This document shows, piece after piece, positions 1 through 46,001 of a DNA stretch of 46,001 nucleotides. Every line of letters starts with the position of its first letter. Position 1 is the first letter of the stretch. This stretch comes from a virus. Below the pieces are notes generated by a model. The model was not told where the DNA came from. It saw only the letters and a list, made by a program, of their open reading frames with translations, and did no database searches. The position numbers and the translations under genes are program-made. The stretch lies in the IMG/VR virus record IMGVR_UViG_3300046462_000599, positions 1 through 46,001 of that record; one strand, written 5' to 3'.

Positions 1-116
1 CTGCCGGGGCAGCTGCCGGGGCCGCGCTGCAGCCGACTGTCGTCGAGCTGCAGCTCTCGGCGATCGACCTGTTCGAGCGTATGGCGCGGGTCGGCCAGCC
101 GGACGTGACGGCATGA
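1..116 (+). CDS. C-terminal end of Ala-rich repeat protein (5' end lies at the other window edge)
   Basis: Open from the first base in the frame that stops at 114-116. It begins with Ala/Gly repeat units and continues into a helical tail with the motif QPTVVELQLSAIDLFERM. The same frame is open at the right edge of the window, where the same Ala-rich segment reappears from 45937. If the record is circular, this is the missing tail of the gene that starts at 45231, giving about 273 residues in total. The stop overlaps the next start by ATGA. Function unknown. Confidence 0.75.
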   Translation, partial: AGAAAGAALQPTVVELQLSAIDLFERMARVGQPDVTA

Positions 117-817
117 CCAGCCCCGAGATGCCCCCGGAGACGGAGGCCATCGTCCTCAAGGTCCTCGGCGCCCGCGTCAAGGACGCCGAAGTCGCCGCCC
201 GCAAGCCCCTCGAAGCGTTGTACGCGGATGGGGAGAAGCGCGTCATCCGCTCCCCGCTCGGCGACGCGAAGCTGGGCACCGTCTACCGGACGGACCCGGC
301 CGCGACCTGGCAGATCGTCGACCGGCAGGCCTGCGCCGCGTACCTGTCGGATGACCCGGGGAATGTCGAGTACGTCGACGAGATCGTCAGCGACGCTGCG
401 GCGGTGGAGGTCCTCCGCGTTCACGCGCCGGAGCTGCTCGCCCGCGTTGAACGTGTCAAGGCGGCGGCTTTCCAGGTGGCTGTGGCTGCGGCGAAGGCCG
501 GCGAGCTGGTGCCTGGGGTGGAGCGGGTGAAGCCGTCCGGGTCGTTGGTCGTGAAGCCGGATCTCGAGGCGGCCGTCGCGATCGAGGCGCTCATCGACGC
601 CAAGTGGATCACCTATGACGGGCGGCGCCTGGAGCTCCCGGCGGGGGCGAGCGTCGAGCCGTCCCCGCCGGTGAACGTGGTCTGCCCGGCGTGTGCTGGC
701 CGGTTCGACCGCAAGGCGACGCTGGTGCGGGATGGGAAGCGCTGGCACACGGCCTGCGCGAACATCGCCGACGCTGAGCAGGACGTCGACGAGCCGACCG
801 TCGAGGTGGCCTCGTGA
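113..817 (+). CDS. Conserved-type phage early protein with C-terminal zinc-binding motif
   Basis: 234 residues. The ATG overlaps the preceding stop (ATGA) and the stop overlaps the next start (GTGA), so translation is probably coupled. Most of the chain looks helical and charged. Near residues 190-215 there is a CPAC pair followed by a WHTAC segment, a possible zinc-binding site. I do not recognise a family with certainty. Its place two genes upstream of the RecT-like protein suggests a role in early DNA metabolism, but this is only context. Confidence 0.75.
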   Translation: MTSPEMPPETEAIVLKVLGARVKDAEVAARKPLEALYADGEKRVIRSPLGDAKLGTVYRTDPAATWQIVDRQACAAYLSDDPGNVEYVDEIVSDAAAVEVLRVHAPELLARVERVKAAAFQVAVAAAKAGELVPGVERVKPSGSLVVKPDLEAAVAIEALIDAKWITYDGRRLELPAGASVEPSPPVNVVCPACAGRFDRKATLVRDGKRWHTACANIADAEQDVDEPTVEVAS

Positions 818-1131
818 TCACCGTAGAGCGGCCCGACGGCACCAAGTTCCGGGCCATCCGCAACCTGCAGCCCGGCCAGTGGTGGATCGGCGAGTACCCG
901 ACCGACGACGGCCAGACCGAAGAGGTGTGGGCGCAGGTCAGCGTTGTCATGCAGCTGGAGAACCGCGCCACCGGCCGCAAGAGCACCCGCGTGCTCGGCC
1001 GCTGCACCGACGGCGAAGGCGCCGAACTGCACCACTACCGCGGCCACGAGGTGCCGTCCCTCACTGCCGCGCAGGCCCGCAAGGCCGGCCTCACCCTTCC
1101 CGACCGCACCGACAGCGAGGCAACACCATGA
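814..1131 (+). CDS. Hypothetical early protein
   Basis: 105 residues, GTG start coupled to the upstream stop (GTGA), with its own stop overlapping the RecT start (ATGA). The N-terminal half is beta-rich (WWIGEYPTDD, VWAQVSVVMQLENRAT) and the C-terminal half contains HHYRGHEVPSL. No catalytic motif is visible. It sits in the same operon as the RecT-like protein. Function unknown. Confidence 0.7.
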   Translation: MITVERPDGTKFRAIRNLQPGQWWIGEYPTDDGQTEEVWAQVSVVMQLENRATGRKSTRVLGRCTDGEGAELHHYRGHEVPSLTAAQARKAGLTLPDRTDSEATP

Positions 1132-2204
1132 CCGCAACCGCCGAGGTCGCGATCCTCAACCGGTCGCTCCCCGAGAAGCTCGAGTACGCCCGCTACCTCG
1201 CCGCATCCGGGCTCCTACCCGCCCAGTACCGGGACAAGCCGGCCAACGTGCTGTGGGCCGCAGAGTTCGGCGACATGATCGGCATCCCGACCATGGCCTC
1301 CATCCTCGGCGTGCATGTGATCGAAGGTAAGCCGTCAGCGTCGGCTGCCCTGATCTCGGCGCTCGTGCGCCGGGCTGGACACCGGATCCGGACGTGGGGT
1401 GACGACGAGAAGGCCGTCACCGAGATCGTCCGCTCTGACGATCCGGACTTCACCTACCGCGTCGAGTGGACCATCAGCCGGGCGAAGCAGGCCGACCTCG
1501 CTGGTAAGGGCACGTGGAAGAAGTACCCGGCCGCGCTGCTGAAGGCCCGCACGGTCACCGAGTGCGCGCGGGACGCCTGCCAGGAGGTGCTGTTCGGGCT
1601 GCAGTACACGCCGGAGGAGCTTGGCGCTGAGGTCGATGGTGAGGGGGAGCCGATCCAGGCGACGGCGGTCGTCGATCCGGGCTGGACGTCGAAGCCGGCC
1701 ACCGCGGCCGAGCGCGGCGTCGACAGCCGGGCGGCCGGGTCGGGCCGGGACTGGATGGCGGAGATCGATGAGGCTGTCGAGGTCGGGGATCCGGAGCTGC
1801 TGCGTGTGCTGTGGCGGGCCACGACGAAGGCTGACGTGGCGGTGCGGGAACGGATCGCTGGCGAGCTGAAGGCCCTCGTCGAAGCCCAGCCTCCAGCGCC
1901 CGCGGCCGACCCGGCCGATGAGCCGGTGGATGCGGAGCTCGTCGACGAGCCGGTCTCGAAGGTCCACAACGCGCACATGCACGTCATGTGGGGCAAGTCG
2001 GGCGTCACCCGGGAGGAGCGGCTGGCCATCACGTCGCATCTGCTGGGCCGTGAGGTGGAGACGTCGAAGGACCTGACCGACGCGGACGCGGTCGTCCTGA
2101 TCGAGCGGTTGCGCGCGTTCGACGCGGTCGGTGGGGATGCGCTGCGGGAAGCCGCTGACCGGTGGCTCGCCGAGTGGGCCGAAGCCCAGGGAGCAGCGCA
2201 GTGA
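1128..2204 (+). CDS. recT: RecT-like single-strand DNA annealing protein
   Basis: 358 residues from an ATG at 1128 coupled to the upstream gene by ATGA. The N-terminal two thirds match my memory of actinophage RecT-family annealases: PEKLEYARYLAASGLLP, then NVLWAAEFGDMIGIPTMAS, KPSASAALISALVRRAGH, a WTI segment, then LKARTVTECARDACQEVL and YTPEELGA. Such proteins coat and anneal single-stranded DNA during phage recombination and repair. The C-terminal third (after about residue 190) is acidic, Ala/Pro-rich and probably flexible. No YqaJ or other partner exonuclease is recognisable nearby, which is odd for a RecE/RecT-type pair. Family assignment is by motif memory. Confidence 0.8.
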   Translation: MTATAEVAILNRSLPEKLEYARYLAASGLLPAQYRDKPANVLWAAEFGDMIGIPTMASILGVHVIEGKPSASAALISALVRRAGHRIRTWGDDEKAVTEIVRSDDPDFTYRVEWTISRAKQADLAGKGTWKKYPAALLKARTVTECARDACQEVLFGLQYTPEELGAEVDGEGEPIQATAVVDPGWTSKPATAAERGVDSRAAGSGRDWMAEIDEAVEVGDPELLRVLWRATTKADVAVRERIAGELKALVEAQPPAPAADPADEPVDAELVDEPVSKVHNAHMHVMWGKSGVTREERLAITSHLLGREVETSKDLTDADAVVLIERLRAFDAVGGDALREAADRWLAEWAEAQGAAQ

Positions 2205-2515
2205 CCGCCCTGGAGACCCAACACCGGATCGCGCTCGCCCGCGAGCTCACCGCCGCCGCCGGCTACCCCTTGCGCGACCGGTACGGCTACGCCGCCCGCG
2301 ACGAGGACGTCCTGTTCGTCGTCGAGGCAGTGTTCCGCCACCCCGTGGATGCCGACGCCTCCCGGGCGATCGGGACAGCGAACGCGCTCGGCGAGATCGA
2401 GCTGGCCGAGGAGTACGACGTCCCGCTGTCCGAGGCGTCAGAGCTGCGGATCATCGCCGCGCTGCGGCCGCTCACGGAGGACCGGCGCCGCGCCGCAGGA
2501 AAGAGCCTGACGTGA
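2201..2515 (+). CDS. Hypothetical early protein
   Basis: 104 residues from GTG at 2201, overlapping the recT stop as GTGA; the stop overlaps the next GTG in the same way. Predicted mainly helical, with an EEYDVPLSEASELRIIAAL stretch near residue 75. No recognised domain. The strict coupling with recT supports it as a real gene. Confidence 0.65.
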   Translation: MTALETQHRIALARELTAAAGYPLRDRYGYAARDEDVLFVVEAVFRHPVDADASRAIGTANALGEIELAEEYDVPLSEASELRIIAALRPLTEDRRRAAGKSLT

Positions 2516-2856
2516 CCGGGGCGCAGCGCCAGGCGGCCTTCCTCCGCGCGCTCGCCGACCACCTCGACCGGCACCCGCACCTCGCACCCGTCTGGATCTA
2601 CGACAGCGGCGTCAAGTGGCGCCTCCAGCTCGAGTACGGCACCACCCCACGCAACCTCGCAGACTGGGCCGAATCCCTCGGCGCCACCGAGCTCGTCGTC
2701 ACCCGCATCGCCTCCACGGGCGCCACCCACCTGCACGCACACGGCTACATCGGGGGCCACACCGTCGACATGTGGAACCACGTCCCAGCCCTTGACGACG
2801 TCGTCATCGGCACGGGCCACCTCGTGTCGGTGACACGGCTACGGGAACTGCCATGA
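2512..2856 (+). CDS. Hypothetical early protein
   Basis: 114 residues from GTG at 2512 (GTGA overlap). A helical N-terminus (QAAFLRALADHLDRHP) is followed by an alternating beta pattern. A His-rich piece (THLHAHGYIGGHTVDMWNH) lies around residues 75-95 and could bind a metal, but this is a guess. Coupled to the next gene by ATGA. Family not recognised. Confidence 0.65.
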   Translation: MTGAQRQAAFLRALADHLDRHPHLAPVWIYDSGVKWRLQLEYGTTPRNLADWAESLGATELVVTRIASTGATHLHAHGYIGGHTVDMWNHVPALDDVVIGTGHLVSVTRLRELP

Positions 2857-3194
2857 CCGCCACCGCGGTACGGCGCCGCCCGGCGAAGCCGGACCTCCAC
2901 CCGGGCGACAAGGTTCTTGTCGTCGCGCACCGGTGGCTCGACCGGCCCGGCGGTTGGTCATGGCTGCCCTATGGCGGCTTCCGGTGGCGTGTCGTCGACA
3001 GCGTCGTCTGGGACAGGTGGATGGACGCCTGGCAGATCATGAGCGATCCGACCGCGCCGCATCACCCGTCACGCGAGGACGCCCGCTACATCGTCTCCGT
3101 CCTCCGCGCAGCTCCTGCAGCTCCTGCAGCTCCTGCAGCTGCCCCGCAGCACGCGGTGCAGCTCGGGCTGTTCGACATCGGAGCCGTGGCGTGA
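2853..3194 (+). CDS. Small early protein with Ala-Pro linker and C-terminal clamp-binding-like motif
   Basis: 113 residues from ATG at 2853. The N-terminal part is Trp-rich (GGWSWLPYGGFRWRVVDSVV). A linker of repeated Ala-Ala-Pro, encoded by a 9-base repeat (gctcctgca), spans about residues 88-99. The tail reads QLGLFDIGAVA, which fits the QLxLF consensus by which bacterial proteins bind the DNA polymerase sliding clamp (DnaN). A flexible linker followed by such a tail is how many clamp partners are built. The clamp role is inferred from this motif only. Confidence 0.7.
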   Translation: MTATAVRRRPAKPDLHPGDKVLVVAHRWLDRPGGWSWLPYGGFRWRVVDSVVWDRWMDAWQIMSDPTAPHHPSREDARYIVSVLRAAPAAPAAPAAAPQHAVQLGLFDIGAVA

Positions 3195-3670
3195 CAGCGG
3201 CGTGCGGAACCCGGACCCGGTACCGCATCGGGTGCCGCTGCGACCAGTGCCGGGCGGCGAACACCCAGTACTACCGCGACCAGGTCACCGCCCGACGTCT
3301 CGGTATCACCCCCACCCGGCTGTGCGCGTGCGGCTGCCAGCTACCCGTTGAAGGTGGCGACGGGCGACGCCTCTACATCTCAGGGCATCAGCCCCGATGG
3401 GTGGCGAAACCGCCGCAGCCACCCGACCCGGACATGTACGCGCTGCAGCTGCTCGAGATCTCCGAGCAGATCATTGGTGACGTCCACGACGCCGGACCGG
3501 CCGAAGTCCTGGCCCACCTCCACCGCGTCCGGAAGCTGCCGTGTCCGGCCGGTGTGGATCCGGTGGCCGCGTTGGTCACGGTACTGGCAGCGCAGGTCGA
3601 CCCGGACAGCACGGAGTCGCAGCGGCTGGGCTGGGTCGAGGCCATCGGCGAACGGCGGCGAGCCGGATGA
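3191..3670 (+). CDS. Zinc-finger-type early protein
   Basis: 159 residues from GTG at 3191 (GTGA overlap). The N-terminus carries CGTRTRYRIGCRCDQCRAAN followed by YYRD, a Cys pattern I know from many small actinophage proteins, then a second Cys pair (CACGC) near residue 46. Residues 75-155 look helical and may be a separate domain. Likely a nucleic-acid-binding zinc protein; the target is unknown. It lies just upstream of the replication initiator. Confidence 0.7.
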   Translation: MTAACGTRTRYRIGCRCDQCRAANTQYYRDQVTARRLGITPTRLCACGCQLPVEGGDGRRLYISGHQPRWVAKPPQPPDPDMYALQLLEISEQIIGDVHDAGPAEVLAHLHRVRKLPCPAGVDPVAALVTVLAAQVDPDSTESQRLGWVEAIGERRRAG

Positions 3671-3852
3671 GTCAACAGCCGCACCTCTACCGCATCACCC
3701 GTGCCGGCCATGCCGCGCTCGCCAAGCCCCCCGAAGGCGACCGCGTGCGGACCCGGCAGCGGCAGCGGTTCGACAAGGCCCGGTGGGACATCACCGCGGC
3801 TGGTTGGGCCGTGCTCGACGTCGCTCCCCAACGACAGGAGTCCGCAAGCTGA
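3667..3852 (+). CDS. Small basic protein, possible winged-helix fragment
   Basis: 61 residues from ATG at 3667 (ATGA overlap); its stop overlaps the initiator start (TGATG). Two related segments, YRITRAGHAAL and WDITAAGWAVLD, resemble the recognition-helix or wing end of MarR/PadR-type winged helices, repeated. Rich in Arg and Gln between them. A DNA-binding accessory to the initiator is possible, but only from context. Confidence 0.6.
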   Translation: MSQQPHLYRITRAGHAALAKPPEGDRVRTRQRQRFDKARWDITAAGWAVLDVAPQRQESAS

Positions 3853-4562
3853 TGTCACGTGAACGAGGTGTGAAGGGCGAGCGCTGGATCGTCATCCACG
3901 ACGGGATGCCCGACCATCCGAAGGTCGAGGACCTGTCCGACAAGGCGTTCCGAGCGCTCGTCCGGCTGTGGTGCTACTGCGGCCAGCACCTCACCGACGG
4001 CGTCGTGAAAGCGGCCGCCCTGAAGCGCCGTGCGAGCCCCGCCGTGCAGCGCGAGCTCGTCGCCGCCGAGCTCATCGAAGAGCGCCCCGACGGGTCCGTG
4101 GAGATGCACGACTACCTCGATTGGCAGCGAAGTTCCGCGGAAGTTCTTGCCGTCATCGAGACCAAGAAGCGCGCGGGGCAGCGCGGAAACCACCAACGCT
4201 GGCACGTCGAACGCAACCTTGTCGACCCCGACTGCGCCTGGTGCGCTGACCAGCCCAAACACCCCGACGAGCCACCCCCCGACGGATCGCACAACGGATC
4301 GCACGTGCGATCGCAAACGGATCGCACACCGATATCGCAAAACGTCGCCAGAGACAGAGACAGAGACAGAGACAGAGATACAAGTGGAGACCTGGCATCT
4401 ACCGCTGCGGACTCGAACGTGGTCGAACTGCACGGTCCGCTTCGCTCCCCGGCTGCCGCGGACATCGCTCCGCTGCGCTCCGCGACGCCCTTGCCCTCGA
4501 CAACCGCCGCCAACTTCGCGAGTGGTCCCGAACCAACTCGATCTGTGAACGCAACCACCTGA
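3852..4562 (+). CDS. Phage replication initiator (DnaD/O-like winged helix)
   Basis: 236 residues from ATG at 3852. The N-terminal 100 residues show the pattern of actinophage winged-helix replication proteins: WIVIHDGMPDHPKV, LSDKAFRALVRLWCYC, LTDGVV, then an acidic EERPDGSVEMHDYLDWQ segment. The later part is low-complexity: a Ser/His/Arg stretch, a run of Arg-Asp dipeptides, then a disordered Ala/Pro/Thr tail. The DNA for the Ser/His/Arg and Arg-Asp parts looks like an origin (separate entry), as in lambda O. No DnaB-type helicase or loader gene is recognised nearby, so host helicase recruitment is assumed. Confidence 0.75.
   Translation: MSRERGVKGERWIVIHDGMPDHPKVEDLSDKAFRALVRLWCYCGQHLTDGVVKAAALKRRASPAVQRELVAAELIEERPDGSVEMHDYLDWQRSSAEVLAVIETKKRAGQRGNHQRWHVERNLVDPDCAWCADQPKHPDEPPPDGSHNGSHVRSQTDRTPISQNVARDRDRDRDRDTSGDLASTAADSNVVELHGPLRSPAAADIAPLRSATPLPSTTAANFASGPEPTRSVNATT
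4282..4380 (+). other. Candidate origin of replication: iterons plus purine tract inside the initiator gene
   Basis: The 11-mer ACGGATCGCAC occurs at 4282, 4294 and 4317. A fourth unit keeping GATCGCA lies at 4309 and a fifth, ATCGCA, at 4334. ATCGCA cores start at 4286, 4298, 4310, 4321 and 4334, about one helical turn apart. Directly after them is a one-strand purine tract: four GAGACA units and one GAGATA (4351-4380). Iterons followed by an asymmetric tract inside the initiator gene is the lambda ori/O design. Function is inferred. Confidence 0.6.
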
Positions 4563-4595
4563 ACGCACGCGACCGCGCGAGAACGGAGGCCCAGC

Positions 4596-4805
4596 ATGCG
4601 CGACCGCAACGGCGACCCCATCGACGACGACCCGCCCGAGCACACCTGCCGCCAAGGCTGGCTCCACCACCCCCTCGCCGACACCCCCCGCCCCTGCCCC
4701 ACCTGCCGCCCCTGGCTCACCGCCCACCCACCCAGACCACCCACCCGAACCGAACTCGACACCTTCCGCCAACGCCACCCACCACCCCAACGGAGCCACC
4801 GATGA
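4596..4805 (+). CDS. Small Cys/His/Pro-rich protein
   Basis: 69 residues from ATG at 4596, preceded by GGAGG at good distance; the stop overlaps the next start (ATGA). Contains HTCRQGWLHH and CPTCRPW, a possible zinc knuckle, then a Pro/Arg-rich tail. Family not recognised. Confidence 0.65.
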   Translation: MRDRNGDPIDDDPPEHTCRQGWLHHPLADTPRPCPTCRPWLTAHPPRPPTRTELDTFRQRHPPPQRSHR

Positions 4806-5068
4806 CCGGACCCGAGCACTACCGCCGAGCCGAACACCTCCTCGCCGACGCCAACGAATGGATGAACGCCGACCTCGGCTGGAAAGCCAACCTCACCCCC
4901 GACGAACGCCTCGCACGCCGCAACAGCGAAATCGCCGAAGCCCAAGCCCACGCCACCCTCGCCCTCACCGCAGCCACCGCCGCCGTCCCCATCGTCATCG
5001 AATACGGCAACGAAGACGCCCCCGTCCTCAACGACTGGGCCACCGCCATCGCAGGAGCCAACTCATGA
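4802..5068 (+). CDS. Small helical hypothetical protein
   Basis: 88 residues, ATGA-coupled on both sides. Tyr/His-rich start (EHYRRAEHLLADANEW), then a long Ala-rich helix from about residue 45 (EIAEAQAHATLALTAATAA) and an acidic end. It resembles short helical proteins I recall in many actinophage early operons, but I know no function for them. Codon use is very C-ending, like its neighbours. Confidence 0.65.
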   Translation: MTGPEHYRRAEHLLADANEWMNADLGWKANLTPDERLARRNSEIAEAQAHATLALTAATAAVPIVIEYGNEDAPVLNDWATAIAGANS

Positions 5069-5502
5069 CCATCACCGCAGGTCACCCCACACAACCCAGC
5101 AACCCCGCCCACCCCGGAACCCGACCATCAGCGCTCGTCGAAGCCGAATGGGCGCGCGACGTCCGCGTCTTCCAGGTCCTGTCCGGGCAGCTCGCCACCG
5201 AGGTCGATCCGGCACTCCTCGACGGCGTCGTCCGCCGGTTGCTGATCGGGTTGCGGCCGCACCTGGCGCACGCCCTCCCGAAGCGACGCGGAGGCGTCCT
5301 CGTGCTCACCGTGCGCGAGCGGCAGTGCCTCGAACTGATCGCTGAGGGGCGCACCAACGTGCGGATCGGGTCGGCGTTGGGTGTCACCGAGGACACCGTG
5401 AAAACCCACCTCCGGCGCCTGTTCAAGGCGCTCGGTGCTCGGGATCGGGCGCATGCGGTGGCGCTCGGCTACCAGCGCGGTCTCCTCGGCGGCACGGCGT
5501 GA
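5065..5502 (+). CDS. LuxR-type (GerE) HTH regulator
   Basis: 145 residues from ATG at 5065. Residues 80-140 form a typical LuxR C-terminal four-helix DNA-binding domain: LTVRERQCLELIAEGRTN, then IGSALGVTEDTVKTHLRRLF and the ALGARDRAHAVALGY end. The first 75 residues do not look like a receiver, PAS or autoinducer domain, so the input (if any) is unknown. It probably controls transcription of phage or host genes; the binding site is not identifiable here. Coupled to neighbours by ATGA and GTGA. Confidence 0.85.
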   Translation: MTITAGHPTQPSNPAHPGTRPSALVEAEWARDVRVFQVLSGQLATEVDPALLDGVVRRLLIGLRPHLAHALPKRRGGVLVLTVRERQCLELIAEGRTNVRIGSALGVTEDTVKTHLRRLFKALGARDRAHAVALGYQRGLLGGTA

Positions 5503-5633
5503 CCGCCGGGCGCCGGCTGGTCGGTGTCGTGGTGGGTGTGTGGCTCGCGGTGCGGGCGCTGCGGTGGCTGGCGTTGCAGGTGGTGGCGGAGATGCGTGCC
5601 ACCGATGCCGCCCTCGACGACTGCCGTTTCTGA
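5499..5633 (+). CDS. 44-residue membrane miniprotein
   Basis: GTG at 5499 overlaps the LuxR-type gene stop (GTGA). After a basic start (TAGRRL) one hydrophobic segment, VGVVVGVWLAVRALRWLAL, could span the membrane once; the end is short and acidic. The coupling and reading-frame length support it, but no function can be assigned. Confidence 0.5.
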   Translation: MTAGRRLVGVVVGVWLAVRALRWLALQVVAEMRATDAALDDCRF

Positions 5634-5650
5634 CCAGGAAGGAATTGATC

Positions 5651-6451
5651 ATGACTGTTTCGCTCCCCGCCTGCGCCATCGACCAACGCCGCACCCCCGG
5701 CATCGGCGTCGTGTGCTGGCGCCACCACGACGCCCTCGCCGACCTCCTCGACCCTGATCAGCACGGCACCCGGTACAACCCCGAACGGCCCGACGACCCG
5801 CGGGTGTGGCCGTCGATCCCGGTGCTGCACGCGATGCTCGACGCCCGACCCGGCGTGTCCGGTGAGCAGCTGGGCGGCTCGTCGGCGTTTGGGTCGCGGC
5901 CGCCGGCGAACCTGCACGTGATCGCCATCCGCGATCCGCGGTCCCGGCCGGCTGGTGTGGGTCGTGATGACGAGCTCACCGGCCCGGCCCCGACGCACGC
6001 CGTTTTGTCTGCTCTGTACGGAAGGGTCGATTTTCGTGACATCAACGGCCAACCACGAGCAGTCACACGCCAGCCAACCACTGTCCACACCCTCGCAGTG
6101 GCACTCCATTCAGCCGCTGGCTGGCTCTGCCACCAACCCTGGATAGACGAGACCTACCGCGCCCTACGAACGCTCTCAGGGCAACTCAGGGCCGCAACTG
6201 GGGACGCGCCAGCCCGATCCATCGGGCTCTGCCACCAACCCGTCGACGACAACGGCCACCCCAACCCGGACGGCCCGTGGTCCTGCGCCCGACCCCTGTA
6301 CGTGCCGACGCTGCCGCCGCGCGCCGCCGACGAACCGCTCGTCATGCCATCCCTGCGATGCAACTCGTGCGGGCACCGCTACAGCGGGCTGGAACTCGTC
6401 CAGCTCGGCCAACCCACCCAGCCGATCGACCAGATGGCAGCAGCGTCATGA
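5651..6451 (+). CDS. Actinophage conserved protein with zinc-ribbon ends
   Basis: 266 residues from ATG at 5651, with AGGAAGG upstream. It has the layout of a family often seen in actinophage early regions: an N-terminal Cys/His piece (CWRHHDALADLL), a Ser/Pro-rich middle with RDPRSR, a helical region around residues 150-185 (HTLAVALHSAAGWLC), and a C-terminal four-Cys ribbon (LCHQP ... CARPL ... LRCNSCGHRYSG). The ribbons point to metal and nucleic-acid binding. The G+C and codon use dip near 6000-6110. Function unknown. Confidence 0.75.
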   Translation: MTVSLPACAIDQRRTPGIGVVCWRHHDALADLLDPDQHGTRYNPERPDDPRVWPSIPVLHAMLDARPGVSGEQLGGSSAFGSRPPANLHVIAIRDPRSRPAGVGRDDELTGPAPTHAVLSALYGRVDFRDINGQPRAVTRQPTTVHTLAVALHSAAGWLCHQPWIDETYRALRTLSGQLRAATGDAPARSIGLCHQPVDDNGHPNPDGPWSCARPLYVPTLPPRAADEPLVMPSLRCNSCGHRYSGLELVQLGQPTQPIDQMAAAS

Positions 6452-6687
6452 CCCCCGACGAGTACCGCGGCGCGGCCGCCGTCTGGCAATGGCTCATGGC
6501 CTGCACCACCTGCAGCATCGTCCACACCTGGCACGTCGGCCCCAAAGGCCACAACACGTGGCGCTCCGAGATCGACGGCCACCCCTACCGGCCCCGCGAG
6601 TCCGCCCCGGCGTGGAACATGCACCGCCTCCACAAGCAGTGGCTCGCCGAGATCGGCGAGCACGCCGGGGCGGTGCCGAATGCCTGA
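6448..6687 (+). CDS. Small hypothetical protein
   Basis: 79 residues, ATGA-coupled to the upstream gene. Contains CTTCSIVHTWHVGPKGHN, a possible metal site, and a Trp/His-rich C-terminal half (WNMHRLHKQWLAEIGEH). Family not recognised. Confidence 0.65.
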   Translation: MTPDEYRGAAAVWQWLMACTTCSIVHTWHVGPKGHNTWRSEIDGHPYRPRESAPAWNMHRLHKQWLAEIGEHAGAVPNA

Positions 6688-6766
6688 CCGGCACGCCCTC
6701 CCGGCGATCACCGCAACCGCCGTCCTGATCATCTGCATGCTCACCCAACTGGCGGTAACCCGATGA
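6680..6766 (+). CDS. 28-residue membrane miniprotein
   Basis: ATG at 6680 overlaps the previous gene by 8 bases; its stop overlaps the next start as ATGA. Almost all of it is one hydrophobic helix (ALPAITATAVLIICMLTQLA) ending in TR. Support is only from the tight packing. Confidence 0.4.
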   Translation: MPDRHALPAITATAVLIICMLTQLAVTR

Positions 6767-6846
6767 CCCCCGACGAGCCCATCCAGTACGCCACCACCCA
6801 ACGGCGCTGCGCCGGCGAGTCCAACCCCGAGAGATACCGCCGATGA
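6763..6846 (+). CDS. 27-residue hydrophilic miniprotein
   Basis: Starts and ends with ATGA overlaps. Begins MTPDEPIQYATTQ and ends RYRR. Its first residues (MTPDE) match the start of the protein at 6448, possibly a trace of duplication. Low-information; kept because it fills the coupling chain exactly. Confidence 0.35.
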   Translation: MTPDEPIQYATTQRRCAGESNPERYRR

Positions 6847-7160
6847 GGACGTTGCTGCGCCGGTGGATGCCGCGCCGGCCGAGCCCAGCCGAGATCACCA
6901 CCGCCTGGGAACACACCCGCCTCCCCACTCGACGACCCCAGCTGCACACCGAGCTGCAGCCGCCGCGCCAGTACGGCGACCCCGGCACCGACCCCCTCGG
7001 CACCAACCGATGGGCACACCCCCACGACGCCTACCCCTGGGTGAAAACCGGGTACGACCGGTGGATCCACATCGGCGGCTACGCCATCCGCACCGACCGA
7101 CAGGTCGGCAGCTACCAGCCCGGCCAAGAACGCCGCACCACACCCAGGAGGGCCCGATGA
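6843..7160 (+). CDS. Hypothetical early protein
   Basis: 105 residues, ATGA-coupled on both sides. Basic start (MRTLLRRWMPRRP), central Pro/His-rich piece and an aromatic block (DAYPWVKTGYDRWIHIGGYA). No recognised fold; likely soluble. Confidence 0.65.
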   Translation: MRTLLRRWMPRRPSPAEITTAWEHTRLPTRRPQLHTELQPPRQYGDPGTDPLGTNRWAHPHDAYPWVKTGYDRWIHIGGYAIRTDRQVGSYQPGQERRTTPRRAR

Positions 7161-7519
7161 GCACCATCAACGCCCTCAACCTGCGCCGGGCCCTCGGCCG
7201 CCGCGAATGGCTCCCACCACGCCCGTTCGGCGACGACGGCTGGAGCATCGTCCGCACCGACCGGACCGCCTCCGTCATCGCCAGCGCCGCCGACTTCGAC
7301 GGCACCACCTGGATCCACGCCTCGATCGCCCGCGACGAGATGCCCACCTACGACGACCTCGTGCAGCTCCACACCGCCGTGTTCGGCGACGGCTACGCCT
7401 ACCAGGTGTTCGCGCCACCCAGCCAGCACGTGAACATCCACCAGCACGCCCTGCACCTGTGGGGCCGAGCCGACGGGAAGCCGTCCATGCCGGAGTTCGG
7501 GGCCGGAGGAACGATTTGA
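7157..7519 (+). CDS. DUF7694-like phage protein
   Basis: 120 residues from ATG at 7157, with GGAGG upstream and ATGA coupling. The conserved block TWIHASIARDEMPTYDDL, LHTAVFGDGYAYQVFAP, HVNIHQHALHLWGRADG matches a widespread small phage family that I know as DUF7694. Function of the family is unknown to me. The next gene begins inside its stop. Confidence 0.75.
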   Translation: MSTINALNLRRALGRREWLPPRPFGDDGWSIVRTDRTASVIASAADFDGTTWIHASIARDEMPTYDDLVQLHTAVFGDGYAYQVFAPPSQHVNIHQHALHLWGRADGKPSMPEFGAGGTI

Positions 7520-7851
7520 TCGTCGAGCACGAGCCCGGCGGGCGCAGCATCGCCGACACCGACGCCCTCACCGCCATCACCACCCGACCACCCGCACTCA
7601 TCCGCCGCCACGGCCACCGCCTCCCCACCGGCCGCTACGACGTGCAACAGACCATCGAACAACTCGCCCACCTCCCCGACCCCGTCCTCCTCACCGCCGC
7701 CGACGCACACCGCTACCTCGGCATCCCCGACGGCACCATCCGCTCCTGGGCAAGCCGCGGCCTGCTGCGTTCCTACGACCGCGACCCGTCCGGGCGACCG
7801 CTGTACGACGCCGCTGACCTGCACACCCTCAACGACAGGAGCCGCCCATGA
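7516..7851 (+). CDS. MerR/HTH_17-like DNA-binding protein
   Basis: 111 residues from TTG at 7516, overlapping the previous stop as TTGA. Residues 60-105 form a MerR-type helix-turn-helix: LTAADAHRYLGIPDGTIRSW, then RGLLRSYDRDPSGRPLYDAA with the usual wing. The N-terminal 55 residues are unassigned. Such single-domain proteins act as phage regulators or excisionases; because another Xis-like gene sits at 43559, this one is more likely a regulator. Confidence 0.75.
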   Translation: MIVEHEPGGRSIADTDALTAITTRPPALIRRHGHRLPTGRYDVQQTIEQLAHLPDPVLLTAADAHRYLGIPDGTIRSWASRGLLRSYDRDPSGRPLYDAADLHTLNDRSRP

Positions 7852-8327
7852 GCGTCTTCAAGCGCTGCGGCTGTACCGAGGTCGTCGACGGCAAGCGTCG
7901 CCAGCTCGGGCAGCAGTGCGCGAAACTGGCGGCCACCGGGCACGGCACCTGGTACTACGCGGTGCACGCCCCGCTCGGTATCGAGCCGGCCGACTTCCCT
8001 CGCCTCTTTCAGCGGCAAGGGCGCCAGCTCAGTCGCGGTGGATGGACTAGCCGCGAGCAGGCTGAGCAGGCTGAGCGGCGTGTGCGAGAGGAAGTTGATG
8101 TTCTGCTGCGCGAACGCCTGGTCCCGGCCGACACCCACCTGCCGCGCCGGAAACGGGCCATGGCACGCCGGGCAGGGGACCTCGTGTCGTCTGGCGACTG
8201 CACACCGTCGTGTCTGCTGGCTATGGAGATCGTGTGCATCTGCCGCTGTGACGGCCTCTACCACGCAGCGTTGTCCGAGGCACCCGTCCTGGAGGCCGTG
8301 CGTAACGCATCGCTTACCGACGCCTGA
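7848..8327 (+). CDS. Orphan integrase N-terminal domain fused to a Cys-rich tail
   Basis: 159 residues, ATGA-coupled, last gene before the terminator. Residues 1-75 look like the N-terminal arm-binding part of an actinobacterial tyrosine integrase: FKRCGCTEV, QLGQQCAKLAATGHGTWYYA, then GGWTSREQAEQAERRV. The SAM-like and catalytic domains are absent; instead there is a basic linker and CTPSC ... CICRCDGLYHAAL, a Cys pattern seen in other small actinophage proteins. The real integrase at 40809-42023 has a different N-terminus. It may be a decayed integrase or a repurposed DNA-binding protein. Confidence 0.65.
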   Translation: MSVFKRCGCTEVVDGKRRQLGQQCAKLAATGHGTWYYAVHAPLGIEPADFPRLFQRQGRQLSRGGWTSREQAEQAERRVREEVDVLLRERLVPADTHLPRRKRAMARRAGDLVSSGDCTPSCLLAMEIVCICRCDGLYHAALSEAPVLEAVRNASLTDA

Positions 8328-8382
8328 TCGGCCCGGTGCTTGATCGGCCGCGAGCTGCGTGCAACACTCCCGCCGACCCTCC

Positions 8383-8417
8383 ATGCCCCGAGCCAGCTAC
8401 TAACTGGCTCGGGGCAT
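8383..8417 (+). terminator. Hairpin terminator after the early operon
   Basis: Perfect 14-bp inverted repeat: the arm ATGCCCCGAGCCAG (8383-8396) and its complement (8404-8417) enclose a 7-base loop. No T-run follows, which is common in high-G+C actinobacteria. It separates the early operon from the tRNA and late operon. Confidence 0.75.
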
Positions 8418-8428
8418 CGGCATGTCAG

Positions 8429-8500
8429 AGCAGGGTGGCGCAGCGGTAGCGCGTCGGGCCCATAACCCGAATGTCAGGGGTTCGAATCCCCTCCCTGCCA
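8429..8500 (+). tRNA. tRNA-Met (CAT), initiator-like
   Basis: Cloverleaf: acceptor AGCAGGG/CCCTGCC, D-stem GCGC/GCGC, anticodon stem TCGGG/CCCGA with loop CCCATAA (anticodon CAT), T-arm AGGGG TTCGAAT CCCCT, discriminator A, no encoded CCA. Three G:C pairs at the base of the anticodon stem and a mismatched first pair (A1:C72) are initiator-tRNA traits; normal initiators have C1:A72. Position 33 is C instead of the nearly universal U. Sits alone after the terminator and just before the late genes. Confidence 0.85.
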
Positions 8501-8521
8501 CAACCAGCTGGAGGTCACCCC

Positions 8522-8677
8522 ATGCCCTCCACCCCATGCCTCTGCGGCCACCCCGACACCACCCACCAGCACTACCGGCCCGGCACCGACTGCAGCCTCT
8601 GCGGCTACCGGACCTGCGCCTACTACGTGCCAGCCACCCGCCGCGCCCGCCTCCTCCACTGGCTCGGCCTCCAATGA
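8522..8677 (+). CDS. 51-residue Cys/His-rich protein
   Basis: ATG at 8522 with GGAGG upstream; stop overlaps the small terminase start (ATGA). Pattern CLCGH ... CSLCGYRTC suggests a single zinc-ribbon. Its position directly in front of the terminase is common for tiny actinophage proteins of unknown role. Confidence 0.6.
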   Translation: MPSTPCLCGHPDTTHQHYRPGTDCSLCGYRTCAYYVPATRRARLLHWLGLQ

Positions 8678-9279
8678 CCAAGGCCAAGGACAACCCCGGC
8701 CCGCGCTGCGGCAAACGCACCCGCCGAGGCGGCACCTGCCCGAACTGGCCCATCGTCGGCGGCACCGTCTGCCGCATGCACGGCGGCCGAGCCCCCCTCG
8801 TCGCAGCCAAAGCCGCAGTCCGCGCCGAAGTCCTCGCCTGGGGCCTCGGCACCGCACACGCCGACCCCGGCGAAGTCCTCCTCCGCCTGGTCACCCAGTC
8901 CGCTCAGCGCGCCGGACTCCTCGCCGCCCGCCTCGAGCAGCTCGTCAACGAACACGGCGGCGACCTCCTGGTCGCGATGGTCGGCGACACCGTCATCCTC
9001 GACCCCCAGACCGGGCGCGAGGTCAAGAGCGGCGAGTACATCCGCGGCCTCGCTGTCCTCGAAGGCCAGGAACGCGACCGCTGCGCCAGCTTCGCCGCCA
9101 AGGCCATCGCCGCCGGCCTCGCCAAACGACAGGTCGAACTCGCAGAACGCCAGGGAGCACTGATCGCCGAGCTCCTCGTCGCCGTGCTCACCGACCCGGC
9201 CCTCGGCCTGACCGCGGAGCAGCGCAGGCAGGTGCCCGATGTCGCTCGACGTCACCGGCTCCGGCTGGTCGCCAGCTGA
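8674..9279 (+). CDS. Terminase small subunit
   Basis: 201 residues from ATG at 8674. N-terminal zinc-finger-like pattern C12, C22, C33, H36 ending in CRMHGGRAP, a signature of actinophage small terminase proteins. The rest is helical (residues 45-195) with conserved-looking ERDRCASFAAKAIAAGLAKR, probably for oligomerisation. It binds the packaging site and hands DNA to the large subunit, whose start lies 41 bases inside this gene. Confidence 0.8.
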   Translation: MTKAKDNPGPRCGKRTRRGGTCPNWPIVGGTVCRMHGGRAPLVAAKAAVRAEVLAWGLGTAHADPGEVLLRLVTQSAQRAGLLAARLEQLVNEHGGDLLVAMVGDTVILDPQTGREVKSGEYIRGLAVLEGQERDRCASFAAKAIAAGLAKRQVELAERQGALIAELLVAVLTDPALGLTAEQRRQVPDVARRHRLRLVAS

Positions 9280-10750
9280 CCTCGCCGCCTTCGACACCGC
9301 CCTCCTGCTCCTCGAAGCGCAAGAGCAGGCAGAACGCGACCGCCTCGACGGCTCAGCCTGGGTATCGCGCCGGCTCGGCGAGTTCCTATGGTCGAAGCAG
9401 CGCGAGATCATGGACTCCGTCCGGGACAACCGCTACACGGCCGTCCAGGCCTGCCACGGCCCCGGCAAGAGCCGCGTAGCGTCCCGGATCGCCGCCTGGT
9501 GGATCGAAACCCACCCGCCCGGCACCGCGAAAGTCGTCACCACCGCACCCACCGGCGACCAGGTCCGCATCATCCTGTGGTCCGAGATCAACGATGCCGC
9601 GAACGTCGCCGCCGCCCGCGAGCAGCCATTCGTCGGCCGCCTCAACGAGACCGAGTGGAAGATCGGGAAGTGGTCGGCCGGGATCGGCCGCAAGCCGTCC
9701 GACCACAACACGCACGCCTTCCAGGGCCAGCACGCCGAGTTCCTCCTCGTCATCATCGACGAGGCCTGCGGTGTCGTCTCCCAGTTCTGGAAGGCCGCCC
9801 GCGCCCTCATGACCGGCCCCCACTGCCGGCTGTTGGCGCTCGGCAACCCCGACGACCCCGGCAGCGAGTTCGCGAAGAACTGTGCGAACCCGCGCTGGAA
9901 CACCATCAAGATCTCGGCGTTCGACACACCGAACTTCACCGGCGAACCGATCCCCGAGCAGCTACGGAACGTGCTGGTCGACCAGGAGTACGTCGATGAC
10001 ATGGCCGCCGAGTACGGCATCGACTCCCCGACCTACATCAGCAAGGTCCTCGGCGAGTTCCCCGACGAGAGCGAAGACGGCGTCGTCCGCCTCTCCGCCC
10101 TCCGCGCCTGCGCACTCCCCGAGACCGCACCGCGCACACCCGAGGAACTGCTGCCGGTCGAGCTCGGTGTCGACTTCGGGGCCGGCGGCGACCAGACCGT
10201 CATCGTCGAGCGCCGCGGCGCCGTCGTCGGCCGGATCTGGCGCGACGGCGGACGCGACCCCATGCACGTCGCCGGGCTCGTCCTGAACGCCATCCGCGAG
10301 ACGGGCGCCACCGCAGTGAAGTGCGACGTGATCGGCATCGGGTACGGCATCGTCGGGCGTCTCCGCGAGCTCGGCCAGAACGGTGCCCACCAGGCCAACG
10401 TCGTCGGCGTGAACGTCGGCGAGAGCAGCACCGTGCCGGCACGGTTCGCAAGGTTGCGGTCGCAGATCTGGTGGGAGATCGGCCGGAAGCTGTCCGAGGA
10501 CCGCGGCTGGGACCTGTCCGGTGTGCCCGAGCGGGACCGGGAACGGTTCGTCAGCCAGTTGACGGCGCCGAAATACAAGCTCGACAGCTCCGGCCGGATC
10601 GTGGTCGAGCCGAAGGAAGAAACCAAGCTCCGGATCGGCCGGTCCCCGGACGACGCCGACGCGCTGCTGCTCGCCTTCTACCGGCCGCAGGGTGACCAAG
10701 CCTCGGCGCTGGACTGGGTCCGTCAGGCCCAACAGGTTCGAGCTGCATGA
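9239..10750 (+). CDS. Terminase large subunit
   Basis: 503 residues. ATPase: Walker A HGPGKS at residues 73-78, an APTGDQVR motif near 103, Walker B LLVIIDEA at 169-176. Nuclease of RNase H fold: acidic residues D312 (LGVDFGAGGD), D363 (KCDVIG) and the SPDDADALLLAF block at 469-480. It pumps DNA into proheads and cuts the concatemer. Length is typical. Overlap with the small subunit and ATGA contact with the next gene fit a late operon. Confidence 0.95.
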   Translation: MSLDVTGSGWSPADLAAFDTALLLLEAQEQAERDRLDGSAWVSRRLGEFLWSKQREIMDSVRDNRYTAVQACHGPGKSRVASRIAAWWIETHPPGTAKVVTTAPTGDQVRIILWSEINDAANVAAAREQPFVGRLNETEWKIGKWSAGIGRKPSDHNTHAFQGQHAEFLLVIIDEACGVVSQFWKAARALMTGPHCRLLALGNPDDPGSEFAKNCANPRWNTIKISAFDTPNFTGEPIPEQLRNVLVDQEYVDDMAAEYGIDSPTYISKVLGEFPDESEDGVVRLSALRACALPETAPRTPEELLPVELGVDFGAGGDQTVIVERRGAVVGRIWRDGGRDPMHVAGLVLNAIRETGATAVKCDVIGIGYGIVGRLRELGQNGAHQANVVGVNVGESSTVPARFARLRSQIWWEIGRKLSEDRGWDLSGVPERDRERFVSQLTAPKYKLDSSGRIVVEPKEETKLRIGRSPDDADALLLAFYRPQGDQASALDWVRQAQQVRAA

Positions 10751-10764
10751 TGAGGAGGTCGATC

Positions 10765-13332
10765 GTGGCCCAGCGCCGCCGCCCGTACCGCCTCGCCGGC
10801 ACCACCAAGGCGCTCCCTGCCGCGCTCACCACCTCGACCGCCGGGCAGGTCCGCACCGCCGACCAGGTCACCGCGCTCGCGCAGCTGCACAACCAGATGG
10901 GCACCGTCGCCACCCCGCTACCCCGCGACCTCTACCCGTACCAGTTCGGGCCCGGGATCCCGCTCAACCCGGCACCCCTCGACCCCGTACGCCGCGACAC
11001 CGGCCGAGCCGAACCGCGCATCTACGACTACCCCGTCTCCTGGAACCTCCCCGGCCAGCAAGGCCGTCTCATCCCCTTCTCCGTGCTGCGCCGGGCCGCG
11101 GAGATGCCGATCCTCGCCGACTGCATCCGCATCCGGAAGGAAGAGATCTCCACCCTGCAGTGGGAGATCGGGGTATCGCCGCGCGCTGTCGGCGCCGTCC
11201 AGCGTGAGCAGCCCGGCACGAGCCGTCACATCGCGGAGAAGACGATCCGCGAGTCGATGATCCCCGAGATCGAACGCCTCACCCACTGGTGGCAGGAACC
11301 GGACCGCGGGAACGGCTACACGTTCGAGCAGTGGATCACCCAGCTGTTGGACGAGCGGCTCGTCATCGACGCGCTCGCGATCTACCCGCGCTGCACGCTG
11401 GGCGGCGACCTGTACGCGTTCGAAATCCTCGACGGCGCCACGATCAAGCCGTTGCTCGACCACCGCGGCGGCCGACCCATGCCGCCCGAGCCGGCCTACC
11501 AGCAGCAGCTCCACGGCTTCCCCCGCGGCGAGTTCACCGCCGACGTCTCCGTCGACGAGGACGGCACACCGACGATCCCGGGCGGCTACCCCGCCGACCA
11601 GCTCATCTACCGGCGCCGCGACGTCCGCACCTGGACCCCCTACGGCCGCTCACCCGTCGAGATGGCGTTGCTCGACCTCGACACGTGGATGAAGCGGCAG
11701 GCCTGGATTCGTGCCGAGTACACCGACGGGGTCATGCCCGGCGGCTGGCTCCGCTGGTCCGACAACAACCCCGACGTCATGTGGAGCCCGCAGCAGGTCC
11801 TGGAGTACGAGACCGCACTCAACGACCTGCTGTCGGGGGACACGGCCGCGCGGAAGCGGTGGCGCATGCTGCCGCCCGGTGTCGTACCGGAGCCGGCCGG
11901 CGCCGGTGAGGCGGAGCGCTACAAGCCGGAGTACGACCTGTTCCTGCTCAAGCTGCTGGTCGCGCACTTCGACATGACCATCCACGAGCTCGGCTTCACC
12001 GAAACGCAAGGGTTGGGCTCTGCCGGGCATCAGGTGGGCCAGGAGAACCTGAACGAGCGGAAGGGGTCGAAGCCGACCCTGAAGGCGATCCAGGCGATCC
12101 TCACCGACATCTCCCGCGCGCACCTGGGCATGCCACCCGAGCTCGAGTTCCGGTGGACCGACCTCGCCACCGACGAAGGGGACGCGGACACGGTCATCGC
12201 CGAGCAGGTCGGTGCCGGACTGCTCACCTTGAACGAGGGCCGCGACGAGACCGGCCGGCCCAGGTATGACTTCGCGGAAGCGGACATGCCAGCCCTGTAC
12301 GCGCCGCGCACTGGGACGATCACCTTCTTGGAGGGTGCGTCGATCGCGGAGCAGCCTCCGGTGGAGCAGGATGCCGGGTTCACCGGCGCCACCGCGCAGC
12401 CCGGCGCGCCCGGGCAGGACAAGCCCAGGCCTGGGACGGCTCCTCCCGGGTCTGACGGCCGCACCGGCGGGGAGGGCGCGAAAGCTGCTGAGGCTGCCGC
12501 GTACCACCGGTGGGCGCGGAAAGGCCGGCTTGGTCGCCGGTTCGAGCTGCAGCTCATCGCCTCCCCGCCGGAGCTGGCCTTCTACGGCATCGACCCGGAC
12601 CGGGTGATGCTGGGAAAAGCGGTGGGCGGCCCGACACCTGAGCGGGTCGCGCAGTGGCCAGGCTGGACCCAGGACCAGGACGCCGCCCGCGAGCGGTCCC
12701 GGCAGCTCCGCGAGGCTGTGCGGCGCGCGTTCGAGCAGGACGCGCTCCTGCTGGCCGGATGGTGGCTGGACCGGGCCGTCGACACCATGTCCCTGACGGC
12801 GGCGGTCGCGTTCCTGGCCGGCCACGGCATCAACGACGACGCGATGACGGCGGCGATCCGGCCCGCGATCGAGGGGATGGCCGAGGACGGGGCGCGGATC
12901 GGTGCCGCATCCGCAGAGCTGCTCACCGGCGCATCGGGTGCACCACCGTCGGCGGTGCTCGGTGATGTGGCGTCGATCGCGCACCACCGTGTGGAGCAGC
13001 TCGCCCAGATCCTCGCCAACCCCACCACCACCGACCCCGACACGCTCGGGCGGCAGCTGCAGCAGGCCATCAACGACCCCGCCTGGGCTGACGAGGTCGC
13101 CGTCACCGAGACCAGCCGGGCCGTGAACGAGGCCGCACGCCGCGTGTACGAGCACGCCGGGATCGCGACGGCGCGCTGGCTGTCGGAGAACGACACCCGG
13201 GTGTGCCCCGTCTGCGACCGCAACGAAGCCGCAGGCCCGGTGCTGCTCGGCCATCCCTATCCATCCGGCGACGTCGCGCCGCCCGCGCATCCGCGCTGCC
13301 GCTGCGTCCTACTCCCGGTCCTGGAGGGCTGA
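10765..13332 (+). CDS. Portal protein fused to MuF-like minor head domain
   Basis: 855 residues from GTG at 10765, chosen because GAGGAGG lies 5-6 bases upstream; an ATG at 10747 in the same frame is possible. Residues 1-510 are a portal protein (LRRAAEMPILADCIRIRKEE, RRRDVRTWTPYGRSPVEMAL, GLGSAGHQVGQENLNERKG). After a Pro/Gly-rich linker, residues 580-855 form a MuF/SPP1 gp7-like domain ending in TETSRAVNEAARRVYE, WLSENDTRVCPVCDRNE and PPAHPRCRC. Portals form the 12-mer DNA entry ring; the fused domain probably goes inside the head. Such fusions occur in other actinophages. Confidence 0.9.
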   Translation: MAQRRRPYRLAGTTKALPAALTTSTAGQVRTADQVTALAQLHNQMGTVATPLPRDLYPYQFGPGIPLNPAPLDPVRRDTGRAEPRIYDYPVSWNLPGQQGRLIPFSVLRRAAEMPILADCIRIRKEEISTLQWEIGVSPRAVGAVQREQPGTSRHIAEKTIRESMIPEIERLTHWWQEPDRGNGYTFEQWITQLLDERLVIDALAIYPRCTLGGDLYAFEILDGATIKPLLDHRGGRPMPPEPAYQQQLHGFPRGEFTADVSVDEDGTPTIPGGYPADQLIYRRRDVRTWTPYGRSPVEMALLDLDTWMKRQAWIRAEYTDGVMPGGWLRWSDNNPDVMWSPQQVLEYETALNDLLSGDTAARKRWRMLPPGVVPEPAGAGEAERYKPEYDLFLLKLLVAHFDMTIHELGFTETQGLGSAGHQVGQENLNERKGSKPTLKAIQAILTDISRAHLGMPPELEFRWTDLATDEGDADTVIAEQVGAGLLTLNEGRDETGRPRYDFAEADMPALYAPRTGTITFLEGASIAEQPPVEQDAGFTGATAQPGAPGQDKPRPGTAPPGSDGRTGGEGAKAAEAAAYHRWARKGRLGRRFELQLIASPPELAFYGIDPDRVMLGKAVGGPTPERVAQWPGWTQDQDAARERSRQLREAVRRAFEQDALLLAGWWLDRAVDTMSLTAAVAFLAGHGINDDAMTAAIRPAIEGMAEDGARIGAASAELLTGASGAPPSAVLGDVASIAHHRVEQLAQILANPTTTDPDTLGRQLQQAINDPAWADEVAVTETSRAVNEAARRVYEHAGIATARWLSENDTRVCPVCDRNEAAGPVLLGHPYPSGDVAPPAHPRCRCVLLPVLEG

Positions 13333-14732
13333 TGGACATCACCACCGCCTACGCGGGGATCGTCAAGCACGAGCGGGACACCAACGGTGACCTCCTCGTC
13401 TACGGCCGCGCGACCTCCGCCGACCTGGACCTCGACCAGCAGGTGTGCGACCCGGCGTGGCTGGCCAAGGCGATGCCGCAGTGGTTTTCGACGGGCGCGA
13501 ACGTCCGCGAGCAGCACTCCTCGATCGCCGCTGGTGTCGGCACCGAGCTCGAGCAGGACGGCACGGCGTGGAACCTGAAGTCCCGCGTCGTCGACCCCGT
13601 CTCGGCGCGCAAGGTCGAGGCCGGTGTGCTGAAGGGCTACTCCGTCGGGATCCGGGCGCCGCGGGTAGTGAAGGACGCCGCAGCGCCGGGCGGCCGGATC
13701 GTGGACGGGCAGATCGTCGAGGTTTCGCTGGTCGACCGGCCGGCGAACCCGACCTGCACGCTGATGCTCGCGAAGGCGCTCAAGCCGGGGATGCCGGCTG
13801 TTCCGCTTGCCGATTTCGACGCCGACCGCATGCTGGTGCGCGTCGAGGAGCTCGTCGAGAAGCGCGACTTCAGCACGGCGCAGCGTGACGCTGCCGCCAG
13901 CTCGGGCGCGGCGATGCCCGACGGCTCATTCCCGATCAAGACGGTGCAGGACCTGCGGAACGCGATCCACGCCATCGGCCGGGCGAAGGACCCCGACGCG
14001 GCCAAGGCCCACATCAAGGCCCGCGCGAAGGCCCTCGGCAAGACCGACCTCCTCCCCGACAGCTGGAAGGCCGCGGCCCCCGGCATGTGGGTCCACGACC
14101 CCCACCAGATCGGCACCGTCCGCGACGGCCTCGTCGCGCTGATCCGGGCCGAGCTCGACGAGCTCACCGGCGGGGAGAACGAACTCGCCGACGTCTCCAA
14201 CCTGATGAACGCCCTGTGCCTGCTGATGTGCTGGTGGGACCACGAGGCCGACGAGGGCGAGACCGCCAACCCCTACCCCCACGGAAACCAGGAGGCCTCG
14301 ATGGCTGCCACGATCGGCATGGCCGCGCAGGCCACCACCCCCCCGGCCGCGCCGGACACCGCGAAGGCCGCCCCCGCGGCTCCCCCGGCCGTCCCGGCGC
14401 CGCCCGCATCCGAGACCCCTGCACCCGAAGCCGGGAAGGCCGTCGAGGGTGCAGCGCAGAACGACCTCACCGAGCTGGTGAAGGCAGCAGTCGCAGAGGC
14501 CCTGACGCCGATCAAGGCGCAGCTGGCGAAGGCGATGGAGCAGCCGGCCCCGGGTGGTCCCGTCCTCACACGCACGTCGGAGGACACCGCCAAGGCCGCC
14601 GGACGTGAGCGCCTGCTCACCAAGGCCGCCGAGTACGACCGCTCCGCCATGGAACTGAGCCACGACCCGCAGGCACGCGCCGCGTACCTGCAGAAGGCCG
14701 CCGAGCTCCGTACCCAGGCCGCCACCAGCTGA
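13332..14732 (+). CDS. Capsid maturation protease fused to scaffold-like domain
   Basis: 466 residues from ATG at 13332 (TGATG overlap with the portal). Residues 1-145 match prohead proteases: H62 in REQHSSIAAG, S104 in LKGYSVGI, and EVSLVDRPANP (130-140) supplying the third acidic residue. The middle holds a helical piece (VQDLRNAIHAIGRAKDP). The end, after an Ala/Pro-rich linker, is a charged helical tail (LVKAAVAEALTPIKAQLAKA) that probably acts as scaffold. It assembles with and then cleaves head precursors. Confidence 0.88.
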   Translation: MDITTAYAGIVKHERDTNGDLLVYGRATSADLDLDQQVCDPAWLAKAMPQWFSTGANVREQHSSIAAGVGTELEQDGTAWNLKSRVVDPVSARKVEAGVLKGYSVGIRAPRVVKDAAAPGGRIVDGQIVEVSLVDRPANPTCTLMLAKALKPGMPAVPLADFDADRMLVRVEELVEKRDFSTAQRDAAASSGAAMPDGSFPIKTVQDLRNAIHAIGRAKDPDAAKAHIKARAKALGKTDLLPDSWKAAAPGMWVHDPHQIGTVRDGLVALIRAELDELTGGENELADVSNLMNALCLLMCWWDHEADEGETANPYPHGNQEASMAATIGMAAQATTPPAAPDTAKAAPAAPPAVPAPPASETPAPEAGKAVEGAAQNDLTELVKAAVAEALTPIKAQLAKAMEQPAPGGPVLTRTSEDTAKAAGRERLLTKAAEYDRSAMELSHDPQARAAYLQKAAELRTQAATS

Positions 14733-14745
14733 CAGGAGAAACACC

Positions 14746-16389
14746 ATGGGACACGCTGTCCCCTCACCGTCGGAGATGTTCTCCGACGTCCACGGCACCG
14801 CCGTAGTCGACCGCTTCGACGCCTACAAGTCCGCTCTCGCCACCGAGCACCAGCGCGCCAAGTCCGGCGGCCGTTCCTTCATGCCCAAGCAGGGGATCGT
14901 CTCGACCGGGCAGGTCGAATCGCTCAACCAGTCCCTCGCGAACATCACGAAGAGCCTCACCCCGGACCAGCTCGCCAGCCTCAACGGTGAGCTCGCCTCG
15001 ATCCAGGGCATCAGCGCCGACATCGGCAAGGACTGGACCACCACCGCCCCCAACAGCACGGGCCTCGTCCCGTACGACCTGGAGGCGCCGGCGAAGCTGC
15101 TCGTGCCGCGGCTGACGCCGCTGCGCAACAGCATGCCGCGCACCAAGGGCCAGGGCACCGCACGCCAGTTCAAGCGCATCACCGGCTGGTCCAACTCCGG
15201 CGTCGGCGGCGTGGCTGACCAGTCCCCGTTCCTGAACTCGAACTCGGTGCAGACCTCGTTCGGGTCGTTGGCGCTGCGGCGTGGCGCGAAGATCGCCTAC
15301 GCCTCCGACTCCAAGAGCGTGATCTACAAGGAGTCCGGTCTGTCCGACCAGGTGAACTGGCAGGCCCAGTTCGCCGGCCAGGGCTTCCAGGACATCCGGG
15401 CGCTGTCGCAGACCGCGCTCCTGTGGGCGTCCATGGGCGGCGAAGAGCGCGCGCTGCTCTACGCACGTGGCTCCGACACCGGGTATGCGGGCTCCGTCTC
15501 GGCGCCGGTCATCACGTCGGCCACCGCCACCACGGGTGGCGCGATCGCGGCGGGCACGTACGCGGTCGTCGTGACCGCGAAGACCGGCTTCGGCGAGACC
15601 GCCGTCAGCAACAACACGGCGCAGGTCACGACCGGTGCGACGAGCACGATCACCGTCACCGTCGCCACCGAACCCAACGGCGCTCTGAACTACAACCTGT
15701 ACGTGTCCCAGGCCGGTGGCGCGGTCGGAACGGCGACGTTCCAGACCAACTTCTCCGGCAACACGTACACCCTCACCACCGCCCCGACCAGCACCGGACC
15801 CACCAACCCCGGCGCGACGAACACCTCGGCAGACGTCAACAGCTACGACGGGCTCCTCACCGTCCAGAGCGACCCCACCCAGTCCGGGTATGTGAAGCGC
15901 ATCAACGCCAAGCTGTCCACCACCAACCCGGGGGACGAGTTCCAGCAGGCGTTCCTGTCGCTCTACCAGTCCGTGAAGGCCGACCCCGACCAGATCTGGT
16001 GCGACGCCGGTGTCATGAAGGAGGCCGGGGACCTCCTCAAGACGTCGTCGTCGGCGAACTACCGGCTGATGATCCCCGCCGGTGACGGCGGCGGCACGAA
16101 CGCGACCTTCGGCTCGGCGATCACCGGTATCGAGAACCAGATCACCCGAAAGATGGTCGACCTCGGTGTGCACCCCTACATGCCCGCTGGGTGTGCCCTG
16201 ATCCGATCGATGACGCTGCCCGTCCCGGACTCCGAGGTCAGCAACACCGTCGAGATCGTGAACGTGCAGGACTACATGGCCGTCGACTGGCCCGTCGTAC
16301 AGTTCACCTATGATCAGTCGACGTACTGGTACGGCGCTCCCGTCCACTACGCACCCGCTTGGTCTGGCGCTCTGCTCGGAATCCAGTAA
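14746..16389 (+). CDS. Major capsid protein with inserted Ig-like domain
   Basis: 547 residues from ATG at 14746, behind CAGGAG. An N-terminal helical region is followed by an HK97-like core (GLVPYDLEAPAKLLVPRLTP, QFKRITGWSN) and, at the end, PVVQFTYDQSTYWYGAP. Between residues about 248 and 360 lies a Thr/Val/Ala-rich beta domain (APVITSATATTGG ... GTYAVVVTAKTGFGETA ... LNYNLYVSQAGG), like Ig/FN3 decorations on phage particles. The core resumes at SYDGLLTVQSDP. The insertion should project from the shell. Identity rests on position after the protease and on this architecture. Confidence 0.88.
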   Translation: MGHAVPSPSEMFSDVHGTAVVDRFDAYKSALATEHQRAKSGGRSFMPKQGIVSTGQVESLNQSLANITKSLTPDQLASLNGELASIQGISADIGKDWTTTAPNSTGLVPYDLEAPAKLLVPRLTPLRNSMPRTKGQGTARQFKRITGWSNSGVGGVADQSPFLNSNSVQTSFGSLALRRGAKIAYASDSKSVIYKESGLSDQVNWQAQFAGQGFQDIRALSQTALLWASMGGEERALLYARGSDTGYAGSVSAPVITSATATTGGAIAAGTYAVVVTAKTGFGETAVSNNTAQVTTGATSTITVTVATEPNGALNYNLYVSQAGGAVGTATFQTNFSGNTYTLTTAPTSTGPTNPGATNTSADVNSYDGLLTVQSDPTQSGYVKRINAKLSTTNPGDEFQQAFLSLYQSVKADPDQIWCDAGVMKEAGDLLKTSSSANYRLMIPAGDGGGTNATFGSAITGIENQITRKMVDLGVHPYMPAGCALIRSMTLPVPDSEVSNTVEIVNVQDYMAVDWPVVQFTYDQSTYWYGAPVHYAPAWSGALLGIQ

Positions 16390-16412
16390 GCCACCTGTCG
16401 TAAGATTGGCGG

Positions 16413-17108
16413 ATGCCGACCTTACGACCCGCGTGCTCACTGCCCGACTGCGAGAAGCCCCACCTCGCCAAGGGCCTCTGCCGGATGCACTACTACCGGC
16501 TCCGCAACACCGGCACGACCGACGCGGCACCCCGACCCGAACGAGCCACCTGCTCGGTCGAAGGGTGCCCGTCGGTCGTCAAGTCCCGCGGCTACTGCAA
16601 CCGGCACTACCAGCAGGTGCAGGCGCACGGCGACGTCCAGGCCGACGACGACCGCGACAGCGCGGAGCGGTTCTGGTCCCGCGTCGACCGCTCCGACCCT
16701 GACGGCTGCTGGCCGTGGACCGGCGGGACGACCAAGGGCTACGGCAACGTCCGGATCGAGGGGGCCCATCACCGGGCCCACCGCCTCGCCTGGACCCTCA
16801 CGCACGGTCCGATCGAGCCCGGCCGCGAGATCGATCACCGCTGCCACGACTCCAGCTGCCGTCTCGGCGACCGCTGCCCGCACCGCCGGTGCTGCAACCC
16901 CGCGCACCTCAAGTCGGTGACGCACCCCGAGAACATGGCGCCAGCCAGGTCCTCGATGGGGTCGCTGGCCGGCGACCGACAGCGCGCGAAGCGGAAGTGC
17001 CCAGCCGGGCACTCCTACTCGCCGGCCAACACCTACGTGACGTCGCAGGGGTACCGCCGCTGCCGCACCTGCGACCGCGACAAGCACCGCGTCCGTCGCG
17101 CCGACTGA
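16413..17108 (+). CDS. Free-standing HNH endonuclease with zinc fingers
   Basis: 231 residues from ATG at 16413. Two N-terminal fingers: C8/C13/C23/H26 and C47/C52/C62/H65. Then a homing-type HNH domain: FWSRVDRSDPDGCWPWTGG, GYGNVRIEG, HRLAWTLTHGPI, EIDHRCHDSSC with H142, and CCNPAHLKSVTHPENM with N162 and H165. A last Cys set is near residues 196-222. It interrupts the head genes between capsid and connectors, as homing endonucleases do; it probably nicks related phage genomes to spread itself. Confidence 0.88.
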   Translation: MPTLRPACSLPDCEKPHLAKGLCRMHYYRLRNTGTTDAAPRPERATCSVEGCPSVVKSRGYCNRHYQQVQAHGDVQADDDRDSAERFWSRVDRSDPDGCWPWTGGTTKGYGNVRIEGAHHRAHRLAWTLTHGPIEPGREIDHRCHDSSCRLGDRCPHRRCCNPAHLKSVTHPENMAPARSSMGSLAGDRQRAKRKCPAGHSYSPANTYVTSQGYRRCRTCDRDKHRVRRAD

Positions 17109-17202
17109 TCCGCTCCCCACCCAGCGTGAGCCGCGCCCCGTGAGTCTTCCGAGCCGCGGGCGCGGCTCCGCTCCCCTGCACGCCCCAACCTGGAGGTCCC
17201 CC

Positions 17203-17538
17203 GTGCCCACCATCCATGGCGCCCCGACCCCGGGCGCCACCGTGCAGGTCGAATCCCGGCCCGAGTCCTCGCGCCTGTTCGTGCGCGTCCGGGAGCTCGC
17301 AGGCACCAACCAGAAGATCACCCCGGCGGGGATTGTCGCCATCATCGCGACCCTGTCGACGTACTACTCGGGGCTGACCGCGGCCCAGCTGGCTGCGTTG
17401 TCGGCGGCGGCCGGGGATCAGTGGCTCCGGGTCCACGCCGGGGAAGTGTCCGCGTCGGTGCTGCCTGCCGACCTGTCAACGGTCGCAGCATCGTTGCTGA
17501 CGAACGCCCGCACCTCCGGCAACACCGTCAAGGGCTGA
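17203..17538 (+). CDS. Hypothetical head-region protein
   Basis: 111 residues from GTG at 17203, chosen for TGGAGG upstream. Hydrophobic helical middle (ITPAGIVAIIATLSTYYSGL), no signal or zinc site. The gap before it (17109-17202) holds an 8-bp inverted repeat at 17151-17168 that may end transcription from the HNH gene. Position between capsid and connector suggests a head decoration or completion role, without direct evidence. Confidence 0.6.
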   Translation: MPTIHGAPTPGATVQVESRPESSRLFVRVRELAGTNQKITPAGIVAIIATLSTYYSGLTAAQLAALSAAAGDQWLRVHAGEVSASVLPADLSTVAASLLTNARTSGNTVKG

Positions 17539-17556
17539 CCTGTGGAGGCCGTGCGG

Positions 17557-17811
17557 ATGGGCGCCCCGGATGGTGCCGTGCGCGAGCTCGACATCGGCGG
17601 GCGCCGCTACAAGTCGCAGGACGGCATGTACGAGTTGCCGCCCGAGCACGCCGCGGCGCTGCGCCGAGCAGGCGGGTTCGCCCCATCCCTCGGCTCACCC
17701 GCGCGCGGCGGCTACGCCTGCTCATGCGGGTTCCGGCCGGTCGTCCGTCGCTGTTCCCGCTGCGGTGAGGAGGTCCCGCGTGCCGAAGAAAACACCCGAC
17801 TCGATCTGTGA
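17557..17811 (+). CDS. Small zinc-ribbon protein
   Basis: 84 residues from ATG at 17557, eight bases after GGAGG; GTG starts at 17542 and 17551 are also in frame. N-terminal DIGGRRYKSQDGMYELP looks like a short beta unit binding a peptide or head protein, and the C-terminal CSCGFRPVVRRCSRCGEEV is a four-Cys ribbon. In the head-tail region; role unknown. Confidence 0.6.
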   Translation: MGAPDGAVRELDIGGRRYKSQDGMYELPPEHAAALRRAGGFAPSLGSPARGGYACSCGFRPVVRRCSRCGEEVPRAEENTRLDL

Positions 17812-17908
17812 CGGCTGCTGGCCCGACGGCTGGCCCGACGGGCACGCTGGCGCGTCCTGCATCCACGGCCAGTGGACACGCGCCGACCCGAACGTCCTCG
17901 ACGAGTGA
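17780..17908 (+). CDS. 42-residue Cys/Trp-rich miniprotein
   Basis: GTG at 17780 inside the previous gene, with GAGGAGG 5-6 bases upstream. Sequence features CDGCWPDGWPDGHAG and CIHGQW, a possible metal site. Its stop overlaps the next GTG (GTGA). Strong ribosome site makes it believable despite length. Confidence 0.55.
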   Translation: MPKKTPDSICDGCWPDGWPDGHAGASCIHGQWTRADPNVLDE

Positions 17909-18012
17909 ACGCATGGCGTGGCGCCACCGACCTCGTGTGGCTCGCTTGGCTGATCGTCCCCGCCTACCTGCGTCACGGACCCGAGCTGCGGAGGAGGTGT
18001 CCTGGTGCTTGA
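17905..18012 (+). CDS. 35-residue miniprotein
   Basis: GTG at 17905, GTGA-coupled. A short hydrophobic stretch (DLVWLAWLIVPAYL) then a basic end. The strong site GGAGGAGG for the next gene lies inside it, so it could be a leader whose translation helps the connector gene. Confidence 0.4.
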   Translation: MNAWRGATDLVWLAWLIVPAYLRHGPELRRRCPGA

Positions 18013-18883
18013 CCACCCGTACGTGACGGTCTCCGAGTTCCGGGCGCACCCCACCTTCCTCGACAGCAACAACCTCCGGAGCGGGGGCACGCAGCCGCAG
18101 CAGGACGCCGCCCTCAACAACGCCTTGTTGACCGCGTCGCAGTGGGCCGAGGACACCATCAACATGCCGCTCGCCGCGCACACCGTCGTCGAACACGCCC
18201 GCGTCCGACCCGACGCCATGGGCCGACTGCGGTACCACCCCGAACACGCCCCCGTCCTGACAGTGTCCGCGATCGCGATCGGGCCCACACCCGATGCTCT
18301 CGAAGCGGTGTCGCAGCCGCAGGCGTGGCTCGAGCAGCAGGGCCGCGTCCTGGTCGCCTACGGGCCGGGTGCGCCCGCGCTGGCGAGCCTGCAGTTCGGG
18401 TCGTCGCTCGCGACGCGCACCGAGGTCCTCGTCCAGTGGTCCTACATCGCCGGATATCCGGCCACCCAGCTCGCCACCGGCGCATCCTCGGGTGCCACGA
18501 GCATCACCGTCCTCGACGCCACCGGCATCCAGGCCGCCAGCGGGATCACCCCGGCAACCGTCTTGCGCCTCTGGACCCCGGCCCTCGAGGAAGCCGTCAC
18601 CGTCGCCAGCGTGGCCGGCTCGACGCTCACCCTCGCCACCCCGCTCACCAACAACCACCCGGCCGGCATGTCCTGCAGCGCGCTCCCCACCACGGCACGG
18701 CAGGCAGTCATCAACTACGCCGCGGCCGAGCTGATGCGCCCGGCGCCGCTCGCGCAGACCAACCAGGCCCCCGGCGCGCCGTCCCCGGCGGCGTCGAGCC
18801 AGGACCCGCAGCGCAGCACCGGCGGTGCACGGCTGATCGCGCAGGCCCTGCAGCTGCTCAACAACTACCAGCGCATCCGCTGA
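18005..18883 (+). CDS. Head-tail adaptor (connector) protein
   Basis: 292 residues from GTG at 18005 after GGAGGAGG. N- and C-terminal parts resemble HK97 gp6-type adaptors (VSEFRAHPTFLD, NALLTASQWAEDTIN ... TTARQAVINYAAAELMRP). Between about residues 150 and 225 is an extra Thr/Ala-rich beta domain (ATGASSGATSITVLDATG). Adaptors bind the portal ring after packaging. Assigned from position and helical ends. Confidence 0.7.
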   Translation: MLDHPYVTVSEFRAHPTFLDSNNLRSGGTQPQQDAALNNALLTASQWAEDTINMPLAAHTVVEHARVRPDAMGRLRYHPEHAPVLTVSAIAIGPTPDALEAVSQPQAWLEQQGRVLVAYGPGAPALASLQFGSSLATRTEVLVQWSYIAGYPATQLATGASSGATSITVLDATGIQAASGITPATVLRLWTPALEEAVTVASVAGSTLTLATPLTNNHPAGMSCSALPTTARQAVINYAAAELMRPAPLAQTNQAPGAPSPAASSQDPQRSTGGARLIAQALQLLNNYQRIR

Positions 18884-19440
18884 TGGCCGCCCCGTACTCG
18901 ACGACGATCCAGACCGTCCGCGACGGCATCTGCGCCTGGTTCGGTGGCTCCTACGATCCGGCGTCGCGCTCGTACCGGACGCCGCAGGTCCCGATGCTCG
19001 GCGTCGTCCGCCGCAGCCGGCCGAAGGTGGACGACGCGGCCGAGTACTACCTCGGGCAGCCGTCGGCCGGTTCGCTGGTCGGGTCGCAGATGCTCGTCCA
19101 CGTCGACGGCGGCATCGAGTCGCGGGAGGCGATGGCCGGTGCGTTCGGTGGCCTGAAGCTGCTGCGTTCCACCTGCACGCTGCACCTGTTCCTGCGCTCC
19201 AACAGCGAGTGGGCTGAGGACGCCACGGACGGCTTCTACGACCTCCTCGAGGCGTTGAAGGCCCGCATTCGCGCTGACCGCTGCCTCGGCTCCGGCGGGT
19301 TCGAGGCCGGCGGGTTCGTCGTCGGTGAGGGCGGCTCGCCGTGGCTGCGCTGGTCTATGGGCATGCCCGAGACGAGCAGCGAGATGACCAGCGGCTACCT
19401 GACGATCTCGTTCGAAGTGCACTACTACGCGGAGGGCTGA
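18883..19440 (+). CDS. Head-tail joining / tail terminator-like protein
   Basis: 185 residues from ATG at 18883 (TGATG overlap). Alternating beta/alpha layout with STCTLHLFLRSNSEWAED and a C-terminal SGYLTISFEVHYYAEG strand. It sits between adaptor and tail tube, where tail terminator or stopper proteins are encoded; assignment is from position. Confidence 0.55.
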   Translation: MAAPYSTTIQTVRDGICAWFGGSYDPASRSYRTPQVPMLGVVRRSRPKVDDAAEYYLGQPSAGSLVGSQMLVHVDGGIESREAMAGAFGGLKLLRSTCTLHLFLRSNSEWAEDATDGFYDLLEALKARIRADRCLGSGGFEAGGFVVGEGGSPWLRWSMGMPETSSEMTSGYLTISFEVHYYAEG

Positions 19441-19441
19441 C

Positions 19442-19636
19442 ATGCCGCTGTACAGGTTCACCGGCGGTGACCCGCGCGACTACTTCACGGCCGGCCGGGT
19501 CGAGCCGGGTCAGGTCGTCGAGTGGGCGATCCCCCCCGACATCCACTGGCGTCCCGCTGCCCCGCTGGCGCCCGAACAGCCACCGGCCGACCCTGCGCCC
19601 GCGCCGGACGCTCCTGCCACCTCTGAGGAGGTCTGA
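19442..19636 (+). CDS. Small Pro-rich protein before tail tube gene
   Basis: 64 residues. N-terminal MPLYRFTGGDPRDYF and GQVVEWAIPPD, then a Pro/Ala/Asp-rich tail. Similar short proteins often precede the tail tube gene in actinophages; possibly a small structural part. The next ATG starts on its last stop base. Confidence 0.6.
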   Translation: MPLYRFTGGDPRDYFTAGRVEPGQVVEWAIPPDIHWRPAAPLAPEQPPADPAPAPDAPATSEEV

Positions 19637-20640
19637 TGCCTACGACGTTCGCACCCGACAAGGCGTTCTTGGGGATCGCCCCCGAGACCACGGTCGGGAC
19701 ACCGGTCGCGCCGACGTTCACGATCCCGTTCGCGAAGTTCGAACCGGTCGACGCCCCGAAGCAGCTCGACGACCCCAGCCTTCGCGGGTCGATGGCGGCC
19801 CTGTACGGCCGCTACCAGGGCGTCTCGCTGACGAATTGGTCGCTCTCAGGCCCGATGTACGTCGACATCTTCGAGCACCTGCTCGTGAACATCCTCGGCG
19901 ACCGCACCACCACCGGTGCGGCCGATCCGTTCACGCACGCCACGAGCCTGCTCAACAGCAGCAACGGGCAGCCGAAGACGCACACGCTCACCCACTGGAC
20001 CGGTGTGCCGACCACCTCCGGTGCCCGCGTCTACTCGAGCGCATGCCTGTCCGACTTGACGATCAAGTGGGACGCCGCAGCGAAGCTGTGCGAGTACGAC
20101 GCCAAGGGCATGGCCTGGGGGTCCGCAGTCGCCGGATCCACACCGACCGCATCACCGTCCGCGGTGCCACCTCTCGCGTCGTGGCGCGGCCTGCTCGGCC
20201 TCGCCGGGCCTGCCTCCGGCGGCACCCTCGTCGGCACCGTCGCGACCGCGACGATCGACATCAAGCGCAAGCTCGAGGCGCACTACACCCTGTCCAATGG
20301 GCAGCAGCCGTACGTCATCCAGCGCGGCAGCTTGGGGATCAGCGGGAAGATGTCGTTCATCGCCGCCGACGAGACGCCGATCACGAAGTACCTGGCGGAC
20401 ACGCAGGAGCAGTTCCAGCTCCTGATCTCCAACGGCATCACCGGTGCCGGTCAGCGCCAGCTGACGGTGGACTGCAACCTCGTCGACTACCGCACTGCGA
20501 AGATCAACCAGGGGAAGACGGCGACCATGTACGACGTCGAATTCGACGGGTTGGCCAACAGCACGAGCGCCGGCGCATCCGGCGGCCTGTCCCCGGGCAA
20601 GGTCACCATCCTCAACGCCAACGCCGGCACGGTGTACTGA
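19636..20640 (+). CDS. Major tail (tube) protein
   Basis: 334 residues from ATG at 19636 after GAGGAGG. Opening FAPDKAFLGIAPETTVGTPV and an all-beta, Gly/Thr/Ser-rich body fit siphovirus tube proteins; LLVNILGDRTTTG and TATMYDVEFDGLANS are typical-looking. It stacks as hexamers to form the tail tube. Place before the chaperone pair and tape measure supports the call. Confidence 0.8.
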   Translation: MPTTFAPDKAFLGIAPETTVGTPVAPTFTIPFAKFEPVDAPKQLDDPSLRGSMAALYGRYQGVSLTNWSLSGPMYVDIFEHLLVNILGDRTTTGAADPFTHATSLLNSSNGQPKTHTLTHWTGVPTTSGARVYSSACLSDLTIKWDAAAKLCEYDAKGMAWGSAVAGSTPTASPSAVPPLASWRGLLGLAGPASGGTLVGTVATATIDIKRKLEAHYTLSNGQQPYVIQRGSLGISGKMSFIAADETPITKYLADTQEQFQLLISNGITGAGQRQLTVDCNLVDYRTAKINQGKTATMYDVEFDGLANSTSAGASGGLSPGKVTILNANAGTVY

Positions 20641-21059
20641 TGGCCCTGACCAGGCACAACCTGCCCACCGCGGGCGCGTGGGTGGAGCTGCGCGACTACA
20701 CGGACCTGCGCGCGAAGCACCGCAAGCAGGCCATGGCCGCCCGCGTCGGCACCACCGAGATCGACCCGAACACGGGGAAGCCGATGCCGATCCGCGCGTC
20801 GATGGCGTTCCTCGCCGGGATCGACCTCGCGGAGAGTGTCGCCGCGATGCTCATCACGGCCTGGCACATCCCCTATCTCCCCGGTGCGGCGCTGCCCGAG
20901 GCGGACCCGTTGATCCTGGGTGAGCTGACCATGGAGGACAACAACGCCATCCTGGTGCTCACCGAGGCCGCGCGGACGGCGCTCCTGGCCGGGGCCAAGG
21001 CGGTCGATCCGTCTGATCACGAGGACCCGGATTCCCCTTCAGTGCCCGCCAGCGGCTGA
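20640..21059 (+). CDS. Tail assembly chaperone (upstream product)
   Basis: 139 residues from ATG at 20640. Helical protein (SMAFLAGIDLAESVAAMLIT, EDNNAILVLTEAARTALL) with an acidic Pro/Ser end. Equivalent of lambda gpG, which coats the tape measure during tail assembly. A second open frame downstream lacks its own start and lies in the -1 frame, giving the extended form listed next. Confidence 0.8.
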   Translation: MALTRHNLPTAGAWVELRDYTDLRAKHRKQAMAARVGTTEIDPNTGKPMPIRASMAFLAGIDLAESVAAMLITAWHIPYLPGAALPEADPLILGELTMEDNNAILVLTEAARTALLAGAKAVDPSDHEDPDSPSVPASG

Positions 21060-21277
21060 GGGCGCGGCTGACGGGCTTCGACGTCCCCGCCGCGCGTCCC
21101 GGCGAGCAGCAGGCGTGGGATGGCACGTTCGACTACTGGTTCTTCGCAGACCGCTTCCAGTGGACGCCCGAGCAGGTCGACAACCTGCCCGTCGAGGAAT
21201 ACGACCGGCTGCACAACGTGACGTTGCTGGTCGAGCAGGTGCGGGCCGAGGAGCGGAAGCGGTCCAGCCGTGGCTGA
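20640..21277 (+). CDS. Tail assembly chaperone, -1 frameshift extension (gpGT-like)
   Basis: The -1 frame is open from 21017 (after a TGA at 21014) to the stop at 21275-21277, and reads into FDYWFFADRFQWTPEQVDNL and EEYDRLHNVTLLVEQV. The shift must occur between 21017 and the zero-frame stop at 21057-21059. The best slip site is the run CCCCTT at 21034-21039, where Pro-tRNA on CCT can re-pair with CCC; the heptamer is not canonical. Aromatic-rich ends like this are typical of the T part. Site choice is inference. Confidence 0.7.
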
Positions 21278-21707
21278 CCTCGAGGGCTTCGAGGCGATGC
21301 TGTCCGCGATGCTGGACAAGGTCGTCGCGGTTGCCGCGGTCACCCCGGAAGCGCTCGACGACGCCGCTGACACGCTCGTCGCGGTCGCGTCCGGGTTGCT
21401 GTCGCTGACCTCGCACCCGCCGGGCACACCGACACCGTCGATGCCCGGCACGCCGCCGTCGCTGATCTCCGGTGCGCTCGCCGCCTCCATCACCGCCACA
21501 CCGGCCACCGGGGACGGCCCGGTGTGGGAAGCACAGGTCGGGCCGGCCGGTGTCGTGTACGCCCGCATCCAGGAGTTGGGCGGCATCACCGGGGCCGGGC
21601 ACCGCACCGTGCTCCCACCGCGCCCGTACATGTTGCCGGCGCAGCAGGGCAGCACCGACATGATCCTTTTCACGATGACGCAAGCCTGGGCGACGGCCCT
21701 CGAGTAG
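21270..21707 (+). CDS. HK97 gp10-like tail completion protein
   Basis: 145 residues from GTG at 21270, overlapping the chaperone extension by 8 bases. C-terminal half VWEAQVGPAGVVYARIQELGG and LPPRPYMLPA matches the conserved end of HK97-gp10-like minor tail proteins. These usually sit before the tube gene; here it lies between chaperone and tape measure, a rearranged position. A possible neck or tail-completion function. Confidence 0.65.
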   Translation: MADLEGFEAMLSAMLDKVVAVAAVTPEALDDAADTLVAVASGLLSLTSHPPGTPTPSMPGTPPSLISGALAASITATPATGDGPVWEAQVGPAGVVYARIQELGGITGAGHRTVLPPRPYMLPAQQGSTDMILFTMTQAWATALE

Positions 21708-21737
21708 AGCTGCTACCAGCGCGAGGGGGTGACCCTC

Positions 21738-24296
21738 GTGGCTGACGCCTACCTCCCGCCGGTCATTTCGAGGCTGCTCGGCGACATTTCGGACTTCCTC
21801 GCGGCGTGGGATACCGCTGCGGAGACCGCGGAGGCGGACGCGGCGCGGATCGTGGCGGCGCAGGACGCCGCCAGTGGAGGCCCGGGCGCCGGGGGTGGTG
21901 GCGGTACGGCGCAGGCCGCCGACGATGCGGCGACGCTGCAGGCGGCGCTCGACGAGACGACCGTCGCGGCGGAGGCCAACGCGGCAGCGCTGGATGATGC
22001 GGGGGCGTCCGCGCAGGCCGCTGGCGCGGACTACGACACCGCAGCCGCTGAGGTTTCCGCGGCCGCGGCCGCCCTGGACACGGTCAGCGGCGACGCGGGC
22101 ACCGCGGGCAGTGCGATGCAGGACGTGGGGCTCGCCGCCGAGCAGTCCGCCGGCCGGATCGACGTGCTCGGCGGGTCGACGCGTGGTCTGACGCAGGAGC
22201 AGCAGGACTGGGCCCGCGTGCTGGAGGAGACGCGGGCGGCGATGGACGCCTCCCGGGCGACCGCGGCCGAGGTGTCGACGTCGTACGACTCGATGGGCCG
22301 CTCGGTCGATGACGTCATGAAGGCGATGGCGAACGGTGAGGGCTCGATCCGCATGGCGGACGGCTCGACCCGGTCATGGAAGCAGGGTGCCGAGGAGGCC
22401 GCGCAGGCGGCGGAGAAGCTCGGCTCCAGTGCGGGGCAGGCCGCGGACGACACCGCGAAGCTGGAGCGCGCCTCAGCGGCCGGGGCGTCGACGGCGCAGA
22501 TCTTCAGCCGGGCGTTGTCGCAGACCCCGGATGCGATCGACGGGATCACCGCCGCGGTCGCTGTAGCGGCACCGCTGCTGATCGGGTTCTCCACCGGTCT
22601 GGCGGCGATGGCCACCGGCGCCGGTGTGGTCGCGCTCGGTATCGACGGCATGGAAGCGGCGCTCAACCAGCTCAACGTCGGGCTGGAGCCGTTGCGGGTC
22701 GCCGCGAACTACGCCTTCGAGAAGACGATGTTCCCCGCGGTGAACGAGGTGAACAAGGTTCTGCCGCAGCTCACCGATGGCGTGTCGAATGTGGCGCACT
22801 CGATCGGCGACATGGGGCGCAGCCTCGCGGATGTGATCTCCAGCTCGAAGGGCATCCAACAGCTCAACGACTGGCTGGCCGGGACCACCGATTTCTTCGA
22901 GCAGGGCGTACGCGGCACGCACGACTGGTCCGACGCCATGCTCACTTTCCTCGACGCGGCAGCGCCAGCAATGGGCAAATTCGGCGAAGACATCGCCGAT
23001 GTGATGACGGACTTCGACAAGATGATCCAGAAAGCTGCGGCTACCGGTGAGATCGCGGATGCGATCTCCGGCGCCGGTGATGTGATGAAGGGCTTCGGGG
23101 AACTCGTCACCGATGTGGCGTCTGCCTTCATGAAACTATCAGCCGATTCGGGTTCTAGCGTGGGTCCTGCGCTGAAGGCGATCGGGGATGCGTTGGTTCA
23201 GGCGGAACCAGCGATTTCGGAGTGGGTGAAGGGCTTCGCCGACTTCGTGTCCATCGCGGCGAAGGTGGTCACTCTGTTCGACGGGTTCAAGGACCCGCTC
23301 TCCTACATTGCGGGGGCATTGGTCGCGATCGGGCTCGGGCTGGCGGTGTTCAAGGTCGTGATGTCGCCGCTCACGAACCTGGTCGGGATTCTGTGGGATC
23401 TCGGGAAAGCGTGGACCGGGGCTGGTACAGCTGCGGACGTGGCGGCTGGAGAAACCGTTGTCGCCGGTACTGCCGCGGAAGGCGCCGCCGGGGGCGTCGC
23501 GACCCTCGGGGCAGCGTTGGCGAGCTTCCTGGTTGAGGCGGCACCGTTCATCATCGTCGGGCTCGCGATCGCGGCGGTCGCCTACATTATCATCCAGGAC
23601 TGGGGGCCCATCTCGGGGTTCTTCTCGGACCTGTTCGGGAAGATCGGGCAGCTTTTCCAGGGATTCGGCGACATCCTGAAGCAGGTTTCCGACTGGGGCA
23701 AAAACGTTCTCGACGGCCTATTCGGTGGCATGAACGATGGTATGCAGTCCGGGGAGGGCACGATCGGTTCGATCGTCGATTCCATCATCGGCGGCTTCAA
23801 AAACCTGTTCGGGATCCAGTCGCCGTCGACGGTGTTCGCTGAGATGGGCACCAACATCGCCCAGGGCCTGTTGCAGGGCATCGAGGATGGTGCCAGCTCG
23901 GTGATTCAGGGGATCGAGAAGCTGGCGGCCGACATCATCAACGCCGCGAAGGGCGCCCTCGGTATCCAGTCGCCATCGACGGTGTTCGCGGACCTGGTGG
24001 GCGCGGAGATCCCGGCCGGGGTCGGCGCGGGGATCATCGCGAACGCGCACACGGCGACGGACGCGGCTCGGGCGTTGGCCGCGCAGACAGTCACCGCGGG
24101 CATGGTCGGTGTCGGCGCCGGGATCAACGCCGGTGGTGGTGCGCAGCTCGGCGGGGGCACCGCTGGCGGCCAGGAGACGTACACCCTGCACGTCGGCTCG
24201 GGTTCTGACTCGGCCATGGGCACCGCGATCGCGAAGCTCATCCGAACCGGGAACCTCACGATCCAGCGCACGCACGTCGGGGGGCGGACCCAGTGA
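21738..24296 (+). CDS. Tape measure protein
   Basis: 852 residues from GTG at 21738 (GAGGGG nine bases upstream; GTG at 21729 is an alternative). Ala-rich coiled-coil N-terminal 200 residues, then several hydrophobic segments around residues 265-300, 535-560 and 600-625 that can insert in the host membrane. IQSPSTVF occurs twice near the end (about 697 and 748), common in tape measures. It sets tail length; at about 1.5 angstrom per residue the tail would be near 130 nm. Longest gene of the tail module. Confidence 0.9.
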   Translation: MADAYLPPVISRLLGDISDFLAAWDTAAETAEADAARIVAAQDAASGGPGAGGGGGTAQAADDAATLQAALDETTVAAEANAAALDDAGASAQAAGADYDTAAAEVSAAAAALDTVSGDAGTAGSAMQDVGLAAEQSAGRIDVLGGSTRGLTQEQQDWARVLEETRAAMDASRATAAEVSTSYDSMGRSVDDVMKAMANGEGSIRMADGSTRSWKQGAEEAAQAAEKLGSSAGQAADDTAKLERASAAGASTAQIFSRALSQTPDAIDGITAAVAVAAPLLIGFSTGLAAMATGAGVVALGIDGMEAALNQLNVGLEPLRVAANYAFEKTMFPAVNEVNKVLPQLTDGVSNVAHSIGDMGRSLADVISSSKGIQQLNDWLAGTTDFFEQGVRGTHDWSDAMLTFLDAAAPAMGKFGEDIADVMTDFDKMIQKAAATGEIADAISGAGDVMKGFGELVTDVASAFMKLSADSGSSVGPALKAIGDALVQAEPAISEWVKGFADFVSIAAKVVTLFDGFKDPLSYIAGALVAIGLGLAVFKVVMSPLTNLVGILWDLGKAWTGAGTAADVAAGETVVAGTAAEGAAGGVATLGAALASFLVEAAPFIIVGLAIAAVAYIIIQDWGPISGFFSDLFGKIGQLFQGFGDILKQVSDWGKNVLDGLFGGMNDGMQSGEGTIGSIVDSIIGGFKNLFGIQSPSTVFAEMGTNIAQGLLQGIEDGASSVIQGIEKLAADIINAAKGALGIQSPSTVFADLVGAEIPAGVGAGIIANAHTATDAARALAAQTVTAGMVGVGAGINAGGGAQLGGGTAGGQETYTLHVGSGSDSAMGTAIAKLIRTGNLTIQRTHVGGRTQ

Positions 24297-26545
24297 CCGG
24301 GGCGCCGATCCTGCAGCAGGCCATCAGCGGTGTGCGGCTGGCCGTCGAGATCGCGTGGGGTGCCGACCTCACCGACCTGACCGGGGCGTCGTGGACCTGG
24401 TCGGACATCACCAGCGACGTCCTCATGGGCACCGACGCTGCCGGGGCCGGGAACATCACAATTCGGATCGGGCGCCCAGACGAGTCCTCGCAGACGCAAG
24501 CCTCGCAGTTCACGTGCGTGCTGGACAACCGGACGTCGAACTACAGCCAGGGCGGCCAGTCCGCGAACTGGCCGAACGTCGTCCGGAACACGCCGGTCCG
24601 CGTGCGCGTGTCGACGAACTCGGGATCGACGTGGACGGTGAAGTACCAGGGTGGCGCCGTGTCATGGCAGCCGTCGTGGGATGAGGCCGGCAGGTTCGCG
24701 ACCGTGGTCCTGACCGCGTCGGATGCTCTGCGGCAGCTCAACCAGGGCACGCTGGCCGTGAAGAGCGCCATGCGGCTGGCGATGGAGAACGACCCCAACA
24801 CCGTCGCGTACTGGCCGGTCGAGGACGGCGCTTCGGCCACATCGGCGAAGATCGTTATCCCTTCGAGCGGGGGAAGTAACGGGGCATGGGATACGTCGCT
24901 CAATGCCACTATCGGGACCTTCGCCAGCTACAACGGGTTTTGGTGCTCTTACCCGGTCGCCACGCTGGCAACAGCTGCCAGCATGCATTTCGTTGTTCCG
25001 TCGTACACGCCGACCAACCAGACGCAAATCAACTTCCTTCTGGGTCCGACCAAGGACACGGCGAACACGGTAGCGCCCACAACGAACACCACCGATGTGA
25101 TGAGCGCCGTCTCGACAGGAACCGGCAACGAATTCCAGATCTACTACTTGAAGACGAACGCCAACAACCCCAACTCGGGAGTTCTGCGCTTCTACTCCGG
25201 TGCGACGCTGGAATCCAGCGCCATCTACAACAGCGACTTCCAGAGCCAGCTCTGCTATCTACAGCTGACGCAGAGCGGTGCTGACATCAACTACGTGCTG
25301 GGCACCAAGGCGCAAGGCCAGGGCCTCGCCACCATGAGCGGAACGATCACCGGCAAGACGATCGGAACTTTCACCGACATCTGGATGGACTCACACCCGA
25401 ACTCCTACGGCGGCCCCTACACGTTCGGCCACGTCTCCCTGCAGACCGTCTGCGGAAACATGCTCACCGCCGCCCCGGGAGTCGCCGTCAGCGCCTACCT
25501 GACCGAGGCGCCAAGCGCGCGCATCACGCGCCTCTGCAACAACGCGAACATCCCGGTCACAGTGCTCACCTCGACAACCGCGGAGACGTCGACGAACCCG
25601 GCCGACGTCATGGGGCCGCAGTACGTCGACAACCTCACCAACCTGATCCGCGAGGCTGAGGCGACCGGGCTCGGCGTGCTCTACGGAGGCCTCAACCAGG
25701 GCCTCACCTACGTGACCCGGTTGCTCCGCGAGTCCCAGCAGCCGCTGCTGACGCTCGACGCGTCTGCTGGTGACCTCGCCGTGCAGTTCGCACCGGTCGA
25801 CGACGACCAGCTGACGGTCAACGACGTCACCGCCAGCAGGCGCAACGGGGCCAGCTTCACCTCCCAGGCCATCACGGGCCCGCTCGGCATCGATTCCATC
25901 GGCGACTACCAGGGCAGCCTGACGGTCAACCCGAGCGACGACAGCAACCTCGACAAGTACGCCGAGTGGGGCGTGCACCTGGGCACGCAGCAGGGCTACC
26001 GGTACCCGACGATCAGCTTTGCGCTCGACCGGATCCCGTCGAAGATCGCGTCGTGGTTGACGATGATCCCCACCAGCCGTTTCGACGTCACCAACATCAC
26101 GAGCCTGCGCAGTCAGATGCCGTCCGGGACGATCCGGAACGTCCTCGAAGGCTGGACGGAGACGATCGACGCCTTCTCGTGGCATGTCACGGCGAACGCC
26201 ACGACCTGGAACGCCTGGAACGTCGGCACCATGGCCGCGAGCACTGGCACGACGGTGGACACGGTGATGCGGCGCGACACCGACGGCTCCGCCGTGAACA
26301 CCGCCACCAGCGTCGGCGCGACGAGCGTCTCCGTGAAGCTCACCGCCGCCGGGAAACCCCTGTGGACCACCGCGTCAGACGACTGCCCCATGCTCGTGTC
26401 GATGGGCGGCGTCCCGGTCACCGTCACCGCCATCTCCGGCGCATCGAGCCCGCAAACCTTCACCGTCGCGTCGCCGGGCGTGCCGATCGCGCTCATCGTG
26501 AACGACCCCGTCCAGCTGTGGAACCCACCCGTCCTCGGCATGTGA
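24293..26545 (+). CDS. Minor tail protein (tail tip hub / distal tail)
   Basis: 750 residues, GTG start overlapping the tape measure stop (GTGA). Starts with a beta-rich tail-tip region (WSDITSDVLMGTDAAGAG, TIRIGRPDESS), then AYWPVEDG heads a jelly-roll/lectin-like region often embedded in actinophage tip proteins (about residues 165-370), followed by a hub-like part (SARITRLCNNANIPV). It probably forms the tip complex that contacts the cell surface. Confidence 0.75.
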   Translation: MTGAPILQQAISGVRLAVEIAWGADLTDLTGASWTWSDITSDVLMGTDAAGAGNITIRIGRPDESSQTQASQFTCVLDNRTSNYSQGGQSANWPNVVRNTPVRVRVSTNSGSTWTVKYQGGAVSWQPSWDEAGRFATVVLTASDALRQLNQGTLAVKSAMRLAMENDPNTVAYWPVEDGASATSAKIVIPSSGGSNGAWDTSLNATIGTFASYNGFWCSYPVATLATAASMHFVVPSYTPTNQTQINFLLGPTKDTANTVAPTTNTTDVMSAVSTGTGNEFQIYYLKTNANNPNSGVLRFYSGATLESSAIYNSDFQSQLCYLQLTQSGADINYVLGTKAQGQGLATMSGTITGKTIGTFTDIWMDSHPNSYGGPYTFGHVSLQTVCGNMLTAAPGVAVSAYLTEAPSARITRLCNNANIPVTVLTSTTAETSTNPADVMGPQYVDNLTNLIREAEATGLGVLYGGLNQGLTYVTRLLRESQQPLLTLDASAGDLAVQFAPVDDDQLTVNDVTASRRNGASFTSQAITGPLGIDSIGDYQGSLTVNPSDDSNLDKYAEWGVHLGTQQGYRYPTISFALDRIPSKIASWLTMIPTSRFDVTNITSLRSQMPSGTIRNVLEGWTETIDAFSWHVTANATTWNAWNVGTMAASTGTTVDTVMRRDTDGSAVNTATSVGATSVSVKLTAAGKPLWTTASDDCPMLVSMGGVPVTVTAISGASSPQTFTVASPGVPIALIVNDPVQLWNPPVLGM

Positions 26546-26561
26546 GAAAGGATCACCACTG

Positions 26562-26705
26562 ATGGCTGGACTGGCCGGTCAGAAGGTCCGTGTTACGGAC
26601 AGCGGCTACACCGGATTCACCGCCGGACAAAAACTCCGCGCCGCTGACGTCCCCGGCAGCGCAGGCCTCAACGCCGGCGCGATCCTCCTCGCCTCACAGG
26701 GATGA
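26562..26705 (+). CDS. 47-residue tail-region miniprotein
   Basis: ATG at 26562, stop overlapping the next start (ATGA). Gly/Ala-rich: GLAGQKVRVTDSGYTGFTAG then QKLRAADVPGSAG. Beta-like; an accessory tail piece is possible. Upstream AAAGGA supports initiation. Confidence 0.6.
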   Translation: MAGLAGQKVRVTDSGYTGFTAGQKLRAADVPGSAGLNAGAILLASQG

Positions 26706-27136
26706 GCCCCACGCACCGCCGGACATGGCTCATGCCACCCCGGTTCCTCATCGGCGTCGTGACGATCGCCTACCTCGCCATCGGCGTCACACTGATCGTC
26801 CAGCCCGCCCGCTACGACAACACCCCCAGCTACGGCCTCCTCCTCGAGCTGCTCTCCCAGACCGCGTGGGGCGTCATCTACCTCGTGGTGGCGTCCTCGC
26901 TCGGCGCCGGGATCGTGTGCGCGCGGTGGCGCCGCGGCCGCCTCGTCGCCGTCGTCTCCCACACCGCCGCGATCGCCCTCACCAGCGTGTGGACGGCCGC
27001 GTTCATCGTCCGCTGGTTCACCGACTCGGGGACCACGATCGTCAACGTCGTGTCCTGGAGCGTGTACCTGGCGCTCCTGGCCCGATCGGTCTCCCAGCTC
27101 GACGGTCTGCGGCCCCGCGAGGAGCCCGCTCTGTGA
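26702..27136 (+). CDS. Four-helix membrane protein
   Basis: 144 residues. Hydrophobic segments near residues 13-33 (FLIGVVTIAYLAIGVTLIV), 44-70, 80-103 and 110-130. No catalytic motif. First of three consecutive membrane genes placed before the endolysin, so a lysis accessory, holin or superinfection-exclusion role is possible; not decidable from sequence. Confidence 0.65.
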   Translation: MSPTHRRTWLMPPRFLIGVVTIAYLAIGVTLIVQPARYDNTPSYGLLLELLSQTAWGVIYLVVASSLGAGIVCARWRRGRLVAVVSHTAAIALTSVWTAAFIVRWFTDSGTTIVNVVSWSVYLALLARSVSQLDGLRPREEPAL

Positions 27137-27483
27137 GCCCCGTCGACATCACCGCTGTCGCCGGGGTCATCGTTGCCACGATCGCCACGATCGTCGTCCC
27201 GTGGGTGCTGCGCCGCCGCGGCGGCCGGCGCGACGCGAACCGGACGGATCTGCAGTCCTGGACGAACCTGACCTCGGCCCTGCAGCACGAGCGGGACGCG
27301 CTGCAACGCCGCGTCGACAAGATCGATTCCGATTATCGGGCGAAGATGGCGGCGATGGCCGAGGACTACGCCCGGCAGCTCACCGAAATCACTGCACAGC
27401 TCACCGCCGCACGCACCCGCATCTCAGCGCTGGAAACCGAGGTCGGCGACCTCTACGCCCGGCTCGGCCGCCGCGGCCCGTGA
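27133..27483 (+). CDS. Single-span membrane protein with long coiled coil
   Basis: 116 residues, GTG start (GTGA overlap). One N-terminal membrane helix (AVAGVIVATIATIVVPWVL), then basic residues and a heptad-rich helix (residues 45-110, for example ARQLTEITAQLTAARTRISA). Layout recalls inner-membrane spanins or Rz-like proteins, though actinophages often lack these. Next to the lysis genes. Confidence 0.65.
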   Translation: MSPVDITAVAGVIVATIATIVVPWVLRRRGGRRDANRTDLQSWTNLTSALQHERDALQRRVDKIDSDYRAKMAAMAEDYARQLTEITAQLTAARTRISALETEVGDLYARLGRRGP

Positions 27484-27791
27484 CCCTGGCCTGGACGTTC
27501 CTGGCCGTCTCGGTGACCAGCGGTGTCGTCCAGGCCACCGCGCTGCGCCGGATGCTGCACCGGCCGCACGACGACCACGTGACGGGCGCCCTGCTGCGCA
27601 CCTCGGCATGCCGGGTGGTGGCCGCGCTCGCCTACGTGGTGCTGGCGACGGTGACCCTCGCTGATCCGCAGACCGGCGCGGTCCCGGCGGTGGCCACGTT
27701 CACCGCCGTACAGCTCATGTGGATCACCAACGGGGTTCTGGACGTGCGACTACGTCGCCGCCTGGACACCCCGCCGCGTCACCGCCGATAG
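27480..27791 (+). CDS. Membrane protein, holin-like candidate
   Basis: 103 residues, GTG start (GTGA overlap). Hydrophobic segments at residues 3-20, 42-60 and 66-88, and a very basic tail (RLRRRLDTPPRHRR). Small multi-span proteins with charged tails near the amidase can be holins; competes with the gene at 29015 for that role. Confidence 0.55.
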   Translation: MTLAWTFLAVSVTSGVVQATALRRMLHRPHDDHVTGALLRTSACRVVAALAYVVLATVTLADPQTGAVPAVATFTAVQLMWITNGVLDVRLRRRLDTPPRHRR

Positions 27792-27800
27792 GAGCCGCCC

Positions 27801-28268
27801 GTGAGTAACCCGCTGTTCGACGAGCTGGCCGGCAAGTTCGGCCCACCGATGCCACCCCCGACGCCGCCACCGACGCCGTACGCGCGCCGCCACGAACCGC
27901 CACCGTCGGGCCCCGTGTGTCCCCGTTGTGCGCACGCCGACGCCCCGTTCGCCCTCATCCACCGGCACCTCGACGAGATCGCCGGCTCGCTCCACTACCG
28001 CGTCACCACACTGGAGGAAACGATCATGGGTGCTCTCGACAACCTCAAGGCGCAGGCCGACAACCTGCAGCAGACCATCACCGGCACCGTCGAGCCGGCC
28101 CTCGTCCAGCTCGCCGCCTCCGCGGCTTCGGGTGCGGGCGGGATCTCCGAGGCCGACGTGCAGACGGTCGCCGACCAGATCTCGACGTCGGTGTCCGGTC
28201 TGGCCACCGCAACCCAGTCGGCGCTGTCGCAGGCCGGTGTGGCGGCTGCGACGCCGGCCGCGGGCTGA
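27801..28268 (+). CDS. Pro-rich N-terminus with helical tail; possible tail or lysis-associated protein
   Basis: 155 residues from GTG at 27801 (AGGAG upstream). Residues 15-37 are Pro-rich, then a CPRCAH pair, then helices (ALDNLKAQADNLQQTITGTV). A second, stronger start exists in frame: ATG at 28026 with GGAGG upstream, which would give an 80-residue short form. Location directly before the amidase suggests a lysis cassette or tail fibre connection. Family unknown. Confidence 0.6.
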   Translation: MSNPLFDELAGKFGPPMPPPTPPPTPYARRHEPPPSGPVCPRCAHADAPFALIHRHLDEIAGSLHYRVTTLEETIMGALDNLKAQADNLQQTITGTVEPALVQLAASAASGAGGISEADVQTVADQISTSVSGLATATQSALSQAGVAAATPAAG

Positions 28269-28271
28269 GTC

Positions 28272-29018
28272 GTGGGCGAGCCGCCCGTCACGCTGCAGGC
28301 CTTCCACCACGACGGGCCCGGGAACCTGCCGCCCACGCGGGTGGTCATTCACGCCACCGTGCCGGGCGTCGGCTACCCCGGCGCGTCGGCGGCGGGGATG
28401 GCGGCCAGCACCGCGCGCTACTTCCAGCTCGCGACCTCGGGCGGCTCGGCCCACTACATCGTCGACATTGCGGGCGAGCAGCACTGCGTCGCCGACAACA
28501 CGACTGCTTGGCACGCGCCCCCCAATATCCACTCGCTGGGTATCGAGATCTGCGCCGAGTCCACCTACACCCGCGAGCAGTGGCTCAGCCCCGCCGTGTG
28601 GCCCGCTGTGCTGCTCGCTGCGGCCCGTACAGCGGACCTGTGTGCCCGGTACAACATCCCGCTCGCCTACGTCGGCCCGGCCGCGTTGATAGCCGGTGCG
28701 CGCGGGATCTGCGGGCACGTCGACGTCTCCAACGCGTGGCACCAGACCGATCACACCGACCCCGGTCCCGGGTTCCCGTGGCCCGAGTTCCTCACCGCCG
28801 TCGTGGCGGCATCTGCGACAGGAGACGACGTGGCCTGGTCCGATCAGCTCCCCGACCTGTACCCGGGCGCCCCGAAGCGCACCATCGACGCCGGCACCCA
28901 GCTGGCGTTCGCGAACGCCCACGCTGCGCAGGCGTTGGATGCTGCGAACGCGGCACTGGCCCTGTGCCGGTCGATGGCGGCCGATCTGGCCGCGATCAGG
29001 GCGAAGGTCGGCGCGTGA
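28272..29018 (+). CDS. Endolysin, N-acetylmuramoyl-L-alanine amidase
   Basis: 248 residues from GTG at 28272. Amidase_2/PGRP fold: VVIHATVPG with H27, STARYFQ, AHYIVD, AWHAPPNIHSLGIEICAES, then ICGHVDVSNAWHQTDHTDPG with H149 and D163 as further zinc ligands, and GFPW. It cuts the amide bond between muramic acid and the stem peptide at the end of infection. The C-terminal 60 residues are a helical, Ala-rich tail, perhaps for oligomerisation or wall binding. No signal peptide, so a holin is needed. Confidence 0.92.
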   Translation: MGEPPVTLQAFHHDGPGNLPPTRVVIHATVPGVGYPGASAAGMAASTARYFQLATSGGSAHYIVDIAGEQHCVADNTTAWHAPPNIHSLGIEICAESTYTREQWLSPAVWPAVLLAAARTADLCARYNIPLAYVGPAALIAGARGICGHVDVSNAWHQTDHTDPGPGFPWPEFLTAVVAASATGDDVAWSDQLPDLYPGAPKRTIDAGTQLAFANAHAAQALDAANAALALCRSMAADLAAIRAKVGA

Positions 29019-29332
29019 ACGTCAGCTCCCTGGTGACCGCGGTGGGCAGCATCGCGGGCCGGCTACCGCTCCCCAGCGGCCGGCCCGAACCGGTGGTGGT
29101 CCTCGACGTCGCGAAGCTGGCCGTCACCGTGGCGGTCGGGTATGGCTGGGTGGCGCTCGACACCACGCAGCAGGCCACGGTGGCGACCGGTGCGGGTGCG
29201 GCGGTGTGGCTGATCCTGTGCTGGCTCACTCGCGACCAGGTCACCCCCGTCTCGGCGCCGCAGTCGCGCGCCGGTGAGCCACTCGTCCCGGTCCCGGGCT
29301 CGGGTGGCGCGCACGAGAAGCGCCTCGGCTGA
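29015..29332 (+). CDS. Holin candidate
   Basis: 105 residues, GTG start overlapping the amidase stop. Two hydrophobic segments, about residues 31-48 (AKLAVTVAVGYGWVAL) and 52-71 (QATVATGAGAAVWLILCWL), with a polar basic C-terminus: the class II holin plan. Direct linkage to the endolysin supports export of the amidase through holes it would form. Confidence 0.65.
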   Translation: MNVSSLVTAVGSIAGRLPLPSGRPEPVVVLDVAKLAVTVAVGYGWVALDTTQQATVATGAGAAVWLILCWLTRDQVTPVSAPQSRAGEPLVPVPGSGGAHEKRLG

Positions 29333-29697
29333 TGGCCGCGCTGCTGCTGCGCCCGGCCGCGACGGCGATCGACTGGGAGATCATCAAGGGCGAATCGTTC
29401 ACGATCACGGTCCCGGTCCTCGACTCGTCGAATGCCCCCGTCACGGTCGATGGTTGGTCGGCGAAGGCGCAGGTGCGGCGCTCCGAGGACGACGCCGTCC
29501 TCTTCGAATGGTCGGTGGCCGCCTCGAACATCACCGTGTCCGGGACGAGCGTGCTCCTCGCCGTCGTCGGCTCGGCGACGGCGCTGTGGGCGTGGTCGGC
29601 GGCGCTCGTGTCCGTCGTCGTCTACGAGCCGTCCACGGCGAAGCCGCATGTCATCGCGTCCGGCACTCTCGCCGCGCTCCCCCAGATCACCCAGTAA
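29332..29697 (+). CDS. Beta-sandwich tail/baseplate-like protein
   Basis: 121 residues from ATG at 29332. Strand-rich: IDWEIIKGESFTITVPVLD, VDGWSAKAQVRRSEDD, ALVSVVVYEPS. This looks like the N-terminal domain type used to attach appendages to phage tails. Start overlaps the upstream stop. Confidence 0.6.
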   Translation: MAALLLRPAATAIDWEIIKGESFTITVPVLDSSNAPVTVDGWSAKAQVRRSEDDAVLFEWSVAASNITVSGTSVLLAVVGSATALWAWSAALVSVVVYEPSTAKPHVIASGTLAALPQITQ

Positions 29698-29707
29698 GGA
29701 GATCGTC

Positions 29708-30028
29708 ATGCCCGTTGCCCGTCTCGGGAACGTCGGAGTGCGGGAGGTGATCGGCGCAGACCCGGATGGGACGCCGATCCACCGCCGCTACACCGGCCAG
29801 CACACCACCGTCATGCAGCTCCCCCCCGACGAGGAGGGCTGGACGCATGACGAGCGCGTCCGGCAGGCCGTCCACGCCGACGGGCACTGGGCGAAGCACT
29901 CGTCCAGGCCACCCGCCTGGTTGGAGTGCGACGACCCCGACCTGCAGACGGCGTTGGCCGAGCACTGGGGATGCCCCGTCGGCGAGCCCACCGGCTGGAT
30001 CAACCACGTAGAGGCGGTTGTCGCATGA
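29708..30028 (+). CDS. Hypothetical tail-region protein
   Basis: 106 residues from ATG at 29708 with AAGGAG upstream. Hydrophilic; contains PDEEGWTHDERVRQAVHADG and a Trp/His/Pro-rich end. Coupled to the next gene by ATGA. No family recognised. Confidence 0.6.
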   Translation: MPVARLGNVGVREVIGADPDGTPIHRRYTGQHTTVMQLPPDEEGWTHDERVRQAVHADGHWAKHSSRPPAWLECDDPDLQTALAEHWGCPVGEPTGWINHVEAVVA

Positions 30029-30642
30029 AGCCGAACGCAGGCATCGACTACGTCGCCGCGCAGATGGGGAACCCGGTCGGGTTCGCCGGCACGGCCACTG
30101 CGACGAGCTCGACGTCGCTGACGAGCTCGGGGTTCACGGCGAGCGCCTACATCGGCATGGCCGTGTATGCGGGCACCGTCTACGGCGTCATCACCGCCAA
30201 CACCACCACGGTCCTGACGGTGGAGCGGTGGGTGAACCCGGCCACCCCGGGCGGCGCAGCCGGTACCACGCCGGGGTCGACGTCGACGTTCACGATTGGC
30301 CCGGGCCCGGCCGCGGGGTTCATGGCGTTGACCGCGAACAACGGCGCCCCCGCGTCGGGTGACACCGCCCTGACCGGTGAGATCACCACGGCGGGTGGCG
30401 GTCTGATCCGGAAGGTGTGCAGCTACGCGCACACCGGTGGGACGACGACGTACACGGAGGGTGCGACGTTCACCGCGAACGGCACCGACAGCCTCCCGGT
30501 GACGGCGGCGAAGGTGGGCATGTTCCCGACCTTGACCGGCGCGACGGGGATCATGGTGTTCGAAACCCTGATGTCTGCGACGGCCACCCTGACGGTGTCC
30601 GGGGATGCCGTGACGAACACCCAGACCGTCACCGTCTCCTGA
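30025..30642 (+). CDS. Beta-rich structural protein (tail appendage)
   Basis: 205 residues from ATG at 30025. Thr/Ala/Gly/Ser-rich throughout, very few charges, with many predicted strands (TATATSSTSLTSSGFTASAY). First of a run of such proteins that probably build the receptor-binding end of the tail. Its stop overlaps the hairpin at 30641-30660. Confidence 0.65.
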   Translation: MKPNAGIDYVAAQMGNPVGFAGTATATSSTSLTSSGFTASAYIGMAVYAGTVYGVITANTTTVLTVERWVNPATPGGAAGTTPGSTSTFTIGPGPAAGFMALTANNGAPASGDTALTGEITTAGGGLIRKVCSYAHTGGTTTYTEGATFTANGTDSLPVTAAKVGMFPTLTGATGIMVFETLMSATATLTVSGDAVTNTQTVTVS

Positions 30643-30660
30643 TCTGCCGTGGGGCAGATC
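30641..30660 (+). promoter_or_regulatory. Hairpin with a start codon in its loop
   Basis: GATCTGCC (30641-30648) and GGCAGATC (30653-30660) form a perfect 8-bp stem; the 4-base loop GTGG contains the GTG start of the next gene. No normal ribosome site fits upstream. It may limit initiation to ribosomes just ending at 30640-30642, or be a weak terminator. Confidence 0.5.
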
Positions 30661-31350
30661 ACCGCGGGTGCCACGGTCAACAACACGAGCGGCACAACGG
30701 GTCAGGGCTCGTGGAACTTGACGACGGCGAACGTCGGTGATCTGTTCGTTTACTTCGGCACCATCGGTAGCGGAACGGGGCCCAGCGTGAGCGGCCTCAG
30801 CTCGACGCATGTCACCGGCTGGACGAACATCGGGTCCACACTGACCGACGCCACATCCGGCGATACCGCGAACGCCTGGATCGGCGTCGTGAACGCGGCG
30901 GCTACGGCCGCCGTCACGGCAACGTTCTCGGCGTCGATCGGCGCCGCTGAGCTGCAGTCCACTGGTGTCTTCCTGCATTCGCCGTTCGGGCCGCAAGCAC
31001 AGTGGCTTGTGCTCGCACACACCGAGACGGATGTGACGACGGCGAGCACGACCATCAACTACCCGACGTTCACACCGGACAATCCGTCCGGTACGGGTGT
31101 GGGGTATGTGGGCATGGCCGCCGTGCAGGGCGGAGCGACGGTGGGGTCCACCTCAGGATTCTCCTACCTCATCGACGGCTTCTCAGGCTGCCTCTGTTAC
31201 AACCCGAATGGTGTCGGTGGCACACAGTTCGCGCCAACGGCCACGATGACCAGTGGGCGCACGCTTAATTTCGGCATGATGATTGCGGTACGGCCGTTGC
31301 CGATTGTTCCGAACAACAAGCAGGCTATCCGCCGGTCGAGTCTCTTCTAG
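30649..31350 (+). CDS. Beta-rich tail appendage protein with C-terminal RRSSLF tag
   Basis: 233 residues from GTG at 30649. Thr/Gly/Ala-rich strands, with an internal FSYLIDGFSGCLCYNPNG segment, like jelly-roll appendage domains. It ends NNKQAIRRSSLF; the next protein ends VPVRRASLY, so a short tag is shared. It stops with TAG, rare here. Probably part of the host-recognition set. Confidence 0.65.
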   Translation: MGQITAGATVNNTSGTTGQGSWNLTTANVGDLFVYFGTIGSGTGPSVSGLSSTHVTGWTNIGSTLTDATSGDTANAWIGVVNAAATAAVTATFSASIGAAELQSTGVFLHSPFGPQAQWLVLAHTETDVTTASTTINYPTFTPDNPSGTGVGYVGMAAVQGGATVGSTSGFSYLIDGFSGCLCYNPNGVGGTQFAPTATMTSGRTLNFGMMIAVRPLPIVPNNKQAIRRSSLF

Positions 31351-31365
31351 ACAGATTGTTACGCA

Positions 31366-31980
31366 ATGGCGCTGATGGGCACGCTTGTCGATAACTTCGC
31401 CACCGCAGACTCGGCAAAGTGGGATTACACCACCCCGGGCGCGAATGCGACGGTCAGCAACAGCACGCTGGTCATCACCTGCACGACCGGCTATCCCACG
31501 CTGATCTCGCAGACCACGTACGACCTCACGTCGTCTGCCGCGGTCCTCAACATCGTTCATCCCGCGAACACCGGCAACGGGGGCACGCAGTCCTACTGGG
31601 GGCCTGCCCCGAACCCGGGCTCGAACGAGGTCGCGTTCCAGATGAACAACGGAAACATCGGCGCACAAACCACGATTTCCGGAACGCAGACGGTATTCAA
31701 CAACACCGCCTTCAACGCTGTCACGCACGCGTGGCAGCGCATCCGGGAGTCCGGCGGTACAACGTTCTGGGAGACGTCCCGGGATGGTCGATCGTGGAAC
31801 TCGTTCTACTCCACCGCAAACCCTTTCGCGATCACCGCGTGCAAGGCACAGATCGGATCCGGTTTCTTCGGTACCGAGCCGACACCGGGAACGTTCGTCG
31901 CTACCCTGTTCAATCTGCCGCCGACGCAACCGCAGTTTCTTTTCAACCGTGTACCCGTCCGCCGAGCCAGCCTGTACTAG
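31366..31980 (+). CDS. Lectin-like tail appendage protein with RRASLY tag
   Basis: 204 residues from ATG at 31366. The start LVDNFATADSAKWDYTTPGA and later WQRIRESGGTTFWETSRDG are hallmarks of concanavalin/laminin-G-type jelly rolls that bind sugars. Ends RRASLY, matching the previous protein's tag. Likely binds host surface polysaccharide. Confidence 0.7.
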   Translation: MALMGTLVDNFATADSAKWDYTTPGANATVSNSTLVITCTTGYPTLISQTTYDLTSSAAVLNIVHPANTGNGGTQSYWGPAPNPGSNEVAFQMNNGNIGAQTTISGTQTVFNNTAFNAVTHAWQRIRESGGTTFWETSRDGRSWNSFYSTANPFAITACKAQIGSGFFGTEPTPGTFVATLFNLPPTQPQFLFNRVPVRRASLY

Positions 31981-31990
31981 GAGATAACGC

Positions 31991-32491
31991 ATGCTTTTCT
32001 GGACTGGCAACACGGCGATGCCGACCACCGCAGCGCCGACGTTCGTGACGACCGGAACTGCCGTCAAGACAATGCTGCAGGTGCAGGCCGCGAGCACGCA
32101 GCCGCTGCGGGTGGTCGCGGCCGGGATCGAGTTCGCCAACGCGCTCACCGCGGCGTGCACGGTCGAGCTCATCACGACCAGCACGGTCGCAGCCACCGTG
32201 ACCGCACACGTCGCCGCCGGGGTGCAGCCCTACGACCTGGGGGCGACCAACACCTCGGTGTCCTCGGCAGTGCTCGGCACCGCAGCGACCGGCTACACGG
32301 CGTCTGCGGAGGGGACGATCACGGCCACCCGTACCGGGAAGGTGAAAGCCATCCCGATCGGCGCATCCGAGTACGAGTGGGAGTGGTCCTACGGTCGGGA
32401 ATTCCTGGTCCCGGCATCCCACAATCTTCGGATCCGGTGCACCACCGGTACAGCGGTGAACGCATTCTGCTGGGTCCTGTGGGACGAATGA
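31991..32491 (+). CDS. Beta-rich tail protein
   Basis: 166 residues from ATG at 31991 after TAGGAG. Strand-rich, Thr/Ala/Val-rich; ends SHNLRIRCTTGTAVNAFCWV. Aromatic patch EYEWEWSYGREF near residue 130. Lacks the RR-SL tag of its neighbours. Probably another appendage component. Confidence 0.65.
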   Translation: MLFWTGNTAMPTTAAPTFVTTGTAVKTMLQVQAASTQPLRVVAAGIEFANALTAACTVELITTSTVAATVTAHVAAGVQPYDLGATNTSVSSAVLGTAATGYTASAEGTITATRTGKVKAIPIGASEYEWEWSYGREFLVPASHNLRIRCTTGTAVNAFCWVLWDE

Positions 32492-32546
32492 TCCACAACG
32501 CGCAGTGAGGGTTGCAAGAACTGTGTGACCGGGCCGGGGGTGCGCG

Positions 32547-34058
32547 TTGCCAAGGGGTCTACTCGGTCGTAGCCGCGTCAAGCGGATAGACCAGCCACGG
32601 GTCTGGGTCACCACCGTCTCCGCGGTCACCACGACCACGGACACGCTGGGGTTGGCCGACACCGTCACGCGGGCGTCGTCGACCGTGTCCCGGTCGATCG
32701 TCGACACGCTCGGCGTCTCCGACGTGGTCGTCCGGTCCGCCTCGACGACGTCCCGCACGGTCACGGACACGGTGGGGCTCGCCGACGCGGTCGCGCGGGC
32801 CGCGACGAGCCGCACCCGCACCGTCACGGACACGCTCGGGCTCTCGGACACGGTCGCCAGGTCGAGCACCGCGGTCGCGCGCACTGTCACGGACGCCGTC
32901 ACGCTCTCGGACACGGTCACCCGGGCCGCGGCCAGCGAGAGCCGCACCCTCGCCGACTCGCTCACGCTGGCCGACGCCGTCGGCCGGGGCGCCCAGGCCT
33001 TCGCCCGCACGCTGGCCGACACCGTCGGCCTGGCGGACGTGGTGGCCAAGGGCTCAGGTGTAGCCCGCACCGTCACGGACTCGCTCGGCCTCGCGGACGT
33101 GGTCACGCGGGCGTCGCTGACTCGGGCTCGGACGCTGACCGACTCGCTCACGCTGGCCGACACGGCCGTCCGGACGTCGCAGGCCTTCACCCGCACCGTC
33201 ACCGACACCCTCGGGCTGAGCGACGTCGTCACCAGGGCCACCACAGGGGCGCGCACGATCGCCGACAGCATCGGCTTGGCCGACACCGTCACCCGCAGTC
33301 CGGCGAGCGTGTCCCGCACGGTCACGGACACAGTGGGCCTCGCAGATGCGGTCGCCCGCGTCGTGCTGGCGCTCTCCCGCACGGTCACGGACACCCTCGG
33401 GCTGGCCGACACGGTGTCGCGGGCCGCGAGCAGCCGGACGCGCACGCTCACCGACACCGTCGGGCTGGCCGACACGGTGACGTCGGGCCGCTCCGCCACC
33501 ATGTCCGACAGCATCGGGCTGGCCGACACCGTGACCAGAGCTGCAGTGAGCCGGGCGCGCACCGTCTCCGACACCCTCGGGCTGGCCGACGTCGTCACCC
33601 GCGCCGTCACGCTCGCCCGCACGCTGGCCGACAGCATCGGTCTGGCCGACGTCGTCACCAGGGCAGGGATCACCCGCGGCCGGACGGTCACCGACACCCT
33701 CGGCTTGGCCGACGTCGTCACGAGGTCCGCGAGCACCCCCGGCAGGCTCATCACCGACGCCATCACCCTCACCGACACCGCCACGCGGGCGTCGACCACC
33801 CGCACCCGCACCCTCACCGACGTCCTCGGCCTGGCCGACACCGTCAGCCCCGGCGGCGCCCGACAACGGCTCATCACCGACGTCCTGGTGCTGTACGACG
33901 TCATCACGCAACGCCAGATCGCCTACCCGCTCCACGCTGGCATCCCGTACACCACCGGGCAGCTCCACGCGGGCACGCTGGTCGTCGCCGGCCAGCTCCA
34001 TGCCGGGACCCCGGCCGCGGCTGGGCAGCTCCACGCTGGCGCCGAGCTCGTCTCCTGA
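32547..34058 (+). CDS. Repeat-rich tail fibre-like protein (about 21 repeats of 21 residues)
   Basis: 503 residues from TTG at 32547 (GGGGGTG upstream). About 21 units of a 20-22 residue repeat, consensus RTVTDTLGLADTVTRA plus a variable stretch, fill residues 28-455. The C-terminus has four QLHAG- or PLHAG-type units (residues 460-500). Uniform amphipathic repeats suggest a fibrous shaft, possibly trimeric, with the HAG units at its end. Last gene of the late operon; the TTG start is not certain. Confidence 0.75.
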   Translation: MPRGLLGRSRVKRIDQPRVWVTTVSAVTTTTDTLGLADTVTRASSTVSRSIVDTLGVSDVVVRSASTTSRTVTDTVGLADAVARAATSRTRTVTDTLGLSDTVARSSTAVARTVTDAVTLSDTVTRAAASESRTLADSLTLADAVGRGAQAFARTLADTVGLADVVAKGSGVARTVTDSLGLADVVTRASLTRARTLTDSLTLADTAVRTSQAFTRTVTDTLGLSDVVTRATTGARTIADSIGLADTVTRSPASVSRTVTDTVGLADAVARVVLALSRTVTDTLGLADTVSRAASSRTRTLTDTVGLADTVTSGRSATMSDSIGLADTVTRAAVSRARTVSDTLGLADVVTRAVTLARTLADSIGLADVVTRAGITRGRTVTDTLGLADVVTRSASTPGRLITDAITLTDTATRASTTRTRTLTDVLGLADTVSPGGARQRLITDVLVLYDVITQRQIAYPLHAGIPYTTGQLHAGTLVVAGQLHAGTPAAAGQLHAGAELVS

Positions 34059-34073
34059 CCCGTACACACGAGA

Positions 34074-34110
34074 AGGCCCCCCTCCCGCCGAGCTGGCGGG
34101 AGGGGGGCCT
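34074..34110. terminator. Strong bidirectional terminator
   Basis: Perfect 16-bp stem: AGGCCCCCCTCCCGCC (34074-34089) with its complement at 34095-34110, 5-base loop. Lies 16 bases after the late operon and 9 bases before the end of the convergent minus-strand gene, so it can stop transcription from both sides. Confidence 0.9.
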
Positions 34111-34118
34111 CTTCGTCG

Positions 34119-34451
34119 TTACCGGCCGTACCGGTTGACCAGGTCCGCGAACCGGCGCGCATCCAACCCAACCCTGCGGCCGAGGGACTGCTCACGCAGC
34201 AGCGTCGCGGACGGGCCGACGATCGACAGGTACACCGACCGGCCGTGCCCGGCGTCCTCGACGCGGGCGGTGAGGCCCTTCACCGGCATGCTGGCACCAC
34301 CACGGCCGATCAGCAGGGTCGTCGGGGTGAGGCGCAGGTCCATGAAGGTGGCGACGACGCCCTGGGCCGCGTCCCGCTTGGCCTGCGCCCGGCCGAGGAG
34401 AACGACACCCACCATGACGGCGACCGCACCGATCCAGAGCACACCGTCCAT
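34119..34451 (-). CDS. Membrane-anchored small protein
   Basis: 110 residues. One N-terminal membrane helix (VLWIGAVAVMVGVVLLG), then a soluble domain with LRLTPTTLLIGRGGASMPVKG and LDARRFADLVNRYGR, reminiscent of a PH-like fold. Last gene on this strand, separated from the transfer-like operon by the CTAG-repeat region. A role in immunity or exclusion is possible, without evidence. Confidence 0.6.
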   Translation of the reverse strand: MDGVLWIGAVAVMVGVVLLGRAQAKRDAAQGVVATFMDLRLTPTTLLIGRGGASMPVKGLTARVEDAGHGRSVYLSIVGPSATLLREQSLGRRVGLDARRFADLVNRYGR

Positions 34452-34507
34452 GCGAAGAGTTCGCCCCGGCCGAACACGACGTTACGGCGATCACGTGCAC
34501 GAGCGCC

Positions 34508-34577
34508 GCTAGCCTGCACTAGCACCCCCGCTAGCACCCGATCATGCCTCTGACCTGCACGCTAGCGGCTAGCACCC
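34508..34577. repeat. CTAG-rich direct repeats at the 3' end of the TraB-like operon
   Basis: CTAGCACCC occurs three times (34519-34527, 34531-34539, 34569-34577) and GCTAGC twice more (34508 and 34561); CTGCAC precedes two of the sites. Five CTAG tetramers in 66 bases is striking because CTAG is rare in high-G+C actinobacterial DNA. The block begins right after the stop of the gene at 34578. Candidate recognition repeats for TraB (clt), or operators for the gene at 34119. Confidence 0.55.
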
Positions 34578-34805
34578 TCACGAGCCGACACCCCGAAACC
34601 AGTCCCACAGCCGCCGGCCGACCCTGAACCACGAGCCGCTACCGCTGCAGGTCCGGCACCGCCGGAACGTCTTCCCCGACTTCGAGCGGTGCTTCCCCGA
34701 GCCCTTGCAGCACCAGCAGTTGGCCAGCGGGAACCACCAGCAGGCGAGCACGTAGTAGCCCAGCACGACCACAGCGCAGATGCCGAAGAACGTCGTCGCC
34801 GTCAC
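34578..34805 (-). CDS. Small membrane protein with DnaJ-type zinc motif
   Basis: 75 residues, GTG start at 34805 overlapping the TraB-like gene stop (GTGA). Hydrophobic N-terminus (FFGICAVVVLGYYVLACWWF), then CCKGSGKHRS and CRTCSGSGSW, a CxxCxGxG pair as in DnaJ zinc fingers. Similar little proteins accompany traB in actinobacterial integrative elements, as I recall. May assist the transfer complex at the membrane. Confidence 0.7.
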   Translation of the reverse strand: MTATTFFGICAVVVLGYYVLACWWFPLANCWCCKGSGKHRSKSGKTFRRCRTCSGSGSWFRVGRRLWDWFRGVGS

Positions 34806-36865
34806 CGTTCCAGCTCGCGCTTCGCGAGCGCCTCCATCACCCACTCAACGCGGTACCCGCGTCGGTTCGTGCCATCGATCGACACCTGACCGGGCCCGAT
34901 GCCGTGCGGCTTCAACGCCGCGGCGAGCGCATCCGGGTTCCACTCGCCGTACAACTGCGGGCGCAGCTCGGCGAGCCGCTCGAGGAGGTCCTCGGTGTGG
35001 ATCCGCTCGGCCGTGGCGAACACCGTGCGCACATCCATCAGGAGGTCCACTGTCTGGCCGCCGTCGACCTGCTCCCCGGCGGCGTGCCCGGTGAGGAGTC
35101 CGGCCTTCTCCCGGGCCAGGTAGGCGCGGGCGACGATGGCGTCGGTGGCGGCGGCGTCGAGGTAGTAGGTGCGGCCGACAATCGGGGCGTCGGTGGCGCC
35201 GACGAGGTAGCCGATGCCGCGGTCGGACTTGGTGAACATGGTGGCCCGGATCCCCTGCTTGTAGCTCGAGGTGCCGAGCACCATGTCGTTCTCGATCTGG
35301 CCCATCACCCGCATGCAGAACCGGGTGCCCACGTTCGCGCTGACCCCGGTCGGGAGGGAGTCCTTGTCGGGGCGCTGGGTGGCCAGCAGCAGCGTCACGC
35401 CGAGCGCGCGACCGCGCTTGATGATGGCGGTGGCCAGCTCCCCGGCCTCCTTGCCGTGCTCGCCGTGGGAGAACAGCTCCTGGCACTCGTCGACGGTGAA
35501 CACGATGGGGTGCAGGCCGAGGCCGCGCCGGTTCGCGAGCTCGCGGGTCACCTTCGAGTCGGGCACCAGGTCCCGGGCCCGCTGCCGCAGCGCCTTGAGC
35601 CGCTCGGCGCGGCGCCCGACCTCGGCGAGGAGCCATCGCAGGCCGGCGAGGCACTGCCCGATGGTGTCGTCGTCGACTCCGGAGCCGTAGGCGTGCGCGA
35701 TTCGCGCGAACGACTCGAGGTCGCCCGACCCCTTGAGCTCCCAGATGTGCAGCTCGATGGTGGGGTCGAGGGCGCACCCGGCGAGGATGCATCGGACGCC
35801 CGCGGTCTTCCCGGCGCCCGGCAGTGATCCGATGAGCATGTTCGACTCGGTCAGCGGGAGCCCGACGGCTCGGCCGCGTTGGTCGGTGGCGAAGGGGAGG
35901 TTGGCGAAGTAGTCGGCCGCGCCGGCCTTCCGCAGCGGGTAGGGGGCTGGTCGGGCCTTCGCCATGTCCTGCATTCCGACCCAGAGGACGAGCCGTCGGG
36001 GGTGGACTTCGGGGTCGCCTTCGGGCCAGACGCAGCCGAGGGGGCGGCCGAGGTTGCCGGCGAACACGGCGCGCTTCTCCATGACGTCGGAGGCGGTGAC
36101 GCCGAGGGGGAGGTCGATGTCGGCGCGCCAGCCGGGGCCGTCGACGCGGATCGGATGCGCGTAGTCGATCTTTGCTTCGCGGCCGGTCATCGCGGAGATG
36201 CCGCATGATCGTAGGGCGGCTGTGACGTTGTCGCTGGTCAGCTTGGGTGCGACACCACTGTTCACGAGTGCTCCGAGGACGATGGGGCGGTCGGCGGGCT
36301 GGCCGACACGGCCGAGGAATCCGATCAGGACGATGAGCACGGGCAGCTGTATGAGGGCGGGCGCGGCCACGGCGAGCACTGCGAGGGCGAGCAGGCCGGC
36401 GAGGACGCCGACAGCGGCGGGTGTGCGGGCGCGGACGTGGCGGCGCCGGGCGGCGATGAGTTTCTGGTAGGTGTCGGCGTCCCGCTTCTCTACGGCGTGC
36501 CGGCGGAGCGGTTGGGCTTCCGCGTCGAACCAGGCGGCGTGGCCGCGGCGAGCGAGCCGGTGGGCGCCCCGGGGGGCGTAGACGGCTGCCCGAGCGCCGT
36601 ACCAGGGCAGCCGCACCGCGTGGTAGGCGATCGTCGCGCCGCCGCGTTCGGCGACGAACCGGGCGACCTGCTTGCGCTCGTCGCGGTTCCGCATCCAGGC
36701 GGGCACGACCGGGCGGCGTTCGGCGACGCTCCAGCCGGTGACGGTGCCGTAGATGGTCTGCCGTTCACGCGGGCCGTCGACCGGATCGAGCGGCTGCTCG
36801 ACGGGCTGGACGAGCTCGGCGTCGGGGCGCTTCTCGAGGTCGACGTTGCCGTTGGTGTCGGTCAC
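34802..36865 (-). CDS. traB: TraB/FtsK-like DNA translocase
   Basis: 687 residues, GTG start overlapping the upstream stop (GTGA). Membrane segment(s) at residues 148-185; motor domain with Walker A GSLPGAGKT (346-354), Walker B IVFTVDEC (454-461) and LLLATQRPDKDSLPTGV (492-508); C-terminal winged helix (626-680: YGEWNPDALAAALKPHGIG, NRRGYRVEWVMEA). This is the layout of TraB of actinobacterial plasmids and AICEs, which moves double-stranded DNA between mycelial cells. Unusual in a phage; the alternative is a chromosome-style or packaging-related FtsK function. Confidence 0.85.
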   Translation of the reverse strand: MTDTNGNVDLEKRPDAELVQPVEQPLDPVDGPRERQTIYGTVTGWSVAERRPVVPAWMRNRDERKQVARFVAERGGATIAYHAVRLPWYGARAAVYAPRGAHRLARRGHAAWFDAEAQPLRRHAVEKRDADTYQKLIAARRRHVRARTPAAVGVLAGLLALAVLAVAAPALIQLPVLIVLIGFLGRVGQPADRPIVLGALVNSGVAPKLTSDNVTAALRSCGISAMTGREAKIDYAHPIRVDGPGWRADIDLPLGVTASDVMEKRAVFAGNLGRPLGCVWPEGDPEVHPRRLVLWVGMQDMAKARPAPYPLRKAGAADYFANLPFATDQRGRAVGLPLTESNMLIGSLPGAGKTAGVRCILAGCALDPTIELHIWELKGSGDLESFARIAHAYGSGVDDDTIGQCLAGLRWLLAEVGRRAERLKALRQRARDLVPDSKVTRELANRRGLGLHPIVFTVDECQELFSHGEHGKEAGELATAIIKRGRALGVTLLLATQRPDKDSLPTGVSANVGTRFCMRVMGQIENDMVLGTSSYKQGIRATMFTKSDRGIGYLVGATDAPIVGRTYYLDAAATDAIVARAYLAREKAGLLTGHAAGEQVDGGQTVDLLMDVRTVFATAERIHTEDLLERLAELRPQLYGEWNPDALAAALKPHGIGPGQVSIDGTNRRGYRVEWVMEALAKRELER

Positions 36866-37044
36866 AGCAGTTCCCTCGCGAGCAGGATCGCTAGGCCGAC
36901 GACGATCACGCCGACGAACCATGTCATGGCGACGTTCATGAACGCGTCGAACTCGGGCCAGACCGAGGCGAGGACGCCGACGCCGGCGAGGATGACGAAC
37001 ACGCTGGTGATGCGCCGGACCTCTCCCGCGTTGTCGTCGCTCAT
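36862..37044 (-). CDS. 60-residue membrane protein of the transfer operon
   Basis: ATG at 37044 and stop overlapping the TraB start; both overlaps are 4 bases. Two hydrophobic stretches (ITSVFVILAGVGVLASVW and NVAMTWFVGVIVVGLAILLA). A two-span miniprotein directly coupled to the translocase, perhaps a Spd-type spread protein. Confidence 0.7.
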   Translation of the reverse strand: MSDDNAGEVRRITSVFVILAGVGVLASVWPEFDAFMNVAMTWFVGVIVVGLAILLARELL

Positions 37045-38141
37045 GCTTCTCCGCCCGCTGCCGCCTGCTCGGCCGCCCGGGGTAGCCAGCCGAGGAGGTT
37101 GAGGAGTCGTGTGGCGCGTGGGCTGCCCATGCCGTACATGTCCTTGACCTCGTCTCGGGAGTAGCGCCGCCCGGTCCGCCCGGCGATCGCCCGCAGGTCA
37201 TCGATGACGGCGCCGTCGCGTTCGACGTCGACGGCCGCCCGCCGGTCCGGGATGCCGCCCGCTGCCGCCTGCTCGGCCGCCCGCTCGGCTTCGACGGCCT
37301 TCCGGAGGGCCTCGAACTCGTCTTCCAACAGCACGATGGGCGGCGGCTCGGGCGGCTGGGCGGCACCCCTGGGACGCCGCGCCGCCCGCTCGGCCGCCCG
37401 CGCGGCGCGCCGTGCTCGACGGGCCGCCCGCTGCCGCTCGTGGTCGGCCTTGAAGCCCTCCCACGCGAGCCGCGGGTCGGTGACGCCATGGTCGATCGAC
37501 CAGCGCAACGCCAGCACCGTCCGGATCGGGAACCAGCGGTACCGCTCGGCCGCGAACACCGCACCGGTGGAGTCCAGCTGGCCCTCACGCGAGAGCTGGA
37601 CGCGCTGAGCCCGGCGGGTGTGCAGCCCCCACAACCACGGGCCGGCTGCCGAGAACAGCGCGAAGCAGACCGCCGCCGGGGTTGGGTTCCACCCGGCCGC
37701 GGCGAAGTGGCTGTAGTTCACCGTCGCCACGCCGAAGGCCAGCAGGTAGGAGACGCGCCGCTGGCGCGCCGCGGTCAGGGTGTGGTTGTGCAGGAGGGCG
37801 TCGTGGGCGTGCCACTGAACGTAGAGGGCGATGGATTCGACGGCCACGGCCACGCTGCAGGCGAGCAGCAGGCGAAGCGGCAGTACCCACTCGGGAGGTG
37901 TGATCGCGGCCAGGGCGTAGACGACCTGCCCGTACATCGCAAGGCCCGTTACCAGCGAGATCGGGAGTACCGGCCGCAGTCGGCGCGCGACGGCCACCGC
38001 GCGGGCCGTGCGGGCGGCTCTGCGCGCGCCTCGATCGGCACGGCGCTGGCGCCTTTCCTCGGCGCGTTCGGCGAGATTTGCCGCGCGCTCTCCCCGGCGG
38101 AACTCTGCGAGCGCCTGACGCTGTTCGATCTTCGTGTTCAT
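37041..38141 (-). CDS. DUF2637/SpdB-like membrane protein
   Basis: 366 residues from ATG at 38141 (ATGA overlap upstream). Very basic N-terminus (residues 1-50), then about four membrane helices within residues 55-175, including SLVTGLAMYGQVVYALAAI and LLACSVAVAVESIALYVQW, and a long charged, Arg/Ala-rich C-terminal region ending in a putative HTH-like piece (YSRDEVKDMYGMGSPRATRL). The layout matches DUF2637 proteins next to traB in Streptomyces plasmids and AICEs. A 29-base direct repeat encodes RAAEQAAAGG twice. Confidence 0.75.
   Translation of the reverse strand: MNTKIEQRQALAEFRRGERAANLAERAEERRQRRADRGARRAARTARAVAVARRLRPVLPISLVTGLAMYGQVVYALAAITPPEWVLPLRLLLACSVAVAVESIALYVQWHAHDALLHNHTLTAARQRRVSYLLAFGVATVNYSHFAAAGWNPTPAAVCFALFSAAGPWLWGLHTRRAQRVQLSREGQLDSTGAVFAAERYRWFPIRTVLALRWSIDHGVTDPRLAWEGFKADHERQRAARRARRAARAAERAARRPRGAAQPPEPPPIVLLEDEFEALRKAVEAERAAEQAAAGGIPDRRAAVDVERDGAVIDDLRAIAGRTGRRYSRDEVKDMYGMGSPRATRLLNLLGWLPRAAEQAAAGGEA
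37051..37283. repeat. 29-base direct repeat pair inside the DUF2637-like gene
   Basis: The same 29 bases lie at 37051-37079 and 37255-37283, 204 bases apart (68 codons, in frame). Both copies encode AAEQAAAGG on the minus strand. Recombination between them would remove 68 codons without a frameshift. Confidence 0.75.
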
Positions 38142-38329
38142 GGGGTGATCTGCTTTCCGCAGGTGGCGCAGCACACGACTCGCCGGTCCCAGGTGGTGGG
38201 GTGGCTGAACATGACCGGCCGTACGCAGTCGCGTTCGTGTGCTGCGATGCGCGGGTCCGGGTTGGTTGTGCTGGTGGTGATGCCGGGGGCGCCGACCATG
38301 GCGCCGTGGTTGCACGTTCCGGGGGCCAT
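38138..38329 (-). CDS. Small Cys/His protein of the transfer-like operon
   Basis: 63 residues from ATG at 38329, chosen because GGAGG lies eight bases upstream on this strand; an ATG at 38344 is less likely. Contains GTCNHGAMVG near the start and VVCCATCGKQITP at the end, a split four-Cys zinc site. ATGA overlap with the DUF2637-like gene. Confidence 0.65.
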   Translation of the reverse strand: MAPGTCNHGAMVGAPGITTSTTNPDPRIAAHERDCVRPVMFSHPTTWDRRVVCCATCGKQITP

Positions 38330-38481
38330 CAGTACCGCCTCCATCCGGCAGGTGCCCGCCTGGTCCAGCGCTTCCGACGGGGGAGACGCTGGAACTCGAC
38401 GCGGGCCTGAATCTCGGCGGCGTGCTGCGGGTTGGTGACGCCGCGGCGGCGCTCGGCGGCGATGTCCTGGGCGATCGTCAT
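38329..38481 (-). CDS. 50-residue basic miniprotein
   Basis: ATG at 38481 (ATGA overlap upstream), stop overlapping the next start (TGATG). Helical start MTIAQDIAAERRRG and a strongly basic end (RRKRWTRRAPAGWRRY). May bind nucleic acid. Found by reading the gap between neighbours. Confidence 0.55.
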   Translation of the reverse strand: MTIAQDIAAERRRGVTNPQHAAEIQARVEFQRLPRRKRWTRRAPAGWRRY

Positions 38482-38738
38482 AGCCGAGCCGCCATCGCTT
38501 CGGCCTGATCGGCCGCCAGGAAGGCGTATTTCATGGCGTCATCGACATGCTGCATGGAGCAGTCGATCGTCGCGATGCACTCGCTGAAGTCGTGCTGCGA
38601 GGTGCCCTCCATGGCGCCGTGCAGCATCTGATGTGCCTCGTAGCCAGTCTGGTGTCCTTGTCGGAGCGGCCCGCAGGCTTCGTGCAGCTTCGTGCTGGCC
38701 GCCATGAGCTGGGCCTTGATCTGGGCGATGTCAGCCAC
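38478..38738 (-). CDS. DUF6244-like small helical protein
   Basis: 86 residues from GTG at 38738. Two long amphipathic helices: IAQIKAQLMAASTKLHEACG and the C-terminal DDAMKYAFLAADQAEAMAAR. Resembles a helical miniprotein family (DUF6244, from memory) encoded in actinobacterial integrative elements next to traB. Function unknown; coiled-coil partner likely. Confidence 0.65.
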   Translation of the reverse strand: MADIAQIKAQLMAASTKLHEACGPLRQGHQTGYEAHQMLHGAMEGTSQHDFSECIATIDCSMQHVDDAMKYAFLAADQAEAMAARL

Positions 38739-38901
38739 GACGACCTCGCAGGAGGTTGACGGCGGCCTCGATCAGGGTGCGGGAGCAGTCGCCACGATGA
38801 GCAGCGTGGCGCATGCAGTCGCTGCGTCGTGCACACGGCGTGCCGCTGTAGGGGCCGGTCGCGGGGCTACCGCTGGCGTACGGCCCGGTCGTGGCGCCCA
38901 T
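38731..38901 (-). CDS. 56-residue Cys-containing miniprotein
   Basis: ATG at 38901, coupled upstream (TGATG). Gly/Pro/Thr-rich beginning, then CARRSDCMRHAAHRGDC, four closely placed Cys/His residues, and a helical basic end (IEAAVNLLRGRRG). Possible zinc finger. Confidence 0.55.
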   Translation of the reverse strand: MGATTGPYASGSPATGPYSGTPCARRSDCMRHAAHRGDCSRTLIEAAVNLLRGRRG

Positions 38902-39074
38902 CAGAGCATCACCGCGACGGAGTCGAGTCGATCGAGCGCAGCCTGCTCGGCTTCCCATTGGAGGTCGAGCAGTTCCCACCAGGCCAGCACCCGGATGCGT
39001 GGCCGGTCGCAGTTGGGGCAGGTGCCGTTGGTGTACAGCGAGGCGCCGCAGTTGCCGCAGGTCCCGGACGCCAT
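38901..39074 (-). CDS. 57-residue zinc-ribbon protein
   Basis: ATG at 39074. N-terminal CGNCGASLYTNGTCPNC is a clean four-Cys ribbon of the rubredoxin-knuckle type, followed by one helix (WELLDLQWEAEQAALDRL). TGATG coupling on both sides. Likely nucleic-acid or protein binding. Confidence 0.65.
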   Translation of the reverse strand: MASGTCGNCGASLYTNGTCPNCDRPRIRVLAWWELLDLQWEAEQAALDRLDSVAVML

Positions 39075-39337
39075 CACCGGGCCCAGCCCGGCCCGTAGAC
39101 GCTCGCCCAGCCCGGCTGGGTGACGTCGGCCCAGCCGGCGGCTGCGGGGGAGACGAGGCAGTCCTTCGGGCCCGTGGTGCCTTCGAGTTCGGCGAGGCAG
39201 TCGAGGGTGCCGAGGTGTGGGTCGTCGTTGTAGACGAACCAGTGGGTGGCGTGTGGGGCGGTGGTGGGCGGGTAGTAGGCGTAGTAGGGGGTGAAGGTGG
39301 CGGCGAGCGCCGCGAGGAGGGCGATCATCAGCGGCAT
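39074..39337 (-). CDS. Small secreted or membrane-anchored protein
   Basis: 87 residues from ATG at 39337. N-terminal signal-like hydrophobic segment (PLMIALLAALAATFTPYYA), then a soluble aromatic-rich domain with two Cys (LDCLAEL, KDCLVSP) that could form a disulfide outside the cell. An exported partner in a transfer operon could act at the cell surface; only inferred. Confidence 0.6.
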   Translation of the reverse strand: MPLMIALLAALAATFTPYYAYYPPTTAPHATHWFVYNDDPHLGTLDCLAELEGTTGPKDCLVSPAAAGWADVTQPGWASVYGPGWAR

Positions 39338-39540
39338 CAGACGTCGCCCCCGGTGCGGTTGCCGTCCTTGTCGACGCGGTGGCTGTCCTGGTCGAGCCAG
39401 CCCTCATAGCCGGACTCGCGCTGGCGATAGAACCGCTTGCCCGCGTCGGTGTTCGGGGTCTTCCCGTCCCACCCGAACACGCGGTCGCCGTTCTCGTCCC
39501 GCTTGGGACGAGGGGTGCGCTTGCTGCTGAGGATTCCCAT
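39337..39540 (-). CDS. Small charged protein
   Basis: 67 residues from ATG at 39540, chosen for AGGAAGG upstream. Highly charged: SSKRTPRPKRDENGDRVFGW, then KRFYRQRESGYEGW. Contains repeated DxNG turns (DENGD, DKDGN) that look like beta-turns rather than EF-hands. Family unknown. Confidence 0.6.
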   Translation of the reverse strand: MGILSSKRTPRPKRDENGDRVFGWDGKTPNTDAGKRFYRQRESGYEGWLDQDSHRVDKDGNRTGGDV

Positions 39541-39541
39541 G

Positions 39542-39628
39542 TCAGCGTCCTTCCTCTGGATCATCCAGGGGTTCCCAGCAGGTGATGTCCACATCGCAGT
39601 CCTGGGTGTCGTCTTCGGGATCGCTCAT
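39542..39628 (-). CDS. 28-residue acidic miniprotein
   Basis: ATG at 39628, directly after the stop of the upstream gene (shared base). Very acidic with two Cys (EDDTQDCDVDITCWEPLDD). The site AGGAAGG of the next gene lies at its end. Plausible but short. Confidence 0.4.
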   Translation of the reverse strand: MSDPEDDTQDCDVDITCWEPLDDPEEGR

Positions 39629-39789
39629 CACTCGATCACCGCGTGCCACTCGGCAGTGCGCTCGTCGATCACGCGCTGCAGCTGCTCGTCGTTGTTGAAC
39701 TCCTGGCCCTGCTGTAGGACCGCCTGTGCGGCCGTGTAGTCCCGGGTGTCGTACCCCGGACCTGGCTTCTCGACGTCGCCCCGGCCCAT
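39628..39789 (-). CDS. 53-residue hypothetical protein
   Basis: ATG at 39789. Mixed polar; C-terminal helix from EFNNDEQLQRVIDERTAEW. Sits second in the operon; no domain recognised. Confidence 0.55.
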   Translation of the reverse strand: MGRGDVEKPGPGYDTRDYTAAQAVLQQGQEFNNDEQLQRVIDERTAEWHAVIE

Positions 39790-39790
39790 G

Positions 39791-39976
39791 TCAGCGGCCC
39801 GCCCTGTGCTTGATCTCGTCGACGATGAGGGAGTCGGACGAGCCGAACGGCAGCTCTGCCCGCTTGTCCAGGCGCGCCTGTGCTGCGGCCTCACCGGTGG
39901 CGTGACGGCCGACGGTGGACTTCTCGTCCGTCTCGCCGTCGGTCTTGACGATCTTGTAGTTCGGCTTCCAGGGCAT
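39791..39976 (-). CDS. First gene of the transfer-like operon, hypothetical
   Basis: 61 residues from ATG at 39976, with GAGGAG upstream. Basic/acidic mixed: PWKPNYKIVKTDGETDEKST, then a helix (GEAAAQARLDKRAELPF). Its start is 31 bases from the first palindromic operator, so it should be the first product under that control. Confidence 0.6.
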   Translation of the reverse strand: MPWKPNYKIVKTDGETDEKSTVGRHATGEAAAQARLDKRAELPFGSSDSLIVDEIKHRAGR

Positions 39977-40006
39977 CGGGTTCTCCTCGGTTGAGGTGGC
40001 GAGGTG

Positions 40007-40062
40007 CTTGCAACCTTGCAAGCCAGGGCCTTAGTCTGCACACCACCTTGCAACTTTGCAAG
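40007..40062. promoter_or_regulatory. Twin palindromic operators between divergent genes
   Basis: CTTGCAA-CC-TTGCAAG at 40007-40022 and CTTGCAA-CT-TTGCAAG at 40047-40062 are perfect 7-2-7 palindromes, centres 40 bases apart. They lie between the minus-strand transfer-like operon (first start 39976) and the plus-strand HTH gene (40087). TATCAT at 40074-40079 may be the -10 of the plus promoter, with TTGCAA at 40049 or 40056 near the -35. Best guess: sites for the HTH protein encoded at 40087. Confidence 0.75.
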
Positions 40063-40086
40063 TAGGCATCCCCTATCATCCGCCGA

Positions 40087-40371
40087 GTGGCGGACCTGAC
40101 TCCCGAGGTGATGAATGCGCTGGTCCGACTCATGAACGGCGATACCGACTACCGGTCGATGTCGACCGATGACCTCTTCCGCGTCGCGACGTTCGCCAAG
40201 GACGGGCGCGCCACGCTGCACGAGGTCGTCCTGGTGCTGCGCGAGAAGGGCTTCACGTTCGCGCAGATCGGGGAGCGGCTCGGCGTGACCGAGTCCGCCG
40301 CATCTCGCTGGGTGACACCGCCGCGGCCGCCCGGCCGCCGGCCGCGCGCCGAAGAGGACGACGAGGCGTGA
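40087..40371 (+). CDS. HTH regulator, probable repressor of the transfer-like operon
   Basis: 94 residues from GTG at 40087. Residues 45-78 hold a helix-turn-helix (EVVLVLREKGFTFAQIGERL, GVTESAASRWV) and the tail is basic then acidic. It is divergent from the operon and separated by the twin palindromes, the layout of an autoregulated repressor such as the Kor-type genes of Streptomyces plasmids (different family). The possible -10 is only 8 bases from the start, so the mRNA may be nearly leaderless. Confidence 0.75.
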   Translation: MADLTPEVMNALVRLMNGDTDYRSMSTDDLFRVATFAKDGRATLHEVVLVLREKGFTFAQIGERLGVTESAASRWVTPPRPPGRRPRAEEDDEA

Positions 40372-40562
40372 CGGCCGCGCCCCTGTTCCTGCTGTGGTGC
40401 CGCGAGTGCACGCCCGTGCCCGAGCTGGACAACGCGCTGCCGTTCACGAGCATGGCCGAGCGCGGACGCTGGGCGGCCGCGCATCGCGCTGGGACTGGAC
40501 ACGACAAGTGGCTGGCACCCGATCCTCTGCCGCAGCCAGTTGCCGAGGGCGACGAGGCGTGA
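40368..40562 (+). CDS. Small Cys/His/Trp protein downstream of the HTH regulator
   Basis: 64 residues from GTG at 40368 (GTGA overlap). Contains LWCRECTPVPELD and AAAHRAGTGHDKW, a possible zinc site. Co-transcribed with the regulator. No family known to me. Confidence 0.6.
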   Translation: MTAAPLFLLWCRECTPVPELDNALPFTSMAERGRWAAAHRAGTGHDKWLAPDPLPQPVAEGDEA

Positions 40563-40576
40563 ACGGCGCGCTCCCG

Positions 40577-40793
40577 GACTTATCCATGGGAAATGGAGGC
40601 GCCGTGATCCACTCCATGCACGCTGTGCACACCATCACCGCAGGTCAGAGCGCCGTACGGGAACACAGGCCACCCCATGCGCAGGGAAGATCTAATCTCT
40701 AGGTCGCAAGTTCGAATCTTGCCGGGGGCACTCTGACCAGCGGAAACGTTGGCCACAAGATCACTCCTCCAAGATCACCCATGACTTATCCAT
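40577..40793. other. attP: attP region: tRNA 3'-end core with flanking arm-type repeats
   Basis: Core 40703-40730 is the T-arm (gcaag ttcgaat cttgc, 40706-40722) and 3' acceptor strand (cgggggc plus A) of a tRNA; no full tRNA is present. GACTTATCCAT occurs on both sides, at 40577-40587 and 40783-40793, and CAAGATCAC twice on the right (40756, 40770). This fits integrase core and arm sites. It lies 79 bases beyond the 3' end of int. Isotype not certain (Lys or Arg plausible). The stretch 40563-40808 holds no convincing gene. Confidence 0.8.
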
Positions 40794-40808
40794 CACAAAT
40801 CTTGTTGA

Positions 40809-42023
40809 TCAAGGCGAGTCGAGAAGCCCTTCGAGCACCTCGGCCGCCTGCTCCGACGCCACCCCGCGCTGCATGTACGCGTGCGTCTGCGCCACCTTCG
40901 AATGCCCCGCGTGGTCAGCCATCTCCCGCGGCGACATCGTCTTCGACTCGTCGAGCGCAGTGAGCACCGTCTGCCGGAACACATGCGACGTCACCCACGA
41001 GAAGCCGGCCTCGTCGCGCGACCACCGGAACCACTTGCTGACGAGGTTCGGGTCGCGCCACCCGCCGAGCTCGTCCGGGAACACCGGGTACGCGCCGAGC
41101 GAGTTGATGCGCCGCTGCAGCAGCATGTCCATGCACCACCGCGGCAGCGCCAGCACACGATCCCCGGCCTCCGACTTCGCACCCGCCATCCGCACCAGCC
41201 CGTCGCCCGGCACTCGGACGATGTGCCAGGCGACGGTGAGCGTGCGCGCCTCCCAATCGATCTCGTCCCAGCTGACGGCCATGGTCTCGCCGATCCGGCA
41301 GCCGCTGCCGAGCATCAGCCGGGTGATGTCCCCCAGCGCCCGCCCGGCGATCACACCCTCCGGCCGCCGCGCGAGCTCGGGGCGCCGCGGTTTGGTCGGG
41401 TCATGCGCGACGTGGGTGTCCATCCAGGCCAGCCACTGGAGGCGCTCGCCGCGGGTCATCGCCCGCGGCTTGCGTTTGCGCTGCCCGATCACCGGCGACA
41501 CGTCCCCGACCGGGTTCGCTGCGATCGCGCCCATCCGGGCGGCGTAGCCGAGGACCGCGGACAGCACCGTGCGGGCGCGCCGGCAGGTTTCGGCGCCGCG
41601 GCGTTTGCGCAGCGCCACCATCCACGCCTCGCACGCCGCCGCGGTCGCCTCCCGCAGCCGCAGCTGCCCGAGCGCCGGCACGATGTGCAGGTCGAGTGTG
41701 GACTCGTAGGCCTGCAGCGTGCGGGGCGCCATCACCCCCTCCGCCGCGCGGGTGCGCCACTGCGCACGCACCAGCTCGGCGGCGACGTGTAGCCGGGTGT
41801 CGCCGCGTAGCACGCTGGCGCCAGCGTGACGGCCGCGCGCGGCGAGCGCCGCCTGCAGCCGGGTGACGGCCGCAGTCTTCGACGCGCCACGGGCGCTGGC
41901 GAGGCGGGTGACGCCGTCAGCGTCGCGGACGTAGGTGCGCGCCTCGAACACGCCGGGGCGGATTTCCTTCGGTGGCGCGATCTTGCCGTGGGCTCCGATG
42001 GGCAGTGATGGACGTCCAGCCAT
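40809..42023 (-). CDS. int: Tyrosine integrase
   Basis: 404 residues from ATG at 42023 with GGGAG upstream. N-terminal arm-binding and SAM-like core-binding regions (residues 1-170), then the catalytic domain: R243 (GSGCRIGET), K283 (GAKSEAGDR), H347/R350 (SHVFRQT), H374 (HAGHS) and Y383 (THAYMQ). All key residues present. It recombines attP with a host tRNA gene, and attP lies just past its 3' end. Confidence 0.95.
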   Translation of the reverse strand: MAGRPSLPIGAHGKIAPPKEIRPGVFEARTYVRDADGVTRLASARGASKTAAVTRLQAALAARGRHAGASVLRGDTRLHVAAELVRAQWRTRAAEGVMAPRTLQAYESTLDLHIVPALGQLRLREATAAACEAWMVALRKRRGAETCRRARTVLSAVLGYAARMGAIAANPVGDVSPVIGQRKRKPRAMTRGERLQWLAWMDTHVAHDPTKPRRPELARRPEGVIAGRALGDITRLMLGSGCRIGETMAVSWDEIDWEARTLTVAWHIVRVPGDGLVRMAGAKSEAGDRVLALPRWCMDMLLQRRINSLGAYPVFPDELGGWRDPNLVSKWFRWSRDEAGFSWVTSHVFRQTVLTALDESKTMSPREMADHAGHSKVAQTHAYMQRGVASEQAAEVLEGLLDSP

Positions 42024-42085
42024 GGTGGGGCTCCCTGGGAAACCGGCTGGTCAGACCGGCGTGGCAAGTGGCAGGCGGGGAGAGG

Positions 42086-42349
42086 TCAGCTTACCGAGTA
42101 GAGGCGCGTCATCGGTCGGGCCGAGGTGTCGTCCTGGTGGACGCCGAACCCGAGGACGCGCAGGACGTCGAGGAGAGCCCAGGCGACGTCACCGTCGGGA
42201 CTGCCGGTGTCGATCCAGAGGATGGGGCCGTCCGGGCCGTCTTCGACGATGGCGACAGCGTCGCGCAGTGGGACCCGGTGGACGGCGGCAACGCGCCCTA
42301 CCCCTTCGGAGAGGATGCGCACAGCGGCAGCGGAATGAATGACGGACAC
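42086..42349 (-). CDS. Hypothetical protein between repressor and integrase
   Basis: 87 residues from GTG at 42349. Alpha/beta pattern: AVAIVEDGPDGPILWIDTGS, then VAWALLDVLRVLGFGVHQDD. No HTH or catalytic site. The region 42350-42557 upstream has no gene; it holds a small inverted repeat (CCCCA GAC TGGGG at 42424-42436) that may terminate the repressor transcript. Confidence 0.6.
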   Translation of the reverse strand: MSVIHSAAAVRILSEGVGRVAAVHRVPLRDAVAIVEDGPDGPILWIDTGSPDGDVAWALLDVLRVLGFGVHQDDTSARPMTRLYSVS

Positions 42350-42557
42350 GCGAAATCCTGTTCAGCCGGGGGCTAGACATCGAGCCCGTGCAGGATCAGC
42401 GCGGAGGGAGGAGCCGGCGTTGACCCCAGACTGGGGGCGTCGTTCACCGGGGTCCGGGGCGGCGGGCGCAGTAGGCCTGGAGATCGGACCCTAGACCACT
42501 TGGGCTATCGCCGGTAGCACAAGATGTAACGGACGGGTGGGACGCTGTGGCGGTGAG

Positions 42558-43064
42558 TCATGCCCGATTTTCGGTTGATCTTCCCGGGTTGTTACGTCTG
42601 GATGGGGCGTCCACCTTCCGCCACGAGAGGGTTTGGTGTGCTCCGAGCCCGTTGTCGGGAGGGTCCGATTCGTCGGCGAGCGTGTCGGCGACAGCAGCCC
42701 GGATGATCGTGAGGATCGCGTCCCGCATCCGCTCCGACAACCGATCCGTACCGGCCGGCAGGAGCTGCGCAAGGTCGGGGCCGCGGCGGCGGGCGTCGAT
42801 CCCGAGGGTCTGCGCCGCGGCCAGCAGCACGGTGGTGACCTCGACCTCGAGGACGTCGGCCATGGTGCGCAGGTTGGTCGGCTCAGGGAAGTTGGCCATC
42901 CGGACACCGGTCCCGAGCTGTTGCCAGCGGCCCTTCGTGAGGGCTCCGGCGGATCGCCGTTCGAGCTCGGCGTAACTCCACCCGCGCTCGTCCATGCGGG
43001 CGCGTATGAGCGCTTGAAGCGTCAGCACGTGGTCACCATCGGTTGTCAAATCCTGCTCCGTCAA
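42558..43064 (-). CDS. Repressor-like XRE-family protein
   Basis: 168 residues from TTG at 43064 (GAGAGG upstream; a GTG further in is also possible). N-terminal Xre-type HTH: LIRARMDERGWSYAELERRS, a GRWQQLGTG turn, then NLRTMADVLEVEVTTVLLAA. The C-terminal half (residues 95-168) has no visible autoproteolysis motif (no Ala-Gly/Ser-Lys set), so induction is not LexA-like by sequence. Divergent from the Cro-like gene, with four operator-like repeats between. Confidence 0.8.
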   Translation of the reverse strand: MTEQDLTTDGDHVLTLQALIRARMDERGWSYAELERRSAGALTKGRWQQLGTGVRMANFPEPTNLRTMADVLEVEVTTVLLAAAQTLGIDARRRGPDLAQLLPAGTDRLSERMRDAILTIIRAAVADTLADESDPPDNGLGAHQTLSWRKVDAPSRRNNPGRSTENRA

Positions 43065-43092
43065 CGGGCAGCCTCTCACTAGTCCGTCGGTG

Positions 43093-43268
43093 TGCGCGCA
43101 GTGGCTGTACCTGCTCGCGACTGGTCCCGGCGTCATCGTTTGCGCACAGTACCGGTAGGTAGGTAGTCGCCGCCCACCTGCGGATTGTCACCGAAGGTGA
43201 TCCAAATATGCGCACAGTGGTGATCGCTGTTTCACTGCGTGCCACTTGACGGCTTGTGCGTCCAGTGG
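43093..43268. promoter_or_regulatory. Immunity operators: four direct repeats TGCGNNCAGTGG
   Basis: TGCGCGCAGTGG (43093-43104), TGCGCACAGTAC (43141-43152), TGCGCACAGTGG (43209-43220) and TGCGTCCAGTGG (43257-43268). Spacing 48, 68, 48 bases. A further palindrome TCACCGAAGGTGA lies at 43188-43200, and GTGCCACT/AGTGGCAC (43239-43246, 43264-43271) flanks a TTGACG that could be a -35. Located between the divergent repressor and Cro-like genes, a 249-base gap with no gene. Confidence 0.7.
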
Positions 43269-43313
43269 CACGCTGGCCGCCAGCAAGTCACAAGCACCCG
43301 TCAGGAGCAGCGC

Positions 43314-43562
43314 ATGAAGAGAGCCCGAGACCCCGACGAGCTGCGGGCCGCGATGGCCGCACGGACCCTCACCCAGCGAGAGGTCGCCCTCCTCGTCGAC
43401 TGCTCAGTGGGCACCGTCGGGTTCGTCCTGGCCGGGAAGTCCGTCAACGACGACCTGGCCCGCCGGTTCGCGAGGACACTGCGCCGCCCCGTCGGCGAAC
43501 TTTTCGTGGTCGTCGAGTCAAGTGTTGAGCAGAGCGGCGGCTACTACAGGGCTGTCGGATGA
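43314..43562 (+). CDS. Cro-like HTH protein
   Basis: 82 residues from ATG at 43314 (CAGGAG upstream). A single HTH domain: DELRAAMAARTLTQREVALL, VDCSVGTVGFVLAGKSVN, DDLARRFARTLRRPV. Divergent from the repressor and first of the plus-strand early transcript, the usual place of Cro. Stop overlaps the next start (ATGA). Confidence 0.8.
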   Translation: MKRARDPDELRAAMAARTLTQREVALLVDCSVGTVGFVLAGKSVNDDLARRFARTLRRPVGELFVVVESSVEQSGGYYRAVG

Positions 43563-43783
43563 GCGCCCCGACACGCCCCCCAGCGGTACTGCCCCGCACC
43601 GCGTGGACGGTCGCCGAGGTCGCCGCCTCGATGGGCCGCAGCCGCCGCAAGGTCTACGACATGTGCGCCAGCGGCGAGATCCCCTCGACCCGCCAGGGCT
43701 CATCGGTCGTCATCCCCTGCGCCGCGTTCGCCGAATACCTGGACGCCCTCAACGACGCCGCCCGCGCCACCCGTACCGCCTGA
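43559..43783 (+). CDS. xis: Excisionase-like HTH protein
   Basis: 74 residues. HTH_17/MerR-type fold: WTVAEVAASMGRSRRKVYDM, CASGEIPSTRQGSSVVIPCA, AFAEYLDAL. Size and position, directly after the Cro-like gene, are typical of phage excisionases that bend attP DNA with Int. A transcription regulator is the alternative. Confidence 0.75.
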   Translation: MSAPTRPPAVLPRTAWTVAEVAASMGRSRRKVYDMCASGEIPSTRQGSSVVIPCAAFAEYLDALNDAARATRTA

Positions 43784-43817
43784 CCAGCACGTACACCCCA
43801 GACAGGAGCCGTTGACC

Positions 43818-44207
43818 ATGACCACCACCCCGAGCCCAACCCCCCGCACCACCGAGCAAGACACCCCGGCCGTCAGCATCGGTGACCGCGTCGCCTCCGA
43901 CCTGCGCGTCATCGCCGACATCGCCGCCACCCACCCCGACCTCGCCCCACAACTCGCGCACACCGTCGAGCAGCTCTACGTCGTCCTCCGCTGCAGCAGC
44001 GACCTCAGCCCTGAGGACTTCGGAGACGCGCTCACCAGCCGCCACGCCGAGAACGTCCCTCCGGCGATCGTCGAGCCGATGTGGTCCTCGCAGGCGTGGC
44101 AGCTCCCCGCCGGCGCGATCCGGCTCACCGTCACCCAGCTCACCGTCGCGATCGAGGAGCTGGGGTTCGAGGTTGCCAGCGAACTGGCCTCGACCGGTGA
44201 CGCGTGA
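43818..44207 (+). CDS. Hypothetical early protein
   Basis: 129 residues from ATG at 43818, nine bases after AGGAG. Thr/Pro-rich N-terminus, then helices (RVASDLRVIADIAATHPDLA, LTVTQLTVAIEELGFEVASE). Similar helical proteins are common in actinophage early regions; no function known to me. Confidence 0.65.
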   Translation: MTTTPSPTPRTTEQDTPAVSIGDRVASDLRVIADIAATHPDLAPQLAHTVEQLYVVLRCSSDLSPEDFGDALTSRHAENVPPAIVEPMWSSQAWQLPAGAIRLTVTQLTVAIEELGFEVASELASTGDA

Positions 44208-44341
44208 TGGTCGCCCTCGCGATCGTGGTGCTCCTCGCCGCCGACGGGCTCGTCCTGCTGGCCGGGCGGACCGCCCCCGGGCATCACCGGCTGCGCCCCG
44301 CGCGCCGTACACGCGTGGTGCTCCACCCGCAGCACCACTGA
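44207..44341 (+). CDS. 44-residue membrane miniprotein
   Basis: ATG at 44207 overlaps the previous stop (TGATG). One hydrophobic segment (VALAIVVLLAADGLVLLAG) followed by a basic, His/Arg-rich tail. No function assigned. Confidence 0.5.
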   Translation: MVALAIVVLLAADGLVLLAGRTAPGHHRLRPARRTRVVLHPQHH

Positions 44342-44420
44342 ACAGCACGAAGGGCCCCCACCGCAGCCACGGCGAGAGCCCTCCGAACCACCTAACGACC
44401 GACCCCTATGCGAGGACTCG

Positions 44421-44852
44421 ATGCACACCACTCTACCCGCCCAGCCGATCGCGGCCGAGAACCTCGACCTGGCGGCGATCGCCGACCGGGTCGACCTGGC
44501 CGCTGCCCTGATCGAACGTGACGGCCTTGAGCACGGCGATCTGTGGGACACGGGTCTCCTGCTGGACTACCGCGACGGTGTCGCCTGCTCGGCGGATGGT
44601 GCGCTCGCGGTGGTGTGCGGCTACCGCAACGCCCGTCAGGCGGAGGCCGAGTTCTTCGGCACCGACGTGCTGTATCTCAACGCCGACCAGGTGCCGTCGG
44701 CGCCGCATCCGGTGTTGGCCGCGGTGATGGCCGAGATGTGCTGTGTCCGGGTTGAGGAGCTGTTCGACTGGTCGGACTCGGCGCGCCCGGATCAGGTCGT
44801 GGCCCGGCTCCGGCAGGTGGCCGCGGCGTTCCGGCTTCGGGTCGCGTCGTGA
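44421..44852 (+). CDS. Conserved-type hypothetical protein
   Basis: 143 residues from ATG at 44421. Alpha/beta pattern with RNARQAEAEFFGTDVLYLNA and AAVMAEMCCVRVEELFDWSD. Upstream 44342-44420 is noncoding with no clear signal. Coupled to the next small gene by GTGA. No motif recognised. Confidence 0.65.
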   Translation: MHTTLPAQPIAAENLDLAAIADRVDLAAALIERDGLEHGDLWDTGLLLDYRDGVACSADGALAVVCGYRNARQAEAEFFGTDVLYLNADQVPSAPHPVLAAVMAEMCCVRVEELFDWSDSARPDQVVARLRQVAAAFRLRVAS

Positions 44853-45001
44853 GGGCCCGCGACGTTGAGTGGCTCGCCTCCAACGCGGTGTCGCCGTGCA
44901 TCGACGATGGGGACGGCTGGTTTCGGGTGCTCGCGTTCTTGGGCCTGACCATCCCCGACTTCCCCGCTGACCTGCTGGATCTTTGTGGTGGGGACGCGTG
45001 A
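44849..45001 (+). CDS. 50-residue hypothetical protein
   Basis: GTG at 44849 (GTGA overlap) and its stop overlaps the next GTG. Acidic and aromatic: DDGDGWFRVLAFLGLTIPDF. Fills the coupling chain between neighbours. Confidence 0.5.
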   Translation: MRARDVEWLASNAVSPCIDDGDGWFRVLAFLGLTIPDFPADLLDLCGGDA

Positions 45002-45234
45002 GGAGCCTGCTGCGGGACGCGATCGGTGCCCTGCTTGTGACCGGCACCGTGTTCGCCATCAACACCCTGCGCGCCGCGGTGCGCGCGGTACGCGCCGACG
45101 AGGCCCTCATCGAGGCCATCGCGACCGGCCGCGCCGTCCCCATCACCCAGATTCGTGAACGCGAGCTGACGCGCCTCCTCCGCGCGTGGCACGCCGACGT
45201 CGACCTCCCCACCTCAGATGGAGCCACCTCATGA
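44998..45234 (+). CDS. Small membrane protein
   Basis: 78 residues from GTG at 44998. One N-terminal hydrophobic segment (AIGALLVTGTVFAINTL) after a basic start, then a soluble helical part (RERELTRLLRAWHADV). ATGA overlap with the Ala-rich gene. Confidence 0.6.
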   Translation: MRSLLRDAIGALLVTGTVFAINTLRAAVRAVRADEALIEAIATGRAVPITQIRERELTRLLRAWHADVDLPTSDGATS

Positions 45235-46001
45235 CCAGCACGAACCCCCCCACCGTCGACGCCGCGAAGCTGACCGGCATCACCCTCGCCAAGGGCGGCC
45301 ACGCCTCACCCGAGCAGGGCCTCTGCCTCATGGAGGCCGTCGCCTACGTCCGCGGCATCGAGCACACCGACCATCCCGCGTGCGTCGCACCGGTGCTCGG
45401 CACGATGGGCCGCAGCCTCAACGACGTCCTCCCCAACGACCTGCGCCAGCAGTTGCTCCCGCTCATCCCCGTGCTCCCCGGCACGGCCGGTGACGGACAC
45501 GATGAGGAGCGCTCGTACATGGCGCTCGACTGGCTGATCCGCGTCTACCTCCCGACCTGGCTCGACCTGTCACCGGCGTGCCGTGAGGACGCCGCGAAGG
45601 TGCGCGAGCTCGGCCGGATCGTCGACCTGGCGTCCGCCGAGCGCGCTGGGCCGGTCGTGAGGGCGGCTCAGACGACGGCGGCCGCTGCCGGGGCCGCTGC
45701 CTGGGCCGCTGCCTGGGCCGCTGCCGGGGCCGCTGCCGGGGCCGCTGCCGGGGACGCTGCCAGGGCCGCTGCCAGGGCCGCTGCCAGGGCCGCTGCCAGG
45801 GCCGCTGCCGGGGACGCTGCCGGGGCCGCTGCCTGGGACGCTGCCGGGGACGCTGCCAGGGCCGCTGCCAGGGCCGCTGCCAGGGCCGCTGCCAGGGCCG
45901 CTGCCAGGGACGCTGCCGGGGCCGCTGCCTGGGCCGCTGCCGGGGCAGCTGCCGGGGCCGCGCTGCCGCCGACGGTCGTCGCGCGGCAGCGCTCGGCGGT
46001 C
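45231..46001 (+). CDS. Ala-rich tetrapeptide-repeat protein (continues at position 1)
   Basis: ATG at 45231 (ATGA overlap). The first 150 residues form a globular domain of a kind I recall from many actinophages (SPEQGLCLMEAVAYVRGIEH, EERSYMALDWLIRVYLPTWL). Then come 23 Ala-rich four-residue units and the frame runs off the window edge. Read across the junction it would end with the tail at 1-116 (about 273 residues). The domain may be an early-acting phage protein; the repeat probably forms a long helix. Function unknown. Confidence 0.8.
   Translation, partial: MTSTNPPTVDAAKLTGITLAKGGHASPEQGLCLMEAVAYVRGIEHTDHPACVAPVLGTMGRSLNDVLPNDLRQQLLPLIPVLPGTAGDGHDEERSYMALDWLIRVYLPTWLDLSPACREDAAKVRELGRIVDLASAERAGPVVRAAQTTAAAAGAAAWAAAWAAAGAAAGAAAGDAARAAARAAARAAARAAAGDAAGAAAWDAAGDAARAAARAAARAAARAAARDAAGAAAWAAAGAAAGAALPPTVVARQRSAV
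45684..45959 (+). repeat. 23 tandem 12-base units encoding AA[G/W/R][A/D]
   Basis: GCTGCC-NGG-GNC repeated 23 times with no insertion or deletion. The third codon is GGG, TGG or AGG (Gly, Trp or Arg), so only its first base varies; the fourth is GCC, GAC or once GCA. The same unit type continues at window start 1-26. Confidence 0.9.

Follow-up and report, generated by a model that had tools for sequence, protein, structure and literature searches.

A TraB-type transfer module and a clt-like repeat array in a temperate actinobacterial phage

The phage and its transfer module

The virus record IMGVR_UViG_3300046462_000599, whose 46,001 nt make up the window analyzed here, is by its gene content a complete temperate tailed phage of actinobacteria, and apparently an inheritable virus of filamentous soil bacteria. 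Its phage gene set comprises RecT, terminase, portal-MuF, protease, tail, tape measure, endolysin, and integrase, which includes the terminase, portal, protease, tape measure, lysis genes, and integrase by which a temperate tailed phage is recognized. The attP is uninterrupted, and since the two ends of the window overlap by about 65 bases, of which about 59 are alike, the window is probably one circle. Between the late genes and attP lies a block of genes (34578-39976) that runs counter to the late operon. An earlier note on this DNA had described that block as a minus-strand TraB-type cassette in an otherwise complete phage, and the open reading frames, the Pfam matches, and an AF2 model agree with both parts of the description (Table 1).

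Table 1. Features of the phage backbone and of the transfer module in the window
Feature	Position	Strand	Remarks
Terminase large subunit	9239..10750	+	phage hallmark
Portal-MuF fusion protein	10747..13332	+	phage hallmark
Tape measure protein	21729..24296	+	phage hallmark
Endolysin	28272..29018	+	phage hallmark
clt-like repeat array, ~72 bp	34505..34576		words GCTAGC(C)/CTAGCACC/GCTAGCACC ... CTGACCTGC ... GCTAGC/GCTAGCACC
DnaJ-type CxxCxGxG zinc miniprotein, membrane-anchored, 75 aa	34578..34805	-	start overlaps traB stop (GTGA)
TraB-type FtsK/SpoIIIE dsDNA translocase, 687 aa	34802..36865	-	GTG start; N-terminal membrane helices, motor, C-terminal winged helix
60-aa protein, two hydrophobic spans	36862..37044	-	spans by sequence inspection
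Membrane protein, 366 aa, tentatively SpdB/DUF2637-like	37041..38141	-	C-terminal HTH-like region
Small CxxC protein	38138..38344	-	overlaps start of SpdB-like gene
86-aa probably helical protein	38478..38738	-
Zinc-ribbon miniprotein	38901..39071	-	WWExLDLxWE motif; counterpart in L002, compared by eye
87-aa protein in cassette operon	39074..39337	-
85-aa (or 68-aa) protein in cassette operon	39337..39594	-
Small protein, first gene of cassette operon	39791..39976	-
Putative operator CTTGCAACCTTGCAAG	40007..40022
Putative operator CTTGCAACTTTGCAAG	40047..40062
Divergent HTH regulator of cassette	40087..40371	+	56% identical in L002
attP core, 3' end of tRNA-Arg	40694..40730	+
Tyrosine integrase, 404 aa	40809..42023	-

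The translocase had been credited with a membrane anchor, Walker motifs, and a winged helix, and all three are there. The protein passes the Pfam FtsK_SpoIIIE model (30.2 bits against a cut-off of 24), its Walker A (GSLPGAGKT) and Walker B (IVFTVDECQE) motifs are intact with key residues that are invariant in the family alignment, and its AF2 model (pLDDT 84.9) has long hydrophobic N-terminal helices, a motor, and a C-terminal winged helix. The fold of the modeled motor resembles that of FtsK bound to dsDNA. Phylogeny had been set beforehand as the test of what kind of translocase this is. In trees, phage and AICE rows are interleaved within one TraB family, and both the trees and the family HMM (5e-64 for pSVH1 TraB, 1e-12 for FtsK, and 2e-17 for phage FtsK) place the window protein in that family and well away from chromosomal FtsK, EccC, and phage FtsK. 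It is 45-54% identical to plasmid and AICE TraB proteins. The NCBIfam plasmid_TraB model matches it only weakly (27.5 vs 800 bits), so it belongs to a separate branch. Among 50,697 deposited phage records, the translocase has no close relative.

The small genes are less uniform in what can be said of them. The DnaJ-zinc membrane protein, the two-span miniprotein, and a zinc miniprotein are present as reported, and profile searches returned no significant family match for the two-span protein. The 366-aa protein had been called DUF2637/SpdB-like, a label that stands in part: its positional counterpart in L002, a prophage of P. dioxanivorans, passes DUF2637 (29.8 vs 22.8 bits) and has the same helix-turn-helix-like C-terminal stretch, whereas the window protein has no Pfam match of its own. 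Since its profile match to the DUF2637 proteins of other elements is weak and covers only 36 C-terminal residues, and since AF2 models it with low confidence (pLDDT 62.6), the tentative name rests on the L002 counterpart and on position. The 86-aa protein had been taken for DUF6244-like, an assignment we have dropped, as it found no DUF6244 match in Pfam or NCBIfam and yielded only sub-threshold matches to Destabilase and WXG100.

The module also appears to have its own control region, as the earlier note had proposed. The regulator gene points away from the operon, and the twin sites between them share the form CTTGCAA-NN-TTGCAAG. In L002, a homologous regulator stands beside two sites of the same form. 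The regulator presumably acts as a repressor.

The repeat array 3' of traB

The traB operon is followed directly on its 3' side by a repeat array, which the earlier note had missed. All four GCTAGC words in the window fall inside it. Aligned across phages and AICEs, the element keeps a near-fixed spacing 3' of traB while its repeat words differ by lineage, and in the window's clade it is inverted relative to traB and displaced behind the DnaJ-Zn gene. The array and its conservation across phages and AICEs are new in this analysis. No Rfam family matches at 34505-34576. Another candidate for a clt, the tandem 12-mer repeats at the end of the contig, was set aside for its distance from traB and because the conserved element lies elsewhere.

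Because a first repeat search gave noise from GC-rich coding words, clusters of short words were ranked again by scoring them against a Markov background. In 57 of 112 loci, against an expectation of 2.8%, the top-ranking cluster lies within about 500 nt 3' of traB, and in 106 of the 112 one of the four best clusters does. The same scan, applied to pSVH1 as a positive control, recovered the published TraB-binding GACCCGGA repeats in the same place. In the reverse test, a scan of 2.9 million viral contigs with the array patterns gave 50 matching contigs, 49 of them with an adjoining traB. L176, an IMG/VR match to the array pattern, has no traB within the 7.2 kb examined. The array also covaries with the TraB winged helix beyond what the motor accounts for (partial Mantel test, partial r 0.34, p 0.001), a correlation that could partly reflect shared ancestry, which the test removes incompletely. 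The published clt of pWTY27 likewise lies directly 3' of tra and is made of short repeats (PMC3583192). We propose that the array is the clt of the whole TraB family, and the TraB of this phage would then bind the copy in the window.

Relatives among AICEs, plasmids, and phages

Close parallels to the module are found in AICEs (Ghinet et al. 2011, PMC3218068), which have in common with the window a TraB-type single-protein dsDNA translocase, a tyrosine integrase, and the 3' end of a tRNA as att site. A comparison of neighboring genes, which the earlier note had called for, extends the likeness: DUF2637/SpdB-like proteins are encoded upstream of traB, a DnaJ-Zn gene lies 3' of traB in 20 of 21 AICE loci, and the cis array is the same element in phages and AICEs. 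Neither of the two findings that the earlier note had named as refuting its reading came up. A search of the window for Prim-Pol, one of the AICE replication initiators, gave neither a match nor a related replication gene, and none of its proteins matches the Prim-Pol, YfjI, or primase proteins of two plasmids. What the window has instead are complete gene sets for head, tail, packaging, and lysis.

Plasmids offer further comparisons. The Streptomyces plasmid pSVH1 has the same order of regulator, small genes, SpdB2, TraB, and 3' repeat array, but it is a plasmid of 12.7 kb in which no phage genes are annotated, its TraB is about 30% identical to that of the window over 56% of the length, and its repeat words are unrelated to GCTAGC. 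The phage-plasmid pPaSha2 of Pseudonocardia alni (CP052773) has, like the window, phage genes, a TraB (52%), DUF2637, DnaJ-Zn, and the array. It is a complete circular replicon recorded as a plasmid, whereas the window has attP and an integrase. MOB-suite types pPaSha2 as non-mobilizable, so elements of this kind are missed by present tools.

The cassette is a recurrent phage module rather than a peculiarity of this phage and occurs in dozens of other, unrelated phages. The backbones of pPaSha2 and L002 are unrelated, and little but the module and a few isolated gene matches is common to the window phage and the other traB phages. In the literature searched, which covered few of the subscription journals, no description of phages with TraB or SpdB was found. 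The FtsK-like proteins of mycobacteriophage cluster J and of Streptomyces phage Gilgamesh have the FtsK/SpoIIIE motor in common with the window TraB, and it is in the motor alone that they match it, at about 26-31% identity. Those of cluster J are without the N-terminal membrane domain (PMC3706429), and the FtsK neighborhood of LittleE holds no annotated SpdB or DnaJ-Zn partner.

Proposed function and rival explanations

Most likely, the module serves to move phage DNA in double-stranded form, from one hypha to another or along the same one. We lean toward seeing the element as a complete temperate phage with a self-contained AICE-type TraB module that pumps its genome from cell to cell. In the lysogen or the excised circle, the repressor would silence the operon through its two operators. 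Once repression is lifted, the SpdB-like, two-span, zinc, and TraB proteins would assemble at a septum or at the tip of a hypha, in the membrane there, and the TraB winged helix would dock on the array as its clt. The phage genome, a circle with both strands unnicked, would then be pumped by the hexameric motor into a neighboring compartment or a mating hypha, where it could integrate at tRNA-Arg or begin lytic growth. Repression, binding of the array by TraB, transfer, and this order of events are what we infer. Points against this reading are the weak SpdB assignment of the window protein, the inverted and displaced array in the window's clade, the share that common ancestry may have in the covariation, and the lack of a close relative of the translocase among deposited phage records.

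It is also conceivable, though unlikely, that the module serves only spread within one mycelium, with TraB and SpdB moving phage DNA across the septa of a single hypha so that one infection colonizes the mycelium without mating. Spd proteins do act in intramycelial spread (PMC9513070), and the named hosts found are filamentous actinobacteria. However, transfer of Streptomyces plasmids to another mycelium needs TraB and clt (PMC3583192), and the window keeps TraB and the array. Less probable still is a use of the motor peculiar to phages, in lytic growth or in segregating an episomal prophage, such as the sorting or movement of phage DNA at septa, in which the motor would load at the array. FtsK-like genes without known role do occur in phages such as those of cluster J (PMC3706429), and several members of the largest phage clade carry traB 2-5 kb upstream of the terminase gene, in the same orientation. 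That the window module runs opposite to the late operon under its own regulator, and that the same module and array occur in AICEs that are not phages, argues against it.

The interleaving of AICE and phage rows in the tree, together with the scarcity of other genes in common with the traB relatives, would also fit an AICE piece that recombined into a phage and is now functionless and being lost. This is very improbable, since the main open reading frames are intact, dN/dS between phage traB genes is 0.28-0.40 (an excess of silent changes), the operator form and the array are conserved, and some clades of traB are confined to phages and have a long shared history. An artifact in which contigs join a phage to a neighboring AICE is largely refuted and hardly credible. 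Most carriers of the module are indeed metagenomic or predicted proviruses, but two plasmid records, both circular and of 41.9 and 27.4 kb, each unite phage head genes, traB, and DUF2637 in one molecule, traB and terminase occur together in 39 of the 50 module-bearing IMG/VR contigs tested, and the overlapping ends of the window count against it as well.

For the wider family, we put at about even the chances that a large unrecognized group of actinobacterial temperate phages is dual-mode, each member having a TraB module with its matching clt and spreading both in virions and through dsDNA conjugation driven by TraB, and that the module has repeatedly been exchanged with AICEs. If this is true, a second route of spread that needs no particles is open to temperate phages of filamentous actinobacteria, and double-strand conjugation joins the known means by which phages travel. 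The view of host range, superinfection, and gene flow in antibiotic-producing actinobacteria would change with it, and the border between phages and AICEs would be an open one in these hosts.

The phage and its transfer operon

The record, 46,001 bases in its entirety, encodes RecT, a terminase, a portal-MuF fusion, a head protease, tail proteins, a tape measure, an endolysin and an integrase, and is therefore a complete temperate tailed phage. Its genome is probably a circle, cut beside a 12-base tandem repeat near the contig end, since its opening ~65 bases are repeated at the other end of the sequence (~59/65 alike, about six differences). Among the four genomes searched, the best match to attP was found in Pseudonocardia dioxanivorans (93% over 41 bases).

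An operon on the minus strand lies between attP and the late operon and is transcribed toward the late genes. Its core consists of a zinc-ribbon miniprotein with a WWExLDLxWE motif, a putative SpdB-like membrane protein, a two-span 60-mer, a 687-residue translocase (TraB) and a DnaJ-type zinc miniprotein, which has a membrane anchor and a start codon overlapping the traB stop. A prophage of P. dioxanivorans (L002/L006) has a counterpart of the zinc-ribbon protein, compared by eye; there it is split into two overlapping ORFs (L002, 8709-8938). The earlier note also gave the cassette its own regulator and operators, and both were found: an HTH gene and, between it and the operon, the two operators CTTGCAACCTTGCAAG and CTTGCAACTTTGCAAG. 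The regulator of the prophage is 56% identical and adjoins two comparable sites, ACTTGCAGAAGTGCAAGT and ACTTGCAGAACTGCAAGT, so the predicted operators are kept in form rather than letter for letter.

Features of the transfer region and its surroundings in the window
Feature	Position	Remarks
Last late gene	32547-34058	product with many ~20-residue repeats (VTDTLGLADxVTR...) and, at its C-terminal end, an 11-residue tandem repeat, QLHAGTxxxAG
Repeat array	34505-34576	GCCGCTAGCCTGCACTAGCACCCCCGCTAGCACCCGATCATGCCTCTGACCTGCACGCTAGCGGCTAGCACC (plus-strand reading), directly 3' of the traB and DnaJ-type zinc genes
DnaJ-type zinc miniprotein gene	34578-34805	minus strand
traB	34802-36865	minus strand
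Zinc-ribbon miniprotein gene	38901-39071	single ORF
HTH regulator gene	40087-40371	divergent from the operon
attP	40694-40730	3' end of a tRNA-Arg gene
12-base tandem repeat	45680-45961	GGCCGCTGCCGG, 23 copies
CTGACCTGC outside the array	933, 7814, 40640, 44967	one copy adjoins attP

The translocase and its relatives

The translocase, which the earlier note called TraB/FtsK, matches Pfam FtsK_SpoIIIE. A family HMM built from eleven relatives favours the TraB type: it scores the TraB of plasmid pSVH1 at 5e-64 and two further TraB proteins from Streptomyces plasmids at 2e-61 and 3e-58, compared to about 1e-12 for chromosomal FtsK, 2e-17 for the FtsK of mycobacteriophage LittleE and 1e-18 to 1e-10 for most EccC-like proteins. 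The N-terminal region is long and helical in the AF2 model (pLDDT 84.9); it is followed by a motor, whose best PDB matches are FtsK motors, some of them bound to dsDNA, and by a winged helix at the C-terminus. The closest relative is in the P. dioxanivorans prophage (74%), followed by chromosomal loci of Micromonospora, Streptomyces, Saccharothrix and others (45-54%), pPaSha2 TraB (52%) and the TraB of a Streptomyces plasmid with genes of actinomycete integrative and conjugative elements (AICEs; 45.5%).

The TraB module belongs to many phages and not to this one alone. A profile scan of IMG/VR found the family in 89 contigs, 80 of which were kept; among 50 tested, 39 have a phrog_9 terminase and 21 a DUF2637 match (15 over the family cut-off). 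The window has little in common with its closest traB relatives except the module, and their packaging and portal families differ. Phage head genes occur together with traB and DUF2637 in two circular plasmid records. One is pPaSha2 of P. alni (41.9 kb); the other, unnamed3 of P. broussonetiae (NZ_CP053567.1; 27.4 kb), adds AICE-type Prim-Pol and primase genes, a terminase and a capsid gene and is a hybrid of phage and AICE whose tail region is short. The 50,697 deposited phage records hold no close relative of the translocase, which may reflect poor plaquing, the few phages isolated from such hosts, or both.

In the trees, phage and AICE loci are interleaved with several switches, and the deepest branch within the family is formed by phage loci in both runs. 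A locus was labelled phage or AICE from markers within up to 22 kb or from its record, and those lacking markers or sequence were left unlabelled; the locus-finding patterns are biased toward the conserved core of the family. The 21 loci called AICEs carry replication, transfer-region or integrase genes of the AICE type seen in the Streptomyces plasmid. At the traB loci (e.g., L007-L035), a DnaJ-type zinc miniprotein with a membrane anchor (YxxxCxxxPF...CxxCxG...CxxCxG) is encoded 3' of traB in 20 of these 21 AICEs.

A repeat array 3' of traB

The window's array follows a layout that recurs, at near-fixed spacing, next to the traB genes of phages, AICEs and pPaSha2: two words, a ~14-nt spacer, CTGACCTGC or CTGATCAG, and two more words. 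The words are lineage-specific (GCTAGC, TCTAGC, GCTACC, GCTATC, GGTTTCG, GGTCGC, GGAACA). In the window, all four copies of GCTAGC and 5 of the 14 copies of CTAG fall inside the array. The window's clade has the array in inverted orientation with respect to traB, on the far side of the DnaJ-type zinc gene. CTGACCTGC occurs five times in all in the window, while 9-mers of like composition average 0.7 and 1.7% of them reach five.

The top short-word cluster lies -30 to 480 nt from the traB stop in 57/112 loci (chance ~2.8%), and one of the first four does so in 106/112. The constant CTGRBCWG site is present in 67 of 106 arrays compared to 26 of 312 control stretches. Applied to pSVH1 as a positive control, the scan for short-word clusters finds GACCCGGA-type repeats 3' of pSVH1 traB, GACCCGGA being, we presume, the motif that this TraB recognises. 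In a reverse search, two array DNA patterns matched 50 contigs among 2.9 million, and traB adjoins the array in 49 of them; because related contigs are not independent, this shows linkage and not 49 separate events. Across 43 non-redundant loci, array similarity also tracks the winged helix beyond what the motor accounts for (partial Mantel r 0.34, p 0.001); the converse correlation is weaker (0.155, p 0.018).

The largest phage clade (L086, L092, L099 and others) has a palindrome-like CTTGACCGCAGGTCAG, which includes the array's constant site, followed by TGT(C/A/G)ACGATC, ~396-830 nt 3' of traB and 3' of the next gene. This pair resembles a promoter that carries an operator.

Proposed function of the module

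In plasmid pWTY27, clt, the cis locus recognised by TraB, is at the tra 3' end, and pSVH1 TraB recognises repeated 8-bp motifs, a role assigned to helix 3 of its winged helix (PMC3583192). Given these facts and the array's position 3' of traB, layout, linkage and covariation with the winged helix, we propose the array as a candidate clt of this TraB family.

One could consider the module to be in decay, but comparisons between the traB genes of phages give a dN/dS of 0.28-0.40 (NG86; approximate, the genes being GC-rich), and this value and the conservation of the putative operators and array argue against it. The most economical reading is that the phage retains a functional TraB transfer system able to recognise the phage's own DNA. 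Such a system would move phage DNA in double-stranded form from hypha to hypha, along a hypha, or both, and would be controlled by a regulator distinct from the lytic switch.
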